From Thalassovita litoralis (GTDB lineage: Bacteria > Pseudomonadota > Alphaproteobacteria > Rhodobacterales > Rhodobacteraceae): a stretch of 64,000 bases of DNA. Positions within the stretch are counted from its first letter, which is position 1; each line of letters opens with the position of its first letter. Both the position numbers and the translations under genes were made by a program. The DNA lies in NCBI RefSeq assembly GCF_900182725.1, contig NZ_FXTO01000005.1, positions 62,001-126,000 on the forward strand, in the 5' to 3' direction. This document shows positions 1 to 64,000 of the stretch, piece after piece. The notes beneath the pieces were generated by a model. That model saw nothing but the letters and a program-made list of their open reading frames with translations, was not told where the DNA came from and made no database searches.

Positions 1-634
1 ACATGATCGGCACAAAGGCGGAATTCAGGTAGCCGTTGATGACCCCGGTTTGCAGACCAGCGGGAACTTCGCCCCACGGTACAACGGTTCCGGCGGACCC
101 CCACGCCTGATACATGGCGATCTGGGCGTCATCCAGCGCACGCATCCGCAGGTCAGCCATATCGGCGGGGCTGCGCACGGCCTTGTCCGTGGTGATGATC
201 CCCGAAGACGGCCCCAGCGGCACCAGCGCCACCAGTTTCGCATCCTGCGCGGCCAGCGATTTGTTCAGCTTGGCGAAAACATCGCCCTTTTCCATCGCGC
301 GGTCCATATGCGCCATATCGTCAAAGATATAGGGCATCCGCACACCATACATGAACGGATCAATCGACGCGACCGAACGCACATCGGACAGGGACACTTC
401 CAACAGGCCGGTGGAAATCTGATCCAGCTTTTCCGCTTCGTTCCCGACGGACCCGCGCGGCATTTCCCGCACGTCCATCCCGGCATCGGTCAGGGTTTTG
501 CCAAAAGCGGCGATCCAGTTATACGACCCGGACAGCGCCAGATCGGGTTTGCTGTCCAGCGCGATCTTGACCTCGGCCAGCGCGGGGCTGGTCAGTGCCA
601 TCAGCGATGCAAGCGTCAGTGCCTTGAGTTTCAT
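1..634 (-). CDS. dctP: TRAP transporter solute-binding protein, DctP family (3' end cut by window edge)
   Basis: Periplasmic binding protein of a TRAP transporter; it captures a carboxylate-type solute and delivers it to the membrane permeases. The start is the ATG preceded by an AGGGAGGAAC-like ribosome site. Residues 1-20 form a signal peptide (MKLKALTLASLMALTSPALA), followed by a mature start VKIALDSKPD. Further in, segments such as KLDQISTGLLEVSLSDVRS and LKT-type mid-protein TDKAVRSPADMADLRMRALD match the DctP fold, where the helper helix before the conserved Arg contacts the substrate carboxylate. About 211 residues are visible of the usual 320-340; the C-terminus lies outside the window. 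It is the last visible gene of the LysR-regulated amidase/TRAP cluster, following dctM by 19 bases. The small permease (DctQ) is not seen and may lie further downstream. Substrate unknown. Confidence 0.88.
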   Translation of the reverse strand, partial: MKLKALTLASLMALTSPALAEVKIALDSKPDLALSGSYNWIAAFGKTLTDAGMDVREMPRGSVGNEAEKLDQISTGLLEVSLSDVRSVASIDPFMYGVRMPYIFDDMAHMDRAMEKGDVFAKLNKSLAAQDAKLVALVPLGPSSGIITTDKAVRSPADMADLRMRALDDAQIAMYQAWGSAGTVVPWGEVPAGLQTGVINGYLNSAFVPIM

Positions 635-653
635 GGGGTTCCTCCCTTAGGTG

Positions 654-1937
654 TTATTTTGCCGAAAAACCGGCCAGATGGGGCAGGCTCAGGCTGATTT
701 GCGGCCAATAGGCCAGCGCCAGCAGAACCAGCAATTGCACGGCGATAAAGGGCAGCGTGGCTGCGGCTAGTCGCCAGTAATTCGTGTTGGTCATGGCGGA
801 AACAACCACCAGACATTTGCCCAACGGGGGCGTGATCAGCCCGATACACAGGTTGAAGCACAGCACGATCCCCAGATGCACCGGGTTGATGCCCTGCGCG
901 ATGGCCTGCGGCACGAACAGCGGGATCAGCAGGGTCATCGCTACGGGCGTATCCATGAACATCCCGGCCACCAGAAAAATCAGCAGCAGGAAAAACAGGA
1001 ATTTCGTGCCGGTCAGCCCCAGTTGTTCCACCCAACCCGACAGGATTTGTGGCCAGCCCATTTGCCCCGCCAGAAACCCAAGGATCGAAATCGCGGCCAG
1101 AATGATGAAAATCGTCCCGGTCATCCGGGCCGTGGTTTCCAGCGCATCGCGCAGCTTGTCCAGCGTCAGTCCGTCATAGAATTGCCCGGCAATCAGCGCG
1201 ACCAGAACGGCGATGGCCGATCCCTCGGTCGGGGTGGCCAGCCCGAACACCAGCGATCCAAGGATCACCGCAGGCAGGCACAGCGCGGGCAGGGCGCGTT
1301 TCAGGCTGGGCAGGAATGGCGGCAGATCGTCATGCCGTCCGCCGGGGTGGTTGTTCATATAGGCCAACCCGCCGTTTAGGGCCATCAGCGACCCGGCCAA
1401 CAACAGCCCCGGCAAAATCCCCGCGATAAACAGCGCGGCCACGGATGTGCCGGTCAAGCCACCATAGACGATCATGATAATCGACGGCGGAATGATTGGC
1501 CCGATCATGGATGACGCCGCCGTAACCGCCCCCGCGTAATAGCGCGAATAACCGCGCGCCACCATTTCCGGCACAAAGATCCGCGACAGCGCCGCACTGT
1601 CAGCCACTGCCGACCCGGAAATCCCGGCAAAGAAGATGCTGGTCATGATATTCACATGACCCAGTCCGCCCTTGAACCGGCCCACCAGCGACATCGAAAA
1701 ATCAATCAGGCTGCGCGTCACCCCGGCGCGGGACATGATTTCAGCGGTCAGGATGAACATCGGCATCGCCATAAAGGCAAACACGTCCAGTTGCGCGAAA
1801 ATGCGTTGTGGCATCACCGACAGGTATTGTGCCTTGTCCGCCATCACGAAGGACAGAACCGATACTGCCCCCATCAGATAGGCAAACGCCGTACCCGACA
1901 GCAGCAACAGGACAAAGACGGCAAGAACGATGAACAT
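654..1937 (-). CDS. dctM: TRAP transporter large permease subunit, DctM family
   Basis: A 427-residue, highly hydrophobic protein with about 12 predicted membrane segments. It carries DctM landmarks: FAGISGSAVADSAALSRI near residues 103-120 and the IGPIIPPSIIMIVYGGLTG segment around 146-164, which is the conserved PP-S-I motif. It is the Na+-coupled transport subunit of a TRAP system. The start is supported by a GGAG ribosome site eight bases upstream. It lies nine bases after the amidase stop codon and 19 bases before the dctP start, so amidase, dctM and dctP are probably co-transcribed. No dctQ gene lies beside it in the window; one may follow dctP beyond the edge. Confidence 0.95.
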   Translation of the reverse strand: MFIVLAVFVLLLLSGTAFAYLMGAVSVLSFVMADKAQYLSVMPQRIFAQLDVFAFMAMPMFILTAEIMSRAGVTRSLIDFSMSLVGRFKGGLGHVNIMTSIFFAGISGSAVADSAALSRIFVPEMVARGYSRYYAGAVTAASSMIGPIIPPSIIMIVYGGLTGTSVAALFIAGILPGLLLAGSLMALNGGLAYMNNHPGGRHDDLPPFLPSLKRALPALCLPAVILGSLVFGLATPTEGSAIAVLVALIAGQFYDGLTLDKLRDALETTARMTGTIFIILAAISILGFLAGQMGWPQILSGWVEQLGLTGTKFLFFLLLIFLVAGMFMDTPVAMTLLIPLFVPQAIAQGINPVHLGIVLCFNLCIGLITPPLGKCLVVVSAMTNTNYWRLAAATLPFIAVQLLVLLALAYWPQISLSLPHLAGFSAK

Positions 1938-1946
1938 GTCTGCTCC

Positions 1947-3482
1947 TTATACGGCCGAGCCGACCTGAACGCTGTGGTCAGGTGTGGCATCCGGGGCAAC
2001 AGGCGGATGGGTGACGGGGGATTTCAAATCAACCGGCGGCGGCAACAATTGGTCCAGATCGGGGATTTGCGGACGGGTGGCGGGGGAACTGGCAAACAGC
2101 CCCTCTAGCGCCAGCGCGGCGGACAGAAGTTCCCGATCCCCTTGCAGGCGGCCCAAAATCTGAAGCCCAAAAGGCAACCCATCTTCCCCCGCGCCGGTGG
2201 GCAGGGTAATCGCAGGCCCGCCCATCAGCGACCCGCGATAGGTCAGCGCCAGCCAGCGGTAATAGATGTCCATGTCCGTCCCGTCGATCTGCGGCGGATA
2301 GGATTGGGTCCACGCAAACGCAGGTACGGGCACCGTGGGCAACAGGATGATGTCATACCCTTCGGTGCGGGTTTTAAATGTGCGCAGGATGCGGGTTTGT
2401 TCCAGGTGCGCCCAAGCGCGATCGTGGAAGGTAAAGCTGCGCCCCAGTTCCACATTCGTTGCAACATGTGGGCCGAACTGGTCCTTCGATCCCTCGCCCG
2501 TGGGATCAAATGCCGCGACAAAGCTTTCTGCCCGCAGGATATCGAAACAGCGATCCATCTGGCCCAGATTCATGTCAACGGGGTCGCATGTGGCGACATG
2601 GGGGGCAATCGCCTGCACCCGCGCGCGAAACGCGGCGCGGACCTGCGGATCAATCGGCAGATCACCGAAGTCCTCGGAATAGCCCACGCGCAGGCGGGCC
2701 AGATCGGCGGCGGGAATATCATCGAACCGCGCGGGATCTGTGGGCACGGTCAGCGGGTCGCCAGCATCGGCGCCGTGGATGCTGCGCAGCATCAGCAGCA
2801 GGTCGTCCATGTTCCGGGCCATCGGTCCCAGAACCGAAATCACCGACCAGCCCACCGGGCGCGTCGGATGTGCCACCACATCACCGGATGGGCGATACCC
2901 CACCACCCCGCACAGGGCCGCGGGCAGGCGTAATGATCCGCCGGTATCGGACCCGGTACACAGCGGCAGGAAAGACGCGGCCAGCGCCGCCGCCGATCCG
3001 CCGGACGATCCACCCGCGATCTGGCGCGGGTCATAGGGGTTGCCGGTTGCACCCCAAACCGGGTTCACGGAATTACCGCCCGCGCCAAATTCCGGCACGT
3101 TGGTTTTGGCCACGACAATCGCCCCCGCCTGCCGTAGTCGCGCCACGATCAGCGCGTCTTGTTTGGCGATATTGCCGCGCATCAGCGGGTTTCCGTTGGT
3201 GGTGGGCAGCCCAGCGACATCCTGCATGTCCTTCACGCCAATCGGCAGCCCGTCTAGCGGTCCGCATGGGGTGCCTGCGGCCCAGCGTTCGGTAGATGCC
3301 GCTGCCTCGGCCCGTGCGCGGTCGATGCAGAACGTCGTCATCGCGTTGATCGAAGGGTTATACCGGGCGATCCGGTCCAGACAGGCCTCCAGCACGTCGC
3401 TGGGGGTGAATATACGGGTACGGAAGCCTGCAATCATGTCAGTTGCAGACATCAGGGGTAGTGTCGTTGTGTCTATGACCAT
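1947..3482 (-). CDS. Amidase (amidase signature family)
   Basis: A 511-residue enzyme of the amidase signature (GatA/AtzF-like) family that hydrolyses a carboxamide or similar C-N bond in the cytoplasm. All three catalytic elements are visible: the Lys in LDGLPIGVKDMQDVAG (residues about 80-95), the cis-Ser in IAGGSSGGSAAALAAS (about 155-170) and the nucleophile Ser in CTGSDTGGSLRLPAALCG (about 175-192). It heads the minus-strand unit with dctM and dctP, which suggests the amide substrate enters through that TRAP system. A LysR gene lies immediately upstream in the same direction, and an inverted repeat lies in the gap. The C-terminal 30 residues are Pro-rich and poorly conserved. Substrate cannot be read from sequence. 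An internal ATG 11 codons downstream is a possible alternative start. Confidence 0.92.
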   Translation of the reverse strand: MVIDTTTLPLMSATDMIAGFRTRIFTPSDVLEACLDRIARYNPSINAMTTFCIDRARAEAAASTERWAAGTPCGPLDGLPIGVKDMQDVAGLPTTNGNPLMRGNIAKQDALIVARLRQAGAIVVAKTNVPEFGAGGNSVNPVWGATGNPYDPRQIAGGSSGGSAAALAASFLPLCTGSDTGGSLRLPAALCGVVGYRPSGDVVAHPTRPVGWSVISVLGPMARNMDDLLLMLRSIHGADAGDPLTVPTDPARFDDIPAADLARLRVGYSEDFGDLPIDPQVRAAFRARVQAIAPHVATCDPVDMNLGQMDRCFDILRAESFVAAFDPTGEGSKDQFGPHVATNVELGRSFTFHDRAWAHLEQTRILRTFKTRTEGYDIILLPTVPVPAFAWTQSYPPQIDGTDMDIYYRWLALTYRGSLMGGPAITLPTGAGEDGLPFGLQILGRLQGDRELLSAALALEGLFASSPATRPQIPDLDQLLPPPVDLKSPVTHPPVAPDATPDHSVQVGSAV

Positions 3483-3574
3483 CGGCCAGCGTTTCGCCAG
3501 CCCCTCCTCGCCTATGGTGTTGCCGGGCAGGATAGGCGGAAACTTCGCCCGTTCACTATTGAGTATTTTTCAAG

Positions 3575-3599
3575 AAACCATAACCAAACTGAATGGTTT
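3575..3599. promoter_or_regulatory. Inverted repeat AAACCAT-N11-ATGGTTT upstream of the amidase
   Basis: Perfect 7-base arms separated by 11 bases, overlapping the lysR stop codon and centred about 105 bases before the amidase start. The arm spacing is compatible with a LysR-type binding site, so it may be the operator of the upstream LysR protein. It could equally act as a weak terminator hairpin for lysR. Confidence 0.35.
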
Positions 3600-4525
3600 T
3601 AGCGGGCAAGGCTTTGTTCCAGACATTTTTGGAACAGATCGAAGGCGGAATTCGCCTCGGCCTGCCCGGTGCGCCAGAAACACCGTACCTGAGACAGCAT
3701 GTTGCGCGTATCCAACGGCAGGATCACCAATTCCCCCCGGCTGGCATGGGTTTGGGCAATGCTTTGCGGAAACAGCCCTAATGCGGGGGTGTCCAGCATC
3801 ATCGCGATGTTCAGAAACAAAGAACTGGACGCAATCACATTCACCGGCGGGGCAGAGCCGAATTCAGCAAACAGCGATTCCACCGCCCGCCGCGCAACCG
3901 AATTGCCCAAGGGCAAAATCCACGGCCATTCCACCGCCTGCGCCCAGCTTAGCGTGGTTTCGCGGGCCAGGGGGTGATCCTTGTTCGCGACGATAGCAAT
4001 CTGTTCTTCCAAAAGAACTTTTTGTTGAATGCCGGGAATGTCCTGTGGGTGCCAGATGCGGGCAATCACCATGTCCAGCGCGCCGCTTTCCAGTGCGGGG
4101 AACAGGGATACGAAATGGCCTTCGGTGATGCTGATATTGGCCTGCGGGGCGCTGCGTTTCATCAGGGAAATCGCGGGCGGCAGCAGGGTCGGGGCCACCG
4201 AACTGACCGCGCCAATGGAAACGGACCCCGCCACGCCCTGCGTCATGGCATCCAGATCAAAGGCCGCGCGATCCAGTTGCAACAGAATTCGCCGGGCATG
4301 ATCGGCCAGCCGATTGCCTGCGGGGGTCAGGTGCAGCCGGTTGCGTTCCCGAATGACGATTTGAATATCGGCCAGTCGTTCCAGTTCGGAAATCTGTTTG
4401 GATACGGACGGCTGGGTGACGTTCAGCGACTCGGCCACTTTGGCGACCAGCCCGTATTCCGCCAGCGCCGCAATGATCCGCAAATGCCGAAGCGTCAGTG
4501 AGCGGGCGAATTTTTCTGCATTCAT
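3599..4525 (-). CDS. LysR family transcriptional regulator
   Basis: A 308-residue LysR-type regulator. The N-terminal winged helix-turn-helix is clear (LTLRHLRIIAALAEYGLVAK and SLNVTQPSVSKQISELER, residues about 10-50), followed by a periplasmic-binding-protein-like effector domain from about residue 95 (VSIGAVSSVAPTLLPPAISL). The overall look, including the long N-terminal stretch before the HTH, resembles the GbpR/PcaQ group that senses aromatic or sugar acids. That subgroup assignment is tentative. It lies directly upstream of, and in the same direction as, the amidase-TRAP genes and most likely controls them. Confidence 0.92.
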   Translation of the reverse strand: MNAEKFARSLTLRHLRIIAALAEYGLVAKVAESLNVTQPSVSKQISELERLADIQIVIRERNRLHLTPAGNRLADHARRILLQLDRAAFDLDAMTQGVAGSVSIGAVSSVAPTLLPPAISLMKRSAPQANISITEGHFVSLFPALESGALDMVIARIWHPQDIPGIQQKVLLEEQIAIVANKDHPLARETTLSWAQAVEWPWILPLGNSVARRAVESLFAEFGSAPPVNVIASSSLFLNIAMMLDTPALGLFPQSIAQTHASRGELVILPLDTRNMLSQVRCFWRTGQAEANSAFDLFQKCLEQSLAR

Positions 4526-4586
4526 GGCGGCATTCCGACGGTCGTGATGCGGATCAGTGTGCGGCGTTGGATGACGTTACGCAAGT

Positions 4587-4601
4587 ATTCCCTGCGGGAA
4601 T
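4587..4601. terminator. Short hairpin between the matR-like gene and lysR
   Basis: ATTCCC-TGC-GGGAAT, a 6-bp stem just past the 3' end of the MatR-like gene. It is short and has no T-run, so this is a weak terminator candidate. Confidence 0.25.
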
Positions 4602-4618
4602 GGCGGCGGTGTGTCGGT

Positions 4619-5275
4619 TTATTCCGCCGTGGCTTTTAGCGCGGTCATCAGATTGTGGAATTTTTCCCCCTGTACGGCCACATGGCTGCGCAGGCGATTG
4701 GCCGCATCATCCGCTGCGCCACGCGACAGGGCTTCGACGATGGCTTCGTGTTCGGCCATAGATTGCGCCATGCGCCCCCGCGCCCGAAGCTGCTGGCGGC
4801 GGAACGGTTTCAGCCGTTTGTGCAGCTTGATGGCCTGTTCTTCCAGATAGCTATTTCCGGATTGCTGATAGATGATTTTGTGGAACCGTTCATTTTCCGT
4901 GTAATAGCTATCGCGGTCTTGGGCATTCACGGCTGCCTGACAGTTGCGGTTGGCGGTTTGCAGTTCGTCCAGCGCGGTTTCGGTGATCCGCATCGCGGCC
5001 AGCCGTCCACAGACGGCCTCGATCTCGGCCATAGCTTCGAACATTTCCAGCAATTCGATAGGGCCGGGTTGCCGCACAAAGGCACCACGGCGGGGGATTA
5101 ATTCCACCAGACCGGACAGCGCCAATCGCTGCAACGCCTCGCGCAGGGGGGTGCGAGAGACACCGAACCGTTCAGAGATACGGATTTCATCCAATCGGGT
5201 GCCATCCGGGAATGTCCCGTCGAAAATCAGCTCTTCCAGCTGTTCGGCAATGCTGTCTGCGCGTCGCTGCTTCAT
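4619..5275 (-). CDS. matR: GntR family regulator with FCD domain, MatR-like
   Basis: A 218-residue FadR-subfamily GntR protein. The N-terminal winged helix is visible (IRISERFGVSRTPLREALQR, about residues 30-50). The C-terminal all-helical FCD domain carries the usual metal/ligand histidines (ENERFHKIIYQQSGN, MAEHEAIVEAL, LRSHVAVQ). It is divergent from the malonyl-CoA decarboxylase gene, with a TTGTATACAA palindrome between them. From memory, MatR of Rhizobium leguminosarum recognises a TCTTGTATACACA-type site and responds to malonate. Context and operator together support a MatR role; the name rests on this inference. Confidence 0.85.
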   Translation of the reverse strand: MKQRRADSIAEQLEELIFDGTFPDGTRLDEIRISERFGVSRTPLREALQRLALSGLVELIPRRGAFVRQPGPIELLEMFEAMAEIEAVCGRLAAMRITETALDELQTANRNCQAAVNAQDRDSYYTENERFHKIIYQQSGNSYLEEQAIKLHKRLKPFRRQQLRARGRMAQSMAEHEAIVEALSRGAADDAANRLRSHVAVQGEKFHNLMTALKATAE

Positions 5276-5318
5276 AATTTTGTATTGCGCGGCTTGGGAA
5301 TAAATTCAACTGACAAAT

Positions 5319-5364
5319 TCTTGTATACAAAAAGTTGACTTAAAATACAGAATGCGGCTACCCT
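5319..5364 (+). promoter_or_regulatory. MatR-like operator and matAB promoter region
   Basis: The perfect palindrome TTGTATACAA (5321-5330) lies in the divergent region, followed by a TTGACT -35-like element (5335-5340) and, 18 bases on, a weak TACCCT -10-like element. With its flank the palindrome reads TCTTGTATACAAA, close to the MatR site recalled from Rhizobium. Placement just upstream of the -35 suits control of both divergent genes. Confidence 0.6.
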
Positions 5365-5407
5365 GTCCCTGTTTCCGGGCCTGTTGGCCCCACAGACGGA
5401 GGCCGCG

Positions 5408-6670
5408 ATGACCCTGCTTGCTGATCTTTTATCAACCGTGTTTGACCGGCGGTATCGCCGGGATGGGCCACGCGTCAAGGATGGCCGCCCGCTGTGTGAT
5501 CTGTCGCTGGCGCTGGTGGGGTCTGCGGGGGAAACATCGGGCCTTGCGCTGGCCGAGGAAATTCTGGCCCGCTTTGCCGATTTGGACGATGCGGGAAAGC
5601 TGGCGTTTTTCCGTGATATTGCCGGGATGAATATTGACCCCGAGGCCGTTCGCACCACGCTGGAAGATTATGAACGCAACCCGACCAAAGCGGGTTATCG
5701 CGCCTTTATGGAGGCGGCAGAGCCACCCCGGCAGGAATTGATCCGCCGCCTGAATCGGGTGCCGGGCGCCACCGGGGCGCTGGTACGGATGCGGGCCGAA
5801 TTGTTGCGGCTGACCGGGGCTGACCCGGAATTGCAGGCGTTGGATCTGGATTTCCGGCATTTGTTTGCGTCGTGGTTTAACCGGGGTTTTCTGGTGTTGC
5901 GCCCGATCAGTTGGGAAAGCCCCGCGCAGGTGTTGGATAAAATCATCGCATACGAGGCGGTTCACGCCATAGACAGTTGGGACGATCTGCGCCGCCGGTT
6001 GCAACCTAGCGACCGACGCTGTTTCGCGTTTTTTCATCCTGCCATGCCGGATGAGCCGCTGATTTTCGTCGAAGTGGCGCTGGTCAAAGGCACGCCCGGA
6101 TCGGTGCAAGCCCTGTTGGCCGAAGACCGCGAGGCGATGCCCGCCAGTCAGGCCGATACGGCGGTGTTCTATTCGATCTCGAATTGTCAGGCGGGTTTGG
6201 CGAATATCTCGTTCGGGAATTCGCTGATCAAACAAGTGGCCGCTGATCTGGCGGCGGATTTGCCGGGTCTGAAAACCTTTGTCACCCTGTCGCCCATTCC
6301 GGGGCTGACAAAATGGCTGACAGCGCAGGGACAGAACTGGCAGGATGCGACGGCGGACCAGATGAAGGCACTGGCCGCGCATTACCTGCTGAATGCCAAG
6401 GTGCAGAATGGTGCGCCGTTTGATCCGGTGGCACGGTTCCATTTGGGCAATGGCGCGATTGTCCATGCGGTTCACGCCGATGCCGATGTTTCTGACAAGG
6501 GACGCGCGCAATCAGGCGGGGCAATGGTGAACTACCTGTATGATCTGCCCAAGGTGGCGCAGAACCACGAAACATTCGCCACCACGCAAAAAGTGATCGC
6601 CAGCGCCGATGTGAAAACGCTGGCCGGGTCGGTGACGCTGACCCCATCCAAAAACACAGAAGAAAGGTAA
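5408..6670 (+). CDS. matA: Malonyl-CoA decarboxylase
   Basis: A 420-residue cytoplasmic enzyme that converts malonyl-CoA to acetyl-CoA and CO2, the second step of malonate catabolism. Family signatures are clear: an all-helical N-terminal half, then the catalytic region with TLSPIPGLTKWL and, near the C-terminus, DPVARFHLGNGAIVHAV and GGAMVNYLYDLPKV, which hold the conserved catalytic Ser and His of this family. The chosen ATG follows a GGAGG ribosome site with seven bases of spacing; an upstream in-frame start (eight codons earlier) lacks one. matB follows six bases after the stop codon, so the two are an operon. Confidence 0.95.
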   Translation: MTLLADLLSTVFDRRYRRDGPRVKDGRPLCDLSLALVGSAGETSGLALAEEILARFADLDDAGKLAFFRDIAGMNIDPEAVRTTLEDYERNPTKAGYRAFMEAAEPPRQELIRRLNRVPGATGALVRMRAELLRLTGADPELQALDLDFRHLFASWFNRGFLVLRPISWESPAQVLDKIIAYEAVHAIDSWDDLRRRLQPSDRRCFAFFHPAMPDEPLIFVEVALVKGTPGSVQALLAEDREAMPASQADTAVFYSISNCQAGLANISFGNSLIKQVAADLAADLPGLKTFVTLSPIPGLTKWLTAQGQNWQDATADQMKALAAHYLLNAKVQNGAPFDPVARFHLGNGAIVHAVHADADVSDKGRAQSGGAMVNYLYDLPKVAQNHETFATTQKVIASADVKTLAGSVTLTPSKNTEER

Positions 6671-6676
6671 ACCCAA

Positions 6677-8194
6677 ATGGCAAACCCGCTGTATGACGGC
6701 CTGTTCGGCGCCCATGCCGGAAAGACCTCGCCGTTCCTGTATCTGCCGGATGGGCAGATTGTGACGCATCAGGATTTTCTGGCCATTGGGGCGCGGATTG
6801 CCAATCTGTTCGTTGGCTTGGGTCTGGTGCCGGGGGATCGTGTGGCGGTACAGGTCCATAAATCGCCCGAGGCGCTGGCGCTATACGCCGCCTGTGCGCA
6901 GGCGGGGCTGGTGTTCCTGCCGCTCAATACCGCCTACACAGCGGACGAGCTGTCTTATTTCATTGAAAACAGCGGCGCGTCGCTGATTGTCTGCGATGGC
7001 GCGAAAGAACCCACATTGGCCCCGGTGGCGGCGCGTTTGGGGGCAAAGCTGGAAATCCTGAACGCGGATGGCAGCGGCAGTCTGATGGATCAGGCGCGGG
7101 ATTTGCCCGATACGTTCGACACCGTGGACCGTAGCGGCGATGATCTGGCGGCGTTCCTTTATACCTCGGGGACGACGGGGCGATCCAAGGGGGCGATGCT
7201 GACGCAGAATAACCTGTTGTCGAACGCCGAAACGCTGGTGCGGGAATGGCGCTTTACGGCGGATGATGTGCTGATCCACGCCTTGCCGATCTTCCATACG
7301 CATGGGTTGTTCGTGGCGACCAACGTGTCCCTGATAGCGGGCAGCAGCATGGTATTCCTGCCCAAACTGGATTTGGATCAGATCATCGGCTGGATGCCAC
7401 GGGCCACTACGATGATGGGGGTTCCTACCTTCTATACCCGCCTTCTGGACGATCCCCGGTTCACCCGTGAACTGGCGGCGGATATGCGGCTGTTTGTGTC
7501 CGGGTCTGCGCCGTTGCTGGCGGAAACCCATGTTCAGTTTGAAAACCGCACCGGGCATCGCATCCTTGAACGCTATGGGATGACGGAAACCAATATGAAC
7601 ACCTCCAACCCTTATGATGGGGAACGGCGGGCGGGGACCGTTGGATTTCCATTGCCGGGGGTCGAGCTGAAGATCACCGACCCCGACACCGGCGCAACCC
7701 TGCCGCAGGGGGAAATTGGTCAGATCGAAGTCCGCGGCCCCAATGTGTTCAAGGGCTACTGGCAGATGCCGGAAAAAACCGCCGCCGAATTGCGCAGCGA
7801 TGGGTTCTTTATCACTGGTGATTTGGGGAAACTGGACGAAGATGGATATGTTCACATCGTCGGGCGGAACAAGGATCTGATTATCTCGGGCGGGTATAAC
7901 ATCTACCCTAAGGAAATCGAGTTGATCCTGGACGATCAGCCCGGCGTGTTGGAAAGCGCGGTGATCGGCGTGCCGCATCCTGATTTCGGGGAAACCGTTC
8001 TGGGTGTGCTGGTGCCGGAAAAGGGCCAGACCCCGGATACCGATGCGATCATGCAGGCGGTCCAAACATCGCTGGCGCGGTTTAAACATCCGCGTGATTT
8101 GATCCTGATGGATGAATTGCCCCGCAATACGATGGGCAAGGTGCAGAAAAACATCCTGCGCGACCAGTTCAAGGATCGGTTCGCCAAGGGCTGA
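6677..8194 (+). CDS. matB: Malonyl-CoA synthetase (AMP-forming)
   Basis: A 505-residue member of the adenylate-forming (ANL) superfamily that activates malonate with ATP and CoA. The phosphate-binding loop YTSGTTGRSKGA lies at about residues 162-173, the YGMTET motif in the middle, the GDLG and hinge region before SGGYNIYPKEIE, and the catalytic C-terminal Lys at about 488 in NTMGKVQKNILR. Similarity of the whole protein to MatB, and pairing with malonyl-CoA decarboxylase, make malonate the likely substrate; methylmalonate is often accepted too. The gene is translated from a start with an AGAAAGG ribosome site overlapping the matA end. It ends before a strong bidirectional hairpin. Confidence 0.95.
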   Translation: MANPLYDGLFGAHAGKTSPFLYLPDGQIVTHQDFLAIGARIANLFVGLGLVPGDRVAVQVHKSPEALALYAACAQAGLVFLPLNTAYTADELSYFIENSGASLIVCDGAKEPTLAPVAARLGAKLEILNADGSGSLMDQARDLPDTFDTVDRSGDDLAAFLYTSGTTGRSKGAMLTQNNLLSNAETLVREWRFTADDVLIHALPIFHTHGLFVATNVSLIAGSSMVFLPKLDLDQIIGWMPRATTMMGVPTFYTRLLDDPRFTRELAADMRLFVSGSAPLLAETHVQFENRTGHRILERYGMTETNMNTSNPYDGERRAGTVGFPLPGVELKITDPDTGATLPQGEIGQIEVRGPNVFKGYWQMPEKTAAELRSDGFFITGDLGKLDEDGYVHIVGRNKDLIISGGYNIYPKEIELILDDQPGVLESAVIGVPHPDFGETVLGVLVPEKGQTPDTDAIMQAVQTSLARFKHPRDLILMDELPRNTMGKVQKNILRDQFKDRFAKG

Positions 8195-8209
8195 ACCGGG
8201 ATGACATGA

Positions 8210-8243
8210 AAAAAACCGGCCCATGATACTGGGCCGGTTTTTC
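8210..8243. terminator. Bidirectional rho-independent terminator
   Basis: AAAAACCGGCCC, an 8-base loop, then GGGCCGGTTTTT: a GC-rich stem flanked by an A-run and a T-run. It sits between the convergent matB and TRAP dctM genes and can stop transcription from both sides. Confidence 0.9.
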
Positions 8244-8264
8244 TGTGTTCAAGGCTATGTGGTC

Positions 8265-9620
8265 TTAGCTGTAAACCAGACTTGGTAGCCATGTGATGAT
8301 CTGCGGAAAGAACATACACAGCAGCAACCCGACCACCTGTAGCGCAAGGAACGGCAAGGCGGATTTGAAAATATCCGACATCGGAATTTCCGCCGGGGCC
8401 ACCCCGCGCAGATAGAACAGTGCATAGCCGAACGGCGGGCTAAGGAAGCTCATCTGCATGTTCACCAGATACAGAACGCCGAACCACAGAACCAGATCGT
8501 CGGTGGTTTCCAGCCCGAACGCCTGCGCGCCAAGCGCCTTGACGATGGGCACAAAGATCGGAACGCACAGCAGCAGGATGCCCACCCAATCCAAAAACAT
8601 ACCCAGAATGATCAGCACGATTTGCATGATGATCAGGATGCCCCACGGGCCAAATCCGGTGGATTGCAACGCGTTTTGCACGAATTGCTGACCACCCTCC
8701 AGCACGTACAGCCCGACAAAGATCGTCGCGCCGAACATGATCCACAGCACCATTGCCGATGCTTTCAGGGTGCCGATTGATGCCTCGCGGATGGTTTGCC
8801 AGTCCAGCTTGCGGTGGATGGCGGCCACGATGAACGCGCCAAAGGTGCCGATCCCGGCAGCTTCCACGGGGGTTGCCACGCCGGTAAAGATCACGCCCAA
8901 CACCACGACGATCAGCATGATCGGGGCGGCCATGTTGCCCATCAGGCGCATTTTTTCCGCAGTGGAAATGCGTTCTTCGATCGGGATGGGCGGGCCAAGG
9001 TCCGGGTTGATATAGCTGCGCACGACCACATACAGCACATACATCCCCGACAGCAGCAGACCCGGAATAACCGCACCGATGAACAGTTCGCCCACGGATT
9101 GTTCGGCCACAACCGCATAGATGATCGCCAGAATGGACGGCGGGATCAGGATGCCCAGCGTCCCCCCGGCCATGATGGACCCCATCGCGATTTTCGGATC
9201 ATACCCACGTTTCAGCATGGCGGGCAGGGCGATAATCCCCATTGTCACCACCGCCGCGCCGATCACGCCAACCATCGCTGCCAGCACGGTCGAGGCAATG
9301 ATCGTTGCCGCCGCAAGGCCACCTTTGACGCCGCCCAGAACCTTGTAGATCACATCGAACATGTCGTTGATGATCCCGGCCCTTTCCAGCATTGACGCCA
9401 TAAAGATAAATAACGGGATGGCCGATAGCTGATAGTTGGTCATCTGCGGGAAAATCCGGCTGGGCACGATATTCAGCGCCCGTTCGTCCCCCAGAATGAA
9501 CAGGAACACACAGGCCAGACCGCCGGTGACAAAGGCCAGCGGAAGCCCCGCCATCAGCAGCACCAGCAGCGACCCGAACATGATGAGTGTCAGCCACTCG
9601 ATTCCAATATCAAGTCCCAT
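8265..9620 (-). CDS. dctM: TRAP transporter large permease subunit, DctM family
   Basis: A 451-residue polytopic protein with about 12 membrane segments. The DctM hallmarks are ATIIASTVLAAMVGVIGAA (about residues 95-113) and GGTLGILIPPSILAIIYAV (about 150-168). It is the transport channel of a second TRAP system. It follows the dctQ-fusion gene by three bases on the minus strand, so translation is probably coupled. Gene order is dctP, dctQ, dctM. The unit converges on the mat genes, so malonate is an attractive but unproven cargo. Confidence 0.95.
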   Translation of the reverse strand: MGLDIGIEWLTLIMFGSLLVLLMAGLPLAFVTGGLACVFLFILGDERALNIVPSRIFPQMTNYQLSAIPLFIFMASMLERAGIINDMFDVIYKVLGGVKGGLAAATIIASTVLAAMVGVIGAAVVTMGIIALPAMLKRGYDPKIAMGSIMAGGTLGILIPPSILAIIYAVVAEQSVGELFIGAVIPGLLLSGMYVLYVVVRSYINPDLGPPIPIEERISTAEKMRLMGNMAAPIMLIVVVLGVIFTGVATPVEAAGIGTFGAFIVAAIHRKLDWQTIREASIGTLKASAMVLWIMFGATIFVGLYVLEGGQQFVQNALQSTGFGPWGILIIMQIVLIILGMFLDWVGILLLCVPIFVPIVKALGAQAFGLETTDDLVLWFGVLYLVNMQMSFLSPPFGYALFYLRGVAPAEIPMSDIFKSALPFLALQVVGLLLCMFFPQIITWLPSLVYS

Positions 9621-9623
9621 GCG

Positions 9624-10946
9624 TCACGCCCCCTTCACCACGGCGCGCACGTCCTGCGCCAGCTTGGAAATGCCCTGCAACACCAGCAGCAGGCCACCCA
9701 ACACCATGACCCATTTCATCGGCCAAAGCGGAATCTCCCATTCGTTGAAACTGATTTCGCCCCAGCGGATGTTCGGATCGGTCCATTGTGCCAGATTCAG
9801 ACCGCCCAGCATTTCGCCAAAGCTGATCTGCCCCCGCGCCCAATCCGAAATGACCGAGTTACCCGTAGGCACCGCGATAGCATCGAAGGCGAAGATATAA
9901 GATGTCACCAGCAGCGTACCGGCGAAGATGAAGAAAAAGATCGAGGTCAGCAAATCGACCCATGCCTTTTTCTTGCGCGGCATCGGGGCATAGAAGATGT
10001 CCACCCGCACATGGCTTTCGCACAGCATCGCATAGGCACCCGCGATCAGGTATTGCATCCCGAACATCAGATACATGGATTCATGTGCCCAGTTGGTCGG
10101 GCTGTTGAACACATAGCGGCTGATGACCTCGAAATAATAGACAAAGACCGCAAGCACCGCCCAATAGCTGACGAATTCACCGCAAAACAGCGATAGCCGG
10201 TCAATCCAGCCGGTCCAGCCTTCGGAAACGTGGCGGGAATCGTCCTGTAGTTCTTCCTCTTCCAGCGCTTTCAGGGCTTTTTCGGTTTCTGTCAGTTCTT
10301 GTTTGGGCGGAATGGCAGCATCGGCTTTGCGCAGCAATCCGGGCAAAAGCACCGCATCCAGCAGCATCGCCGCAAGCAGCAGATAGAAGGCATAGGCCGA
10401 CATGCTGTGCCAGAATTCATACTTTTCACGGGCGGCGGCTTCCACGGGCAGGGCCGCAGTTTTTTCAGCCGTTGCGCGGTCGATGATCTGGGTGCCTTTT
10501 TCGATCCGGTCCTCGGCTCGTTTCACCTTTTTTTCCGCGCTGCGTTTGGCGAAACTACCGTCTTCGGCGGCGGCCAGCTCGGCGCGTAGTTCATCCAGAC
10601 CGTCGCGTGCGGATTTCACCCGTTCGGTTTCACGCTGAATGGCACTGTCAGCCATACGCACGGCATTGGCCGCATCTGACAGATCGGATCGCGCACCGGC
10701 GCTTTGGTCGTTGGATACCAAAATCGCCAGAAAAACCGGGATAAACAGCAAGCCCAGCAAGCTTTTGAGATAGAACCGGTGCAGCCCCATCATGCCGCCG
10801 GTGATCAGGATCATATAGCCCAACAGCAGCGAATGCTTTGGGTTTTCGTTTTTTGGCCGCTTGGCCAGCGCCATCGCCACAATTGGGAACAGGATCAAAC
10901 CCACCCAATAGGCCCAATGGGGCAAGGTAAATTCGAGACTTGGCAT
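9624..10946 (-). CDS. dctQ: TRAP small permease subunit (DctQ) with N-terminal TM2-like and coiled-coil extension
   Basis: A 440-residue protein, more than twice the usual DctQ length of about 160-200. Residues 1-80 hold membrane segments with a TM2-domain-like core (GGMMGLHRFYLKS, 50-62). Residues about 90-170 are charged and helical and look like a coiled coil (RETERVKSARDGLDELRAEL). Residues 180-205 form another membrane segment. The DctQ domain proper runs from about 250 to 435 (VISRYVFNSPTNWAHE, 274-289, is the typical motif). It bridges binding protein and large permease. The start has a GAGAGGGG ribosome site. A stem-loop separates it from the upstream dctP gene. The fusion is the odd point; the function of the extension is unknown. 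Confidence 0.9.
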   Translation of the reverse strand: MPSLEFTLPHWAYWVGLILFPIVAMALAKRPKNENPKHSLLLGYMILITGGMMGLHRFYLKSLLGLLFIPVFLAILVSNDQSAGARSDLSDAANAVRMADSAIQRETERVKSARDGLDELRAELAAAEDGSFAKRSAEKKVKRAEDRIEKGTQIIDRATAEKTAALPVEAAAREKYEFWHSMSAYAFYLLLAAMLLDAVLLPGLLRKADAAIPPKQELTETEKALKALEEEELQDDSRHVSEGWTGWIDRLSLFCGEFVSYWAVLAVFVYYFEVISRYVFNSPTNWAHESMYLMFGMQYLIAGAYAMLCESHVRVDIFYAPMPRKKKAWVDLLTSIFFFIFAGTLLVTSYIFAFDAIAVPTGNSVISDWARGQISFGEMLGGLNLAQWTDPNIRWGEISFNEWEIPLWPMKWVMVLGGLLLVLQGISKLAQDVRAVVKGA

Positions 10947-10983
10947 GCCACCCCTCTCAGTCTCTGAGTGCTAAAGTTGGAAA

Positions 10984-11010
10984 GCCCCGCATCCCGGCGG
11001 GATACGGGGC
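10984..11010 (-). promoter_or_regulatory. Intercistronic stem-loop between dctP and dctQ
   Basis: GCCCCGCATCCC / GGGATACGGGGC with a 3-base loop: a 12-bp stem with one mismatch, 21-47 bases after the dctP stop. There is no T-run, so partial termination or 3'-end protection of the abundant binding-protein message is likely. Confidence 0.65.
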
Positions 11011-11030
11011 AGGCGCGGTTGACCCGCGTC

Positions 11031-12131
11031 TTACAGGTCCAGTTCCAGACCCTGAATTTGATCCTTGGTCACATAGCCCAGCGAACCGGACATCATGTAA
11101 TCCAGTTGGATCTTGAACACGCGGGCCGCGTTTTTGTCGCGGTTGGCGTATTTGAACCAGATCGGAACGGCGACTTCGGTCATCAGTTCCACGTCGTCCT
11201 GTGTCAGGCGGGTGACTTCGGTGCCGTCGGCCTCGAATTTCGCCCAGGCTTCTTGGTCGGCCTTTTGGATCGCGGCGTGGTGGTGGATCGAATAGGATTG
11301 CGTTTCCATTTCCACGAACTGCTTCATCTGCGGGCTTAGTTTATCCCACGACGATTGACCCACGGTGATGTCCATGATGTCCACCGGCTGATAGACAGAC
11401 ATAAAGCCCGGAGGACCCATCGAGATGTATTTGGTCACCTGACTGAACCCAAGCGAGTAGTTGACCGCCGGACCCACATAGTCGGCCACGTCGATCGTTC
11501 CCTTTTCCAGCGCCGGGAAGATTTCCGAGCCGGGCAGAACCGTGGTTTCCGCGCCAAGTTCGGTGAATAGTTCGGCCACCATACCGCCGGGCATCCGCAT
11601 CTTGCGCCCGCGGAAGTCATCGACGGACCGGATTGGCACCTTCGAGTGGATGATGTTCGGGCCGTGATGCACCGGGCCCACGAAATGCATCCCCTGCGCG
11701 GCATATAGTTCGCGCGCGATGTCCAGACCGCCAAGGCCGTAATAGAACACGTCAAATTCATGCGGGTTACGCAGTGCCAGCGGATAGCTGGTCAGGAATG
11801 TCGCTGCGGGAATGATCCCCTGCGCGTAGATGGTAAACGGGTTCACCGCGTCCAGAACACCGTTTTTCACGGCATCGAACAGTTGGAAATCGCCAACCAC
11901 ATCATTCGCGCCGAAAGGTTGGAATGCCAGCTCGCCGCCGGTTTTTTCCACGATGGTGGCGCACCAGTCTTTGAAAATCTGCAAGCCCGCGCCGCCCGGC
12001 CAGGATGTTTGAATTTTCCAGGTGGTCGTTTGCCCCGCCGCCGTGGCGATTGACGGCGCAGCCAGACCGGCCGCCCCCATCACGGCCATGTTCCGCAGCG
12101 CAAGACGCCGCGAGATTGACTTGTTTCGCAT
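11031..12131 (-). CDS. dctP: TRAP transporter solute-binding protein, DctP family, Tat-exported
   Basis: A 366-residue periplasmic binding protein. The N-terminus has a twin-arginine signal (SRRLALRNMAVMG, Arg8-Arg9) and a cleavage region near IATAAG, so it is exported folded by Tat rather than Sec. The mature part begins TTTWKIQTSWPGGAG and contains SVDDFRGRKMRMPGGM and the YVGPAVNYSLGF segment, reminiscent of the 2-oxoacid-binding TakP branch. That substrate guess is weak. The ATG start has an ideal GGGAGGAG ribosome site; a TTG five codons upstream is less likely. It is the first gene of the dctP-dctQ-dctM operon, with a long regulatory region upstream shared with a divergent GntR gene. 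Confidence 0.93.
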   Translation of the reverse strand: MRNKSISRRLALRNMAVMGAAGLAAPSIATAAGQTTTWKIQTSWPGGAGLQIFKDWCATIVEKTGGELAFQPFGANDVVGDFQLFDAVKNGVLDAVNPFTIYAQGIIPAATFLTSYPLALRNPHEFDVFYYGLGGLDIARELYAAQGMHFVGPVHHGPNIIHSKVPIRSVDDFRGRKMRMPGGMVAELFTELGAETTVLPGSEIFPALEKGTIDVADYVGPAVNYSLGFSQVTKYISMGPPGFMSVYQPVDIMDITVGQSSWDKLSPQMKQFVEMETQSYSIHHHAAIQKADQEAWAKFEADGTEVTRLTQDDVELMTEVAVPIWFKYANRDKNAARVFKIQLDYMMSGSLGYVTKDQIQGLELDL

Positions 12132-12220
12132 TGTTTCTCCTCCCAATTCATCCGGGCAGGGGGGGTTGCCCCATGATCCTGCCGGTTGCGGCGCAGGGGT
12201 GCAGCCCTGCGCATGCCTCT

Positions 12221-12247
12221 AAATTGGTAACTTTAATTTTCCAATTT
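12221..12247. promoter_or_regulatory. Inverted repeat AAATTGG-N13-CCAATTT upstream of TRAP dctP
   Basis: Perfect 7-base arms with a 13-base spacer, about 90-116 bases before the dctP start. Read on the minus strand, TTGGAA in the repeat could serve as a -35 element with a TAGAGG -10-like element 17 bases on. A likely operator for this TRAP operon; the cognate regulator is unknown. Confidence 0.45.
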
Positions 12248-12306
12248 GCATAGAAAATTTTGAATCCGTATCGGAATCTAAAAAATATCCTTAATAATCA
12301 ATGTTA

Positions 12307-12335
12307 TGATTTTTGTCGTGCTGGGATAAAAATCA
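12307..12335. promoter_or_regulatory. Inverted repeat TGATTTTT-N13-AAAAATCA
   Basis: Perfect 8-base arms, again with a 13-base spacer, 60 bases beyond the previous repeat. The shared geometry hints at a second dimer-binding site, though the A/T-rich arms could arise by chance. Confidence 0.35.
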
Positions 12336-12530
12336 AAAATTGGTTGGTTTTTCTGCAACTGCATTCGGCAGAGGGTAAACAATACGCTATCGTACTGTAT
12401 CCTTTCGAAGGGGGGTGGTCCCGGTGAATGCTGTCGGAAAATGGGGCGGCTGGTGTTCTTCTGACGCGGTGTATTTAACGGCTGTGTTCAAAAATCTGTT
12501 GACGAGTCCCGAGTCGCCACATAGCCTGAT

Positions 12531-12589
12531 TGTCGGACACTACGACTGTGACACAATAAGGGGAGGTATTGTGAAACGACTGTCAGACG
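12531..12589 (+). promoter_or_regulatory. Pair of TGTCNGAC(A/G) sites upstream of the GntR gene
   Basis: TGTCGGACA (12531-12539) is a perfect palindrome around a central base; TGTCAGACG (12581-12589) is a near copy 50 bases away. Sites of this TGTC-N-GACA shape are typical of FadR/GntR proteins of the FCD type, so these are probably operators of the downstream regulator. A TTGACG -35-like element lies at 12499-12504. Confidence 0.5.
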
Positions 12590-12609
12590 CGGGGACTCCG
12601 CGCCCGTAA
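12571..12609 (+). other. Possible 12-codon leader reading frame
   Basis: A GTG start with a strong GGGAGG ribosome site four bases upstream, 12 codons and a TAA stop (VKRLSDAGTPRP), followed one base later by a hairpin. The order ribosome site, tiny frame, hairpin, regulator gene resembles a leader, but it may be accidental. Confidence 0.25.
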
Positions 12610-12610
12610 C

Positions 12611-12633
12611 GCCAGTTCGATCCATGAACTGGC
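12611..12633 (+). promoter_or_regulatory. Hairpin in the leader of the GntR operon
   Basis: GCCAGTTC-GATCCAT-GAACTGGC: a perfect 8-bp stem with a 7-base loop. There is no T-run. Its position right after the short frame and about 140 bases before the regulator start allows a role in transcript control. Confidence 0.4.
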
Positions 12634-12773
12634 ACCGGATGAATTAATCACAGATGAAACAACGCCCATTCCAACCGGGACCGCCGGGGAATGACGTGTG
12701 ACGTGTTGCTTGCCGGATGTTGGACCGCATCCGGGATGTGAACCCTTGCGGCCATAAGAAAGGAACTGCCCCG

Positions 12774-13520
12774 TTGAGCCTGCACGCCGAACCCCTGAAG
12801 GTGAATTATGCCTATCAGCAAATTGCTGACCGCATTCAGGAGCAAATCCTTGAAGGCAGCCTGAAGCCGGGTGAAAAACTGCCCGGAGAGATGGAACTGG
12901 CCCAGATGTTCGGTGTGACGCGCTCGACCGTGCGCGAAGGGTTGCGGCAATTGGAACAGGACGGGTTCGTATTCCGGCCTTCGCCCCGGCGGCTAGAGGT
13001 CAGGCTGCCTGCTGCTGACCAGCTAAGCAGCCGCGCAGGCCGGGCAATGGCGCTGATGAAGGTGACGTTTCGCGAATTGTGGCAGGTCACGATGGAAACC
13101 GAACCTTTGGCTGCCAAACTGGCTGTTCAACGCGCGACCGAGGCTGAAATCGCGGAATTGCAGTGCATTCACGATCGACTGGTCGCGGCCAAGGGCGATC
13201 TGGACCGGACCGTGCAATTGGATACGCAGTTTCATTCCGCCATCGCGGAATATGGAAAAAACCGAGTGCTGAATCTGGCGCGCGAACCGATTGCCCTGCT
13301 CTTGTTTCAAGGGCTGACTCAGATCGTGCAGCCCGTGCCGCAATCCTATGCCCGGCAAATCACGGCGCATGGCAACATTCTGAACGCGATCCGCGATCGG
13401 GATGCCGACCTAGCCAGCTTTTGGGCGCGCAAACATATTCAAGACTTCTGGCGCGGCGTTTGTATTGCCGGTCTGGAAGATGCCCCTGCCATCAAAAACC
13501 CCAAGAGCCTGACAACATGA
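12774..13520 (+). CDS. GntR family regulator (FadR subfamily, FCD domain)
   Basis: About 248 residues. The winged helix is clear (GEKLPGEMELAQMFGVTRS, then TVREGLRQLEQDGFVF), followed by a helical FCD ligand domain with histidines in TQFHSAIAEYGKN and ITAHGNILNAI. The start is uncertain: I chose a TTG with an AAGAAAGGA ribosome site; a start up to 19 codons earlier is possible. The stop codon overlaps the start of the kinase gene (ATGA), so regulator and kinase are translationally coupled, and the regulator most likely controls the kinase-TRAP-ligase operon by itself. Confidence 0.88.
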   Translation: MSLHAEPLKVNYAYQQIADRIQEQILEGSLKPGEKLPGEMELAQMFGVTRSTVREGLRQLEQDGFVFRPSPRRLEVRLPAADQLSSRAGRAMALMKVTFRELWQVTMETEPLAAKLAVQRATEAEIAELQCIHDRLVAAKGDLDRTVQLDTQFHSAIAEYGKNRVLNLAREPIALLLFQGLTQIVQPVPQSYARQITAHGNILNAIRDRDADLASFWARKHIQDFWRGVCIAGLEDAPAIKNPKSLTT

Positions 13521-14533
13521 CGATTGAACCTGATTTCAACCCCAAGGATCTGGAACGCGCGATGGGTGGCCCCGTGCTGCTGGACCCTGTTGCCAGCGGT
13601 CAATCCAACCCCACTTGGTTCGTGACGTCGGGCGATCAGAAATTGGTGCTGCGCAAAAAACCCGCCGGGGCGACGCTGAACAGCGCCCATGCCATCGAAC
13701 GGGAATACCGTGTGATGAAGGCGCTTGCCGGGTCGGGCGTGCCGGTTCCGGCCATGATCCGGCTGGAAGAAGACGCCAGCGTTATCGGCACTCCGTTTTA
13801 TCTGATGCAGCGCATGGCGGGGCAAGCCAGTGAAAACAGCGCCCTGCCAGATTTGTCCACTGAACAGCGCGGGGGCTTTTTCGCGCAGGCGGCGGATATT
13901 CTGGCGCGGTTGCACAGGCTGGACTGGCAGGCCGCCGGGTTGTCGGATTTTGGCCGCAGCGGCGATTACTATGCCCGGCAGGTGCGCCGCTGGGTGCGCC
14001 AGTGGCAGGACAGCGGCACGCGCAAGGATGCGGTGATTGATGGGCTGGCCGATTGGTTCGCCGCGAATATTCCCGCGCCGCAACCCACAACGATTGTGCA
14101 TGGGGATTTCCGGGTGGGGAACCTGCTGTTTGATCCGGCGGTGGGGCAGGTGTCTGCGGTGCTGGATTGGGAATTGTCCACCTTGGGCGACCCGCTGGCC
14201 GATCTAGCGCATTGGTGCATGTTCTATGACATGGGGCCAGACCAGTTGGGCGGGCTGAACGGGTTGGACCTGCCTGCGCTGAACATCCCCGATGCGGCCG
14301 CGTTTCTGGATATGTATCGTCAGGCGGGCGGTTGCGATGCCCCGCTGACCCCGTTCCACCGCGCTTTTGCGCTGTTCCGTATGTCGGTGATTTTCGAAGG
14401 GATCGCTGCGCGGGTCCGCAGTGGGCAGGCCGTTAATTCCGAAGCCGCCGCCGTGGGCGCATTGGCCCCCGATCTGGCCCGACTGGCCGATGCAATCCTG
14501 TCCGGCGACCGCGCCGGTAACGCCAGTCTTTAA
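13517..14533 (+). CDS. Phosphotransferase of the APH/ACAD10-like family
   Basis: A 338-residue protein-kinase-fold small-molecule phosphotransferase. Visible elements are the ATP-contacting Lys region KLVLRKKPAG (about 43-51), the Glu helix HAIEREYRVMKAL, the catalytic loop HGDFRVGNLLFD (195-206; Asp197, Asn202) and the Mg-binding Asp in VLDWELSTLGDPLADLAHW (about 215-233). This WELSTLGDPLADL form is typical of the group that includes the mammalian ACAD10/11 kinase domain and bacterial LvaA, which phosphorylate 4-hydroxyacyl-CoA compounds; antibiotic resistance is unlikely. Cotranscription with TRAP genes and an acyl-CoA synthetase fits catabolism of a hydroxy acid. The ATG overlaps the regulator stop by four bases. 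Confidence 0.85.
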   Translation: MTIEPDFNPKDLERAMGGPVLLDPVASGQSNPTWFVTSGDQKLVLRKKPAGATLNSAHAIEREYRVMKALAGSGVPVPAMIRLEEDASVIGTPFYLMQRMAGQASENSALPDLSTEQRGGFFAQAADILARLHRLDWQAAGLSDFGRSGDYYARQVRRWVRQWQDSGTRKDAVIDGLADWFAANIPAPQPTTIVHGDFRVGNLLFDPAVGQVSAVLDWELSTLGDPLADLAHWCMFYDMGPDQLGGLNGLDLPALNIPDAAAFLDMYRQAGGCDAPLTPFHRAFALFRMSVIFEGIAARVRSGQAVNSEAAAVGALAPDLARLADAILSGDRAGNASL

Positions 14534-14653
14534 CCCGTAACCGCAGCGTTCCAACACAAGTCAGGGAGACACGGAACGATCACAAATTCCACAACCAGTT
14601 CGCCGTTTCGCGCAGGAGGACGCGCGGGATCAGCCAGAAACGGTTGTCGAAGA

Positions 14654-14673
14654 CCGGCCCGCGTTGGGGCCGG
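14654..14673 (+). promoter_or_regulatory. GC-rich hairpin upstream of TRAP dctP
   Basis: CCGGCCC-GCGTTG-GGGCCGG, a 7-bp stem in the 205-base gap between kinase and dctP. No T-run; it may terminate or process the upstream message. The rest of this gap shows no gene. Confidence 0.4.
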
Positions 14674-14738
14674 ATGGCAGGCTGGTCGGTAGCACCCACC
14701 AGATATTCAATTTCACACAGTCCATGAGGAGGAGGACT

Positions 14739-15881
14739 ATGATGATGACCAAAGCAATTCGGACCGCACTTTTTGGCGGCACCATGCTGGCGCTGGCAGG
14801 CGCGGCACAGGCCGACACACTACGTTATGCCGGTGGCTGGCCGCCGGGTTCCGGCCCGAACGGGGCGCTGGAAAACTATGCCGCCACGCTGGAGGGGAAC
14901 TCTGGCGGGTCACTGAAAATGAAGGTGTTCCCGCTGACGCTGCTGTCTTTTGCAGAAAGCAATGCGGGCCTGAAAGACGGGATCGCGGACCTGTCCACCA
15001 TTCTGACCCCCTATTTTTCGGCAGAATTCCCGACGCTGAACATGGTGTCCGAATTCTCGACCCTGGTCGAACTGGAAGAATACACCAGCGAGCTTAGCTC
15101 CTTGGCGTTTGCGGCGGCGGTGTCGGAATATGTAATCCTGAACTGCCCAAGCTGTCAGGACGAGGTGGCCAAGCAAAATCAGGTCTACATGGGCGCGGGC
15201 ATGACCACGTCTTATGCGCTGCAATGTACCGTCCCTGTCACCTCGCCCGAGGAACTGAAGGGCAAGCGGGTGCGCGCCGGTGGTGCCTATTGGGCGCGTT
15301 GGGCCGAAGCAATGGGCGCCGTTCCGGTGTCGATTTCGATCAACGAAACCTTCGAGGCGCTGAGCCAGGGCGTTCTGGACTGCACCGCATCCAACCCGGC
15401 AGAGCTGATCAACTTTAGCTTCGTGGACGTGGTGAAATACGTCTATCAGGGCATCCCCGGCGGCCAGTTCACCGTGCCGACCATGATCAACCGGGATCGC
15501 TGGCAGGGTCTGACCACCGAAGAACGCACCGCGCTGATGAAATCCAACGCCACGCTGGCGGCGGAAATGACCTGGGTCTATCTGCAAGAAGCCCGCGCCG
15601 GTCTGAAAAAGACCGTCGAAAAGGGTAACTTTGTCGGGCAGGCGGACGCTTCGCTGATCAGCCAGAACCAAGCCTTCATCGAATCCGACCTTGAAGCCAT
15701 CGTGGGCAACTACAAGGACAAGTTCGGCATCGAAAACGGGGCCGAGGCCAGCGCGAAAGTACGCGAACTGGTCGCCCGCTGGAGCGGTCTGGTGCAGGGC
15801 ATTGATAACCCGCAGGCGTTGGCCGATCTGTATTGGAATGAAATCTATTCCAAGGTCGATACCAGCAGCTACGGCATGTGA
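14739..15881 (+). CDS. dctP: TRAP transporter solute-binding protein, DctP family
   Basis: A 380-residue periplasmic binding protein of the third TRAP system. A Sec signal peptide covers about residues 1-25 (ending GAAQA, then DTLRYAGGW). The middle has GKRVRAGGAYWARWAEAMGA with the conserved Arg that binds the substrate carboxylate, and ETFEALSQGVLDCTASNPA. Two Cys pairs are visible (LNCPSCQ; LQC/LDC), unusual for the family and possibly forming disulfides. The start is the first of three consecutive ATGs behind a very strong AGGAGGAGGA ribosome site; upstream in-frame starts lack one. A strong stem-loop follows the stop codon, before dctQ. Confidence 0.93.
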   Translation: MMMTKAIRTALFGGTMLALAGAAQADTLRYAGGWPPGSGPNGALENYAATLEGNSGGSLKMKVFPLTLLSFAESNAGLKDGIADLSTILTPYFSAEFPTLNMVSEFSTLVELEEYTSELSSLAFAAAVSEYVILNCPSCQDEVAKQNQVYMGAGMTTSYALQCTVPVTSPEELKGKRVRAGGAYWARWAEAMGAVPVSISINETFEALSQGVLDCTASNPAELINFSFVDVVKYVYQGIPGGQFTVPTMINRDRWQGLTTEERTALMKSNATLAAEMTWVYLQEARAGLKKTVEKGNFVGQADASLISQNQAFIESDLEAIVGNYKDKFGIENGAEASAKVRELVARWSGLVQGIDNPQALADLYWNEIYSKVDTSSYGM

Positions 15882-15887
15882 TCCTGT

Positions 15888-15919
15888 CCGGGGCGCGGCG
15901 GGCTAACCCCGCGCCCCGG
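15888..15919 (+). promoter_or_regulatory. Strong intercistronic stem-loop between dctP and dctQ
   Basis: CCGGGGCGCGG, a 10-base loop, then CCGCGCCCCGG: a perfect 11-bp GC stem starting six bases after the dctP stop. There is no T-run. It probably stabilises the binding-protein message or dampens the downstream permease genes. Confidence 0.75.
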
Positions 15920-15951
15920 TCTTCTGCCAACCGACAATTCTGGAGAAGAAT

Positions 15952-16488
15952 ATGTTTCAGATTGGTAAGGGGTTGTCCTGGTTGTCGGGATTTGCCTCTG
16001 TCATAGGGACGATTTGCATCATTCTGATGATGCTGCACGTGACCGCTGATGTGACGATGCGCTTTTTGTTCAATATGCCCTTGCCGGGAACGATTACGAT
16101 CGTGGCCCATTATTACATGATCGTCGTTGTCTTTATCGGGCTTGGGGTCGCTGAACGGCAAAGCGCGCATATTTCCGTCGAAGTGGTGACTGACCTGCTG
16201 CCAAAGGCCGCGCAGGGCGTGATTGCCGTTTTGGCCGGGCTGATCACCGCAGGGGCGTTTGGCCTGCTGATGGTGCGCGGCTGGAAAGAGGCGATGTCCA
16301 AAACCGCAATCGGCGCATCCATTGAACAGGGATCGGATATGATTCCGGTCTGGCAAAGCTATTGGGCGCTGCCGCTGGGGGCCGGGCTGATGGTGATGAT
16401 TGCCGTCTATCGTGTGCTGGTTCTGCTGACCGGCAGCGAATGCGGCCTAAGCGAAAATACGGACGAGTTGGAGACTTTGCATGACTGA
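15952..16488 (+). CDS. dctQ: TRAP transporter small permease subunit, DctQ family
   Basis: A 178-residue protein with four predicted membrane segments and the DctQ motif DVTMRFLFNMPLPGT (about residues 37-51) plus RQSAHISVEVV. It couples the binding protein to the large permease. A GGAGAAG ribosome site precedes the ATG. Its last eight bases overlap the start of dctM, which implies coupled translation and equal stoichiometry. Confidence 0.93.
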   Translation: MFQIGKGLSWLSGFASVIGTICIILMMLHVTADVTMRFLFNMPLPGTITIVAHYYMIVVVFIGLGVAERQSAHISVEVVTDLLPKAAQGVIAVLAGLITAGAFGLLMVRGWKEAMSKTAIGASIEQGSDMIPVWQSYWALPLGAGLMVMIAVYRVLVLLTGSECGLSENTDELETLHD

Positions 16489-17788
16489 CGTTGCTATCGG
16501 GTTATCCGGGCTGGGGGCGCTGTTTGTGCTGATCGCCCTGCGCGTGCCGATTGCGGCGGCGCTGATCGGGGTGTCCTTTGTTGGGATCTGGTTCCTGATG
16601 GGCTGGCGCGTGGCGTGGGGATCGCTTGGGGTGATCCCGTATCAGTTCACCGCGAACTGGGTGCTTAGCTCGATCCCGATGTTCCTGTTTCTGGGCTTTA
16701 TCAGCTTTCACACGAACCTGACGCGGGGGTTGTTTCAGGCCGCGCGGGTCTGGTTATCTGCCTTGCCGGGCGGTTTGGCGATTGCGGCCATCTTTGGGTC
16801 GGCTGGGTTCGCGGCTGTGTCTGGGTCGTCCATTGCCTGTTCCGCGGCAATGGGCCGGATCGCTATCCCGGAAATGATGAAACACAAATACCACCCGGAA
16901 CTGGCCACTGGCACGGTTGCTGTGGCGGGAACCATTGGCGCGATGATCCCGCCCTCGATCATTCTGATCCTGTACGGCGTGATTGCGCAGGTATCCATTG
17001 CGCAGCTTTTCCTTGGCGGTATTTCCGCCGGTATCCTGACCGCCATCGGCTATATCGTGGTGGTGCTGGTGCGGGTAAAGCTGAACCCCGATCTGGCCCC
17101 GTCGCGGGATGCCAGCGTGGGTATGGCCGAACGTCTGGCCGCGCTAAAGGAAACATGGCCGATCCTGCTGGTGATGGTGGGGATTTTCGGTGGCTTGTTC
17201 AGCGGTATCTTTACCCCAACCGAAGCCGGGGCCGTGGGGGCGTTTCTGGCCTGTGTGGTGGCAACCCTGAGCCGGGAAATGACGCTTGAACGGTTCCTGA
17301 CCGCCGCGCGCGAAACCATGACGACGACCGCCGCGCTGATTGCCATCGCTGCCGGGGCCAGCCTGCTGACGCGTTTTCTGGCGCTGTCGGGGGCGGGGGA
17401 TTTCCTGTCGGATGCGATTATCGCCGTGGGAACTCAGCCGGTGCTGCTGATGCTGGGCATCGTGTTGGTCTATCTGGTGCTGGGCATGTTCCTTGAACCC
17501 ATCGGGGCAATGCTGCTGACCCTGCCGATCATCCTGCCCGTGGTAGACGAAGCAAACTGGAGCCTGCTGTGGTTCGGTGTTGTGCTGACGAAACTGCTGG
17601 AAATTGGCATGATCACCCCGCCCATCGGTATGAACGTGTTCGTGATCAAGGGCGTCGTCGGCGATCTGGTGAAAACCGGCGCGATTTTCCGGGGCGTGAT
17701 GTGGTTCATCGTGATGGACCTGCTGATCGTGGCCTTGCTGTCCGCCGTGCCGCAACTGATCCTGTATCTGCCGATGACCTTCGGGTGA
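16481..17788 (+). CDS. dctM: TRAP transporter large permease subunit, DctM family
   Basis: A 435-residue polytopic protein. DctM signatures are FAAVSGSSIACSAAMGRIA (about residues 106-124) and GTIGAMIPPSIILILYGVI (about 148-166); a second PP motif region near the C-terminus reads EIGMITPPIGMNVFVIKG. It forms the Na+-driven transport path of the third TRAP system with the two genes before it. A stem-loop separates it from the following acyl-CoA synthetase gene. Confidence 0.95.
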   Translation: MTDVAIGLSGLGALFVLIALRVPIAAALIGVSFVGIWFLMGWRVAWGSLGVIPYQFTANWVLSSIPMFLFLGFISFHTNLTRGLFQAARVWLSALPGGLAIAAIFGSAGFAAVSGSSIACSAAMGRIAIPEMMKHKYHPELATGTVAVAGTIGAMIPPSIILILYGVIAQVSIAQLFLGGISAGILTAIGYIVVVLVRVKLNPDLAPSRDASVGMAERLAALKETWPILLVMVGIFGGLFSGIFTPTEAGAVGAFLACVVATLSREMTLERFLTAARETMTTTAALIAIAAGASLLTRFLALSGAGDFLSDAIIAVGTQPVLLMLGIVLVYLVLGMFLEPIGAMLLTLPIILPVVDEANWSLLWFGVVLTKLLEIGMITPPIGMNVFVIKGVVGDLVKTGAIFRGVMWFIVMDLLIVALLSAVPQLILYLPMTFG

Positions 17789-17799
17789 TTTGAATTGCG

Positions 17800-17825
17800 C
17801 CTGCCCCGGTTCGTGCCGGGGCGGG
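17800..17825 (+). terminator. Stem-loop after the third TRAP dctM
   Basis: CCTGCCCCGG-TTCGTG-CCGGGGCGGG: a 10-bp stem with one G-T pair, 12 bases after the dctM stop. No T-run; partial termination or message processing before the acyl-CoA synthetase gene. Confidence 0.5.
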
Positions 17826-17861
17826 TATCCCCTCTGACTGAATTTGCAAAAGGTGAAATCC

Positions 17862-19448
17862 ATGACACCGCAAGAGCTGACCCAAACCGTCAAACGCGCT
17901 CGCAGCCAAGGCTTAGGCGATCTGTTGCGCCGCAGCGCATCGCGCACCCCGGATAAGATTGCGCTAAGCTTTCGGGACAAGCGCGAGAGCTTCCGCGAAC
18001 TGAATGATGCGGTGAACCGCGCCGCCAACGGGCTGCGGGCGATTGGCATTGAAAAAGGCGACCGCGTTGCCCTGCTGTCCCACAATAACCGCGATTTCGT
18101 GGTGTTGCGCTTTGCGGCTGCCCGCGTGGGGGCCGTGATCACGCCTGTGAATTTCATGCTGAACGCGGATGATGTGGCGTATATTCTGAACCATGCCGGG
18201 GCTTGCGCGATTTTTGCCGAAGATACCCTGTGTGACACCGCCGATCAGGCCATTGCGCAACTGGCGCAGCCGATCACCCGGCGCTTTGCCATTCCGCATT
18301 CCGGTGCGGCGGTCAGCGGCCTGTGGTCGCCGGTTCAGGATGTGTTGTCCAATCCCAATACCACGGAACCGGAACTGGATCTGGACCCCGACGATCCGAT
18401 CCAGATGATGTACACCAGCGGCACGGAATCCCGGCCCAAGGGGGCGTTGCTGACCTCCTCGGCGTTGTATGCGCAATACACCAGCACCATCGTGAATGGT
18501 GGTATGGATGCGGATGACATCGAACTGCACTGCCTGCCGCTGTTCCATTGCGCGCAGTTGGATTGCTTCCTGACGACGGACCTGTATCTGGGCGCCACCA
18601 GCATTGTGCATGATAAGGCCGACCCCGCTGATATGTTGGCCGCGATCGAGGCCGAAGGCGTGACCAAACTGTTCTGCCCGCCTACGGTTTGGATTGCCCT
18701 GCTGCGCCACCCCGATTTCGACAAGCGCGACCTTAGCACCCTGCGTAAGGGTTATTACGGCGCGGCAATCATGCCCACCGCCATTATCGAAGAACTGACC
18801 CAACGCCTGCCGAACCTGAACCTGTATAATTTCTATGGCCAAACCGAAATGGCGCCGATGGCGACCGTGTTGGGGCCGGAAGATCAGCTTCGGAAGCTTG
18901 GGTCGGCGGGGCGGCCTGCGCTGAACGTGGAAACCATGCTGGTCGATGATGATGGCAATCCGGTGCCGGTGGGGGAAATCGGTGAAATCGTTCACCAAAG
19001 CCCGCATTTGATTTTGGGGTATTACAACGACCCGGATAAAACCGCCGAAGCCTTCAAAGGGGGCTGGTTCCACAGCGGCGATTTGGGCCGTTTTGACGAA
19101 GAAGGCTACCTTTACGTCGTCGACCGCAAGAAGGACATGGTGAAAACCGGCGGTGAAAACGTAGCCAGCCGCGAGGTGGAAGAGGTGATTTTCCGCCACC
19201 CGGACGTGGCCGAAGTGGCTGTATTCGGCGTACCCCATCCCAAGTGGATCGAGGCTGTGACCGCCATCGTGGTTGCCAAACCGGGCGTGACCCTACAGGC
19301 CGAGGTGATCGACACCTATTGCCGCGAAAATCTGGCCCATTTCAAAGCGCCCAAACATGTTGCGGTGGTCGACAGCCTGCCGAAAAATGCCAGCGGCAAG
19401 ATCCTGAAACGCGATCTGCGTCAGGTCTATGTCAGCTTGTTTGACTAA
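17862..19448 (+). CDS. Acyl-CoA synthetase / AMP-dependent carboxylic acid-CoA ligase
   Basis: A 528-residue member of the ANL superfamily that activates a carboxylic acid to its CoA ester. The phosphate loop YTSGTESRPKGALL lies at about residues 184-197, NFYGQTEMAPMATVLG gives the adenine/aryl pocket, SGDLGRFDEEGYLYVVDRKK the hinge, and Lys at about 513 (NASGKILKRDLR) is catalytic. In the loop Glu-Ser replaces the usual Thr-Gly, an uncommon form. The ATG at the chosen start has an AAAAGG ribosome site; a longer start six codons earlier is weaker. Its place after the TRAP genes suggests that it activates the imported acid. Substrate not determinable. Confidence 0.9.
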   Translation: MTPQELTQTVKRARSQGLGDLLRRSASRTPDKIALSFRDKRESFRELNDAVNRAANGLRAIGIEKGDRVALLSHNNRDFVVLRFAAARVGAVITPVNFMLNADDVAYILNHAGACAIFAEDTLCDTADQAIAQLAQPITRRFAIPHSGAAVSGLWSPVQDVLSNPNTTEPELDLDPDDPIQMMYTSGTESRPKGALLTSSALYAQYTSTIVNGGMDADDIELHCLPLFHCAQLDCFLTTDLYLGATSIVHDKADPADMLAAIEAEGVTKLFCPPTVWIALLRHPDFDKRDLSTLRKGYYGAAIMPTAIIEELTQRLPNLNLYNFYGQTEMAPMATVLGPEDQLRKLGSAGRPALNVETMLVDDDGNPVPVGEIGEIVHQSPHLILGYYNDPDKTAEAFKGGWFHSGDLGRFDEEGYLYVVDRKKDMVKTGGENVASREVEEVIFRHPDVAEVAVFGVPHPKWIEAVTAIVVAKPGVTLQAEVIDTYCRENLAHFKAPKHVAVVDSLPKNASGKILKRDLRQVYVSLFD

Positions 19449-19553
19449 ACCTTGATTGATCTCTGGTCCGGTAAAACATACCGGGCCAGAGGATACAGCG
19501 ACCAGCGTACACAAAAGACGTGCAGTTCCGGGCAAAGCGGATAAGCTGAGCCT

Positions 19554-21104
19554 ATGAAACGGTTTGTGATGTTTTTTGCGACTCTGGTCTTTGGTGTGAC
19601 CATTGCCATTTTTCTGGCGCGGCTGATGTTTCCCTTGCCCGATATTTCGGATCGCGGGCAGGCGCGGGCGTTGGGGGTCGATCCGGAAACACCCTTGGGC
19701 CGGATGATGATTGCCGGGGGGGCTGCACATCCCGGACAATCCGGTGTGATTCCATTGTATAACGGGCATGATGCGCTGGTCAGCCGTTTGGCGCTGGTGG
19801 ATGCCGCAGTGCAATCCATCGACATGCAATATTACATCTGGCACGGCGACACATCGGGGATGCTGCTGCTGGATGCGCTGGATCGGGCGGCAAAGCGGGG
19901 CGTGCGGGTGCGTCTGTTGCTGGATGACAACGGCATTCACGGGCTGGACCCGATTTTAGCGGCGCTGAATGCGCGGGAAAATTTCCAGATCAGGCTGTTT
20001 AACCCATCCCCGCTGCGCCGCCCGAAGATGCTGGGATATGCCTTTGATTTCTTTCGTATGAACCGGCGTATGCACAATAAATCCATCGTCGTTGACGGTG
20101 CGGTGTCGATCATTGGTGGTCGCAACATTGGCGATGAATATTTCCAACTGGGCGACGATATTTTCTTTGTGGATCTGGATGTGCTGGCCACAGGGGCCAT
20201 CGTGCCGGAAACGGCGGCGGTGTTTGATGCCTATTGGAACAGCCAATCGGTGTTTGAACTGGAACGGATCGTTACTGGCCCCGGCGACCCGGCGGGATTT
20301 GCCGTGCGGGTTGCGGCGGTGAAAGACAGCACAGAAGCCGCACAGTTGCAGGGCGCGATGCAAAACAGCATGGAGCGTTTTGCCAGTGGTGGTTTGACCC
20401 CGGAATGGGCCAAGGTGCAGTTGGTGGCAGACGACCCCGCCAAAGGACAGGGGATTGCGACCCGCGATCAATTGATGATTACGCGGCTTGGCTCGATCCT
20501 TGGGCGGATTGAACAGAAGCTGGATTTGGTGTCCGCCTATTTTATACCGGGACAAGAAGGGACCAGATATTTTGGCGATCTTGCCCGCGATGGCAAAACC
20601 GTGCGGGTTCTGACCAACGCGCTGAATACCACCGATGTGCCGATGGTGCATTCCGGGTATACTAAATATCGGCGCGAATTGTTGCGGGCCGGGGCCACGC
20701 TGTATGAATTGAAACTACGGGGCGAAATGACCCCCGAGGCAGGATTTCAGGTCAACCCGCTGGGGTTTTCCGGGGGCAGCTTGCACGCGAAAACCTTTGC
20801 CGTGGATGATGCGCGGATTTTTATCGGGTCGTTCAACTTTGACCCACGGTCTGCCATGTTGAATTGTGAAATGGGATTTTTGATCGACAGCCCCACCTTG
20901 GCGCAGGGGATCGGGGCCATATTCGATGGGCCGGTTGCCACGGTCAGCTATCGGCCGGAACTGACGCCCGAGGATAAAATGGTCTGGCAGGAAATCCGCA
21001 GCGATGGCACGCGCGTGACCTATCAGGAAGAACCGGGGGCCACATGGTTCCAGCAAATCATGCTGGTGGTGATGGGGCTGTTGCCAGTGGAATGGATGCT
21101 GTAG
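19554..21104 (+). CDS. Phospholipase D family protein, cardiolipin-synthase C-like
   Basis: A 516-residue membrane-anchored protein of the PLD superfamily. Residues 5-27 are one hydrophobic anchor. The two HKD catalytic motifs are intact: HNKSIVVDGAVSIIGGRN (174-191) and HAKTFAVDDARIFIGSFNFD (411-430). Length, anchor and DPRS-AMLNCEMGF after HKD2 resemble ClsC (YmdC)-type cardiolipin synthases, which make cardiolipin from phosphatidylglycerol and phosphatidylethanolamine; a phospholipase role is possible. It stands between the acyl-CoA synthetase and the ACP-P450 cassette, all on the same strand, with 147 bases before the ACP. Whether it belongs to that cassette is unclear. Confidence 0.85.
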   Translation: MKRFVMFFATLVFGVTIAIFLARLMFPLPDISDRGQARALGVDPETPLGRMMIAGGAAHPGQSGVIPLYNGHDALVSRLALVDAAVQSIDMQYYIWHGDTSGMLLLDALDRAAKRGVRVRLLLDDNGIHGLDPILAALNARENFQIRLFNPSPLRRPKMLGYAFDFFRMNRRMHNKSIVVDGAVSIIGGRNIGDEYFQLGDDIFFVDLDVLATGAIVPETAAVFDAYWNSQSVFELERIVTGPGDPAGFAVRVAAVKDSTEAAQLQGAMQNSMERFASGGLTPEWAKVQLVADDPAKGQGIATRDQLMITRLGSILGRIEQKLDLVSAYFIPGQEGTRYFGDLARDGKTVRVLTNALNTTDVPMVHSGYTKYRRELLRAGATLYELKLRGEMTPEAGFQVNPLGFSGGSLHAKTFAVDDARIFIGSFNFDPRSAMLNCEMGFLIDSPTLAQGIGAIFDGPVATVSYRPELTPEDKMVWQEIRSDGTRVTYQEEPGATWFQQIMLVVMGLLPVEWML

Positions 21105-21175
21105 GGCTGCGCTATCTTACGCGTGTCCGTTTGATCGAATGCGCGGTCTGCGCCGCAGATGCGACCAGATATAGT

Positions 21176-21200
21176 GGGTTTTCACATTGACGAAAAACCC
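21176..21200 (+). promoter_or_regulatory. Inverted repeat GGGTTTT-N11-AAAACCC before the ACP gene
   Basis: Perfect 7-base arms with an 11-base spacer in the gap between the phospholipase D gene and the acyl carrier protein gene. It may terminate the former or be an operator of the cassette that follows. Confidence 0.4.
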
Positions 21201-21251
21201 CCGGATACCGGCCCCAAAACCGTGTTTGCCGGTACAACGCCTGAAATCCAC

Positions 21252-21524
21252 ATGCCACTCTCTCTTGATGAAATCACCCAGCTTCTTTTGACAAAGCTGC
21301 AAGATCATAATGTTCACCCCGATGTTGACCTGAGCGCGGAAAACATGGGCGCTATCACCATCGGTCAACTGGCCTTGGACAGTCTGGACCTGTTGCAATT
21401 CGCGATGGATGTCGAGGACGAACTGGACATCGAAAGCGACGTGGCCGAATTCCCTGCCGATGCGACCTTGCTGGATCTGGCCGCGCATTTCCACGAACTG
21501 CACACCGGTCCCACCCATGACTGA
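21252..21524 (+). CDS. Stand-alone acyl carrier protein
   Basis: A 90-residue, acidic, all-helical protein with the 4'-phosphopantetheine attachment motif LALDSLDLLQF (Ser44 in DSLD) and the acidic recognition helix that follows (DVEDELDIESD). It is not the housekeeping AcpP: it is divergent and lacks fab neighbours. The ATG was chosen because the conserved domain starts there; upstream in-frame codons read non-conserved sequence. Its end overlaps the start of the P450-like gene by eight bases, the classic sign of coupled synthesis. It probably carries an acyl chain on which the following enzymes act. Confidence 0.85.
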   Translation: MPLSLDEITQLLLTKLQDHNVHPDVDLSAENMGAITIGQLALDSLDLLQFAMDVEDELDIESDVAEFPADATLLDLAAHFHELHTGPTHD

Positions 21525-22467
21525 AGGCGGCGCGACCCCTGCCGTGGTTCTATGGGAAGACGCCGCGTTGGACGCCTTGGGCGCGCGCGGGATGCAGGCC
21601 TTTTCGATGGCGGATGCCTATCGGGATATGGTTGCGAAAACCGGGCTGGATCTATCCGCGACAATTCGGCTTTTGGATGCTTTGCCGGTGTTCCTGTCCG
21701 GGACCGTCCACAAGCAACAGCGGCGGGATATGGCCGTGGCGTATGCAGCGGGCAAGACCGAACAGGAAGCTGCGGTTTTGCAGTTTTTTGATCAGCTTCG
21801 TGGCCGAATGGCGGGGCAGACAGGCACATGGGATGTGCTGGCAGAATTGGCGCACCCGATCTGGGACACGTTACGCCGCACGATCCTGCCGGGCAAAGAA
21901 CCGTGGTACGATCTGATTGATCAGTTGCCGGATTTGTTTAATCCCAAAACCAGCCTGCGTAAGCGCGTAAAGCTGAACGATCAACTGACCCAGATGTTGC
22001 AGGGCGAAGCGCCGGATTTTCTGAATCGGCTGTCGCTGGTCGTGCTGGGTGCGCGGCCTTTGACGCATTCGTTGGCGTTGTCGGTTCACGCCTTGGCGCA
22101 GGCCCATCCGGGGTGTCGTTTGCGCGATATTCCTGTACCGGACAGTTTCCCCGACAGCGCGCTGCGCTTTGTGGATCGTGTGGCCGGGCAATCCGATACT
22201 GCGAATGGCTGCCCCTATCACGCCGGGGAACGCGTGCGCTGTGTCACCTTTGATGAATCCTATGATCCGGCATGGAATGCCCGCAATCTGTATGGGCTGG
22301 GCGCGCATGTTTGTTTGGGGCGACCCATTTCACAGTTTATCTGGCAACAGGTGCAGGGCTTGTTTGCGCAAAGCGACAAGATCATTTTCCCCGATGTGAT
22401 CGAAATTGAAAACCGCGAACCGTTTCGGTTGGCCGCCGTCTGCAAGGTCCGGCTGTGTGACGGCTGA
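21517..22467 (+). CDS. Divergent, shortened cytochrome P450-like protein
   Basis: A 316-residue protein whose C-terminal YGLGAHVCLGRPIS (259-272; heme-ligand Cys266) matches the P450 cysteine loop. Other hallmarks are degenerate. The I-helix segment reads LGARPLTHS (177-185), without the acid-alcohol pair of AGxE/DTT. The K-helix ExxR reads SALR (214-217), having lost the Glu. The protein is 80-100 residues shorter than usual (about 400), mostly at the N-terminus. The ATG overlaps the ACP gene by eight bases, and the next gene overlaps this one. By analogy with P450s such as BioI that act on acyl-ACP, it may bind the acyl-ACP, but the missing residues argue against ordinary monooxygenase chemistry. 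P450 assignment rests mainly on the Cys loop. Confidence 0.7.
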   Translation: MTEGGATPAVVLWEDAALDALGARGMQAFSMADAYRDMVAKTGLDLSATIRLLDALPVFLSGTVHKQQRRDMAVAYAAGKTEQEAAVLQFFDQLRGRMAGQTGTWDVLAELAHPIWDTLRRTILPGKEPWYDLIDQLPDLFNPKTSLRKRVKLNDQLTQMLQGEAPDFLNRLSLVVLGARPLTHSLALSVHALAQAHPGCRLRDIPVPDSFPDSALRFVDRVAGQSDTANGCPYHAGERVRCVTFDESYDPAWNARNLYGLGAHVCLGRPISQFIWQQVQGLFAQSDKIIFPDVIEIENREPFRLAAVCKVRLCDG

Positions 22468-23404
22468 GCTAACACAGATAACCCTGAGCGAGTATCATTC
22501 GCCCCAGCAGCACAAGGACATCCGCCTTGCCGCGCGGGTATTCATGGGGCAACCACAGGTTCAGCGCAAACTGGCCTATCTGGTTCTGGTGGAACTGGCA
22601 AAATACGCCGATCCGCTGTTTCCCGACATGCTGGATTATCTGGACCGCCATGACTCAAACCCGCGCACGGCAGCGTTTCGTCAGACTGTGGCGTTGGAAT
22701 ATCAGAAGGTCAAGGAGGTGCTGGCCACCTGTCCGCCAGCGTTTCTTCGGCAATTCGAGCAGGATTTGCTGACGCCTAATAAGCCCATGCTGATGCGTGG
22801 CACCGATCCCGCAAAGCCGCTGATCGTGGTGTTTACCACGATGTTCAACAATTTTTACCTGTCCAATCTGGCGCTGTCGGCCTTGTTGCTGGACCGGGGG
22901 TATTCCGTGTTGTTGCTAAAGGATAGCAGCGGCTACCAATATCTGAACGGCATTCCGGGGCTGGGGGCTACGTGGGACGCAGCCATTGCCCGGATCGGCC
23001 AAATCGCGGGCGATGAAGGGCGAGGCGTGGTTGTGACCGGGTTTTCCTCGGGCGGGTATGCGGCGGGATTGGCCGCCTTGGCCCTGCGCCCCCAATTATA
23101 TGTCGGGTTTTCGATCTCGGGCAATCTGTCCCCGGACACGGACCTGCCGATGCCCAAGCTGTTCACCGCAGAAAACCGGGCGCAAACTCCGGCAGGGTTG
23201 CGGCGGGATCTGGTGCCGGAATTCCGCGAAACCGGGCAGCCCGCGCGGCTGTTTGCGGGTACGAAAAGCCTGACTGATCTGGCCCATATCCGGGCCTTTG
23301 ACGGGGTGGCGCATGTTGAACAGCATGTGATGGACAACGAAGGCCACGTCACCATCCGCCCGCTGTTTATGACGGATCGGCTGACAGATTGTTTTGTGGT
23401 CTGA
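22457..23404 (+). CDS. Alpha/beta hydrolase-fold protein with helical N-terminal region
   Basis: A 315-residue protein. Residues about 1-115 are mostly helical and unrecognised. From about 120 an alpha/beta hydrolase core is seen: PLIVVFTTMF, then the nucleophile elbow VVVTGFSSGGYAAG (191-204, Ser197), and a possible catalytic His in MDNEGHVTIRP near the C-terminus. A thioesterase or esterase releasing an acyl group from the ACP would fit, but this is inference. The GTG start overlaps the P450-like gene by 11 bases; an AAGG ribosome site lies upstream. The sulfotransferase gene follows after 29 bases. Confidence 0.72.
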   Translation: MTAELTQITLSEYHSPQQHKDIRLAARVFMGQPQVQRKLAYLVLVELAKYADPLFPDMLDYLDRHDSNPRTAAFRQTVALEYQKVKEVLATCPPAFLRQFEQDLLTPNKPMLMRGTDPAKPLIVVFTTMFNNFYLSNLALSALLLDRGYSVLLLKDSSGYQYLNGIPGLGATWDAAIARIGQIAGDEGRGVVVTGFSSGGYAAGLAALALRPQLYVGFSISGNLSPDTDLPMPKLFTAENRAQTPAGLRRDLVPEFRETGQPARLFAGTKSLTDLAHIRAFDGVAHVEQHVMDNEGHVTIRPLFMTDRLTDCFVV

Positions 23405-23433
23405 TCAGGGAACAGGGGCGGAACCAGTCACCT

Positions 23434-24288
23434 ATGCAACGTCAATTCGTTCTGTGCCTTGGTGCCAGCAAAAGCGGCACCACATGGCTGTATCACTATC
23501 TGAAATCATACGATTTCGCGGATATGGGCATACGGAAAGAATATAATGCGCTGTGTCCCCTGTTCGGTATGGAAAGCGGAGCAGGAGAGGTGAAGCCCCC
23601 CAACCTGAATAGCCCCCTTGGGCAAAAGATCGCGCGTGATCAGGCTGTTGTGAAACGCATGGGGCAGTCACTGGAAAACTATGTGCAACATTTTGACGAT
23701 CTTCTGCAAAACGGTAAAAAGCTGAGCGGGGATATTTCCCCCAGCTATATCAGGATAAGCGCAGCACAGTTGACCAGTGTCAGGCAGGCGTTTCTGGACA
23801 GGGGGATACGCCCTGTCACGGTGCTTTTGCTGCGTGATCCCATTGCGCGGATTTTATCCGCTGCCCGTATGGCACAGCGGTTGCGAGTGATCCGTATCGC
23901 CGGTCGCACGGGGCGAAACAGCAGCTTTGCGGAATTGGTGGATGTGATCGCGCGGCATCATTTCACGGATTACAAAACAGTGATCCAGCGGGTTGAACGT
24001 GCCGCCCCGCCCGAAGCCCGTTTCATTTACCCTTATGAACAGTTCATTTCCCCAGACGGGGTGTCGGCCTTTTCACATGTGCTGGGCATTCCCCCGCGCT
24101 TTGGGCTGTTGGACAAACATGTAAACAGCAATGGGCCGCAGGGGGCAGGTGAAATGCCCGAGGTGAATATCGCCGGGCTGCGGTCGCAATTGGCCGAACA
24201 ATATGCGTTTTGCAGCGATTATTTTCAGGCGCGTGGGATTGCGTTGGACTGGACATTCGCCAGCGCCCGAAGCGCGCCCCGCCTGTGA
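23434..24288 (+). CDS. Sulfotransferase (PAPS-dependent)
   Basis: A 284-residue cytosolic-type sulfotransferase that moves a sulfo group from PAPS to a hydroxyl or amine. The 5'-phosphosulfate loop LGASKSGTTWLYHYL lies at about residues 9-23, a KEY motif (GIRKEYNAL) provides the candidate catalytic Lys-Glu, GDISPSY follows, and the 3'-phosphate motif LLLRDPIARILSAAR is near 131-145. A membrane anchor is absent. It ends the ACP-P450-hydrolase cassette and is followed by a hairpin, so the final product of the cassette may be a sulfated lipid or small molecule. Confidence 0.87.
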   Translation: MQRQFVLCLGASKSGTTWLYHYLKSYDFADMGIRKEYNALCPLFGMESGAGEVKPPNLNSPLGQKIARDQAVVKRMGQSLENYVQHFDDLLQNGKKLSGDISPSYIRISAAQLTSVRQAFLDRGIRPVTVLLLRDPIARILSAARMAQRLRVIRIAGRTGRNSSFAELVDVIARHHFTDYKTVIQRVERAAPPEARFIYPYEQFISPDGVSAFSHVLGIPPRFGLLDKHVNSNGPQGAGEMPEVNIAGLRSQLAEQYAFCSDYFQARGIALDWTFASARSAPRL

Positions 24289-24308
24289 CCAATGCCATCA
24301 TGATAACA

Positions 24309-24331
24309 TCGGGGCGCCACGGACGCCCCGA
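24309..24331. terminator. Hairpin between convergent sulfotransferase and CoA-transferase genes
   Basis: TCGGGGCG-CCACGGA-CGCCCCGA: an 8-bp perfect stem between two convergent genes. No long T-run, yet position and stability suit a bidirectional terminator. Confidence 0.6.
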
Positions 24332-24338
24332 CGCTGTA

Positions 24339-25433
24339 TCAGTCTGCGGTTGGCAGGGCTGGCACCGGGCCATAGGCGCGGTCCTCCCCGGCCACCCGTG
24401 CCGCAGGGGCGGGGAAGGAAACCGGGCCGTTGGGCGTGTCGACCGTGATCCGCCGCAAATGCGGGTGGTCGGACAGGCCCGCCATGTCGTTGACGGTCGC
24501 CAGTGCCACGTCAGCCTGTAGCAATGCCGCGATGGCATCGTCTTTGTCGCGGCGGGCAAATGCCTTGGCGACCAGCGCATCGGTTTGGGTGCGGTTGGTG
24601 ACACGGGCCACATTGGTGGCAAAGCGCGGATCGGTGCCCAGACTTTCGTCCTGTAAAAACACGCGGGCCAGATTGCGCCATTCCCGGTCGCTTTGGATCG
24701 AAATCAGGATGTCCTGCCCGTCGTGGGTGCGGAACACGCCATAGGGCGAAATCGACGGATGCGCCATGCCGATCCGTTTCGGGCTTTTGCCGCCTTCGTG
24801 GTTCAGCAGCGGCACGGTCAGCCAGTCAGCCATCACGTCAAACATAGAGATAGCGATTTGCGCCCCCTTGCCGGTGATACCACGCTGAATCAGCGCCTCC
24901 AGAATGGCGGCATGGGCGGTGGCCCCGGTGGCAATATCCACGATGGACAGGCCCACGCGTGCGGGTTCGGATGGGCCGCCAGTGATCGAACACAGACCCG
25001 ATTCCGCCTGAATCAGCAGATCATAGGCCTTGCGATCCGCCATCGGGCCGTCTTCGCCATACCCGGAAATCGAGCAGGTGATCAGCCGGGGATAATCCCG
25101 TACCAACCTGTCCGTGCCAAATCCCAGCCGGTCCAGCGCACCGCGTTTCAGGTTTTGCACCAGCACATCCGCCCCGGCCAAAAGCTGTTCCAGTTCCGCC
25201 TTGCCCTTGGGCGTGGACAGATCCAACACGACCGAGGTTTTCCCCCGGTTCAGCCAGACGAAATAGCTGGATTGCCCCTTGGCCACGTCATCATAGCCAC
25301 GGGCGAAATCGCCTTCGGGGCGTTCGATCTTGATCACCTCGGCCCCGGCATCGGCCAGCCGGGACGTTGCAAAAGGCGCGGCCACCGCTTGTTCGATGGC
25401 CACAACCTTCAGTCCGCTGAGGGGGAGCGTCAT
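24339..25433 (-). CDS. Class III CoA-transferase (CaiB/BaiF family)
   Basis: A 364-residue enzyme that moves CoA from one carboxylic acid to another. Typical features are LKVVAIEQAVAAPFATSRLAD at the N-terminus (CoA binding), EVIKIERPEGD, the LNRGKTSVVLDL segment and the candidate nucleophilic Asp138 in RKAYDLLIQAESG. The C-terminal region is the usual interlocked-ring half. It is somewhat shorter than the 400-residue family norm. Its start codon shares one base with the stop of the acyl-CoA dehydrogenase (TGATG), so both are one translational unit. The pair probably activates and then oxidises a short-chain acid; substrate unknown. Confidence 0.9.
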   Translation of the reverse strand: MTLPLSGLKVVAIEQAVAAPFATSRLADAGAEVIKIERPEGDFARGYDDVAKGQSSYFVWLNRGKTSVVLDLSTPKGKAELEQLLAGADVLVQNLKRGALDRLGFGTDRLVRDYPRLITCSISGYGEDGPMADRKAYDLLIQAESGLCSITGGPSEPARVGLSIVDIATGATAHAAILEALIQRGITGKGAQIAISMFDVMADWLTVPLLNHEGGKSPKRIGMAHPSISPYGVFRTHDGQDILISIQSDREWRNLARVFLQDESLGTDPRFATNVARVTNRTQTDALVAKAFARRDKDDAIAALLQADVALATVNDMAGLSDHPHLRRITVDTPNGPVSFPAPAARVAGEDRAYGPVPALPTAD

Positions 25434-26596
25434 CAGAACGACCTCGGCAGGCCCAGAACGTGCTGACCGACAAAGCTGAGGATCATGTTCGTGGAAATCG
25501 GGGCCACCTGATACAGGCGGGTTTCGCGGAATTTGCGTTCAACGTCGTATTCTTCGGCAAATCCGAAACCGCCGTGGAACTGGATACAGGCATTCGCCGC
25601 TTCCCAGCTTGCCTTGGCGGCCAGATATTTCGCCATGTTGGCCTGTGCGCCGCAGGGTTCGTTGGTGTCATACAGGCGGCAGGCCTCGAACCGCATCAGG
25701 TTGGCTGCTTCGGTTTCGATATAGCTTTCGGCGATGGGGAATTGCACGCCTTGGTTCTGGCCAATGGGGCGGCCAAAAACGACGCGTTCGTTCACATATT
25801 TGGTCACGCGATCAATGAACCAATAGGAATCCCCGATACATTCCGCAGCAATCAGCACGCGTTCGGCATTCAGCCCGGACAGCAGATGCTTGAACCCCTG
25901 ACCTTCGGTCCCGATCAGATTTTCCGCCGGGATTTCCAGATCGTCAAAGAACAATTCGTTGGTTTCGTGGTTCACCATGTTAGCGATGGGTTTCACGGTC
26001 AGGCCGTTTTTCTGCGCCTCTTTGATGTCGACGATAAAGATCGACATGCCATCGGACGGCTTGCGGCAGTCTTCCAGCGGGGTGGTGCGGGCCAGAAGGA
26101 TCATGATGTCCGAATGCAGCACCCGGCTGATGAAGACTTTTTGCCCGTTAACGATGTATTTATCGCCCTTTTTCACCGCTGTGGTTTTCAGCTTCGTGGT
26201 GTCGGTGCCGGTGGTGGGTTCGGTCACGGCCATGGATTGCAGGCGCATTTCACCCGCCGCGATGGGGCGCAGATATTTGTCTTTCTGCGCCTGCGAGCCG
26301 TATTTGATCAGTGTGTTGATCACATACATCTGGCCATGACAGGCCCCGGAATTCCCGCCCGAGCGGTTGATTTCTTCCATGATCACGGACGCTTCGGCCA
26401 GACCCAGACCCGATCCGCCGAATTCTTCGGGGATCAGCGCGGCCATCCAGCCCTCGCGGACCAGCGCATCTACGAATTCTTCGGGATAGGCTTTTTCCTG
26501 ATCAACCTTGCGGTGATATTCGTCAGGGAACTGGGCGCACAGGGCGCGCACGCCATCACGGATGTCCTGATACTGGTCGGGGGTTTGCTGGATCAT
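25433..26596 (-). CDS. Acyl-CoA dehydrogenase
   Basis: A 387-residue flavoprotein that introduces an alpha,beta double bond into an acyl-CoA and passes electrons to ETF. Recognisable parts are LIPEEFGGSGLGLAEA, the FAD/substrate motif MAVTEPTTGTDTT, and the C-terminal FHGGFGFAEEYDVER. The usual catalytic Glu in YEGT is absent (YQVAPIST there); a Glu at about 245 in GLNAERVLIAA sits where isovaleryl-CoA dehydrogenase has its base, pointing to an IVD-like enzyme. The start has an AAAGG site; a longer upstream frame lacks homology. First gene of the pair with the CoA-transferase. Confidence 0.93.
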   Translation of the reverse strand: MIQQTPDQYQDIRDGVRALCAQFPDEYHRKVDQEKAYPEEFVDALVREGWMAALIPEEFGGSGLGLAEASVIMEEINRSGGNSGACHGQMYVINTLIKYGSQAQKDKYLRPIAAGEMRLQSMAVTEPTTGTDTTKLKTTAVKKGDKYIVNGQKVFISRVLHSDIMILLARTTPLEDCRKPSDGMSIFIVDIKEAQKNGLTVKPIANMVNHETNELFFDDLEIPAENLIGTEGQGFKHLLSGLNAERVLIAAECIGDSYWFIDRVTKYVNERVVFGRPIGQNQGVQFPIAESYIETEAANLMRFEACRLYDTNEPCGAQANMAKYLAAKASWEAANACIQFHGGFGFAEEYDVERKFRETRLYQVAPISTNMILSFVGQHVLGLPRSF

Positions 26597-26650
26597 GGGG
26601 GCGCCTTTGTCAGTAAAGATGAATGATGTGGTTTGTGGCGCAGTTTGGTC

Positions 26651-26665
26651 GATACAGGGGGTATC
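26651..26665. repeat. Small inverted repeat in the divergent gap before the lipoprotein gene
   Basis: GATAC-N5-GTATC, in the 268-base AT-rich gap between the acyl-CoA dehydrogenase and lipoprotein genes. The gap also contains A/T-rich runs that could serve as promoters. No gene is seen in it. Confidence 0.25.
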
Positions 26666-26864
26666 CTGCAAATATATATTATGGCTAGATTCCATATATC
26701 AGAATTATATCATGGCCTGCGCGGCACAGGATCAGGCCGTGTTTTACAGGCGCGAACCGGGGCGGTGTCGTCAGGCGGGAATTTTGACGATAGGGTCAAT
26801 CCCACACATACCTGTTTGATTCGAATGGGTTGGGAAGTGCGACATGTATCAAGGGATTTGATCT

Positions 26865-27197
26865 ATGCAGGGAAACCGCAACAGAACGGTGAATATTCGG
26901 GCGGGCCGGATTGGGAAATTGGGGCTTTGTTTGCCCGCTGCGCTGTTCGGGTTGGCGGCCTGCACTGAACCCGTTCCTGTTGATCCCTACAGCACCGATG
27001 CGGGGTTCCTGACCAAGGTGCCGGAACAGGTGGTCACGCTGGCCGCGCCCTATCAAAGCCTGGAAGCCGTGCGCATCAACCCGGCGGATGGGTGCTATTG
27101 GTATCGCCACAAAGGCCCGGTTGAAACCACGATGCTGCCGCTGCGCACCGCCGGGGGGAACCCGATTTGCACAGCGGCGGGGGCTAAACCGTCCTGA
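26865..27197 (+). CDS. Small putative lipoprotein
   Basis: A 110-residue protein of unknown function. A signal sequence with a lipobox (FGLAAC, Cys33) indicates lipid attachment after signal peptidase II cleavage. The mature part of about 78 residues has EPVPVDPYSTDAGF and CYWYRHKGPVETTMLPL, with two further Cys (in DGCYW and NPICTA) that may pair. The stop codon directly abuts that of the convergent L,D-transpeptidase gene. An envelope role is a guess from that neighbour. Confidence 0.7.
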   Translation: MQGNRNRTVNIRAGRIGKLGLCLPAALFGLAACTEPVPVDPYSTDAGFLTKVPEQVVTLAAPYQSLEAVRINPADGCYWYRHKGPVETTMLPLRTAGGNPICTAAGAKPS

Positions 27198-27854
27198 TCA
27201 ACTGGTGGCGGTGATCCGGTCCTCGGGCGGGTACAAATAGGCGGTAACGCCCGTATCGACCTGTTCATACAGGCCGATGATATGGGCCATGACCATGCGT
27301 ACACAGCCCGAACTGGCCCGCCCGCCGATGGTGCGCTGATACGGCGTGCCGTGAATCCGCAAATAGGTATCACGGTTTCCGGTGTACAGATACAACGCCC
27401 GTGATCCCAAGGGGTTGGTCGGCCCACCGGGAACACCGTTGCGGAATTGCGAATAGGTGTCCGGGTCGCGTGCAATCATGTTTGCGGTCGGGGTCCAGCC
27501 GGGCCATTTTGCCTTGCGGCGGATGGTATAAGTGCCGGGATCGTACAGATTGCCTTTGGCGATGGCCACGCCATAGCGCATGGCGGTGCCGTCCGTGCCG
27601 ATGTGGTATAGATACCGCGCCACGGCATCGACGTGAATATCCCCGGCCCGCAGCCCGTCATTGGCCTGTACCCGAACCGGCAAAAACCGCGGATGCAGCC
27701 CCCACGGGTTCGTGGTGGACGGATCGTAATTGTCTGGCGTGACCTGCGCATCCCAGGCATCCCAGCTATTTTTACCTGCGGCAAAGGCCGGGCTGGCCAG
27801 AGGTGCAGAAAACAGGGCGGCCGTCGTCTGAATGAAATGTCGTCTGGTCAGCAT
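27198..27854 (-). CDS. L,D-transpeptidase (YkuD domain)
   Basis: A 218-residue periplasmic enzyme that forms 3-3 cross-links in peptidoglycan or attaches proteins to it. The N-terminus is a Tat-type signal (LTRRHFIQTTAALFSAPL, with ASPAFAAG at the cleavage zone). The YkuD catalytic region shows RIHGTPYQRTIGGRASSGC with His168 and nucleophile Cys184. The family consensus SHGC is SSGC here, a common variant. The sequence between (PGTYTIRRKAKWPGWTPT) is also typical. It is a single gene, end-to-end with the lipoprotein gene; 184 bases separate it from the next gene, with nothing notable in them. Confidence 0.93.
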   Translation of the reverse strand: MLTRRHFIQTTAALFSAPLASPAFAAGKNSWDAWDAQVTPDNYDPSTTNPWGLHPRFLPVRVQANDGLRAGDIHVDAVARYLYHIGTDGTAMRYGVAIAKGNLYDPGTYTIRRKAKWPGWTPTANMIARDPDTYSQFRNGVPGGPTNPLGSRALYLYTGNRDTYLRIHGTPYQRTIGGRASSGCVRMVMAHIIGLYEQVDTGVTAYLYPPEDRITATS

Positions 27855-28038
27855 CGCAGGCTCCTTCGTGGCGAATGGGCCGGGATGGACCCATCTGAAA
27901 ATGACTTAACGCGAAAGAGCCGCAACAGGTTGCGGGAATCGACCAACAATTTCGTGTCAGGGGCGTTTTGACTCGGGCCTGTTGCAGCGGGGCTGCATAT
28001 GGTGGCCCCGGCTGGCACGGGTTTGCCCGGTCACGGCG

Positions 28039-28491
28039 TCAGGATGGCCGCAGATTGCGCCGCGCGGTGACATCGCGGTGGGTGATCCGCTTGCCTGTGC
28101 GTGCATCGGTCAGAATGGGCTGAATCGGTTCGCCGGTTTCCCGTGACAACAGCGTAATCGCGGTGGTATCGGGGGCTGGTACGTTTTCATCGGCCCACGC
28201 AATCAGCGACACCAGCACCGGATACAGCGCCTTGCCCCTGTCGGTCAGGCGATATTCAAACCGGGGTGGGCGGTCCTGATACTGATCGCGCCGCAGCACG
28301 CCCGCCGTTTCCAGTTTGCGCAACCGATCCGCCAGCACATGCCGGGTGATCCCCAGCCGGTCCTGCATCTGTTCAAACCGGCGTATTCCCAAAAAGCAAT
28401 CGCGCAGGACAAGCATGGTCCAGCGGTCGCCAATCACGGACAGGCCGCGCGCGACAGGGCAGGCATCGGTTCCAAGGTCATCCCATTTCAT
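28039..28491 (-). CDS. HxlR family transcriptional regulator
   Basis: A 150-residue winged-helix protein. CPVARGLSVIGDRWTMLVLR near the N-terminus with Cys11 is the HxlR signature; RLGITRHVLADRLRKLETAG forms the recognition helices and PPRFEYRLTDRGKALYPVL the wing. Such proteins sense aldehydes, quinones or redox state, often through that Cys. It is divergent from a MATE efflux gene with an inverted repeat between, so it probably represses the pump. Confidence 0.92.
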   Translation of the reverse strand: MKWDDLGTDACPVARGLSVIGDRWTMLVLRDCFLGIRRFEQMQDRLGITRHVLADRLRKLETAGVLRRDQYQDRPPRFEYRLTDRGKALYPVLVSLIAWADENVPAPDTTAITLLSRETGEPIQPILTDARTGKRITHRDVTARRNLRPS

Positions 28492-28510
28492 ACCGGCATC
28501 CTACACCAAG

Positions 28511-28556
28511 TTGACAGGTTCTGAAAAGGAACTTACTGATGATGTCAGTTCCTTTT
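28511..28556 (+). promoter_or_regulatory. Inverted repeat operator in the HxlR/MATE promoter region
   Basis: AAAAGGAAC (28524-28532), 15 bases, GTTCCTTTT (28548-28556): perfect 9-base arms. A consensus-like TTGACA lies at 28511-28516, so the repeat covers the likely -10 region of the MATE gene promoter. A natural HxlR operator. Confidence 0.6.
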
Positions 28557-28598
28557 TGGAACTATGCTTATCTTTCGCCATTCGATCAAAGGACAGCC

Positions 28599-30017
28599 AT
28601 GCCCGATAGTTCTGCCGCCCCGCAGGGAAAGCCCGATCCGGTGCTTACCCCCAAAGCACAGGCTGCCACGGCAGCCCGCCTAGCCCGGACCCGGCTGCTG
28701 TTGGATGGCCGCATTGGCCCGACCCTGACAAAACTGGCTGCGCCCAATGTTCTGGCGATGGTGGTTCAGGCCATCATGAGCATCGCCGAGGGCTATATCG
28801 CCAGCAAGCTGGGCGTCGCGGCCTTGGCGGGTCTGGCGCTGGTGTTTCCGCTGGTGATGCTGACACAAATGCTGTCTGCCGGGTCGATGGGGGGCGCGAT
28901 TTCATCTGCCGTGGCACGGGCATTAGGGGCCGAAGATACCGACCGCGCGGCGGCACTGACACTGGCGGCATGGGTGATTGCCGCCGGGCTGGCGTTGGTT
29001 TTCATGATCGTCATGGCGGTGTTCGGGCGACCCATATTTGAATTGCTGGGTGGCACTGGTCCTGCCGCCGATGCTGCGCTGACCTATGCCAGCGTGTTCT
29101 TTCCGGGCTGCCTGGCGCTGTGGCTGTGTCATTCGACGCTCAGCGTTATTCGGGGATCGGGGAATATGGGGGTGCCATCGGTGGTTCTGCTGCTGGTGTC
29201 GGTTCTGACGATTCCGTTGGCGGCGGGGTTTGCGCTGGGGCTTGGGCCGCTGCCTGCGTTGGGTATGGCAGGGCTGGCGTTGGGCACCGTCATTGCGCAT
29301 GGGGCCGGGGCGTTGGCAGCGTTTGCCTATCTGGCGTCGGGTCGAACAGGGCTGACGCTGCGGGCGGGATGGCCCCGTGCCGCGATGTTCGCAGATATTT
29401 TGCGGGTGGGTGTTCTGGCCTCGGCCAATTCGGCGCTGACGGTGCTGACTATCGTGCTGATGGTGGGGGCCGTGGGCCGTCACGGGCAGGCGGCTTTGGC
29501 CGGGTATGGGCTGGGCGCCCGGTTAGAGTTTCTGATGATCCCCGTGGTGTTTGGTATCGGGTCGGCCATGACGGCAATGGTCGGGGCGAATATTGGCGCG
29601 GGCCATACCCGGCGGGCGCTGGCTGTGGCGTGGACCGGATCGCTGGCGGCGGCTGCCATTGTCGGCAGTATCGGTGCGGTGGTGGCCATTGTCCCGGATC
29701 TGTGGCTGCGTATGTTCCTGTCCGCCGAGGAAACGGCCGCTTTGGCTGCGGGGCGCAGTTATTTCCGTATCGTTGCGCCGTTTTACGGGTTTTTCGGCAT
29801 GGGTCTGGCGCTGTATTTCGCCAGTCAGGGTGCGGGCCGGATGACGTGGCCGTTTCTGGGAAGCGTCGCCCGGATCGGGGTGGCTTTTGGCGGGGCGGTG
29901 TGGCTTAGCCAAACCACCGATCTGGGTGTCAGCGCGGTTTTCATCGCCATCGGCGCTGGCATGTGCATCTATGGTGTGGTGATTGCGGGGTCTGTCGCGA
30001 TCCTGAAGTGGCGATAG
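28599..30017 (+). CDS. MATE family multidrug efflux transporter
   Basis: A 472-residue inner-membrane protein with about 12 membrane segments in two related halves, exporting cationic compounds in exchange for Na+ or H+. Recognisable parts are GPTLTKLAAPNVLAMVVQA at the first helix, VSVLTIPLAAGFALGLGPLP, and GVLASANSALTVLTIVLMV starting the second half. The ATG used has an AAAGGA ribosome site; an upstream in-frame start would add 20 poorly conserved residues. It is controlled most likely by the divergent HxlR gene. Confidence 0.93.
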   Translation: MPDSSAAPQGKPDPVLTPKAQAATAARLARTRLLLDGRIGPTLTKLAAPNVLAMVVQAIMSIAEGYIASKLGVAALAGLALVFPLVMLTQMLSAGSMGGAISSAVARALGAEDTDRAAALTLAAWVIAAGLALVFMIVMAVFGRPIFELLGGTGPAADAALTYASVFFPGCLALWLCHSTLSVIRGSGNMGVPSVVLLLVSVLTIPLAAGFALGLGPLPALGMAGLALGTVIAHGAGALAAFAYLASGRTGLTLRAGWPRAAMFADILRVGVLASANSALTVLTIVLMVGAVGRHGQAALAGYGLGARLEFLMIPVVFGIGSAMTAMVGANIGAGHTRRALAVAWTGSLAAAAIVGSIGAVVAIVPDLWLRMFLSAEETAALAAGRSYFRIVAPFYGFFGMGLALYFASQGAGRMTWPFLGSVARIGVAFGGAVWLSQTTDLGVSAVFIAIGAGMCIYGVVIAGSVAILKWR

Positions 30018-30086
30018 GTGCAAAATATGCGGCGGTTTTGTCGTTCTATTCTGGTTTGAACCGCCGCGATAGAGTAGCCATGTGCT

Positions 30087-30977
30087 ATGGCACCTGTTGT
30101 TCCCCCTGTTGATGATGCGGCGCTTCCTTGGCCCCGCTTGCCCGCTTGGGCGATCCGTCGCGATATGTCTGGTCATGACCCCGAGGATCTGGCCCTGATT
30201 GCCGGGGCGGCGCTGTCGATGTTGCACTATGTTCTGACGCGCAACGATTTGCCGTTGGCGTTATGGTTGGATCGGTTGGCATTGCGCGCTGCAGAAGCAA
30301 CCGTCACCCATTCCGGGCGGCCTGAACGTGCGTCGGATTTACGCGATGCGGTGCATCTGTTGCGCCCCGGCGACCATCCCGGCCCGGCGGGGGGTATTTT
30401 TGTGCAATGGCGGTGGGCCGTGGGCGGTGCCCGCCAATCGCTGTCCCGCGCCGTGCCGGACCAAACGCCAGACCGTATTGCGGCTTGGTTGGATACCGGG
30501 CCGGGCAATCCCGTCGCCTGTGCCGCGCGGGTTCTGGAAACCGTACTGACCGAGGTTCCCCATGCCGAAGCGGACGCGCTGATTTTGGCCGATACCGCGC
30601 TGGCACAGGCCTTGGGCTGGGACCATACGGTGCCGTTGCTGGCGGTATCCTTGCCAACCCGCGCCCTGCGCCTGCGCGAAGATGACCTGCAGCTGGCGTG
30701 TTATCGTGCCTTGCCCGTCACGGTGGCGCAGACCATGCAAATGGCGGCTGACCTGTCCCGCCGCGCCGCGCATTTGCGCCATGTTGCCCCAAAGCTGCGG
30801 TCCAAGGGGGCCGGGGCTGCGGTGCAAATGGTGCTGACCCGTGATGCCATTGCCCCAGCGGCGCTGACCTCGATCATGTCAGATCGTGCTGCCCGCCGGT
30901 TCTGTGATCGGCTGGTCACTTTGGGCGTGGCGCGGGAACTGACCGGGCGTGATACGTTCCGGCTGTATGGGGTGTGA
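30087..30977 (+). CDS. DUF1403 family protein
   Basis: A 296-residue protein of unknown function that I match to DUF1403 from memory of its typical neighbour, an ScpB-like gene. It is Ala/Leu-rich and helical, without signal peptide or membrane segment. Notable segments are LTRNDLPLALWLDRLALRAA, RPERASDLRDAVHLLRPGD, and a C-terminal winged-helix-like region (MSDRAARRFCDRLVTLGVAR, RELTGRDTFRLYGV). The stop codon overlaps the region of the scpB start, so the pair is co-translated. A role with ScpB in chromosome or plasmid organisation is inference. Confidence 0.75.
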   Translation: MAPVVPPVDDAALPWPRLPAWAIRRDMSGHDPEDLALIAGAALSMLHYVLTRNDLPLALWLDRLALRAAEATVTHSGRPERASDLRDAVHLLRPGDHPGPAGGIFVQWRWAVGGARQSLSRAVPDQTPDRIAAWLDTGPGNPVACAARVLETVLTEVPHAEADALILADTALAQALGWDHTVPLLAVSLPTRALRLREDDLQLACYRALPVTVAQTMQMAADLSRRAAHLRHVAPKLRSKGAGAAVQMVLTRDAIAPAALTSIMSDRAARRFCDRLVTLGVARELTGRDTFRLYGV

Positions 30978-30979
30978 TC

Positions 30980-31576
30980 ATGTCGCCCGAATTTGACCGT
31001 GACTTGGCCGACCTGCCCCCAGACCAGCGCTGGCGTGAATGGCTGAACCGGATCGAGGCCGTGCTGTTCGCCAGCGCCACCCCGGTTTCGCGGGATGATT
31101 TGGCCCGCGTTGTCGGGGCAGGGGTTGCCATTGATCTGTTGATGGACGATCTGGCGGCCAGCCTGTCCATGCGCCCCTATGAATTGGCACAGGTCGCGGG
31201 TGGTTGGGTGTTGCGGACCCGCCCGGCCTATGCCCCGGTGATCCGGGCGGCGGCGGATGCGGGGGGGCAGCAATTGGACCTGAACCGGTTCGATATGGTG
31301 GTGTTGGCGGCGATTGCCTATCACCAGCCAATCACCCGCGACGGGCTGAAAGACATCTTTGGCAAGGACATCAGCCGCGATCTGATCGGGCGATTGCATC
31401 AGCAAAACCTGATTGCCACCGGACCCCGCAGCCCCCGGCGTGGGGCGCCTTATACCTTTGTCACGACGACGCATTTCCTGCTGGTCTTCGGGTTGGAAAG
31501 CCTGCGGGATTTGCCCGATGCCGAACAATTGCAGGATGCCGGGCTGGGGGGCGCGGCGATTACTCTGCCAGGCTAA
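30980..31576 (+). CDS. ScpB-like SMC-complex subunit paralog
   Basis: A 198-residue protein made of two winged-helix domains. RIEAVLFASATPVSRDDLARVV (first 22 of the domain; split here as RIEAVLFASATPVS) opens like ScpB, and AIAYHQPITRDGLKDIFGKD, then FLLVFGLESLRDLPDAEQL, are ScpB landmarks of the second half. In the housekeeping complex ScpB works with ScpA and SMC in chromosome condensation. Here no scpA or smc is nearby; the partner is a DUF1403 gene. A GTG two codons upstream is an alternative start. Its 3' end overlaps the convergent RND gene by 17 bases. Confidence 0.82.
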   Translation: MSPEFDRDLADLPPDQRWREWLNRIEAVLFASATPVSRDDLARVVGAGVAIDLLMDDLAASLSMRPYELAQVAGGWVLRTRPAYAPVIRAAADAGGQQLDLNRFDMVVLAAIAYHQPITRDGLKDIFGKDISRDLIGRLHQQNLIATGPRSPRRGAPYTFVTTTHFLLVFGLESLRDLPDAEQLQDAGLGGAAITLPG

Positions 31577-34500
31577 GTTCGCGTTCCAATGCCTTTTCCA
31601 CCGCCCCGCGCGGTTTGGTGAACCGTGCCAGCAGATCATACAGTACTGGCGTCACCACAAGCATCAGCGCCACAGACATTGCCAGCCCTGCAATGATCAC
31701 CGTCCCGATGGCATAGCGGCTTTCGGCCCCGGCCCCCGACGCCATCACCAAGGGCAAGGCCCCCAGAATGGTAGACAGCACCGTCATCATGATGGGGCGC
31801 AACCGCAGGACAGACGACAGGATGACCGCCTCGCGCACGGATTTGCCTTCGTCCCGCAACTGGTTGGCAAATTCCACGATCAGGATGCCATTTTTCGCCA
31901 CCAGCCCGATCAACAGGATAATCCCGATCTGGCTGTAGACGTTCAGTGACAGACCAGCCGCCGCCATTGCATAAATCGCCCCCGCCACCCCGGCAGGCAC
32001 CGTCAGCAGGATAATAACCGGGTGCATGAAACTTTCAAATTGGGCCGCCAGCACCAGAAACACGATTAGCAACGCCATAGCGAACACCGCATTCGCCCCG
32101 GCTGATGTGTCCTTGAATGTTTGTGACTGACCTTCAAACCCCAGCTTTCCGCCTGCCGGGATCACCTCGGCGGCGGTTTGTTCCAATTCGGCCAACACAC
32201 TGCCCAGATCGGCCCCAGGTGCCAGTGCCCCGGACAGTTGGATCGAGGGTAGCCGGTCAAACCGCCGCAAGGATGGCGCAGCAGCGTTTTCCCGTACTGT
32301 CACCAAAGCCCCCAGCGGCACCAAAGTCTGCCCATCGCCTGACCGGATGTAAATGTTATCAATATCCGATGGCGATTGCCGATCATATGCTTCGGCCTGC
32401 AAGATCACCGGATATTCCCGCCCCCGGCTGATAAAGGTGGTCGCCTGCCGTGACGCCAGCATGACCTGCATGGCGGCGGCAATCGTATCAACGGAAATGC
32501 CCAGATCTTCGGTTCTTTCGCGGTCGATCTGGACTTCGAGCTGGGGCAGGTTTTGTTCAAAATTGATCTCGGGGTTTACCAAGCCTTCGATCTGCTCGGC
32601 CCGTGCCAAAAGGGTGGTGGACCAGTCCTTTACGCTGTCGAAATCCGGGCCGCTGACCACCACCCGAACCGGGGTAGAGTTGCCGCGCAGCCCCAACCCC
32701 GCCGGGGTGATCGGAAAGCCGCGCGCCGTTGTGATCTGGCTCATGTGGGGGGCAATCGCGCGGGCCACCTCGGCGGCGGACATGTCGCGCTGTTCCCACG
32801 GCGATAGCCGGAACACCACAAAGGACCGCCATGCCCGGTTGCCCCAGCCGGTAAAGGTGAACACGGTTTCAATCACGCCTTCATCCCGCAGCGGTTGCAG
32901 GATTTGTTCCACCTGCTGCGCTGCGCGGTCGGTATAGTCCACCGTGCTGCCCTGTGGTGCGGTCAGCGGAATGAAGCCCACGCCGCGATCTTCGCGCGGG
33001 GCCAGTTCACGCGGCAGCGAACCGTAAAACAGCCCGGCCCCCGCCGTCACCGCCCCGGCGACGATCAGCACCACCAGCGGCATTCCCAGCGCCCCCCGCA
33101 GCAATCCGGCATAGGCCCGCTGCACCGGCCCGCGCGGGCCGTCGCCTTCTTCGGGAACAACGCCTTGCCCACGGGCCAGCACCTTGGACGCCAGCGCGGG
33201 GCAGGCGGTCAGCGCGACAAAGGTGGAAATCGCCACCGTTCCGGCCATCACCCAACCGAATTCGATGAACAACCGCCCCACCTGTCCGGGCATAAAGGAC
33301 AGCGGCACAAAGACCGCGATCAGCGTGACAGATGTAGCCAGCACTGCAAACGTCACCTGCCGCGCCCCTTTCAGCGCGGCCACCAGCGGGGTTTCCCCGT
33401 TTTCAATCCGGCGCTGGATGTTTTCCAGCACCACGATTGCATCATCCACCACCAGCCCGATGGCAAGCAACAGCGCCAGCAAGGTCAGCGTGTTTAGCGA
33501 AAATCCCCATGCCCCGATCAGCACAAAGGCCCCGATCAGCGACACGGGGATCGTGATTGCCGGGATCAGCGTAGCCCGGAACGAGCGCAGGAACAGCAGG
33601 ATCACCAGCACCACCAGCGCCAGCGAAATGACCAGCGCGTTCACGACCTCTTGGATGGAGGCGCCGACGAACAGCGCATCATCCGATCCGATCTGAATTT
33701 CCATGCCTTCGGGCAGGGTGGGGTTGATCTTGGCCACTTCGGCCCGCACGGCATCGGAAATTTGCAACGTGTTGGACTGGCTTTGGCGCTGGATCGCCAC
33801 GCCCACCGCATCGCGCCCGTCACTGCGCACAATGGTGGAATCGTCCGCTACGCCCGGTTCGACCCGCGCCACATCTCCCAGCCGCACCGGATAGCCCGCC
33901 ACCCGATCCAGCACCACATCGCGGAAATCGTCCAGCGTTTGCAGGCGGCTGTTCAGGCGCACGGTAAGCTGGCGGTCGGTCGATGTGACCTCGCCCGCGG
34001 GCAGTTCCACGTTGTTGCGCCGCAGCGCGGTTTCCACATCCGCCACCGTCAGTTTACGCGCTGCCAGCGCCCGACGGTCCAGCCAGATCCGCACGGCAAA
34101 GGACCGTTCCCCGTAAATCCGCAGATTGGCCACCCCGTCCAGCGTGGCCAGACGGTCCGCGATGAAGCGGTCGATGTAATCGGTGATTTCTGCCGTCGTC
34201 ATCCGGTCCGACACCACGGCCAGCCGCATCACGGGATCGGCGTCTGCGTCGCTTTTTTCCACTTCGGGGGAATCCGCCTCCTCGGGCAGGTCGTCGCGGA
34301 TACGGCCCACCGCATCGCGCACGTCATTGGCGGCCACATCCACATCGCGCCCGGCCTCGAATTCAATCGTGACGCGGGACCGGCCCTGACGGCTTTCGGA
34401 ACTGATGGACCTGATGCCGGAAATCGACGCCACCGCGCCTTCGACGGTTTCGGTGATGTCGGTGTCGATTACCTCGGGCGCGGCCCCGCGATAGGTCGTC

Positions 34501-34643
34501 GTGACAGTGACAACCGCGTTATCCACATCCGGCAATTCGCGCACCGGAATATCCCGTAACGCAGTAATCCCGAACACGATCAGCAACAGGTTTGCCACGG
34601 CTGCCAGAACCGGGCGACGGACGGAAATATCCGAAAGCGTCAT
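31560..34643 (-). CDS. RND efflux transporter permease (AcrB/HAE family)
   Basis: A 1027-residue inner-membrane pump of the resistance-nodulation-division family, driven by the proton gradient. The typical start MTLSDISVRRPVLAAVANLL, a periplasmic loop with VRIWLDRRALAARKLTVADV, and GLVVDDAIVVLENIQRR on helix 4 with the essential Asp pair are clear. The second half repeats this layout (ILLIGLVAKNGILIVEFANQ). Of the two halves only the first carries the Asp pair, as normal. It is translated from a start overlapping the adaptor stop by four bases. No outer-membrane TolC-type gene is adjacent, so a housekeeping one may be used. Confidence 0.95.
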   Translation of the reverse strand: MTLSDISVRRPVLAAVANLLLIVFGITALRDIPVRELPDVDNAVVTVTTTYRGAAPEVIDTDITETVEGAVASISGIRSISSESRQGRSRVTIEFEAGRDVDVAANDVRDAVGRIRDDLPEEADSPEVEKSDADADPVMRLAVVSDRMTTAEITDYIDRFIADRLATLDGVANLRIYGERSFAVRIWLDRRALAARKLTVADVETALRRNNVELPAGEVTSTDRQLTVRLNSRLQTLDDFRDVVLDRVAGYPVRLGDVARVEPGVADDSTIVRSDGRDAVGVAIQRQSQSNTLQISDAVRAEVAKINPTLPEGMEIQIGSDDALFVGASIQEVVNALVISLALVVLVILLFLRSFRATLIPAITIPVSLIGAFVLIGAWGFSLNTLTLLALLLAIGLVVDDAIVVLENIQRRIENGETPLVAALKGARQVTFAVLATSVTLIAVFVPLSFMPGQVGRLFIEFGWVMAGTVAISTFVALTACPALASKVLARGQGVVPEEGDGPRGPVQRAYAGLLRGALGMPLVVLIVAGAVTAGAGLFYGSLPRELAPREDRGVGFIPLTAPQGSTVDYTDRAAQQVEQILQPLRDEGVIETVFTFTGWGNRAWRSFVVFRLSPWEQRDMSAAEVARAIAPHMSQITTARGFPITPAGLGLRGNSTPVRVVVSGPDFDSVKDWSTTLLARAEQIEGLVNPEINFEQNLPQLEVQIDRERTEDLGISVDTIAAAMQVMLASRQATTFISRGREYPVILQAEAYDRQSPSDIDNIYIRSGDGQTLVPLGALVTVRENAAAPSLRRFDRLPSIQLSGALAPGADLGSVLAELEQTAAEVIPAGGKLGFEGQSQTFKDTSAGANAVFAMALLIVFLVLAAQFESFMHPVIILLTVPAGVAGAIYAMAAAGLSLNVYSQIGIILLIGLVAKNGILIVEFANQLRDEGKSVREAVILSSVLRLRPIMMTVLSTILGALPLVMASGAGAESRYAIGTVIIAGLAMSVALMLVVTPVLYDLLARFTKPRGAVEKALERELSLAE

Positions 34644-35740
34644 GATTGATCCCCAGCCGTGGAAGCCCCGTTGCCAATCGGCTTTAGCAGTTCGATGGCC
34701 CCGCCGTTACGGACCCGATGCAGCCCGCGCACGATGACCGAGGCCCCTTCGGTTAGCCCGTCCAGAACCGCCACCATGCCATCCTGCCGCTGGCCGGTTT
34801 TGACCGTCACCCGCCGCGCCACGTTGTTTTCGGCCACAAACACATAGGTTTCCGCTGCCTGAAAGATAATCGCCTCTTCCGGCACCACGATATGATCCGT
34901 CTGCGACAGCGTCAGTTCCAGCGACATGAACATCCCCGCAGGCAGCACCCCGTCCGAATTGGGAATGATGGCCCGCGTGCGGAATGATCGGCTGACCGGA
35001 TCAATGTAACTGTCCACCGCTTCGATCTGCCCGGCGAACACCCGCCCCGGAAAAGCCGCGCCTGTGGCGCTGACAGTCTGGCCGGGGCTGACGCGGGCAA
35101 ACAGGGTTTCGGGCAGGGCAAATTCCACCTCGATTTCGGTCAGATCGTCCAGCCGCGTGATCACCGTTCCGGCTGTGACGCTGGCGCCGTGGTCCACCTC
35201 GGGCAGGGCCACCGTTCCACCAAACGGCGCGCGGATCGAACGATCCGAAAGCCGCCGCACAGCGCGATCGTATTGGGCCTGTGCCTCGGCAAAGCGGGCG
35301 GTTGCTTCTTCGACGGATGCGGCGGATACGGCGCTGGAATCGCGCAATTGGTTCACCCGGTCCAACATACGCTTGCGTTCGGTCAGGCGGGCCTGTGCCT
35401 CGGCCAGATCGGCGCGGGCAATCGTGTCATCCAACTGTACCAGAACGGCGCCGGTTTCCACATGCTGACCGGCCCGGAACAGGATTTCGATCACCCGCCC
35501 GCTGGCTTCGGGGACGATATTCACCGATTGGCGGGCGCGGGTGGTGCCGATGGCTTCGATGGTTTCGCTGAGCGTCCGGCGTTCGGCCCGTGCCAGTTCC
35601 ACGATTGCGGTGCCGCCCCCCTTGGCGGCTGGTTTCGCCTCTGTGCTTTCGGCGGCCATGTAGCGTTGATACCCTTCGTATCCGCCATACCCAAGCGCGG
35701 CCAGAACGATCAGGGTCAAAAACTGTTTCCAAAGGGGCAT
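34640..35740 (-). CDS. RND efflux periplasmic adaptor subunit
   Basis: A 366-residue membrane fusion protein linking the RND pump to an outer-membrane channel. One N-terminal membrane anchor (FLTLIVLAALGYGGYEGYQ), no lipobox. The lipoyl domain halves flank a helical hairpin (ASGRVIEILFRAGQHVETG; AQARLTERKRMLDRVNQLRD; IRAPFGGTVALPEVDHGA), followed by a beta-barrel and membrane-proximal domain. I chose the ATG before PLWKQF; the frame extends 22 codons upstream without good evidence. Adaptor and pump form a two-gene operon. Confidence 0.92.
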   Translation of the reverse strand: MPLWKQFLTLIVLAALGYGGYEGYQRYMAAESTEAKPAAKGGGTAIVELARAERRTLSETIEAIGTTRARQSVNIVPEASGRVIEILFRAGQHVETGAVLVQLDDTIARADLAEAQARLTERKRMLDRVNQLRDSSAVSAASVEEATARFAEAQAQYDRAVRRLSDRSIRAPFGGTVALPEVDHGASVTAGTVITRLDDLTEIEVEFALPETLFARVSPGQTVSATGAAFPGRVFAGQIEAVDSYIDPVSRSFRTRAIIPNSDGVLPAGMFMSLELTLSQTDHIVVPEEAIIFQAAETYVFVAENNVARRVTVKTGQRQDGMVAVLDGLTEGASVIVRGLHRVRNGGAIELLKPIGNGASTAGDQS

Positions 35741-35913
35741 GTGGGTCGCTTTGCGGATCAGGGTCAAGGTTGCGCAGAAAAGTAAGACACGCCGCAGTAA
35801 TAGCAACGCAAACTTTCATTTCGCACGTGAATTATCTGTTATCTTTCGGGCAAATAACCCGCCGTGCCTGCGCCCCTGATCCTGTGTCATGCCCCGCCGG
35901 AACGGGATTGCCC

Positions 35914-37308
35914 CTAGAACGGCATTTCGGGGAACCCGAAACCGGCCTCCAACAGTTCTGCGGCATCCAGACAAATATCTTCGCGCCACGGCGCCGTGAC
36001 AAGCTGCACACCGCTGGGAATATTGTTCTGTATCCCGCTGCTGACGGAAATCGCAGGCAGGCCCAACAGCGGAATGGCGATCTGCGGCAGTTGCGATTCC
36101 CACAGCCGTGTCAGGGTTTCGGATCCTTCCAGATCCTCGTCTTTCTTGAACGGTAATTCGGCGCAAACCGGCATCAGCACCACCGGATAATCCATCAGGA
36201 ACCGCCGCCATGCCCGCACAAGGGCCGAGCGCCGAATGAACAGTTTCCCGAATTTATCCGCATCCATCGCTGCCGCCCGATCCGCGTAATGCGTCAACAA
36301 GGCAAGAGCGCCGGGATCGTTTTCCGCCGTGGCGGTGGCCATCTTGTCGGCATGGCCGTCCGACAGCCACAGGTCAATCTGTAGCTCTACACCTTCGCGG
36401 ATTTCCGGCACCTCGGTCGGGGTTTCCACGGTCCAGCCTGCTTTGCGGAACATGTCAGCGGCGCGGTTCAGATCGTCCACAATACGCGGATCGGTCTTGA
36501 TCCCGCCGGGGTGGGTGATCAACGCCACCCGCCGCACATAGGACGGCCCCACCAACGGCACCGGGGCGCTCCAGGGATCATCGGGGTGGTAGCCGGACAT
36601 GCATTCCAGCGCCAGCCGCAGGTCATCGACCCGCCGCGCCAACGGGCCGGATACTGCCATGATTTGCGGCCCAACGCCCCGGTCGCCGCTGGACGCATTG
36701 AACATCGGAATCCGCCCCGGCGTGGGCCGCAAGCCCTGCACCCCGCAGACATAAGCCGGATAGCGCACGGACCCGGCAATATCGGTGCCATGCCCGACAT
36801 GACCAAACCCGCTGGCCACCGCCGCCCCGGCCCCGCCAGACGATCCGCCCGGTGTCAGGTCTGGGTTATGCGGGTTGAGTGTGGTGCCGTGAATCTGGTT
36901 TGACGTGAACCAGCGATAGGAAAACGCGGGCGTATTGGTGCGCCCGATCACGATGGCATCCTGTTGCCGCATATTGGCCAAAAACGGGCTGTCTTGTGTG
37001 GCGATCACATCCTTGGCCAGCGTGGTGCCGTTCGTGGTGGGGTATCCGGTCTGATCCGAGATCACCTTGATCGTCACCGGCACCCCGGCCATATCCCCCA
37101 CGCTGTCGCCCGCCGCAATCCGTTTGTCCAGCGCCGCCGCTTCGGCCATAGCGTCATCGCCGCAGTCCTGCACGATAGCGTTGATCGGGCCGTTATACTT
37201 GGCGACCCGGTCCAGCACATCGCGCGTGACTTGAACGGCGCTCAGGCGGGTTTCGCGGATTTGCTGCGCCAGTTCGCGGGCAGACAGGGTGTTGGGATCG
37301 GTCGACAT
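35914..37308 (-). CDS. Amidase (amidase signature family)
   Basis: A 464-residue amidase. The triad is visible: Lys in GVPVTIKVISDQTGYPTT, cis-Ser in TPGGSSGGAGAAVASG, and nucleophile Ser in GHGTDIAGSVRYPAYVCG. The latter motif has Ala in place of the first Gly of GGS. It is the last gene of a seven-gene minus-strand operon with an oligopeptide-type ABC transporter, a 2-hydroxyacid dehydrogenase and a class II aldolase, 21 bases after the dehydrogenase. It probably hydrolyses the amide bond of the imported compound. Substrate unknown. Confidence 0.92.
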   Translation of the reverse strand: MSTDPNTLSARELAQQIRETRLSAVQVTRDVLDRVAKYNGPINAIVQDCGDDAMAEAAALDKRIAAGDSVGDMAGVPVTIKVISDQTGYPTTNGTTLAKDVIATQDSPFLANMRQQDAIVIGRTNTPAFSYRWFTSNQIHGTTLNPHNPDLTPGGSSGGAGAAVASGFGHVGHGTDIAGSVRYPAYVCGVQGLRPTPGRIPMFNASSGDRGVGPQIMAVSGPLARRVDDLRLALECMSGYHPDDPWSAPVPLVGPSYVRRVALITHPGGIKTDPRIVDDLNRAADMFRKAGWTVETPTEVPEIREGVELQIDLWLSDGHADKMATATAENDPGALALLTHYADRAAAMDADKFGKLFIRRSALVRAWRRFLMDYPVVLMPVCAELPFKKDEDLEGSETLTRLWESQLPQIAIPLLGLPAISVSSGIQNNIPSGVQLVTAPWREDICLDAAELLEAGFGFPEMPF

Positions 37309-37329
37309 TGGGTTGGCTTTCTTGCTGGT

Positions 37330-38229
37330 TTAACTGGCCTGAAGGCCTTGGATTTGCTGACAGATACAGCGCACCACATCGGCAGGCTCAGGGACGCTGG
37401 CGATATGAGGCGTGATCATGACATTGGGATGGGACCATAGCGGGTGGTCTTTTGGCAATGGTTCGGTTTCAAACACATCCAGCGATGCGCCGGACATGTG
37501 GCCGCTGTCCAAGGCGGCGATCAACGCGTCTTCGTTCACCTGCCCGCCACGCCCCAGATGGATCAGCGCCGCCCCTTGCGGCAGTTTGGACAGGAACGCC
37601 CCGTCAATCAGCCCCTTGGTGTCCGGGGTCAGGGGCAGCACGTTAATCAGGATGTCGCTTTGTGCCAGAAACTGATCCAGCGATCCCGTGCTATAGTGGG
37701 TCACACCCGGTTCCGGTGTTTCTGGGACCGATCGGGCATAGGCGGACACAGGATAATCCAGCGCCAGCAAGGCCCGCGCAATGCCGCGCCCCATATAGCC
37801 ATATCCCAAAATGCCGACCCGGCGTTGTTTTGGGGAAAACCCGGTCAATCGCCGTTTCCACTGGTGGTCCCGCTGGTCGCGCACATAATCGGCCATGCGG
37901 CGATGATGCCACAGGGCATGAAAGACCGCGAAACCGGCCATTTGCGCGGCCTGATCGGGAACCTGAACCCGGAACACCGGCAGGCCAGACGGCAGCGACG
38001 GACAGCGTTCAATCGCATCGGTTCCGGCCCCCACGGAAAACACCGCCCGCAGGTTCGGATAGCGGGCGAAGGCCGTATCCTCGGGCTGAAAGGTGATCAT
38101 CACCTCTACTTGATCCGGGTCGGTGATCTGGTCAGGTGTCCGCAAATCCAATTGCGGATTCATTTCCGTGAAATACGCCCCATACCGACCCAGAATATCT
38201 ACATATTGGCACGTCGCGACCCCAATCAT
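37330..38229 (-). CDS. D-2-hydroxyacid dehydrogenase, GhrA-like
   Basis: A 299-residue NAD(P)-dependent enzyme that reduces glyoxylate, hydroxypyruvate or similar 2-oxo acids. The nucleotide-binding fold shows [18 protein letters not shown] (about residues 138-155). The catalytic Arg ([13 protein letters not shown]), Glu ([15 protein letters not shown]) and His (MITPHIAS) are all present. Length and end match the GhrA group. Its start overlaps the ATPase stop by four bases. In this operon it may handle a 2-oxo product of amine removal. Confidence 0.88.
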
Positions 38230-39848
38230 GCCGTTGCCACCGCGTCCCGCTGCCAGTCCGCGCCGGGCACTGCGGCAAGTAGCTGCCGGGTATAGGCCTG
38301 TTTCGGTGACTGGAAAATTTCATGCACGGTGCCGATTTCCACCAGTTTACCCTTTTGCATCACGGCAATCCGGTCGCACAACTGTGCCGCCACCCGCAGA
38401 TCGTGGGTGATAAACAGGATCGACAGGTCCAGCCGACTGCGCAGATCGCGCAGCAGGTCCAGCACTTGCGCCTGAATAGACACGTCCAGCGCCGAAACCG
38501 CCTCGTCCGCGACGATCAGTTCTGGGTCCATCGCCAGCGCCCGCGCGATGCCGATCCGCTGCCGCTGGCCGCCGGAAAATTCATGCGGATAGCGGTTGGC
38601 CGCATCCGCGCCCAGCCCCACCACTTCCAGCAGTTCACGCGCGCGGGCTTCGGCCTTGTCGCGGGGGATACCACGGGTGATCGGGCCGCCGGTGATGGCG
38701 CTGATGATCTTTTGCCGCGGATTGAGCGAGGCATAAGGATCCTGAAACACCATCTGAACCTTGTGGCGCTCCTTGCGCAGCTCTTCCTCGGACAGGGCGG
38801 CGATGTCGACACCGCCCACCAGCACTTGCCCGCTGTCGGGTGTTACCAGCCGCACCGCCGTGCGCCCCAGCGTGGATTTGCCGGACCCGGATTCACCGAC
38901 CAGCCCCAGCACCTCGCCGCGTGCGACGCTTAGCGATACGTTATCGACCGCGTGAACCTCGCGCACGGGTTTGAACAGCCCGCCGCCAGTGCGATAGGTT
39001 TTGCGCAAAGATTTGATTTCCAGCGCAGGCACCGTTCCCAAGGCCCGCGCCGCTGGCAGTTTCCCGGTGGGGATCGCATCCAGCAACCGCTGCGTATAAG
39101 GGTGTTTGGGTGTCACCAGCACCTCTTGCGCGGCGCCGCTTTCGACCATCTTGCCTTCTTGCATGACGATCACCTGATCCGCGATTTCCGCCACCACGCC
39201 AAAATCATGGGTGATGAACATCACGGCCATGCCATGCTGTTCGCGCAGATCAAGGATCAGCTTCAGGATTTGCGCCTGTGTCGTCACATCCAGCGCGGTT
39301 GTGGGTTCATCAGCAATCAGCAGCTTGGGTTCCAACGCCAGCGCCATTGCAATCATTGCCCGTTGCCGCTGCCCGCCGGACAATTGGAATGGATAGGCGC
39401 GGATGATCTTTTCGGGGTCGGGCAGGCCGACCTCTTGGATCAGGGCCAGCGCCCGTTTGCGCCGTTCCGGGGCGGTCAGACGGTTATGGGCGGCGAATAC
39501 CTCGGCGATTTGATCGCCAATCCGCATCAGCGGATTCAGCGCCGTCATCGGTTCCTGAAAAATCATCGCCATGCGTTCGCCGCGCATCGCCTGTTTTTCC
39601 GTTTCGGGCAGCGTCAGTACATCCTGACCTTCGAACACGGCCTTGCCGCCCTTGACGGTTACACCGGGGGGTAACAGCCCCATCAGCGCGTTTGCCGTCA
39701 TGGATTTACCAGACCCGGATTCCCCGACCACACACAGGATTTTTCCCTTTTCGATGGCGAAGCTCAGGTTCTGGACCGCAAAGTCCCGGTCCGCGCCTTC
39801 GGGCAGGCCAATCGACAGGTTTTCAATGGACAATGCTGGCTGTGTCAT
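38226..39848 (-). CDS. Dipeptide/oligopeptide-type ABC transporter ATP-binding protein with two ATPase domains
   Basis: A 540-residue fusion of the two ATPases (DppD- and DppF-like) usually encoded separately. Domain one (about 1-260) has Walker [15 protein letters not shown], signature [15 protein letters not shown] and Walker [13 protein letters not shown]. Domain two (about 275-530) has [28 protein letters not shown] and [12 protein letters not shown]. Both carry the nickel/peptide-type C-terminal extension region ([18 protein letters not shown]). It energises the permeases encoded just before it; the start overlaps the permease stop by four bases. Confidence 0.95.
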
Positions 39849-40678
39849 GCGCGTCCCTTCCGGCTTAGGTGCGGGTTCAGGGCATCGTTCAGGCCTTCGC
39901 CGATCAGGTTCAGCGCCAGCACGGTCAGCACGATGGCAATCCCCGGAAAGAAGCTAAGCCACCATGACGTGCGGATCACCGTGCGCGCCGCCCCGATCAT
40001 ATAGCCCCAGGACATCGCGTTGGGATCGCCCAGCCCAAGGAAGGACAAGGAGCTTTCCAGCAGGATCGCAGTCGCCACCATAAGCGAGGCCATGACGATG
40101 ATCGGCGATACCGTATTGGGCAATACCTGTGTCATCAGGATTTTGGGGCGTGACAGCCCCGCCAGACGCGCGGCATCCACGAATTCGCGCTTGCGCACCG
40201 ACATGACCTCGGCCCGGACCAGACGGGCAACGGGGGGCCAGCTAACGATGGCAATCGCCAGCGTGATCGACGCCAGAGAGGGTTCAAAAATCGCCACCAG
40301 CACGATCGCCAGCGCAAAGTTGGGGATGGTCTGGAAAAATTCGGTAAAGCGCATGGCGCCTTCGTCCACCCAGTTGCCGTAAAACCCGGCCACAGCCCCC
40401 AGCGGTACGCCAATCAACAGCGCCACGATGGTGGATACCAGCCCGACCAGCAGCGACACCTGCGCCCCATAGGCCAGTTGCGCGGCCACATTGCGGCCTA
40501 GCGTATCCGTTCCCAGCGGCAACCCATCCACCGACATGGGCGGCAGGAACGGGCGCTGCACCATCTGCCACGGCCCATGAGGGTAAATCAGCGGGGCGCA
40601 GAGTGCGATCAGGATCACGGCCAGCAGAATGCCCACACCGATCATAGCCCCAATATTGGTTCTGAATCTTTTCCACAT
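39845..40678 (-). CDS. ABC transporter permease, DppC-like
   Basis: A 277-residue inner-membrane permease of the peptide/opine/nickel group with six predicted membrane segments. The cytoplasmic EAA-type loop is visible ([36 protein letters not shown]). N-terminal TM and the [19 protein letters not shown] segment are typical of DppC. One base separates it from the DppB-like gene. Part of the ABC operon. Confidence 0.94.
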
Positions 40679-40679
40679 A

Positions 40680-41657
40680 TCAGGCGGTCGCTCCGATGCG
40701 GGGGTCCACGATCCGGTAAACGATGTCGGTGACGATGTTGAACAGGATCACCATCGCGGCCGAAACCAGAAAGACCCCCAGAATTGTGTTGTAATCACGC
40801 GCGGCAAGGCTTTCGAACATCAGCCGCCCAATGCCGGGCCATGCGAATACGGTTTCTGTCAGTACGGCCCCGCCCACCAGTTGCCCGGCCTGAAGCCCGG
40901 CCAGCGTTACCACCGGCAGGATCGCGTTGCGCAGAATATGCCGCCGCCGGATGGCCGGACCTGACAGGCCTTTGGCCTTGGCGGTTTTGACGAAATCCAA
41001 TTGGCTGACCTCTAGCATCGAGGCGCGGGTCATCCGCATGTAAACCGCCATGAAAAACAGCCCCAGCGTCAGCGCGGGTAAAATCAGGTGGGCCAGAATA
41101 TCCAGCACCCGGTCCAGCCCGGTCAGCCCGGCCCCGACGGTTTCGTATCCAAAGCCGGGCAACCAGCCCAGCCAGACGGAAAACACCAGCACCGCCATCA
41201 GCGCCAGCCAATACAGGGGCGTGGCATAAAACAGCAGCGCCAGCGTGGTCAGCGCGGAATCCGACAGTTTTCCAACCCGCGCGGCAGCGGCCACCCCCAG
41301 CGCAATGCCACAGACCAATGAAATTCCGAATGCCGTCAGCGTCAGCAGCAGCGTTGCGGGCAGCCGGTCCAGAATAAGCTGTGAAACCGGCGCATCCTGA
41401 CGGAAGGAATAGCCCAAATCCAGTTGCACGATCCCCCCGACATATTTCCCAAGCTGCACATAGAAGGGCTGATCCAGCCCGAACCTTTCGCGCAACTGTT
41501 CAATCATCTTTTCATCGGCGGCTCCGGCTTCGCCTGCCAGCACCACGGCGGGATCACCCGGCGCAGCATGAAGCAGGAAAAAGTTCAGAACGGCGATGGC
41601 CAGCAATGTCAGCGCGGCTTTGGCCAAGCGCCACAATATGGCGGTAAGTATCGACAT
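40680..41657 (-). CDS. ABC transporter permease, DppB-like
   Basis: A 325-residue permease with six membrane segments. Signature parts are LRERFGLDQPFYVQLGKYVG near the N-terminus and the coupling loop RMTRASMLEVSQLDFVKTAK with GLSGPAIRRRHILRNAILPV, typical of DppB. The start ATG is six codons inside the longest frame, at the conserved MSILTAI. A stem-loop lies between it and the binding-protein gene upstream. Confidence 0.94.
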   Translation of the reverse strand: MSILTAILWRLAKAALTLLAIAVLNFFLLHAAPGDPAVVLAGEAGAADEKMIEQLRERFGLDQPFYVQLGKYVGGIVQLDLGYSFRQDAPVSQLILDRLPATLLLTLTAFGISLVCGIALGVAAAARVGKLSDSALTTLALLFYATPLYWLALMAVLVFSVWLGWLPGFGYETVGAGLTGLDRVLDILAHLILPALTLGLFFMAVYMRMTRASMLEVSQLDFVKTAKAKGLSGPAIRRRHILRNAILPVVTLAGLQAGQLVGGAVLTETVFAWPGIGRLMFESLAARDYNTILGVFLVSAAMVILFNIVTDIVYRIVDPRIGATA

Positions 41658-41690
41658 ACGCCTTAGCTTCCCCAAGTCTTGAATGGTGGT

Positions 41691-41719
41691 CCGGCCCGCG
41701 CAACAGACGGGCGGGCCGG
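41691..41719 (-). promoter_or_regulatory. Intercistronic stem-loop between ABC binding protein and permease genes
   Basis: CCGGCCCGC, an 11-base spacer, GCGGGCCGG: a perfect 9-bp stem between the binding-protein stop and the DppB-like start. No T-run on the coding side. Similar in position to the stem-loops of the TRAP operons. Confidence 0.65.
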
Positions 41720-41732
41720 TCGCATGACTGCG

Positions 41733-43280
41733 TTACTTCTTGATCCAGGCGTTGCGCGGACCATCGTTGATCCCGATGCCCGTGGTCACAAGATCCTGCA
41801 CGTTGCAGCGATAGATGGTCGGGAATTCCAATTCCTGCATCCACGCCACGGCGACATCATCCACGATTTCCTTTTGGATTTCGGTATAAAGCGCCATGCG
41901 GTCTTCGGGTTTGACCAGCGTCGCGGCGTTGGCCCATTTGGCGTCCAGTTCGGGGTTGTTATACCCTTCGACGTTGTTCCACGGGCTGCCCTTTTTGATG
42001 CGGTCGGCGGTATAGTTGCGCGACACACCCAAGGCCGGATCGCCGTACTGGTACAGATAGGTAAAGGCCATATCGTAATCCCAGTTGGCGGTCTTTTCGT
42101 TCCAGCCCGCCACGTCGGTGCTGTCGATATCGACCTTGATGCCCACCTCGGTCAGGTTTTGACGCACGGCTTCGGCCCAGCGTTGCCATGTTTCGCCATA
42201 GGGTAGGGGCAGCAGACGCACCGGGGTGCCGTCATATCCCATTTCCGCCAGCAGCGCCTTGGCCTTTGCAGGGTCGTGGTTGTAGATCGTCACATCGTCC
42301 GAATAGAAATTGGTCCGCGACGATACCGGGCCGGTGGCAACCTTGCCGTAGCCGTTCCAAACCACGTCTTTCATGAATTCGCGGTTCATCGCGTACATGA
42401 CAGCCTGACGGAACCGTTTGTCAGCGGTCGGGCCTTCGCGGTTGTTCAGCCACATCCATGCGTGCGGGGCAAAGAATTCCCAGCCCTTGCCGGTGGTGCA
42501 AACATTGTCCATCCCTGCCAGACGCGGAATATCCCAGTTTTCCACTGAACCGCCGGGCAGAACGTCCACTTCGCCGGTTTCAAACGCCACCGCGCGGGCG
42601 GCGGCATCGGGGATCACGCGGTAAAACACCTCGTCCAGATGGGGCAGGCCGTCGACATAGTAATCTTCGTTCTTCACCAGATGGATATAGCTGCCTTTTT
42701 CCCACTTATCGAACTTGAACGGGCCGGTGCCGATGGGGGTGGCATTCGCCGGGTTATTGGCGAAATCGGTGCCTTCGTAGATATGTTTGGGGACAATCGG
42801 CATGGTGCCGGTTTCAAAGGCGTTGATGAAGGGGCCGAAAGGCTCTTTCAATGTAAAGACCACGGTGTTGGCATCCGGGGCTTCGATCGTGTCGACATAG
42901 GCCAAAGAGGCCCGCAAACGCGCGTGGGTTTCACGCAGGAACACATCGGCCGAGAACACAACGTCAGCGGCGGTGAAGGGCGCACCGTCATGCCATTTCA
43001 CGCCTTCGTTCAGATGGAAGGTATAGACCAGACCGTCGTCCGAGATTTCCCAGCTTTTCGCCAGGCTGGGTTGCGGTTCCAGATCGGTGTTGTAACGCAG
43101 CAGGCTTTCATAGATGTCGCCCGCAACCATCTGTGTCGGACCGTTCTGCACAAGGCCCAGCATCAGCCCCGGCGGTTCGGGTTGCACGACGATGTCCAGC
43201 CGTCCCCCGCTGTCTTGTGCAAATGCGGGCGCTGCCAGCGCAGCCGCCACCAGAATCGTTGTTGCTTTTAGATATCGCAT
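41733..43280 (-). CDS. ABC transporter solute-binding protein, DppA/OppA-like (family 5)
   Basis: A 515-residue periplasmic binding protein for peptides or peptide-like compounds. A Sec signal peptide (MRYLKATTILVAAALAAPAF, then AQ) precedes the mature part. The family 5 motif NGPTQMVAGDIYESLLRYNT is followed by LAKSWEISDDGLVYTFHLNE and GVKWHDGAPFTAADVVFSAD. The start has an AGGGAAG ribosome site; the longer frame upstream (40 codons) is not conserved. Cargo cannot be told from sequence; context suggests amide- or amine-containing molecules. Confidence 0.94.
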   Translation of the reverse strand: MRYLKATTILVAAALAAPAFAQDSGGRLDIVVQPEPPGLMLGLVQNGPTQMVAGDIYESLLRYNTDLEPQPSLAKSWEISDDGLVYTFHLNEGVKWHDGAPFTAADVVFSADVFLRETHARLRASLAYVDTIEAPDANTVVFTLKEPFGPFINAFETGTMPIVPKHIYEGTDFANNPANATPIGTGPFKFDKWEKGSYIHLVKNEDYYVDGLPHLDEVFYRVIPDAAARAVAFETGEVDVLPGGSVENWDIPRLAGMDNVCTTGKGWEFFAPHAWMWLNNREGPTADKRFRQAVMYAMNREFMKDVVWNGYGKVATGPVSSRTNFYSDDVTIYNHDPAKAKALLAEMGYDGTPVRLLPLPYGETWQRWAEAVRQNLTEVGIKVDIDSTDVAGWNEKTANWDYDMAFTYLYQYGDPALGVSRNYTADRIKKGSPWNNVEGYNNPELDAKWANAATLVKPEDRMALYTEIQKEIVDDVAVAWMQELEFPTIYRCNVQDLVTTGIGINDGPRNAWIKK

Positions 43281-43345
43281 AACTTCCCTGTCTTTTTTCT
43301 GTGGTTGGCAAGAATGCTCCGGTTGAACCCGGAAACGTTGGTCTT

Positions 43346-44116
43346 TTATCCAAGATAATCCGGGGCAACGGCGTCCAGCCGACGCAGCAGCGCTGCCCAT
43401 TCAGGATCGGATTGGTTGCCCAATTCCATCGCGTCATAAGCGGACTGATATTGGCGCGCGGTATGTTCGGCCACGTCATCCGACAACACGACAGGGGTCA
43501 GCCCCATGCCCAAGGCGGCGACCTGTGCCTTGCAGGATCGTTCCAGATTAATCGCCAGCTTGAACGCCTCGGCCACGGATCGGCCCAGAACCAGCGTACC
43601 ATGATTGCGTAGCATCATCACGAAACGATTGCCCAGATCGGCCACGATCCGTTCGCGTTCTTCCAGATTCAGCGCGATCCCTTCGTAGTCGTGAAACGCG
43701 ATCCGGTCAAAAAACTGGGCTGACCATTGGTTCAGCGGCAAAATCCCTTCTTTCACCGAAGATACCGCAACACCGGCCACCGTATGCGTATGCAACACGC
43801 AAACCGCATCGTGCCGGGCCATGTGAACCGCCGAATGGATCGTAAATCCCGCCGCGTTCACACCCGCGCCATAAGGATCGTCGATCACGGCGCCGGTTTC
43901 ATCGACTGTCACCAGATTGGCGGCTGTCACCTCGTCGAACCGCAGACCAAAGGGGTTCAGCAGGAACCGCTTTTCCCCGTTGGGGCCATCGGGAAGCCGC
44001 GCTGAAATATGCGTATAGATCCCGTCGTCCATGCCTTCCAACGCAATCAGCCGATAGGCGGCTGCCAGATCACGCCGGATTTCAAGGACGGACTGTGGTA
44101 CTGTGCCGTCGGGCAT
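43346..44116 (-). CDS. Class II aldolase/adducin family protein
   Basis: A 256-residue protein of the zinc-dependent class II aldolase (fuculose-phosphate aldolase, RhaD) fold. Zn ligands are visible as His109/His111 in VLHTHTVAGVAV and the His in MMLRNHGTLVLGRS. IYTHISARLPDG and LLNPFGLRFDEV form the usual N-terminal pattern. Many members of this branch, found with transporters, have no known substrate and may act as decarboxylases or adaptors. The ATG was chosen over a GTG three codons upstream because an AGGAG site lies eight bases before it. First gene of the operon that leads to the ABC transporter. Confidence 0.88.
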   Translation of the reverse strand: MPDGTVPQSVLEIRRDLAAAYRLIALEGMDDGIYTHISARLPDGPNGEKRFLLNPFGLRFDEVTAANLVTVDETGAVIDDPYGAGVNAAGFTIHSAVHMARHDAVCVLHTHTVAGVAVSSVKEGILPLNQWSAQFFDRIAFHDYEGIALNLEERERIVADLGNRFVMMLRNHGTLVLGRSVAEAFKLAINLERSCKAQVAALGMGLTPVVLSDDVAEHTARQYQSAYDAMELGNQSDPEWAALLRRLDAVAPDYLG

Positions 44117-44178
44117 ATCACTCACTCCTGTTCTCGCAGGTCCAAGGTAAGACGAGTCGCCCCCAAGACGTCAAGTAA

Positions 44179-44190
44179 ATTGTCGACAAT
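44179..44190. promoter_or_regulatory. Palindrome ATTGTCGACAAT in the divergent promoter region
   Basis: A perfect 12-base palindrome midway between the divergent aldolase/ABC and GntR/HDAC operons, with 62 and 52 bases to the two start codons. The TTGTC-GACAA shape matches GntR/FCD-type operators, so the adjacent GntR gene probably binds here and controls both directions. Confidence 0.65.
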
Positions 44191-44242
44191 CGGCAAAACT
44201 ACAATTACGCTGACCAAAGTTTACCCATTTTCGGACCTGCGA

Positions 44243-44944
44243 ATGGACAAGGAAATCAGCATCTCTGGATTTGCACCGATTGGCCGCGAGGGGCTTGTTG
44301 AGCGCGTTGCTGCGTTGCTCAGCAAGGCAATTATCGGCGGGCAACTGGCACCGGGGGCGCGGCTGTCAGAATCGGTGATTGCCCGCGATCTGGGTGTCAG
44401 CCGCGCCCCCGTCCGCGAGGCGGCCCGCCTGCTGGAAAGCTCGGGTTTGGTGACCTATGCGCCTAATCGCGGATTTTTTGTGCGACAGGTTTCGGCCGAC
44501 GCGCTGGACAACCTGTATGAGCTGCGGATCGTCATCGAAACCGCCGCCATTCGCCGGGCGATCCGCAACAGGGACCATGCGGTGATCGACACGCTGGCCC
44601 GGCAGATTGATGAACTGTACCGCGTCGCGGGCGACGGGTCTGATATGCTGACGCAGGTCACGGCAGATATGGAATTCCACCGCCTGCTTTGTGCCGGGTC
44701 CGGCAACCCGAAATTCCTGAACGTTTTCGAGCAAATCGCGGTCGAAACGGAATTTTCGATCATGGTGGTGGGCCATCTGTATGACGATGCCCACCGGATT
44801 GCGGAAACCCATATCCCCATTCTGGATGCAATTCGGGATTGGGACGAACAGCGGGCCGTAGATGCGCTGGATTATCACATCTCGGAAGCGCGGATTTTGG
44901 TCACGCGCAGTTTCAGACAGTTGGAAGAAGAGCAAACCAAATGA
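44243..44944 (+). CDS. GntR family regulator with FCD domain
   Basis: A 233-residue FadR-subfamily GntR protein. The winged helix shows ARLSESVIARDLGVSRAPVR then EAARLLESSGLVTYAPNRGF. The FCD domain has Asp and His ligands (TADMEFHRLLCAGSGN, AETHIPILDAI, DYHISEARILV). The ATG at the start of MDKEIS is preferred; longer upstream frames are non-conserved. Its stop overlaps the next start (ATGA). It likely controls both divergent operons through the palindrome next to it. Confidence 0.9.
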   Translation: MDKEISISGFAPIGREGLVERVAALLSKAIIGGQLAPGARLSESVIARDLGVSRAPVREAARLLESSGLVTYAPNRGFFVRQVSADALDNLYELRIVIETAAIRRAIRNRDHAVIDTLARQIDELYRVAGDGSDMLTQVTADMEFHRLLCAGSGNPKFLNVFEQIAVETEFSIMVVGHLYDDAHRIAETHIPILDAIRDWDEQRAVDALDYHISEARILVTRSFRQLEEEQTK

Positions 44945-45966
44945 AATGTTTTTACGCCGCTGAAACAGAAGCGCACGATCCGATTTTCCGGCTGACGCAT
45001 GGGAAAATCCAGCGCAATGCCGAACAGGCAGAACGTGCAAAACTGCTGCTGGCCGGGTTGGAACAGCTTTCGCTGCCTGTCACCGCCCCACCCGAAGCCC
45101 CCATTTCCGCGCTTCAGGCCGTGCATACGCCGGAATTCCTGACGTTTCTGGAAACCGCATGGGATGAATGGCAAAAGCTGCCTGATCCCGGCCCCGAGGT
45201 TGTGCCGAATGTTATCCCGCAGCGCGAACATGCAACCTATCCTGCGGGGATCGTTGCGCAGGCCGGGTGGCATATGGGGGATACGTCTGCGCCGATTGGT
45301 CCGCACAGTTGGCAGGCCACCCGCCGGGCCGCCGATTGCGCTATCGCCGCCGCTGATGCGGTGCTGTCGGGGGAACGCGCCGCTTATGCGCTGTGCCGCC
45401 CGCCGGGGCACCACACCAGCGCCGACATTGCCGCCGGGCATTGCCTGATGAATGGATCGGCCTTGGCCGCTGCACGGTTGCGCGATGGGTTCGACCGGGT
45501 TGCTACGCTGGATATCGACGTGCATCACGGCAACGGAACGCAGGCGATTTTCTATGATCGGGACGATGTTCTGACCGTTTCCATTCATGCCGATCCGGCC
45601 AGCTATTACCCGTTTTTTGTGGGACATGCCCATGAAACAGGCATCGGGGCAGGGCAAGGGTATAACCTGAATATGCCCATGCCGCGCAGCACCACTGATG
45701 ACGCCTGGATTGCTTCTATCGAAACGGCGCTGGCGCGGATTGCCGATTTCAAACCCGGTGCCCTGATGCTGAGCCTTGGTCTGGATGCCCATGAAAAAGA
45801 CCCGCTGATGGGGATGCAAATCAGCTTTGACGGGTTCCGCCGCGCCGGGCAACTGATCGCGGCAGCCGGTTATCCGACAGTGCTGGTACAAGAAGGCGGT
45901 TATTTGTCGCCTGATTTAACCACGTCGCTTGTATCGTTCCTAAGTGGGTTTCTGGGCAGGGGTTGA
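44941..45966 (+). CDS. Histone-deacetylase-family amidohydrolase, acetylpolyamine amidohydrolase-like
   Basis: A 341-residue zinc hydrolase of the arginase-deacetylase superfamily. Catalytic His pair in RPPGHHTSADIAAGHCLMN (His157/158); Zn ligands in LDIDVHHGNGTQ (Asp193, His195) and the Asp in LSLGLDAHEKDP. The overall sequence resembles bacterial AphA, which removes acetyl groups from N-acetylated polyamines. It follows the regulator by a four-base overlap and precedes an M20 deacylase, so the operon treats N-acylated amines. Confidence 0.9.
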   Translation: MKCFYAAETEAHDPIFRLTHGKIQRNAEQAERAKLLLAGLEQLSLPVTAPPEAPISALQAVHTPEFLTFLETAWDEWQKLPDPGPEVVPNVIPQREHATYPAGIVAQAGWHMGDTSAPIGPHSWQATRRAADCAIAAADAVLSGERAAYALCRPPGHHTSADIAAGHCLMNGSALAAARLRDGFDRVATLDIDVHHGNGTQAIFYDRDDVLTVSIHADPASYYPFFVGHAHETGIGAGQGYNLNMPMPRSTTDDAWIASIETALARIADFKPGALMLSLGLDAHEKDPLMGMQISFDGFRRAGQLIAAAGYPTVLVQEGGYLSPDLTTSLVSFLSGFLGRG

Positions 45967-45968
45967 AG

Positions 45969-47255
45969 ATGACGACATTATCCACCGAATTGACGCAACA
46001 AATCCTTGCCGCTGTTGAGGCCGGGTTCGAGGATCAGATTGCCTTTACCGAGCAATTGACGCGCTTTCCGTCCCTGCGCGGGCAGGAACATACTGCGCAG
46101 GATTTCCTGTTTCAGGAATTGAAAGCGCGTGGATATACGATGGACCGCTGGGCCATTGATGTGAATGACATCTGCCACCACCCCGGCTTTTCGCCGGTCA
46201 CGGTGGATTATTCCAATGCTATCAATGTGGTCGGTGCCATGCGCCCGGCCAATGAAACCGGGCGTTCGCTGATCCTGAACGGGCATGTGGATGTTGTGCC
46301 GACGGGACCAGACAGCATGTGGACCACGCCGTCGTTTGAACCCCGGCGGGATGGTGATTGGCTGTATGGGCGCGGGGTGGCGGATATGAAGGCCGGGCTG
46401 GCTGCCAATATCTTCGCGGTCGAGGCGCTGAAATCGCTGGGATACCGCCCCGCCGCCACCCTGTACCAGCAATCCGTGGTCGAGGAGGAATGCACAGGCA
46501 ACGGGGCTTTGGCCTGTTTGCAGCGTGGCTATCGTGCCGATGCGGCAATCATCCCCGAACCCGAAGACGACATGCTGGTGCGCGCCAATGTCGGCGTGAT
46601 CTGGTTCCGTGTCCGCGTCGAAGGATTGCCGGTTCACGTCCGCGAAGCAGGCAGCGGCGCCAACGCGATCGAGGCCGCCTATGCGCTGATTCAGGGGTTG
46701 CGCGAACTGGAAGCGGACTGGAACACCCGCAAGCACGATCACCGCTATTTCGAGGATCTGGAGCATCCGATTAATTTCAACGTCGGCAAAATCGAAGGCG
46801 GGGATTGGGCATCGTCCGTTCCGGCGTGGTGCGAATTCGATTGCCGCATTGCAATCTATCCCGGCGTTCATGCGCAGGACGCCGCGAATGAGATCGAAAA
46901 TCACCTGCGGCGTGTGTCGGATGGCATTCCGTTTCTGGCCAATAATCCGCCGCAGATCACCTTTAACGGGTTTTTCGCCGAAGGTTACGTTCTGGAAGAA
47001 GGCACCGAGGCCGAGGAAACGCTGGCCCGTGCCCATTTGTCCAGCTACGCCAAACCATTGGAAAGCTTCGTGACCCCCGGTTATCTGGATGGCCGCGTTT
47101 TCGTGATTTACGGGGAAACCCCCTGTCTGGTCTATGGTCCCTATTCCGAAGGGATTCACGGATTTGACGAACGGGTGAAACTGTCCTCGGTCAAACGTGT
47201 GACCGGCACGATTGCCTTGTTTATCGCCGAATGGTGCGGGCTAGAGCCGATCTGA
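45969..47255 (+). CDS. M20 family metallopeptidase (ArgE/DapE-like deacylase)
   Basis: A 428-residue zinc enzyme that cleaves N-acyl amino acids or similar amides. Metal and catalytic residues: His106/Asp108 in ILNGHVDVVPTGP, Asp139 in GRGVADMKAGLAA, Glu173/Glu174 in VVEEECTGNGA. The dimerisation insert follows with FNVGKIEGGDWASSVPAWCE. Last gene before a 105-base gap preceding the aminotransferase. The start ATG lies two bases past the HDAC stop; a TTG two codons earlier would overlap it. Confidence 0.9.
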   Translation: MTTLSTELTQQILAAVEAGFEDQIAFTEQLTRFPSLRGQEHTAQDFLFQELKARGYTMDRWAIDVNDICHHPGFSPVTVDYSNAINVVGAMRPANETGRSLILNGHVDVVPTGPDSMWTTPSFEPRRDGDWLYGRGVADMKAGLAANIFAVEALKSLGYRPAATLYQQSVVEEECTGNGALACLQRGYRADAAIIPEPEDDMLVRANVGVIWFRVRVEGLPVHVREAGSGANAIEAAYALIQGLRELEADWNTRKHDHRYFEDLEHPINFNVGKIEGGDWASSVPAWCEFDCRIAIYPGVHAQDAANEIENHLRRVSDGIPFLANNPPQITFNGFFAEGYVLEEGTEAEETLARAHLSSYAKPLESFVTPGYLDGRVFVIYGETPCLVYGPYSEGIHGFDERVKLSSVKRVTGTIALFIAEWCGLEPI

Positions 47256-47360
47256 CCCGCTTCTTGCTATCCTTTGCGTATCGTCATTGCGTATGGCGAT
47301 TGTACCCCCTAGGATTTGATCAAAACTAACGAACCTCAAGTCTGACTAACGGAGCGACCC

Positions 47361-48743
47361 ATGAACGAACGTCCGAATTCCCTGCACGCCTCGGATATCG
47401 CGCATTCCATGCACCCTTATACCAACATGCGCGCGCACGAGGAAAAAGGGCCGATGATCATGACACGCGGCGATGGTATCCGCGTGTATGATATTGATGG
47501 CAAAGAATATATCGAAGCACTGGCCGGGCTGTGGTCTGTTGCGGTTGGCTTTTCGGAAACCCGTCTGGCCGATGTCGCCTATGAGCAGCTGAAAAAACTG
47601 CCCTATTACCACAGCTTCGCCCACAAGGCACACGAGCCGTCGATTCGTCTGGCTGAAAAGCTGGTGGAAATGACCCCCGAAGGGCTGAACCGCGTGTTCT
47701 TTACCAACTCGGGGTCCGAAGCGAATGACACCGTGATTAAAATGGTGTGGTTCCTGAATAACGCGCTTGGCCGGACCGGGAAAAAGAAATTCCTGTCCCG
47801 CAACAAGGCATATCACGGGATCACCATCGCGTCCGGGTCGCTGACTGGCCTGCCCGCGAACCACAAGGATTTTGACCTTCCGGCCATCCCTGTCACCCAC
47901 CTGACCACGCCGCATTATTGGCGCTTTGCCAACGAAGGCGAAACCGAGGCGGAATTTACCGCCCGCCTGTTGAAGGAACTGGAAGACACGATCGAAGCCG
48001 AAGGCGCGGACACCATCGCCGCCTTTATCGGGGAACCTGTGATGGGGGCCGGGGGCGTGATGGTCCCGCCCGAAGGCTACTGGCCGGGTGTTGCGGAAAT
48101 CTGCCGCAAGAATGACATCCTGCTTGTCTCGGACGAGGTGATTAACGGGTTTGGCCGTCTGGGCACGCCCTTTGGCTGCGAAAAATTCGGCTTCACCCCG
48201 GATATTCTGGTGACATCGAAGCAGCTAACCTCGTCCTACATGCCGCTGGCGGCGATCATGGTGTCGGACGAAGTGTATAACACCATCGCGGACCATACTG
48301 CGAAGCTGGGCACCTTTGGTCACGGTTTCACCGGGTCGGGGCATCCGGTTGCCTGTGCCGTGGGTCTGGAAAACCTGAACATCATCGAAGAACAGGATTT
48401 GATGGGCAATGCCGCGCGTCTGGAAAAACCATTCCAGGACGGGCTGCGCAAATTCGCCGATCACCCGCTGGTGGGCGAAGTCCGCGGCGTTGGCCTGATT
48501 GCCGGTGTTGAGCTGGTCAAAGATAAAGCCACCAAAGAAGCCTTTGCCCCCGCCGGGTCGATGGCTGCCAAAGTGGCCGCCTTGGCCGCCGAAGAAGGGC
48601 TGATCTGCCGCAATGTTTACGAAACCGTGGCCCTGTGTCCGCCGCTGATCCTGACCGAGGCAGACGTGACGGAAATCCACGCTCGCCTTGGCCGTGCCTT
48701 GGATCGTGCGCTGGAATGGGCAAAGGCCGAAGGTCTGGTCTGA
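47361..48743 (+). CDS. Class III omega-aminotransferase (SpuC-like)
   Basis: A 460-residue PLP-dependent enzyme that moves the terminal amino group of an amine to pyruvate or another oxo acid. PLP-binding features are NSGSEANDTVIKMVW (about 116-130), AAFIGEPVMGAGGVMVPP, the Asp in LLVSDEVINGFGRLG and Lys287 in VTSKQLTSSYMPL. The N-terminal HPYTNMRAHEEKGPMIMTRG is typical of putrescine/diamine-pyruvate transaminases. A strong terminator follows. With the HDAC and M20 genes upstream it fits polyamine-type catabolism. Confidence 0.9.
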   Translation: MNERPNSLHASDIAHSMHPYTNMRAHEEKGPMIMTRGDGIRVYDIDGKEYIEALAGLWSVAVGFSETRLADVAYEQLKKLPYYHSFAHKAHEPSIRLAEKLVEMTPEGLNRVFFTNSGSEANDTVIKMVWFLNNALGRTGKKKFLSRNKAYHGITIASGSLTGLPANHKDFDLPAIPVTHLTTPHYWRFANEGETEAEFTARLLKELEDTIEAEGADTIAAFIGEPVMGAGGVMVPPEGYWPGVAEICRKNDILLVSDEVINGFGRLGTPFGCEKFGFTPDILVTSKQLTSSYMPLAAIMVSDEVYNTIADHTAKLGTFGHGFTGSGHPVACAVGLENLNIIEEQDLMGNAARLEKPFQDGLRKFADHPLVGEVRGVGLIAGVELVKDKATKEAFAPAGSMAAKVAALAAEEGLICRNVYETVALCPPLILTEADVTEIHARLGRALDRALEWAKAEGLV

Positions 48744-48770
48744 TACACCGCACCCCGACAGACAGCAAAG

Positions 48771-48795
48771 GCGCCCGCATTCCGGGCGCTTTTTT
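48771..48795 (+). terminator. Rho-independent terminator after the aminotransferase
   Basis: GCGCCCG-CATTC-CGGGCGC followed directly by six T: a classical terminator 28 bases after the stop. Confidence 0.92.
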
Positions 48796-49018
48796 GTTTG
48801 GATCGCGGTTGATGACAGGGATGGGATGCTGGCGGTTTGGCGTCGCTATCTGCGCTCTGGCCAGAAACGGTTTGCTCTTGCGTCTGTTATCTCGGTAAAC
48901 ATTAGCTACGATAACTAACGGCAGGCAGACTTGGGGTATCCCACCGTCGGGGAGGACGGATTGCCGAAGGTGAACATAACCGCGCAGCCATGCTGCGGCG
49001 GGCAGGGGGGAAATAGGG

Positions 49019-52000
49019 GTGATAAACAGGCTTTTGATTGCGAACCGGGGGGAAATTGCCATCCGGGTGGCCCGGACTGCGCGGGCTTTGGGGATCGAAA
49101 CGGTTGGCATTCACACGGCGGACGATGCCGGGTCTTTGCATGTAAAGCACATGGATCAGGTGCATCTGCTGCCGCAGGCCGGGGTTGCGGGCTATCTGGA
49201 TGTGGGGGCTATCGTGGCGCTGGCGGCGGAAACCGGATGTGACGCGCTGCACCCCGGTTATGGGTTGCTGAGCGAACGTGCCGATCTGGCGCGGGCATGT
49301 CAGGATCGCGGCATTTCCTTTGTTGGGCCATCGGCGGATACGCTGGCAATGCAGGGTGACAAAGTATCGGCTCGCGCGCTTGCGCAAAAGCTGAACGTGC
49401 CGGTCATTCAGGGATTTCCCCCGCTGGCGGATGCCGCCGCGGCCCGCGCGGCCTTTGACGCGCTGGGGGGGAAGCCGCTGATACTGAAGGCGGTGAATGG
49501 TGGCGGCGGGCGCGGGATGCGGGTTGTCGACAGCGCCGACAAAATCGCTGCCGCATTCGATCAATGCCGCGCCGAAGCCTTGGCCGCCTTTGGCGATGAC
49601 GCGGTCTATGCGGAACAATTCCTGCCCTCGGTCCGCCATATCGAGGTGCAGATCATCGGCGACGGCCAAACCGTGACCCATCTGTGGGAACGCGATTGTT
49701 CCGTCCAGCGCCGCAATCAAAAAGTGATCGAACTGGCCCCCGCGCCGGGGCTGGACCCGCAGACGCGGAACGCCCTGTTGGAGGCTGCCGTGCAGATCGG
49801 CAAAGCCACAGGTTACAGCGGTTTGGGGACGGTTGAATTTTTGGTGGAAACCGATGCCCAAGGCGGCAGCGGGTTCTATTTCATCGAAACCAACCCGCGC
49901 ATTCAGGTGGAACACACCATCACTGAAGAAATCACCGGGCTGGATCTGGTGGAACTGCAATTGCGTATCGCTGCGGGGGAAACGCTGGCCGATCTGGGGC
50001 TGACCACACCGCCCGCCCCGGTGGGCAGTGCCGTGCAGTTGCGTCTCAATACCGAGGTTTTCAATGCCGATGGGCAGGTCGTGCCGACAGGCGGGACGCT
50101 GACGGCCTTTGCCCCGCCCTCGGGGCCGGGGGTGCGGATTGATGGGTATGGGTATTCCGGTTATCGCACCAATCCCAATTTCGATTCCCTGCTGGCAAAG
50201 CTGATCGTGCATGACCGTTCGGGCGATCTGGGGCGGCTGCTGCGCAAGGCGGAAACGGCGCTGTCAGAATTCCATATCGCTGGGGTTCAGACGAATATGT
50301 CCGTTCTGCGCCGCCTTCTGGCGCTGCCGGAACTGGCGGATTGGTCCGTCAATGTTCGCAGCCTGGATGGGCATCTGCGGGACATGCTGACCCCGGATAA
50401 TGGCCCCGCGCGGTTCTTTGATACGGCGGCGGATACGGCGGGGACTGCCGCGGATACCGTGCGTATTCCCGATGGGGCCGCCGCCTTGCGCGCACCGATG
50501 CAGGCCTCGGTCCATGCGATACAGGTGGCCGAAGGGGATCACATCACCAAGGGGCAGGAAATCGCCATTATCGAAGCGATGAAAATGCAGCATGTGATCG
50601 TGGCCAACGCCAGTGGCATCGTCCTGTCCCTGCCTGTTTGTGTGGGCGATGTGGTGGATGCTGACGGTGTGTTGGTGATCTACAGCCCCGTCGATGCGGT
50701 GGACGCGGTGGAGATCACCGAAGAAACCCCCGATCCCGATCATATCCGCGCCGATCTGGCGCTGTTGAATGACCGCGTGGCCCGCACGCTGGACGACAAC
50801 CGCCCCCGCGCGGTGCAGCGTCGCCGCGATCGGGATCAGCGCACCACCCGCGAAAACATCGCGGACCTGTGCGAAGGCGGCGATTTCCACGAATACGGCC
50901 AGTTGTTGCTGGCCGCGCAGCGCCGCAAACACGGGCTGGAAAAGCTGCTGGACCTGTCCCCCGCCGATGGCATCGTGACCGGGGTAGGGCAGGTGAACGC
51001 GGATCGGTTCCGCCCGGACCGGGCGCAGGTGGCGATCCTGGCCTATGATTCAACCGTGATGGCAGGCACACAGGGGTTCATGGGTCACATGAAAACCGAC
51101 CGTATGCTAGAGGTCGCCCGACATCAGGGCCTTGCCTCGATCTTCCTGACCGAAGGCGGTGGGGGGCGGCCCAATGACGACGATTTCGCCCATATCATCC
51201 AGTCCGGGCTGACTGTGACCACGTTTAGCGAATATGCCCGGCTACAGGGGTGGGGGCCGAAAATCGCGGTCAATTCCGGCTATTGCTTTGCCGGGAATGC
51301 GGCGCTGTTTGGCACTGGCGATATTCGGATCGCTACCCGCAATAGCTGGATCGGGCTGGCAGGTCCGGCGATGATCGAAGCAGGCGGGTTGGGCGCGTTC
51401 CACCCCACCGAGATCGGCCCCGCCCCGATGCACGCGGAAACCGGGCTGGTGGATATTCTGGCCGAAGATGATGAACAGGCCATGCAACTGGCGCGGCAGG
51501 CTCTGTCCTATTTTCAGGGGGATCTGGCGGATTGGTCTGCATCAGATCAGCGATTGTTGCGCCACGCGATCCCCGAAAACCGGAAGCGTTCGTACCTGAT
51601 CCGCCCGGTGATTGAAGCGTTGGCCGACACGGGCAGTTTTCTGGAACTGGGCGCGGGTCATGCCGCCGGGATCATCACCGGGTTCCTGCGGATCGAAGGG
51701 CGGGCCATGGCCGTGATCGCCAATAATCCGCAACATCTGGGCGGGGCGCTGGACGCCGCCGCCTCGGCCAAGGCGGCGCGGTTCCTGAACCTGTGTTCGC
51801 AATTCCAGATGCCGGTTCTGTCCCTGTGTGACACCCCCGGTTTCATGGTTGGCCCCGAAAGCGAAACCCAAGGGGCGGTGGCGACGGCAACCGATTTCAT
51901 CGGGGCAGGTGCGCGTCTGAATGCCCCGCTGTTTTTCGTGTGCCTGCGCAAAGGATACGGCATCGGGGCGCAGGCGATGGCGGGCGGCAGCTTCAAAGAC

Positions 52001-52261
52001 CCGGTTTTCACGATCTCTTGGCCCACCGGCGAATTCGGCGCGATGGGGCTAGAGGGCGGCGTGCGCCTTGGCTATCGCAAGGAAATCGAAGCCCAGCCCA
52101 CCGAAGAGGCAAAACAGGCGCTTTATGATCAACTGGTTGCCAATGCCTATGATCTGGGCCGTGGGATCAACGTCGCGTCCTTGAACGAGATCGACGCGGT
52201 GATCGACCCGGCCGACACCCGAAGCTGGATCGCCAAAGGCATGCGGATGCACGCCAGATAA
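49019..52261 (+). CDS. Single-chain biotin-dependent acyl-CoA carboxylase (biotin carboxylase, biotin carrier and carboxyltransferase)
   Basis: A 1080-residue protein carrying all three activities of an acyl-CoA carboxylase that are usually split over two or more chains. Biotin carboxylase is at 1-450 (NRGEIAIRVARTARALGI, NGGGGRGMRVV, FIETNPRIQVEH); the biotin carrier at about 490-560 with the biotinyl Lys522 in IIEAMKMQH; the carboxyltransferase from about 600 to the end (FLTEGGGGRPNDDD, SLCDTPGFMVGPE, LRKGYGIGAQAMAGGS). The start is GTG. Whether it carboxylates acetyl-, propionyl- or another acyl-CoA cannot be said; its neighbours give no clear hint. No separate biotin-ligase gene is near. 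Confidence 0.92.
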   Translation: MINRLLIANRGEIAIRVARTARALGIETVGIHTADDAGSLHVKHMDQVHLLPQAGVAGYLDVGAIVALAAETGCDALHPGYGLLSERADLARACQDRGISFVGPSADTLAMQGDKVSARALAQKLNVPVIQGFPPLADAAAARAAFDALGGKPLILKAVNGGGGRGMRVVDSADKIAAAFDQCRAEALAAFGDDAVYAEQFLPSVRHIEVQIIGDGQTVTHLWERDCSVQRRNQKVIELAPAPGLDPQTRNALLEAAVQIGKATGYSGLGTVEFLVETDAQGGSGFYFIETNPRIQVEHTITEEITGLDLVELQLRIAAGETLADLGLTTPPAPVGSAVQLRLNTEVFNADGQVVPTGGTLTAFAPPSGPGVRIDGYGYSGYRTNPNFDSLLAKLIVHDRSGDLGRLLRKAETALSEFHIAGVQTNMSVLRRLLALPELADWSVNVRSLDGHLRDMLTPDNGPARFFDTAADTAGTAADTVRIPDGAAALRAPMQASVHAIQVAEGDHITKGQEIAIIEAMKMQHVIVANASGIVLSLPVCVGDVVDADGVLVIYSPVDAVDAVEITEETPDPDHIRADLALLNDRVARTLDDNRPRAVQRRRDRDQRTTRENIADLCEGGDFHEYGQLLLAAQRRKHGLEKLLDLSPADGIVTGVGQVNADRFRPDRAQVAILAYDSTVMAGTQGFMGHMKTDRMLEVARHQGLASIFLTEGGGGRPNDDDFAHIIQSGLTVTTFSEYARLQGWGPKIAVNSGYCFAGNAALFGTGDIRIATRNSWIGLAGPAMIEAGGLGAFHPTEIGPAPMHAETGLVDILAEDDEQAMQLARQALSYFQGDLADWSASDQRLLRHAIPENRKRSYLIRPVIEALADTGSFLELGAGHAAGIITGFLRIEGRAMAVIANNPQHLGGALDAAASAKAARFLNLCSQFQMPVLSLCDTPGFMVGPESETQGAVATATDFIGAGARLNAPLFFVCLRKGYGIGAQAMAGGSFKDPVFTISWPTGEFGAMGLEGGVRLGYRKEIEAQPTEEAKQALYDQLVANAYDLGRGINVASLNEIDAVIDPADTRSWIAKGMRMHAR

Positions 52262-52368
52262 GGGAATATTGCTGACGCTTAGGGGGCTTCGGTTCTGCTT
52301 TGGGATCGGAGTCCCATAATCTGTCTTATGTTAACAAAATATTAATAATCGCCAGATCAGGCCACCCA

Positions 52369-53211
52369 TCAATCCTTGGCTGGCAGCCCAGATTTGGCCC
52401 GCAGGCGCGTATCTACATCTTCCCGCGATTGCCCCACAAGAAACTCATCGTAATACGCCACCATTGTCGGCTTCGGGGTCTTTCCCTTCAGCTTATCCCA
52501 GCGTTTTGTGAACGAAACGAAAATCCCCCTGCGATGGTTCGGGCCGGGATACAGCCGGGTTGACGTGGTCGCGACCAGCGGCCCCTTGTAATCGCATTTT
52601 AGGTATCCGTTCACCCAGATACGCAGATACCCATCGGATTGAGTGGAAAAGTTTGTATTCACAACGAAATCGGTCCAACGGCCCGTGGTCGCATTCAATC
52701 CGATCAAACTACAGACGTGACCATGACGCTGTGCTTTTCCCCAGCCTTTCGCGCGGGCCATGTCATCTAACTGAACCTCAATTGCTTTGCGCCCGCCGTG
52801 ATATGTCAGCTTGAAGATTGGCAAGTTATCACCGCCCATCTTCCATTGACCCATCACCGGCATCAGGTTCACATTGTCAGGGAATGCAGGAATGCTTTCG
52901 TTATAAAAGCTCCATCCATACCAAATATCCTGCCCAACCCGCGCCTGTGTTTGTGATTTAGAAAGCCGGATTTCGCTTCTATAGCGTGGTGCGCGACAGT
53001 CTGATCCCCCACAGTCACCGTTGCGGACCTCAAACCGTTCGGCAACCCGTCCACGGCGCACGGGTTCGCCGGAATTGGTATAGCGAAACCCGTGTTTATG
53101 CGGGGTTTCATTTAACTGATACCCACGCGGGGCGCTGTCCGCCGCAGCAGGCATGACCAGACCCATGCAAATAGAAAACACCAAAATCGGCAGTATGGAA
53201 AACATCGGCAA
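52369..53211 (-). CDS. Secreted polysaccharide lyase-like protein
   Basis: A 280-residue protein with a signal peptide (ILVFSICMGLVMPAAAD) and a beta-jelly-roll fold similar to heparin lyase I and related polysaccharide lyases (Polysacc_lyase, PF14099). Typical parts are RAPRYRSEIRLSKSQ, QDIWYGWSFYNESIP, QWKMGGDNLPIFKLTYH and FVVNTNFSTQSDGYLRIWVN. It probably degrades acidic polysaccharide outside the cell or in the periplasm. The start is probably TTG, as an AGGAG site lies eight bases before it; an ATG two codons on is an alternative. It is next to a polysaccharide-modifying fusion gene on the same strand. Confidence 0.75.
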   Translation of the reverse strand: MPMFSILPILVFSICMGLVMPAAADSAPRGYQLNETPHKHGFRYTNSGEPVRRGRVAERFEVRNGDCGGSDCRAPRYRSEIRLSKSQTQARVGQDIWYGWSFYNESIPAFPDNVNLMPVMGQWKMGGDNLPIFKLTYHGGRKAIEVQLDDMARAKGWGKAQRHGHVCSLIGLNATTGRWTDFVVNTNFSTQSDGYLRIWVNGYLKCDYKGPLVATTSTRLYPGPNHRRGIFVSFTKRWDKLKGKTPKPTMVAYYDEFLVGQSREDVDTRLRAKSGLPAKD

Positions 53212-53292
53212 AGCTATATCTCCTGTAAATATTAACTCCCAAGATACATAAAAATGATGCTGTGCAAAGATTAAGTGCGGTCTGTGTAAACC

Positions 53293-54975
53293 TTACAGCC
53301 CATTCACCCAGCCGCGCAGAAATCCCAGACTGCGGCGTGCGGCTGTTTCTGCCCCCATTCGCAAGCACCGCCTGTCTGCCGCTGTTTGTTGGTTCAGCAG
53401 CCCGATCACATCTGATACTTGCGAAATGGTGGCCTGATCTGTGCCTAAGATCGACAATCCCGGTATGTCCCCCAGCAGGGCTGTCAATTTCCCGCCCCCG
53501 CGTATTTGATCCAGCACGACACAGGGAATTTCATGCAGGATTGCAAAGATTGCCCCATGAAACCGCGAGGTGATCAGGATGTCACAATCTACCAACTGAC
53601 GTTCAATCCCATCTGCCCCCAGCCCGGACCGGACCAGATGCGTTTCGATTTCCACGATTTCATAGTCCCGGTCCCCGGCAATTTTTTGAATAATCGCCCG
53701 ACCTAAGGTTTCTGTTTCCTGTGCCAGCGCGTTTTGTGCGCCGTATTCAATTTGCGCCCCGCGCAGGCACAACCCAATGCGCAGCCGGTTTCGGGGTTCG
53801 GTGCGAGGTCGGCGTTGGGGGGCCAGGGCTGCTATATCACCGAACCTGACGGGGCCGCCTTCGCGGGCGATAAGGTAATCAAAGGGCTGCCAGTGCCGTG
53901 GATTATCCGGTGCTAAGATTGACACCCCGCACCCGCATTTTGGAATGTTGCGGAATTTGGCGATGATCGGTGTCAGCACCTCATGCTGTGCCAATATGGG
54001 GCCGCAGACGAAAACCAACCCGTCAATCGCATCGGGGGACACGGTGCGCCAGTCTTGTAGGGGCACGCCGGGAATATCCAGCGCAACGCTGCTGGACACC
54101 ACAACGTCATGCCCTGCGGCAACCAATGCGGTCGCCGCCGCCTCGGCGCTGCGCTGATCCCCCAAGGTGCCATGCCCAGCTTCGGAACCGTACCATGTCA
54201 GCAGAATACGCTTGCGGGTTTGCTGATCTGGCGCTGTTCGGTAGATTGCGGGATAGCGGTTGGCACGGGCCAGCAACCTGTGAAACAGCGCCCCCTGCCC
54301 GCCGGTATCCTGCTGCTTATGGGACAGCTTCGTGACAGGAACGGGCGGGACTATCAAATCCGCAATATCCTGCTGTGTTGGCTGGACTGACAACCGATCA
54401 GAGTCTGGCCCGAAATGCAGATTATTCGCCGCGCCGATCTTGGGCATTCGCGCGCAGATGGCGGAAATGTCCCCGTTTTCCGACAGCATGTCGCCAAATA
54501 GGGTATGCACCCAGAAATAGTTATCGGCTTGCGCCCGGTCAGACCAATAGGCATCACAGCGCCGGGACCATTCCGAAATCACCTCTCCTTGTGGTTCGCT
54601 GACCAGAAACCAGCTTGCGATGGGTCGCCCTGCCCCCGGTTGCCAAAAGGCAAAAAAACCGGCCCCCAGAACCTCGGGCAGCCACAGGTCCAGCGGTTGA
54701 TTGGGCAAGGTCGTCGCATCCACCCATACGCCCCCGTATCGGCGTAACAGTTCCAACCGCAACCGATCGCTTTTTGCAGCCCAGCTTGCCGGGGACTGAC
54801 GGACCCATTGGCACAGGTCCGCAGGCAGAAACCGATCCAAGCTTGCGTTATCCAGCGGTGTCAGGGTCCAGTTTGGGTTGCACGCCGCCCATGCGCGCCG
54901 TGATATTTGCGCGACAGGCGGGGCATTGTCCCACCCCTGCGCCCAATAGGTCCAGATAACCCGAGGCAACCCCAT
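53293..54975 (-). CDS. Glycosyltransferase-polysaccharide pyruvyltransferase fusion protein
   Basis: A 560-residue cytoplasmic protein with two domains. Residues 1-140 form a capsular-polysaccharide-synthesis-type glycosyltransferase (GT32-like): PRVIWTYWAQGWDNAPPVA and SDRLRLELLRRYGGVWVDAT (69-88), with the VDA acidic motif. Residues about 250-530 look like a polysaccharide pyruvyltransferase: LLTWYGSEAGHGTLGDQ and CDILITSRFHGAIFAILHE, then IPCVVLDQ. It may add a sugar and a pyruvyl ketal to an exopolysaccharide. The ATG has an AAGGGAC site eight bases before it. With the lyase gene it suggests an exopolysaccharide system whose main cluster lies elsewhere. Confidence 0.8.
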   Translation of the reverse strand: MGLPRVIWTYWAQGWDNAPPVAQISRRAWAACNPNWTLTPLDNASLDRFLPADLCQWVRQSPASWAAKSDRLRLELLRRYGGVWVDATTLPNQPLDLWLPEVLGAGFFAFWQPGAGRPIASWFLVSEPQGEVISEWSRRCDAYWSDRAQADNYFWVHTLFGDMLSENGDISAICARMPKIGAANNLHFGPDSDRLSVQPTQQDIADLIVPPVPVTKLSHKQQDTGGQGALFHRLLARANRYPAIYRTAPDQQTRKRILLTWYGSEAGHGTLGDQRSAEAAATALVAAGHDVVVSSSVALDIPGVPLQDWRTVSPDAIDGLVFVCGPILAQHEVLTPIIAKFRNIPKCGCGVSILAPDNPRHWQPFDYLIAREGGPVRFGDIAALAPQRRPRTEPRNRLRIGLCLRGAQIEYGAQNALAQETETLGRAIIQKIAGDRDYEIVEIETHLVRSGLGADGIERQLVDCDILITSRFHGAIFAILHEIPCVVLDQIRGGGKLTALLGDIPGLSILGTDQATISQVSDVIGLLNQQTAADRRCLRMGAETAARRSLGFLRGWVNGL

Positions 54976-55111
54976 GAATATGTCCCTTCAAACACTTCGA
55001 TAACTGTAATCTGAAATTTGGAACATGACCGGGGGCAGTCATCCGCGAAATGCTGCATTCGGGGTGTTTCCGTGTCTTTCGCGCGAAACGATCCCCCAAA
55101 GCTATCTGGGC

Positions 55112-55975
55112 CTATAACAGCGTGGCCAGCTTACGGAACAATTCCGCCCGCACGGAACCGGGCCGCCACGCCAGCACCACCCGGCGCGGGCAGGCATCCG
55201 GCAACGGGGTCAGCCGCACCTGTGCGTTGCCCACCACCCCGGCCTGTACCGCCAGATTGGGCAACAGCGTGATCCCCAGCCCTTCGGCCACCATAGCAAT
55301 CAGCGTGGTCAGGCTGGTGGCGGCGAAACTGTCCTCGGTCACGTCGATCCGCCCCGGATAGGCCGCCAGCGCGTGCCGTTGCAGGCAATGACCCTTTTCC
55401 AGCAACATCAACTGCCCGCTTTCGGTCAGCGCCTCGGGACCGCGCGGGGCGGGCCAATCGGCGGGCGAGGCCAGTTGATACCCATCCTCGAACAGGGGTA
55501 AAACCTCCAGCGGTCCGGTTTCAAAGGGCAGCGCGATCAGCACCAGGTCCAACCGCCCGGCATTCAGCCCCTCGATCAGGCTTTCGGTCATTTCTTCGCG
55601 CAGGTAGACCCGCAAGTCCGGGAATGCCCGGCGAATTGCCGGCAGCGCAGAGGGCAACAGATACGGCCCGATGGTGGGGATCGACCCCAGTTTCAGATCC
55701 CCCTCATACGGGTTGCGATGGGCTTCGGCCAGCGCTTCGATTTCGGTCGCGTCCAGCAGCAACCGCCGGGCGCGTTGGGCTATGTCTTCGCCCAATGGCG
55801 TCAGCATGACATGGCGGCGGGTGCGTTCGATCAGCGGCACACCCAAACGCCCCTCCAGTTCCTTGATCCCGGCGCTCAGCGTGGGTTGGGTCACGAAACA
55901 CATTTCAGCCGCGCGGGAAAAATTCAGCGTGTCCGCTACGGCGGTCAGGAACCGAAGCTGGCGCAGTGTGACCAT
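55112..55975 (-). CDS. oxyR: OxyR-like LysR family regulator
   Basis: A 287-residue LysR-type regulator. The N-terminal HTH is LRQLRFLTAVADTLNFSRAA, TQPTLSAGIKELEGRLG; the effector domain begins at about 92 (DLKLGSIPTIGPYLLPSALP). Overall identity to OxyR is clear in GIKELE, LLEKGHCLQRHAL and LPNLAVQA. The peroxidatic Cys of OxyR is present (Cys197) but the resolving Cys position, nine residues on, is Tyr206, so the textbook disulfide cannot form. Divergent from a peroxiredoxin gene with an OxyR-like site between; it most likely controls peroxiredoxin and Dps. Confidence 0.88.
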   Translation of the reverse strand: MVTLRQLRFLTAVADTLNFSRAAEMCFVTQPTLSAGIKELEGRLGVPLIERTRRHVMLTPLGEDIAQRARRLLLDATEIEALAEAHRNPYEGDLKLGSIPTIGPYLLPSALPAIRRAFPDLRVYLREEMTESLIEGLNAGRLDLVLIALPFETGPLEVLPLFEDGYQLASPADWPAPRGPEALTESGQLMLLEKGHCLQRHALAAYPGRIDVTEDSFAATSLTTLIAMVAEGLGITLLPNLAVQAGVVGNAQVRLTPLPDACPRRVVLAWRPGSVRAELFRKLATLL

Positions 55976-55976
55976 A

Positions 55977-55991
55977 ATAGATTTCCTCTAT
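55977..55991. promoter_or_regulatory. ATAG-N7-CTAT half-site of an OxyR box
   Basis: ATAG (55977-55980), seven bases, CTAT (55988-55991), matching one half of the ATAG-N7-CTAT-N7-ATAG-N7-CTAT OxyR consensus. The second half is degenerate. It begins two bases upstream of the oxyR start codon, so it may act on oxyR itself and on the divergent peroxiredoxin gene. Confidence 0.5.
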
Positions 55992-56077
55992 ATCTTTAAG
56001 TCAAACATTCAATTTCATCTATAAGATTGCAACCTCTATCTTCGGCTCATCAACATTCAAACCAGAAAGACACACCG

Positions 56078-56722
56078 ATGACCGAACAGACCCGCCCCAC
56101 TGGCCCCCGCATGAACGAAGCTGCCCCCGCCTTTGACGCGCCCACCACCCATGGCCGTAAAACACTGGAAGATTACCGTGGCAAATGGCTGATCCTGTTT
56201 TCGCACCCGGCGGATTTTACCCCGGTTTGCACCACCGAATTCATCGCCTTTGCCAAGCGCCATGACGATTTCGCAGCCCGTAATACCGAATTGCTGGGCC
56301 TGTCCATCGACAGCCATTACAGCCACATCGCTTGGGTGCTGAACATCAAGGAAAAATTCGGCGTCGACGTCCGCTTCCCGATCATCGCGGATCTGAACAT
56401 GGCAGTGGCACAGGCCTATGGCATGATCCAACCGGGTGCGTCCGACACTGCTGCTGTGCGGGCGACCTTTATCATCGACCCGCAGGGGATGCTGCGTGCG
56501 ATGGTGTATTACCCGATGAATGCGGGCCGGTCGGTTGATGAAATCCACCGCCTGCTGGTGGCGCTGCAAACCGCCGATGAAAATAAATGCGCGATGCCCG
56601 AAAACTGGAAACCGGGCGACGAGGTGATCGTGCCGACCCCCGCCACCCCCGAGGCCGCACTGGCCCGCGCGGGCGAAGGCTATAACACTGTCGATTGGTA
56701 TTTCTCGACCCGCGCGCTTTGA
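56078..56722 (+). CDS. Peroxiredoxin, Prx6 (1-Cys) type
   Basis: A 214-residue thiol peroxidase that reduces H2O2 and organic peroxides. The peroxidatic Cys51 lies in HPADFTPVCTTEFIAF. The C-terminal Prx6 extension is present (MPENWKPGDEVIVPTPATP). A second Cys (171) in ENKCAMPENW is an uncommon extra that could act as resolving Cys. Divergent from oxyR and followed by dps, with a hairpin between; it is probably the main peroxide-responsive scavenger of the locus. An upstream in-frame start adds 17 unlikely residues. Confidence 0.92.
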   Translation: MTEQTRPTGPRMNEAAPAFDAPTTHGRKTLEDYRGKWLILFSHPADFTPVCTTEFIAFAKRHDDFAARNTELLGLSIDSHYSHIAWVLNIKEKFGVDVRFPIIADLNMAVAQAYGMIQPGASDTAAVRATFIIDPQGMLRAMVYYPMNAGRSVDEIHRLLVALQTADENKCAMPENWKPGDEVIVPTPATPEAALARAGEGYNTVDWYFSTRAL

Positions 56723-56740
56723 TCCGCTGCCGCGAACGCT

Positions 56741-56762
56741 GGACGGGCCGCGTGGCCCGTCC
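56741..56762 (+). promoter_or_regulatory. Intercistronic hairpin between peroxiredoxin and dps
   Basis: GGACGGGCC-GCGT-GGCCCGTCC: a perfect 9-bp stem with a 4-base loop in the 70-base gap. No T-run; partial termination or stabilisation of the upstream message. Confidence 0.6.
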
Positions 56763-56792
56763 CCAACACACCAGACAACAGGAGATTTCATC

Positions 56793-57236
56793 ATGACCAC
56801 CCCCGATCAGGCCAATATCGCTGCGTTGAATGCCGTTCTTGGGCAGATCTTTCGCTTGTATGTGCAAACCCACGGCTATCATTGGAATGTCGAAGGTCCG
56901 AACTTCCGGCAACTGCACGCCCTGTTTGAAGCCCAATATCAAACCCTTTGGGCGGCTCTGGATGAAATCGCTGAACGGATTCGGATACAGGGTGCCTATG
57001 CCCCCGGCACCGTGGCCGATCTGATGGCGCTTGCTGCGCCAGAAGCCGCCCCTGCGCAATCCGCCGATGCGATGGTCACGGCGTTGATTGCGGAACACGA
57101 AACACTGGCAGCCACCCTGCGCGATGCAATTTCTACCGCTGGGGACGCAGGCGACGAGGTGAGCGCCGGGCTGCTGACAGACCGTCTGGAATGGCACGAA
57201 AAAGAACTGTGGATGATGAAAGCCAGCCAAGCCTAA
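56793..57236 (+). CDS. dps: Dps-like DNA-protection ferritin
   Basis: A 147-residue four-helix-bundle protein that stores iron and protects DNA from oxidative damage. The inter-subunit ferroxidase ligands are visible: His30 in THGYHWNVEGPNF, His42, then Asp57 and Glu61 in ALDEIAERIR. The long C-terminal DNA-binding tail is short here. Cotranscribed with the peroxiredoxin and probably the next metallo-hydrolase gene; likely OxyR-regulated. Confidence 0.92.
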   Translation: MTTPDQANIAALNAVLGQIFRLYVQTHGYHWNVEGPNFRQLHALFEAQYQTLWAALDEIAERIRIQGAYAPGTVADLMALAAPEAAPAQSADAMVTALIAEHETLAATLRDAISTAGDAGDEVSAGLLTDRLEWHEKELWMMKASQA

Positions 57237-57280
57237 TCGGCACATCGTTCACGCAGGAAATGAAGAACAGGACCAATAAG

Positions 57281-58150
57281 ATGACCAATCCAATCGTTAA
57301 ATCATTCTGGGATCAGGCCACCGGAAACTGGCAATATGTGTTCCATGACCCCGATACGATGAAGGGCGCCATTGTCGACCCCGTGCTGGATTTCGACCCA
57401 CTGGCCGGTGCCACCTCGACCACGAATGCCCAACGGTTGTTGGACTATGCGCAGGAAACCGGGATTGATCTGGTCTGGATTCTGGACACCCACCCCCATG
57501 CCGATCACTTTTCTGCCGCGCCTTGGCTAAAGGCCCAAACCGGCGCGCCCACCGCGATTGGCGAAAAGGTGACAGGCGTTCAGAAGCTATGGCAGGGCAT
57601 TTACAACCTGCCTGCGGATTTCGCGCTTGATGGCAGCCAATGGGATCGTCTGTTCGCGGATGGCGACAGTTTCATGGTGGGCAATGTTCCGGTCACGGTC
57701 ATGTTTTCGCCGGGGCATACGCTGGCGTCCATCACCTATGTCGCGGGCGATGCGGCCTTTGTGCATGATACGCTGATGATGCCCGACAGCGGCAGTTCCC
57801 GCGCGGATTTTCCCGGCGGCAGTTCGGCGGCATTGTATAACAGCATTGCCGCGATCCTGTCCCTGCCGGATGACACGCGGGTGTTCGTCGGTCACGATTA
57901 TGCCCCCAACCGCGAGGCGCAATGTATGGCTACCGTGGCCGACCACCGCGCGGCGAATATCCATTGGAAATCCGCCCCGTCAGAAGCCGAATACCGCGCC
58001 GTGCGGGATGCCCGCGATGCCACCTTGCCGTTGCCGAAACTGATGCTGGCCGCGCTTCAGGTGAACATTCGCGGCGGTCGCCTGCCAGACCCCGAGGACA
58101 ACGGCCGGTCCTATCTGAAGCTGCCGCTGAACTACTTTGAAAGCCGCTGA
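57281..58150 (+). CDS. MBL-fold metallo-hydrolase, persulfide dioxygenase-like (ETHE1/Blh type)
   Basis: A 289-residue metallo-beta-lactamase-fold protein. The metal motif is DTHPHADHFSAA (His71, His73, Asp75, His76). FSPGHTLASITYV, VHDTLMMPDSGSSR and VFVGHDYAPNREAQC give the other ligands and match ETHE1/Blh, which oxidise glutathione persulfide to sulfite; the Blh group also takes part in sulfide and biofilm control. The start ATG is chosen by family fit; an earlier ATG seven codons upstream is possible. It follows dps by 44 bases and shares its direction, so it may be part of the oxidative or sulfur-stress operon. Confidence 0.87.
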   Translation: MTNPIVKSFWDQATGNWQYVFHDPDTMKGAIVDPVLDFDPLAGATSTTNAQRLLDYAQETGIDLVWILDTHPHADHFSAAPWLKAQTGAPTAIGEKVTGVQKLWQGIYNLPADFALDGSQWDRLFADGDSFMVGNVPVTVMFSPGHTLASITYVAGDAAFVHDTLMMPDSGSSRADFPGGSSAALYNSIAAILSLPDDTRVFVGHDYAPNREAQCMATVADHRAANIHWKSAPSEAEYRAVRDARDATLPLPKLMLAALQVNIRGGRLPDPEDNGRSYLKLPLNYFESR

Positions 58151-58169
58151 AGCAAGGGGGCGATAGAAA

Positions 58170-58198
58170 CGGGACGGGGCGTTTGCGGCCCTGTCCCG
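58170..58198. terminator. Terminator-like hairpin between convergent MBL and TRAP genes
   Basis: CGGGACGGGGC-GTTTGCG-GCCCTGTCCCG: an 11-bp stem with one G-T pair. Stable and well placed between two convergent genes; no T-run on either side. Confidence 0.7.
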
Positions 58199-58205
58199 CG
58201 TCAGT

Positions 58206-59999
58206 TCATATCAGCGCAGGCCCGAACAGCAGTCCCAGTCCCAGCACTGCCAACCCAACCCGCAACGCGATGCCCATCCGGCCGATCAGCGCAAAGGACA
58301 GCGCGGCCAATCCCACGGCCAGCACTGCAAAGGCGATCAATGCGCCAATGGGGTCTGTCGGCAGGCGGATCAGTGCTGGCCATGTGATCATGCCCAGCGG
58401 GATCAGATACAGCCCAACCCCCAGCGCCATCGCGGTGACGGCAACCTTGATCCAGTTTTCTTCGACCATGCCGGACGCAATGAAAACCGCGCCGCAGACC
58501 GGCGGGGTGATGGTGGACAGCAGCGCAAACCAGAACACGAACAGATGCGCCTGCAACGGGTCCAGCCCCAGTTTCATCAGCGCCGGACCGGCCACCGAAA
58601 CGCAGATCACATAGGCGGCGGTGGTTGGCACCTCCATGCCCAAAATCAGGCAGGCCAGCGCCGTCAACAGCAGCGATGCCCACAGCGTCCCCCCTGATCC
58701 TTCCAGAATGACCGAGGTGATTTTTACCCCCAGCCCGGTTGACCCCAGCACCCCAATAATGATTGACGCACACAGGATAATCGCCGCAATCATCGCCACC
58801 TGCCGGGACGCGGTCAGCAACGCCTGCGCGACACGAGTGGCGGTTTTTGCCGGATCAAAGCGCAAATCCCCATCAATCAGCAGCAACAGTGCCCCCGCCA
58901 GAATGGCCAGACTGGCGGCATATTGCGGGGTATAGCCAAAGGCGAACATGCCCAGCATCAACACCGTGAACGGCACCAGAAAAAAACCCGAGGTCACAGC
59001 CACATCCCGCGCGGCGGGGCGGTCGGCGGCATCCAGCCCTTGCAGGTCGAACCGGGTGGCATAGGCATTGATCCCCACCCAAACGGCCCAGAAATACAGG
59101 ATCGCAGGCAGCAGCGCCGCCCCCATGATCTGCGTGTAAGGTGTGCCGGTCAGCTCCACCATCACAAAGGCCCCGGCCCCCATCAGCGGCGGCATGATCT
59201 GTCCGCCGGAACTGGCCACGGCTTCAACCCCGGCAGCCAACCGTTTGGGATAACCCAGTCGCGTCATTGCGGGCAGCGTAATCGCCCCGGTCGAGGCCAC
59301 GTTGGCACTGGCCGATCCCGAAATAGACCCGAACAAGGCCGAAGACAGCACAGATACCTTTGCCGCGCCGCCCTTGAGCCGCCCGGCGGCAGCGGCGGCC
59401 ACGTTCATGAACCCCTGCCCCGCCTCGCCCGCGTTCAGTACCGCGCCAAAGATCACGAAAATTGAAACGACGCCCACGGAAACAGCGGTCAGACTGCCCC
59501 AGATGCCGCCCTCGGCGATGGTCATGTTGCCAAGGAACGATCGCAGCGGAACGCCGGAATGGCCGAATTCCCCCGGTATCCGATCCCCGAAAAATGCGTA
59601 TAGCAGGGCCAGCACCGCAACCAGCGGCAAGGGCCAGCCAATAGCGCGCCGGGCTGCCTCGATCACCACGGCCAGCAGGGTGAAACCCACCGCGACCTGA
59701 AAGTTATTTTCCAAAAAACCGTATTGATCGCCCAGCATGTCGGCATTCCACGCCACCCAACAGGCGGCGGCCACACCCAACACGGTCAGCACCGCACCGG
59801 ATGCCAGCCGCACCGGGCCGGTGACGCCGAACAGGAACACCCACGGCAGGATCAGCGCCAAATGCAGCGGGCGGCTGACCAGATTGGGAACCAAACCCGA
59901 AAAAATCAACCCGATATGGAACGCCACCACCCCAAGGCCCAGCACCAGCCACAGCCCCCGCAGCCACGGGTTGCCCGGTAAATCCTGTTGTCCGCTCAT
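58206..59999 (-). CDS. TRAP transporter fused permease (DctQ-DctM), TAXI-associated
   Basis: A 597-residue permease uniting the small and large subunits, with about 15 or more membrane segments. SVLSSALFGSISGSASANVAS and GQIMPPLMGAGAFVMVE are the DctM landmarks of this fused family. It works with the TAXI-type binding protein encoded upstream; a stem-loop lies between the two genes. The start ATG (MSGQQDL) is behind a GAAAGG site; the longer frame adds 12 residues of poor support. Last gene of a five-gene operon. Cargo is unknown, often a dicarboxylate or amino acid in this family. Confidence 0.94.
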   Translation of the reverse strand: MSGQQDLPGNPWLRGLWLVLGLGVVAFHIGLIFSGLVPNLVSRPLHLALILPWVFLFGVTGPVRLASGAVLTVLGVAAACWVAWNADMLGDQYGFLENNFQVAVGFTLLAVVIEAARRAIGWPLPLVAVLALLYAFFGDRIPGEFGHSGVPLRSFLGNMTIAEGGIWGSLTAVSVGVVSIFVIFGAVLNAGEAGQGFMNVAAAAAGRLKGGAAKVSVLSSALFGSISGSASANVASTGAITLPAMTRLGYPKRLAAGVEAVASSGGQIMPPLMGAGAFVMVELTGTPYTQIMGAALLPAILYFWAVWVGINAYATRFDLQGLDAADRPAARDVAVTSGFFLVPFTVLMLGMFAFGYTPQYAASLAILAGALLLLIDGDLRFDPAKTATRVAQALLTASRQVAMIAAIILCASIIIGVLGSTGLGVKITSVILEGSGGTLWASLLLTALACLILGMEVPTTAAYVICVSVAGPALMKLGLDPLQAHLFVFWFALLSTITPPVCGAVFIASGMVEENWIKVAVTAMALGVGLYLIPLGMITWPALIRLPTDPIGALIAFAVLAVGLAALSFALIGRMGIALRVGLAVLGLGLLFGPALI

Positions 60000-60022
60000 T
60001 CCGGTATACCTTTCTGACACAA

Positions 60023-60047
60023 AGGCCGGGCGCAATCGGCCCGGCCT
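60023..60047 (-). promoter_or_regulatory. Intercistronic stem-loop between TAXI binding protein and permease
   Basis: AGGCCGGGC-GCAATCG-GCCCGGCCT: a perfect 9-bp stem with a 7-base loop in the 73-base gap. It has the same position relative to binding-protein and permease genes as in the other transport operons. Confidence 0.65.
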
Positions 60048-60072
60048 GTTTCACTTGCGCAATGTGCTTGCG

Positions 60073-61032
60073 TTACATCTGGCTGTCAGTCAGCGCAATG
60101 CCTGCCTCTTGGTAATACCGGATGGCACCGGGGTGCAGCTTGCCGGTGATGTTGCCTAGCATTGCCGCGTCAACACCACCCCACCATGCGGCGCCTTCGG
60201 CCATCGCGGCCTTATTTTCCCAAAAGGTTTTGGTCAGTTGATAGGCGGTTTCGTCATCCATTTTGGTGGTTGTATAAGCCACCACCGGCAAAGAGGTCGT
60301 GACGATATCCTGATCCTGCCCGGCATAGGTGCCTGCGGGGATCACCAGACGGGTGCGTTTGGTTTGGGCAACCTGATCGTCGTTCAGCGACAGCACCGTA
60401 ACCCCGGTCGATGCGGCTGCTTCGACCACATTCGGCGCGGGCCATGATCCGGCGGTTACGAACCCGTCAATCTGGCCGTTTTTCAGCGCGGCCACCGCGT
60501 TGGACAGTTCGGCATCGGCGATTTTCACTTTGCCTTCCAGCCCGAACAGGCCCAGATATTTTTCACCTTCACGCGCCCCAAAGCTGCCTTTGCCCAGCAG
60601 GATGGTTTTGCCTTCCATTCCGGCGAAATCCTTGGCGCCGCTGTCCGCGGACATCACGAAATGCATGGTCAGCGATGGGATTGGGAACAATGCCCGGATT
60701 TCTGCAAAGGCGGGATCGCCCTTGCCCTCGAACATGGCTTTGCCTGCTTGCGCCAGCCCGACAAGGCTGGGCGGCGTGGTGAACACGTAATCACCGCCAC
60801 GGGCGCGCACTTCCATCACGTTTTGAACGGACCCCTGCCCTTCTTCGACGGTGACGATGATATTGCCACCGGACCCGGCTTTCATGCCTTCGGCAATCTG
60901 AACGCCCATCTGGTAATAGGATGTCCCGGCCTTGGCCGATTTATAGGTCACGCGCGTTTCCGCCCATGCCGGGGCAGATACCATAACACCAGCCGCCACC
61001 GCGCCAGTGATCCATTTCATTGCATTGAACAT
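60073..61032 (-). CDS. TAXI family TRAP transporter solute-binding protein
   Basis: A 319-residue periplasmic binding protein. The Sec signal ends near VSAPAWAE. TSYYQMGVQIAEGMKAGSGG near the start, EGQGSVQNVMEVRARGGDYV and a mid-protein GKGSFGAREGEKYLGLFGLE are TAXI-type. The ATG (MFNAMKW) has an AAAGGGGG site six bases before it; a GTG two codons earlier is less likely. It follows the RibB-like gene and supplies the fused permease. Cargo unknown. Confidence 0.92.
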   Translation of the reverse strand: MFNAMKWITGAVAAGVMVSAPAWAETRVTYKSAKAGTSYYQMGVQIAEGMKAGSGGNIIVTVEEGQGSVQNVMEVRARGGDYVFTTPPSLVGLAQAGKAMFEGKGDPAFAEIRALFPIPSLTMHFVMSADSGAKDFAGMEGKTILLGKGSFGAREGEKYLGLFGLEGKVKIADAELSNAVAALKNGQIDGFVTAGSWPAPNVVEAAASTGVTVLSLNDDQVAQTKRTRLVIPAGTYAGQDQDIVTTSLPVVAYTTTKMDDETAYQLTKTFWENKAAMAEGAAWWGGVDAAMLGNITGKLHPGAIRYYQEAGIALTDSQM

Positions 61033-61142
61033 TTGCACCCCCTTTAATGGTTCGGGCCAGAAAGCCCGACATTTGCCACAGGGTCAATCGGTCAACGTCG
61101 CTGCAATGCAGCAAATGGGGTGTCCGGTTCTGGTTGGTCCCT

Positions 61143-61748
61143 TTACCAAAAGGCATCCGGGCCAGTCAGGGCGCGGACCTGTGACATGTCGACAGTGGCA
61201 AGACCCAACCGCCGGGCCAAGGCCTGTGCCGTTGGGGTGTCAGCGACTTCGCCCCGGTCATCAAGGATGGCGCAGATCGTTGCGGCGCATTGCCCGCCCG
61301 AAGCCGCCAGAAGCCGGATCGCGGTTTCGGCCACACCGTTCTGATCGCCATCCGAAACCTGCGGGAAAATATGGCCGGGGGTGATGACGTCACCTTTGCC
61401 CCCTGTCGCGGCGATGCGAATGGTGCGGGCGCGGTCCTCGGTGGAAATGCCGGTGGTGGTGCCTTTGGCCGCTTCGATCGAACGGGTGTAAAGCGGCGCA
61501 CCCGGACGCCCCGAACGCGGCTGAAGGTCCAGCCCCAGTTCGGCAGCGCGTTTATGGGTCATCACCAACCCCACCAGCCCGCGTGCGTGGGTTGCCATCA
61601 GGTTGATCTGGTCGGGGGTCGTTTCTTCGGCGGCGCACAGCATAACCGGGCCGCCGCGCGTTCCTGTCACGACAACGGGGCGGCCAAGCCCCAGTTCGGT
61701 CAGCACATCGCTTAGCGTTGGGCGGGGGATGACTGCGTCAAGCTGCAT
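61143..61748 (-). CDS. RibB-like protein lacking the acidic active-site loop
   Basis: A 201-residue protein with clear similarity to dihydroxybutanone-phosphate synthase: the GRPVVVTGT start of the fold, NLMATHARGLVGLVMTHKRA, IEAAKGTTTGISTEDRARTI (Asp105) and PGHIFPQ (His126), plus a Glu at about 141. The DEDRENEGD-type acidic loop that in RibB binds Mg2+ and substrate is replaced by GTRGGPVM (29-36) and is shorter. So it is unlikely to make the riboflavin precursor. It lies five bases after a flavin reductase gene in an amidase/TAXI operon. An unknown role in substrate catabolism or flavin use is more plausible. Confidence 0.78.
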   Translation of the reverse strand: MQLDAVIPRPTLSDVLTELGLGRPVVVTGTRGGPVMLCAAEETTPDQINLMATHARGLVGLVMTHKRAAELGLDLQPRSGRPGAPLYTRSIEAAKGTTTGISTEDRARTIRIAATGGKGDVITPGHIFPQVSDGDQNGVAETAIRLLAASGGQCAATICAILDDRGEVADTPTAQALARRLGLATVDMSQVRALTGPDAFW

Positions 61749-61752
61749 GGGT

Positions 61753-62262
61753 TCAGGCCTGTAGTTCGTGAAATTGGCGGGCGAAATACACCAGTCCGGG
61801 GGTGCCTTGGGTGCGGGTGATGTCGATGATTTCGCAAAACAGGACCTCGTGCGAGCCAACGACATTGCGGGATGTCACCTTGCAATCAAAGGACGCGACG
61901 GACCCGCCCAAGACTGGCGCACCCGATGGGCCTTCGGTCCAGTCGGCGGTGGCAAAGCGGTCTTCCATCGGGGTTTTGCCGCCAAACAACATGGCAAGCC
62001 CTTTGTGATCGGGGCCAACGGTGTTCACGCAAATCGCATCGTTTTGCAGGAACGCCGGGGCCGCGGATGACCCACGGTTGACGCAGACCAGCAAGGTCGG
62101 GGGTTCCGCCGTTACCGAACACACAGCCGAGGCCGTCAGCCCCGCACGTCCGCCGGGGCCATCTGTCGTGACGATGTTCACCGCCCCCGAAAGCACGGCC
62201 ATACCTTCCTTGAAATCCTCGGGGGATACATGGGTCAGGGGTTCCAGTTCGCTTGCGATCAT
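61753..62262 (-). CDS. Flavin reductase-like protein (DIM6/NTAB family)
   Basis: A 169-residue FMN-binding split-barrel protein, similar to HpaC-type reductases that pass reduced flavin to monooxygenases. GMAVLSGAVNIVTTDGPGGR, AGLTASAVCSVTAEPPTLLV and CVNRGSSAAPAFLQNDAICV with VNTVG are the typical pattern. The ATG after an AAAGG site is used. No flavin-dependent monooxygenase is visible in the window, so its partner is unknown. It sits between the amidase and RibB-like genes. Confidence 0.88.
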   Translation of the reverse strand: MIASELEPLTHVSPEDFKEGMAVLSGAVNIVTTDGPGGRAGLTASAVCSVTAEPPTLLVCVNRGSSAAPAFLQNDAICVNTVGPDHKGLAMLFGGKTPMEDRFATADWTEGPSGAPVLGGSVASFDCKVTSRNVVGSHEVLFCEIIDITRTQGTPGLVYFARQFHELQA

Positions 62263-62352
62263 TTCACATACCTTTGTTAGACTTTTGTTCAGACTACCGC
62301 CCCAGCGGTCCCGGCCCGAGTGAATTAACCCGCACAGGGGCATGAGTTTTTC

Positions 62353-63642
62353 CTATTCCGAGGCAGCAAATAACGGCCCGGCCAAGGCACCAATGGCGAT
62401 GGCGGTGCGATCGGTGTAGCGGCGGGTGATGACGGAAATTCCCAGCGGCATTCCATTCGGGCCGCTAAAACCGGGCACGGAAACGACAGGGACGCTTAGC
62501 AAGGTCCACAACGAATTCATTGACGGATCACCCGTCCATTCCAGCCCGACTGGGGCTTCGGACGTGGCCGAGGGTGCGATGATTGCATCATAATCAGACA
62601 GGATGTCATCCATCAGGGCGCGGCAGGTGTCCGCGATTTTATACGCCTCGCGTGCGGATTGCGGGGTGATCTGCCGTCGGTTTTCCACCATCGACAAAAA
62701 TTCAGAATGCAGCGTATCGGGCTGATTGCGTGCCTCGTTCAAAAACGCGGCGCGGCCTTCGCGGGCCAGAATGATGTCATGGCTTTCGTCGATCCGGGTA
62801 AACAGGTCAGGCAGGTGCAGTTCACTGACCGTTGCCCCGGCGGTTTGCAGTGCTGCGGCGGCCTTGGCCAGCGCATCGCGCATCGGCGGTTCGACCCGGT
62901 CCCATGCCGGGGGGTGGACATAGGCGATTTTCAATCCGGCAAGGGTGTCTGGCTGGGGCGCATCGTCCAGATCGAACACATCAGCCAACAGCGTGAAATC
63001 CTCGGCGGTGCGGGCATACAGGCCTAGTGTATCGCAGGTCAGGGAATAGACTTTCAGCCCTTCGCGGCTGATGACGTTCCATGTGGGTTTCCAGCCCCAG
63101 ATCCCGTTATAACTGGCGGGCCGGATTGTCGATCCGCCGGTTTGCGTGCCCAGCCCGATAGCCGCCATGCCCGCCGCCACCGCAGCAGCCGACCCGGACG
63201 ACGATCCGCCGGGTGTGCGGGTTGGATCGTGCGGGTTCGTGGTTTTCCCGCCGCGCCCGGTGGCGGCAAATTCGGTGGTGACTGTCTTGCCAAGGATCAC
63301 TGCCCCGGCGGCGCGCAGCGTATCCACGGGGGCGGCATCTACCCCGGTCATCACGCCAGTATAACGGACATTGTTATGTCCGGTCGGCATGTCACGGGTG
63401 GCAATCATGTCCTTTACCACCACCGTGACACCCGCAAGCGGCCCCTTGTTGTCTGCCGCGTCCAATTCCTGCGCCCGCGCCCGGACCAAGGCTGGATCAA
63501 GGTGAACAAACGCCTGAACTTGCGGCTCCATCACGTCGATCCGGTCTAATGTGGCCTGCACCACGTCGCTGACGCTGCGGTGCCCCGTTGCAATATCGGC
63601 GGCCACCACGCGGGCGGTCAGCCGGGTATCCATGTCTTTCAT
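62353..63642 (-). CDS. Amidase (amidase signature family)
   Basis: A 429-residue amidase. The triad parts are VTVVVKDMIATRDMPTGHNN (Lys), TPGGSSSGSAAAVAAG (cis-Ser) and GTQTGGSTIRPASYNG (nucleophile Ser). IWGWKPTWNVISREGLKVYS following it is typical of a branch related to allophanate/Asp-like amidases. The ATG (MKDMDTRL) follows a perfect AGGAGG site; the frame extends upstream without homology. First gene of a five-gene minus-strand operon with flavin reductase, RibB-like, TAXI and fused TRAP genes, and with a LysR fragment upstream. Confidence 0.92.
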   Translation of the reverse strand: MKDMDTRLTARVVAADIATGHRSVSDVVQATLDRIDVMEPQVQAFVHLDPALVRARAQELDAADNKGPLAGVTVVVKDMIATRDMPTGHNNVRYTGVMTGVDAAPVDTLRAAGAVILGKTVTTEFAATGRGGKTTNPHDPTRTPGGSSSGSAAAVAAGMAAIGLGTQTGGSTIRPASYNGIWGWKPTWNVISREGLKVYSLTCDTLGLYARTAEDFTLLADVFDLDDAPQPDTLAGLKIAYVHPPAWDRVEPPMRDALAKAAAALQTAGATVSELHLPDLFTRIDESHDIILAREGRAAFLNEARNQPDTLHSEFLSMVENRRQITPQSAREAYKIADTCRALMDDILSDYDAIIAPSATSEAPVGLEWTGDPSMNSLWTLLSVPVVSVPGFSGPNGMPLGISVITRRYTDRTAIAIGALAGPLFAASE

Positions 63643-63736
63643 ACGAACCTCCTGTCCATCGGCATCAGGAAACCACGGCACCAGCGAAAGCGGCAGGGCA
63701 TGTTTCTCTGCTCCGGGATGAGAAATATTCAACCGC

Positions 63737-64000
63737 TCAGGCCGCGACGGCGATGGGTGCGGTGCGGACGTTTTCAAACAGCCAATCCTTGAATTTCTGA
63801 AGCATCTGCCGCGATTTGGAATTGTAGGGGCTTTGCAGGTAATAGGGCACTCTGGCCGGGAAGGTTTCTGCCACCGGGACCAGACGACCATCTTCCAGCG
63901 CCTTCTGGATCAGTAGCGACCGCCCCAGCAGCACCCCGACGCCCGACAACGCGGCCTCGACCGCCTGACTGGACTGGTTAAAGCGTAACCCGTGGCCCAC
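63737..64000 (-). CDS. LysR family transcriptional regulator, C-terminal part (cut by window edge)
   Basis: The last 87 or so residues of a LysR-type effector domain (GHGLRFNQSSQAVEAALSGV, GVLLGRSLLIQKALEDGRLV, PFARVPYYLQ-like end with YYLQSPYNSKSRQ) as in the GcvA/AmpR group. The DNA-binding domain lies outside the window. It reads into the amidase operon on the same strand and probably regulates it. Confidence 0.8.
   Translation of the reverse strand: MGHGLRFNQSSQAVEAALSGVGVLLGRSLLIQKALEDGRLVPVAETFPARVPYYLQSPYNSKSRQMLQKFKDWLFENVRTAPIAVAA

Follow-up and report, generated by a model that had tools for sequence, protein, structure and literature searches.

A miniature P450-like protein paired with its own carrier protein in Thalassovita litoralis

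Why are a carrier protein, a P450-like protein, a hydrolase and a sulfotransferase encoded side by side, and which of them belong together? The question is raised by positions 21252-24288 of the window, by which we mean the whole 64,000-nucleotide stretch of Thalassovita litoralis DNA analysed here. A sequence-only reading had proposed a four-gene unit in which an acyl chain on a dedicated acyl carrier protein (ACP) is modified, released and sulfated. Its account of the layout is exact: four genes lie on the + strand, the first three overlapping by 8 and 11 bases and the last set off by a 29-base gap.

Results

Gene layout and carrier protein

21252..21524, + strand: free-standing acyl/peptidyl carrier protein (ACP), 90 aa (PP-binding)
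21517..22467, + strand: miniature P450-like protein of 316 aa, probably heme-thiolate (profile, hhalign, AF2 model, Foldseek, conserved residues)
22457..23404, + strand: alpha/beta hydrolase, 315 aa, GTG start (alignments of 6 and 9 rows)
23434..24288, + strand: PAPS-dependent-type sulfotransferase, 284 aa (11-row alignment, profile versus PDB, Pfam on relatives)
24309..24331: perfect 8-bp inverted repeat (7-base spacer) where the sulfotransferase and CaiB genes converge

Judged by its letters, the inverted repeat is possibly a terminator lacking a T-run; it is absent from the terminator-scan output, and the promoter and terminator scans gave no excess over shuffles. The gene upstream of the cassette (19554-21104), previously named as a ClsC-like phospholipase D, does carry PLD domains (E 2.7e-32), and all cardiolipin-synthase models scored below their cut-offs against it. 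The second gene upstream, 17844-19448, encodes an AMP-ligase of the fatty-acyl-CoA-synthetase type. Genes for a ligase, a redox partner and a desaturase are all missing from the cassette itself, which speaks against oxidation on the carrier.

The carrier matches PP-binding in Pfam above the cut-off (E 5e-05) and has the modifiable Ser on which the proposal depends, Ser44 in the motif ALDSL (21381-21383). Twenty of 21 carriers align with this Ser; only that of L094 does not. L094 is a MAG, and its hydrolase is likewise split over two frames.

A reduced member of the P450 superfamily

On its own, the 316-aa protein matched no Pfam family at E<=1, and a single-sequence search of the PDB returned no P450. 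The profile of its family, by comparison, gave 345 PDB matches at E<=10 (best E 4.3e-12), the best 60 of which are P450s, P450BioI-ACP (3ejb) included; among these 60, we take the Oxy protein, NzeB and NascB to be P450s. Profile-profile alignment by hhalign with ordinary P450s, a set of nine rows representing eight distinct genes, yielded E 1.9e-13. The AF2 model has a predicted P450 fold (pLDDT 86.1, pTM 0.83), and the best 50 of the 1361 Foldseek rows retrieved with it are P450s (best E 8.8e-10), CalO2, RufO and a few others being presumed to be so. Chains of P450BioI with acyl-ACP account for 12 of these best 50 (TMq 0.65-0.71). P450BioI fills many rows because each entry contributes several chains, and other P450s rank about as high (eryF 0.70, CYP109B4 0.69), which tempers the hint of a carrier-bound substrate. 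In a viral structure library, the six matches at E<=0.001 were P450s or P450-like where named; one had no name. PF00067 was not found at E<=1 in the window protein or the four relatives scanned; a distant tandem relative in genome G187 does match it (E 2.4e-13).

Four P450 heme-site residues, His65, Arg69, Arg221 and Cys266, are kept in 20 of 20 family members. The heme-ligand loop FxxGxxxCxG is present with its Cys, reading YGLGAHVCLGR in the window protein with Tyr in place of Phe; Cys266 (22312-22314) lies in GAHVCLGR, and the GxGxHxCxG columns are invariant in the seven-row family alignment. Profile, predicted fold and conserved residues thus bear out the claim that the heme-Cys protein is P450-like: it is homologous to P450s, has retained their heme-site residues, and is probably a heme-thiolate protein.

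Could it nevertheless be a degenerate scaffold or heme sensor, binding the carrier but oxidizing nothing? Three features point that way. The K-helix ExxR is not conserved, a gap standing opposite it in the profile alignment with ordinary P450s; scored in the 41-42 residues between the I-helix acid and Arg221, an E..R pair occurs in 3/20 members, the window protein not among them, and its position varies; in ordinary rows it is present in 9/9. At the I-helix acid-alcohol position ([D/E][T/S]), the acid is present in 17/20 members and the alcohol in one (Ser, no Thr), so that it is missing in 19/20. The protein also falls 43-100 aa short of the P450 chains (359-416 residues) in the best 50 of the 1361 Foldseek rows. 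Against this, the four heme-site residues in 20/20 members, together with an intact predicted fold, are hard to explain without bound heme. Moreover, I-helix Thr is found in just 3/8 ordinary P450s of the genus; because the other 5/8 also lack it, its loss says little by itself and is no proof of inactivity, and we dropped it as an unusual trait. We therefore regard a non-catalytic role as quite improbable and retain the reading as an oxidizing P450. The window protein has R180-P181 (22054-22059) aligned to the I-helix acid and Thr position, an Arg-Pro pair shared only with its sister in G411 (2/20) and seen in 0/8 ordinary P450s of the genus.

A two-gene core with a variable third gene

The P450-like gene directly adjoins a carrier protein gene in all 20 loci, and since homologous genes are adjacent in every one, the pairing is more than chance. 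As a control, we took 68 other loci recruited through weak P450 matches or PF00067; an ACP stood beside two of them, a comparison biased in that the ACP profile derives from the P450-like family's own carriers. One of these two, L034, is a tandem P450-like relative with its own ACP; the tandem relative in G187 (L029) and exact duplicates were excluded from the control, L029 being in neither list.

The hydrolase is a neighbour in 15/20 loci. It matches Abhydrolase_6 weakly in Pfam (E 0.011, below the cut-off), yet GxSxG and the triad Ser197, Asp274 and His297 are invariant in both alignments (9/9 and 6/6 rows). Its low-confidence model (pLDDT 57) matches alpha/beta hydrolases, and because the model is poor a thioesterase function stays putative. 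Strong hydrolase matches (>340 bits) occur in 5 of 198 genomes, all of them carriers of the P450-like gene and all contributors to the hydrolase profile; the next match scores 56 bits.

In the other five loci the third gene encodes a PF00975 thioesterase (one), an NRPS condensation domain (PF00668, E 4.7e-70) fused to the carrier (one, L099) or an unnamed protein (three). The first two agree with a release or transfer step. The unnamed proteins, in G197, G411 and L102, are mutually related (phmmer within a 136-sequence set: 1.1e-7 to 1.4e-3). A resemblance to lipid-A-type acyltransferases, noticed by eye, was rejected: Pfam at E<=10 gave nothing for G197 and G411 and just the unrelated RRP40_S1 (E 0.17) for L102, a PDB profile search gave no acyltransferase, and single-sequence hhalign against the acyltransferase end of G848 was negative, and for these reasons we call them unnamed. 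With the carrier in 20/20 loci, the hydrolase in 15/20 and a varying third gene, the unit is best described as a carrier, a miniature P450 and a swappable third enzyme.

The family looks rare. A first single-protein scan of genome contigs gave no matches. In the taxonomic family, full-length members were found in at least 12 of 394 genomes (in G197 in two frames); 61 genomes had any match at E<=0.001, 49 of which were weak or partial and were dropped before counting. A search of 385 genomes gave matches in 46, with 43 weak and at least three full-length, among them that of the window (G727 in two frames); one of 398 genomes gave 29, with at least one full-length, that of the window. All three counts are lower bounds, as at most five candidates per genome were scored. 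Within the genus, 3/9 genomes had a match and 1/9 a full-length one. Seven of the 13 loci in one search lay on contigs equal in length to earlier finds and were counted a single time, and a weak match in G812 proved false, being an 830-aa protein with the cassette genes absent. A region of G076 shares CaiB (77%) and acyl-CoA dehydrogenase (74%) with the window; a clean empty site there was rejected, as no other window gene from 12000-32000 matched the 18 kb region, and for the same reason the insertion edges are not defined.

The sulfotransferase is a local addition

The window sulfotransferase falls below the Pfam cut-off (E 0.025); Sulfotransfer_1 is matched at E<=0.01 by 7 of 11 alignment members, counting the window protein, which is not among the seven. 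Its profile finds 3rnl in the PDB (E 7.8e-09). It carries the motifs K13-x-G15-TT-W18 and R134-D135-P136...S142, in which K13, G15, W18, R134-D135-P136, R139 and S142 are invariant (11 rows) and which we take to be PAPS-binding.

The gene adjoins only one of the 20 cassettes, and the best 19 other sulfotransferase loci have no ACP, P450 or hydrolase within flanks of ~1.5 kb. The sulfotransferase is a local addition, and a four-gene ancestral unit is not supported. Of the unit first proposed, what stands is the carrier, the P450 and, in 15/20 loci, the hydrolase. The separation of the sulfotransferase from them in relatives is part of the outcome, a scattering of the four genes, that had been named in advance as refuting the proposal.

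There is close to an even chance that the sulfotransferase is an unrelated, co-transcribed passenger acting on a cell-surface or polysaccharide substrate. Besides its near-absence from other cassettes and the flanks just described, its homologues occur in 71 of 198 genomes of the taxonomic family (the window's own included), and G411, the closest P450 relative, has none beside its cassette. A functional link is favoured by the 29-base gap, the shared strand, the convergent next gene and the want of a promoter-like site in the gap; in addition, a hydroxyl made by the P450 would be a natural site for sulfation.

Discussion

A P450 homologue, a carrier with its Ser and a conserved carrier, P450 and hydrolase unit make modification on a dedicated ACP followed by release the best reading, as had been suggested. 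We put at roughly 55% the probability that the miniature P450 oxidizes an ACP-bound acyl chain, that the hydrolase releases the product and that the sulfotransferase here may sulfate it. The dedicated carrier would bear an acyl (or aminoacyl) group in thioester linkage. The miniature P450 would dock the carrier encoded by the neighbouring gene and oxidize the group in place, most simply by hydroxylation, on the model of P450BioI acting on ACP acyl chains. The alpha/beta hydrolase would then free the product or hand it to an acceptor, a step that in some other lineages may fall to the thioesterase, the condensation domain or the unnamed protein. In the window genome, the sulfotransferase that joined at the cassette end could sulfate the new hydroxyl group, the product being possibly a sulfated lipid or signal.

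Alternatively, an adenylating enzyme might load the carrier with an amino acid or aryl acid in NRPS fashion, the P450 modifying an aminoacyl and not a fatty acyl group. The fused condensation domain in L099 is consistent with this, as is the AMP-binding ligase that adjoins the tandem P450-like gene and its carrier in G187. The window cassette, however, lacks an adenylation gene, the ligase at 17844-19448 is of the fatty-acyl-CoA-synthetase type, and the third gene is a hydrolase in 15/20 loci; we consider aminoacyl loading rather unlikely.

The occurrence in scattered bacteria of a miniature P450 beside a dedicated carrier, mostly with a probable releasing enzyme as well, suggests a little-known modification of a carrier-tethered chain. 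The P450s would gain a reduced family whose five scanned members escape the standard Pfam model and whose gene forms a pair with that of a carrier protein, differing third enzymes following. The pair would offer a small system in which to test how P450s recognize carrier proteins and what minimum of the P450 fold catalysis requires.

Comparison with known systems

Among the papers listed in our literature search, whose coverage excluded most subscription journals and preprints, there was no account of a carrier and miniature P450 gene set. CYP152 peroxygenases bear an Arg-Pro signature in the I helix and act on free fatty acids (PMC3937522). The window protein and G411 resemble these enzymes (OleT, P450BSbeta, P450SPalpha) in having Arg-Pro at the acid-Thr position, but do so as just 2/20 of the family, and no CYP152 appears by name in the best 60 of the 345 PDB profile matches. 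As a long shot, the window clade could represent a new kind of P450 peroxygenase that depends on its carrier. Such a minimal heme-thiolate enzyme, in which Arg-Pro replaces the acid-alcohol pair as in CYP152, would oxidize the acyl chain only while it is on the partner ACP and without a redox partner, release and sulfation following. The frequent lack of the I-helix Thr in ordinary P450s of the genus lowers the odds of this reading.

P450BioI (CYP107H1) cleaves ACP-linked fatty acids (PMC10741444). It shares with the window family a P450 fold acting, in our case presumptively, with an acyl carrier protein, and P450BioI-ACP chains rank near the top of the structural matches. The two differ in that identity is 14-17%, the P450BioI targets in the Foldseek table have 378-387 residues, and the window family lacks a conserved ExxR and supplies its own carrier. 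A biotin-type housekeeping role was rejected, because a family with full-length members in 12/394 genomes of the taxonomic family, and 1/9 in the genus, is probably too rare for biotin synthesis.

The P450s OxyB and OxyA of NRPS pathways oxidize in trans on a carrier protein. Both appear among the best 60 of the 345 PDB profile matches of the window family, whose carrier, in contrast, is free-standing (fused in L099) and encoded directly next to a P450 that is itself reduced.

Cassette genes and surroundings

The cassette consists of four genes read from the sequence. The first three overlap by 8 and then 11 bases, and a 29-base gap precedes the fourth, the spacing that the sequence-only reading had reported:

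21252-21524, + strand, ACP
21517-22467, + strand, P450-like protein (mini-P450, 316 aa)
22457-23404, + strand, alpha/beta hydrolase (GTG start)
23434-24288, + strand, sulfotransferase

The phospholipase D-type gene upstream is likewise present, encoding a PLD-domain protein; downstream, CoA-transferase and acyl-CoA dehydrogenase genes run in the opposite direction. Since the GC content of the four genes is 0.54-0.59 compared with 0.60 for the window, the cassette is not strongly marked as foreign by composition. On one side (window 16481-19448) lie a gene that by eye resembles a TRAP transporter subunit and an acyl-CoA synthetase gene, on the other (24339-26695) the CoA-transferase and acyl-CoA dehydrogenase genes; these stretches may be the two parts of a region for acid catabolism, split by the PLD gene and the cassette.

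Ancestry and putative active site of the mini-P450

Taken alone, the window protein matched no Pfam family at E<=1, and a single-sequence search of the PDB gave no P450. With a profile built from 12 relatives, 345 PDB matches were obtained at E<=10 (best E 4.3e-12), the best 60 of which are P450s, counting entries with names such as 'Oxy protein' as P450s. The family profile aligned with a profile of the genus's ordinary P450s (nine rows from eight distinct genes, as L081 and L153 are identical) at E 1.9e-13, and with the AlphaFold2 model (pLDDT 86, pTM 0.83) the best 50 of 1361 Foldseek matches were all P450s. On the basis of these results, the predicted fold is that of a P450. The Foldseek ranking does not settle the nearest P450: among those best 50 matches, P450BioI-acyl-ACP chains reach TMq 0.71, with eryF (0.70) and CYP109B4 (0.69) about as close.

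Across the 20 family members, two of them read across two frames, His65, Arg69, Arg221 and Cys266 (window numbering) are kept without exception; as in P450s, these positions are presumably heme contacts. The gene is split over two frames in G197 and G727 (L013:8839-9877, L088:7662-8692), where decay and sequencing error look alike. The ExxR stretch of ordinary P450s aligns to a gap in the family. Between the I-helix acid and Arg221, 41-42 residues apart, an E..R pattern occurs in 3/20 members, at differing places, whereas ExxR is present in 9/9 ordinary rows. At the I-helix acid position, 17 members have D/E, one has Q and two have R; at the alcohol position, A is the most frequent residue (11 members), ahead of P (7), with G and S once each and T never. 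The missing alcohol is the weaker point, because only 3/8 distinct ordinary genes of the genus carry the Thr. These ordinary P450s (L076-L082, L151-L153) vary much at the acid-Thr pair, for example N-E or E-N for E-T.

The window protein and G411, its nearest relative (98/99 support for the grouping on the tree), carry Arg-Pro at the acid-alcohol position, as do 0/8 ordinary P450s. In CYP152 peroxygenases, Arg-Pro replaces acid and Thr and is absolutely conserved, according to an excerpt of PMC3937522. The shared Arg-Pro may be functional or due to chance; mainly the Arg calls for explanation, as Pro is common at the alcohol position (7/20).

A conserved carrier/mini-P450 pair with a variable third gene

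Twenty core loci were collected, 14 by whole-genome searches (window included) and 6 from a species-genome collection. The ACP adjoins the P450 in 20/20 and the hydrolase comes next in 15/20, but the sulfotransferase adjoins only 1/20; of the proposed four-gene unit, the first three genes thus recur largely together, and the fourth drops out. Only the window and G411 have the ACP first; in the other loci the P450 precedes it. In a control, ACP was found in the flanks of 2/68 other loci (weak P450 matches or PF00067) compared with 14/14 family loci, although the ACP profile, built from the mini-P450 family, favours the latter; one of the two positives, L034, is itself the locus of a tandem relative (G341).

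In the five loci that lack the hydrolase, another third gene takes its place: a PF00975 thioesterase in G123 and, in G197, G411 and L102, unnamed proteins that are mutually related. In L099 (labelled Bradyrhizobium MAG), the carrier, fused to an NRPS condensation domain, directly follows the mini-P450 (6936-8576). On the P450 tree the label 'hydrolase' requires 5 changes and is not clustered beyond shuffles (252/500 as low). As the third gene of the window's sister G411 differs, at least one exchange is supported; long branches limit inference of further ones.

Full-length members occur in 12/394 genomes of the family, with 2 more in a class sample of 385 genomes, none more in a phylum sample of 398, and in the genus 1/9, the window's own. 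So patchy a distribution speaks against a housekeeping function and points to gain and loss, or else to horizontal transfer.

Ser197, Asp274 and His297 are invariant in the hydrolase alignments. Known alpha/beta hydrolases, polyketide-shortening enzymes and a single thioesterase domain among them, make up most of the best 50 of 1298 matches to its weak model (pLDDT 57). Strong hydrolase matches were confined to 5/198 genomes, each with a cassette (next best 56 bits; at most 11 candidates per genome scored); because these five helped to build the profile, the absence of other strong matches is the informative part.

Relatives and motifs bear out the identity of the sulfotransferase. Its family is widespread, with matches in 71/198 genomes, own genome included, and no cassette gene flanks the sulfotransferase at its 19 best other loci. 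Together with its single occurrence beside a cassette, this makes it a local addition. It is possibly functional there, a P450-made hydroxyl being a plausible sulfation site.

Outside the core, tandem P450-like genes accompany a carrier in G187 (L089:6636-13015) and G341 (L154:7130-9630); two P450-like halves share one 750-aa frame, and the carrier protein comes after it. An AMP-ligase is encoded in G187 as well, as is a TPR protein whose end is weakly lipid-A-acyltransferase-like (E 0.21). In G848 (L149), from another class of the phylum, a 375-aa P450-like gene lies beside a TPR protein with a lipid-A-acyltransferase-like end (E 6.6e-05); no carrier was found on its 6.9 kb contig. This cluster (L149:462-6034) also holds a radical SAM-like gene, judged by eye, and an ordinary-looking P450.

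Proposed pathway and comparison with known systems

The analysis shows that the mini-P450 is paired with a carrier, descends from P450s, has a predicted P450 fold and keeps a set of conserved residues; heme binding and the identities of substrate, reaction and product are our inference. The best reading is that a chain would be held on the carrier and oxidised there by the mini-P450, the product then being released by the third enzyme and, in the window strain, sulfated. Among the literature matches listed, we found no description of a carrier/mini-P450/third-enzyme gene set. In marine Rhodobacteraceae, a P450 is proposed in an excerpt of PMC5479921 to modify acyl-homoserine-lactone chains. 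The mini-P450 is not assigned to CYP107 or CYP152. Among enzymes known to work in a comparable way, P450BioI is the nearest: it cleaves fatty acids linked to ACP (excerpt of PMC10741444), and by analogy the mini-P450 may work in the same manner.
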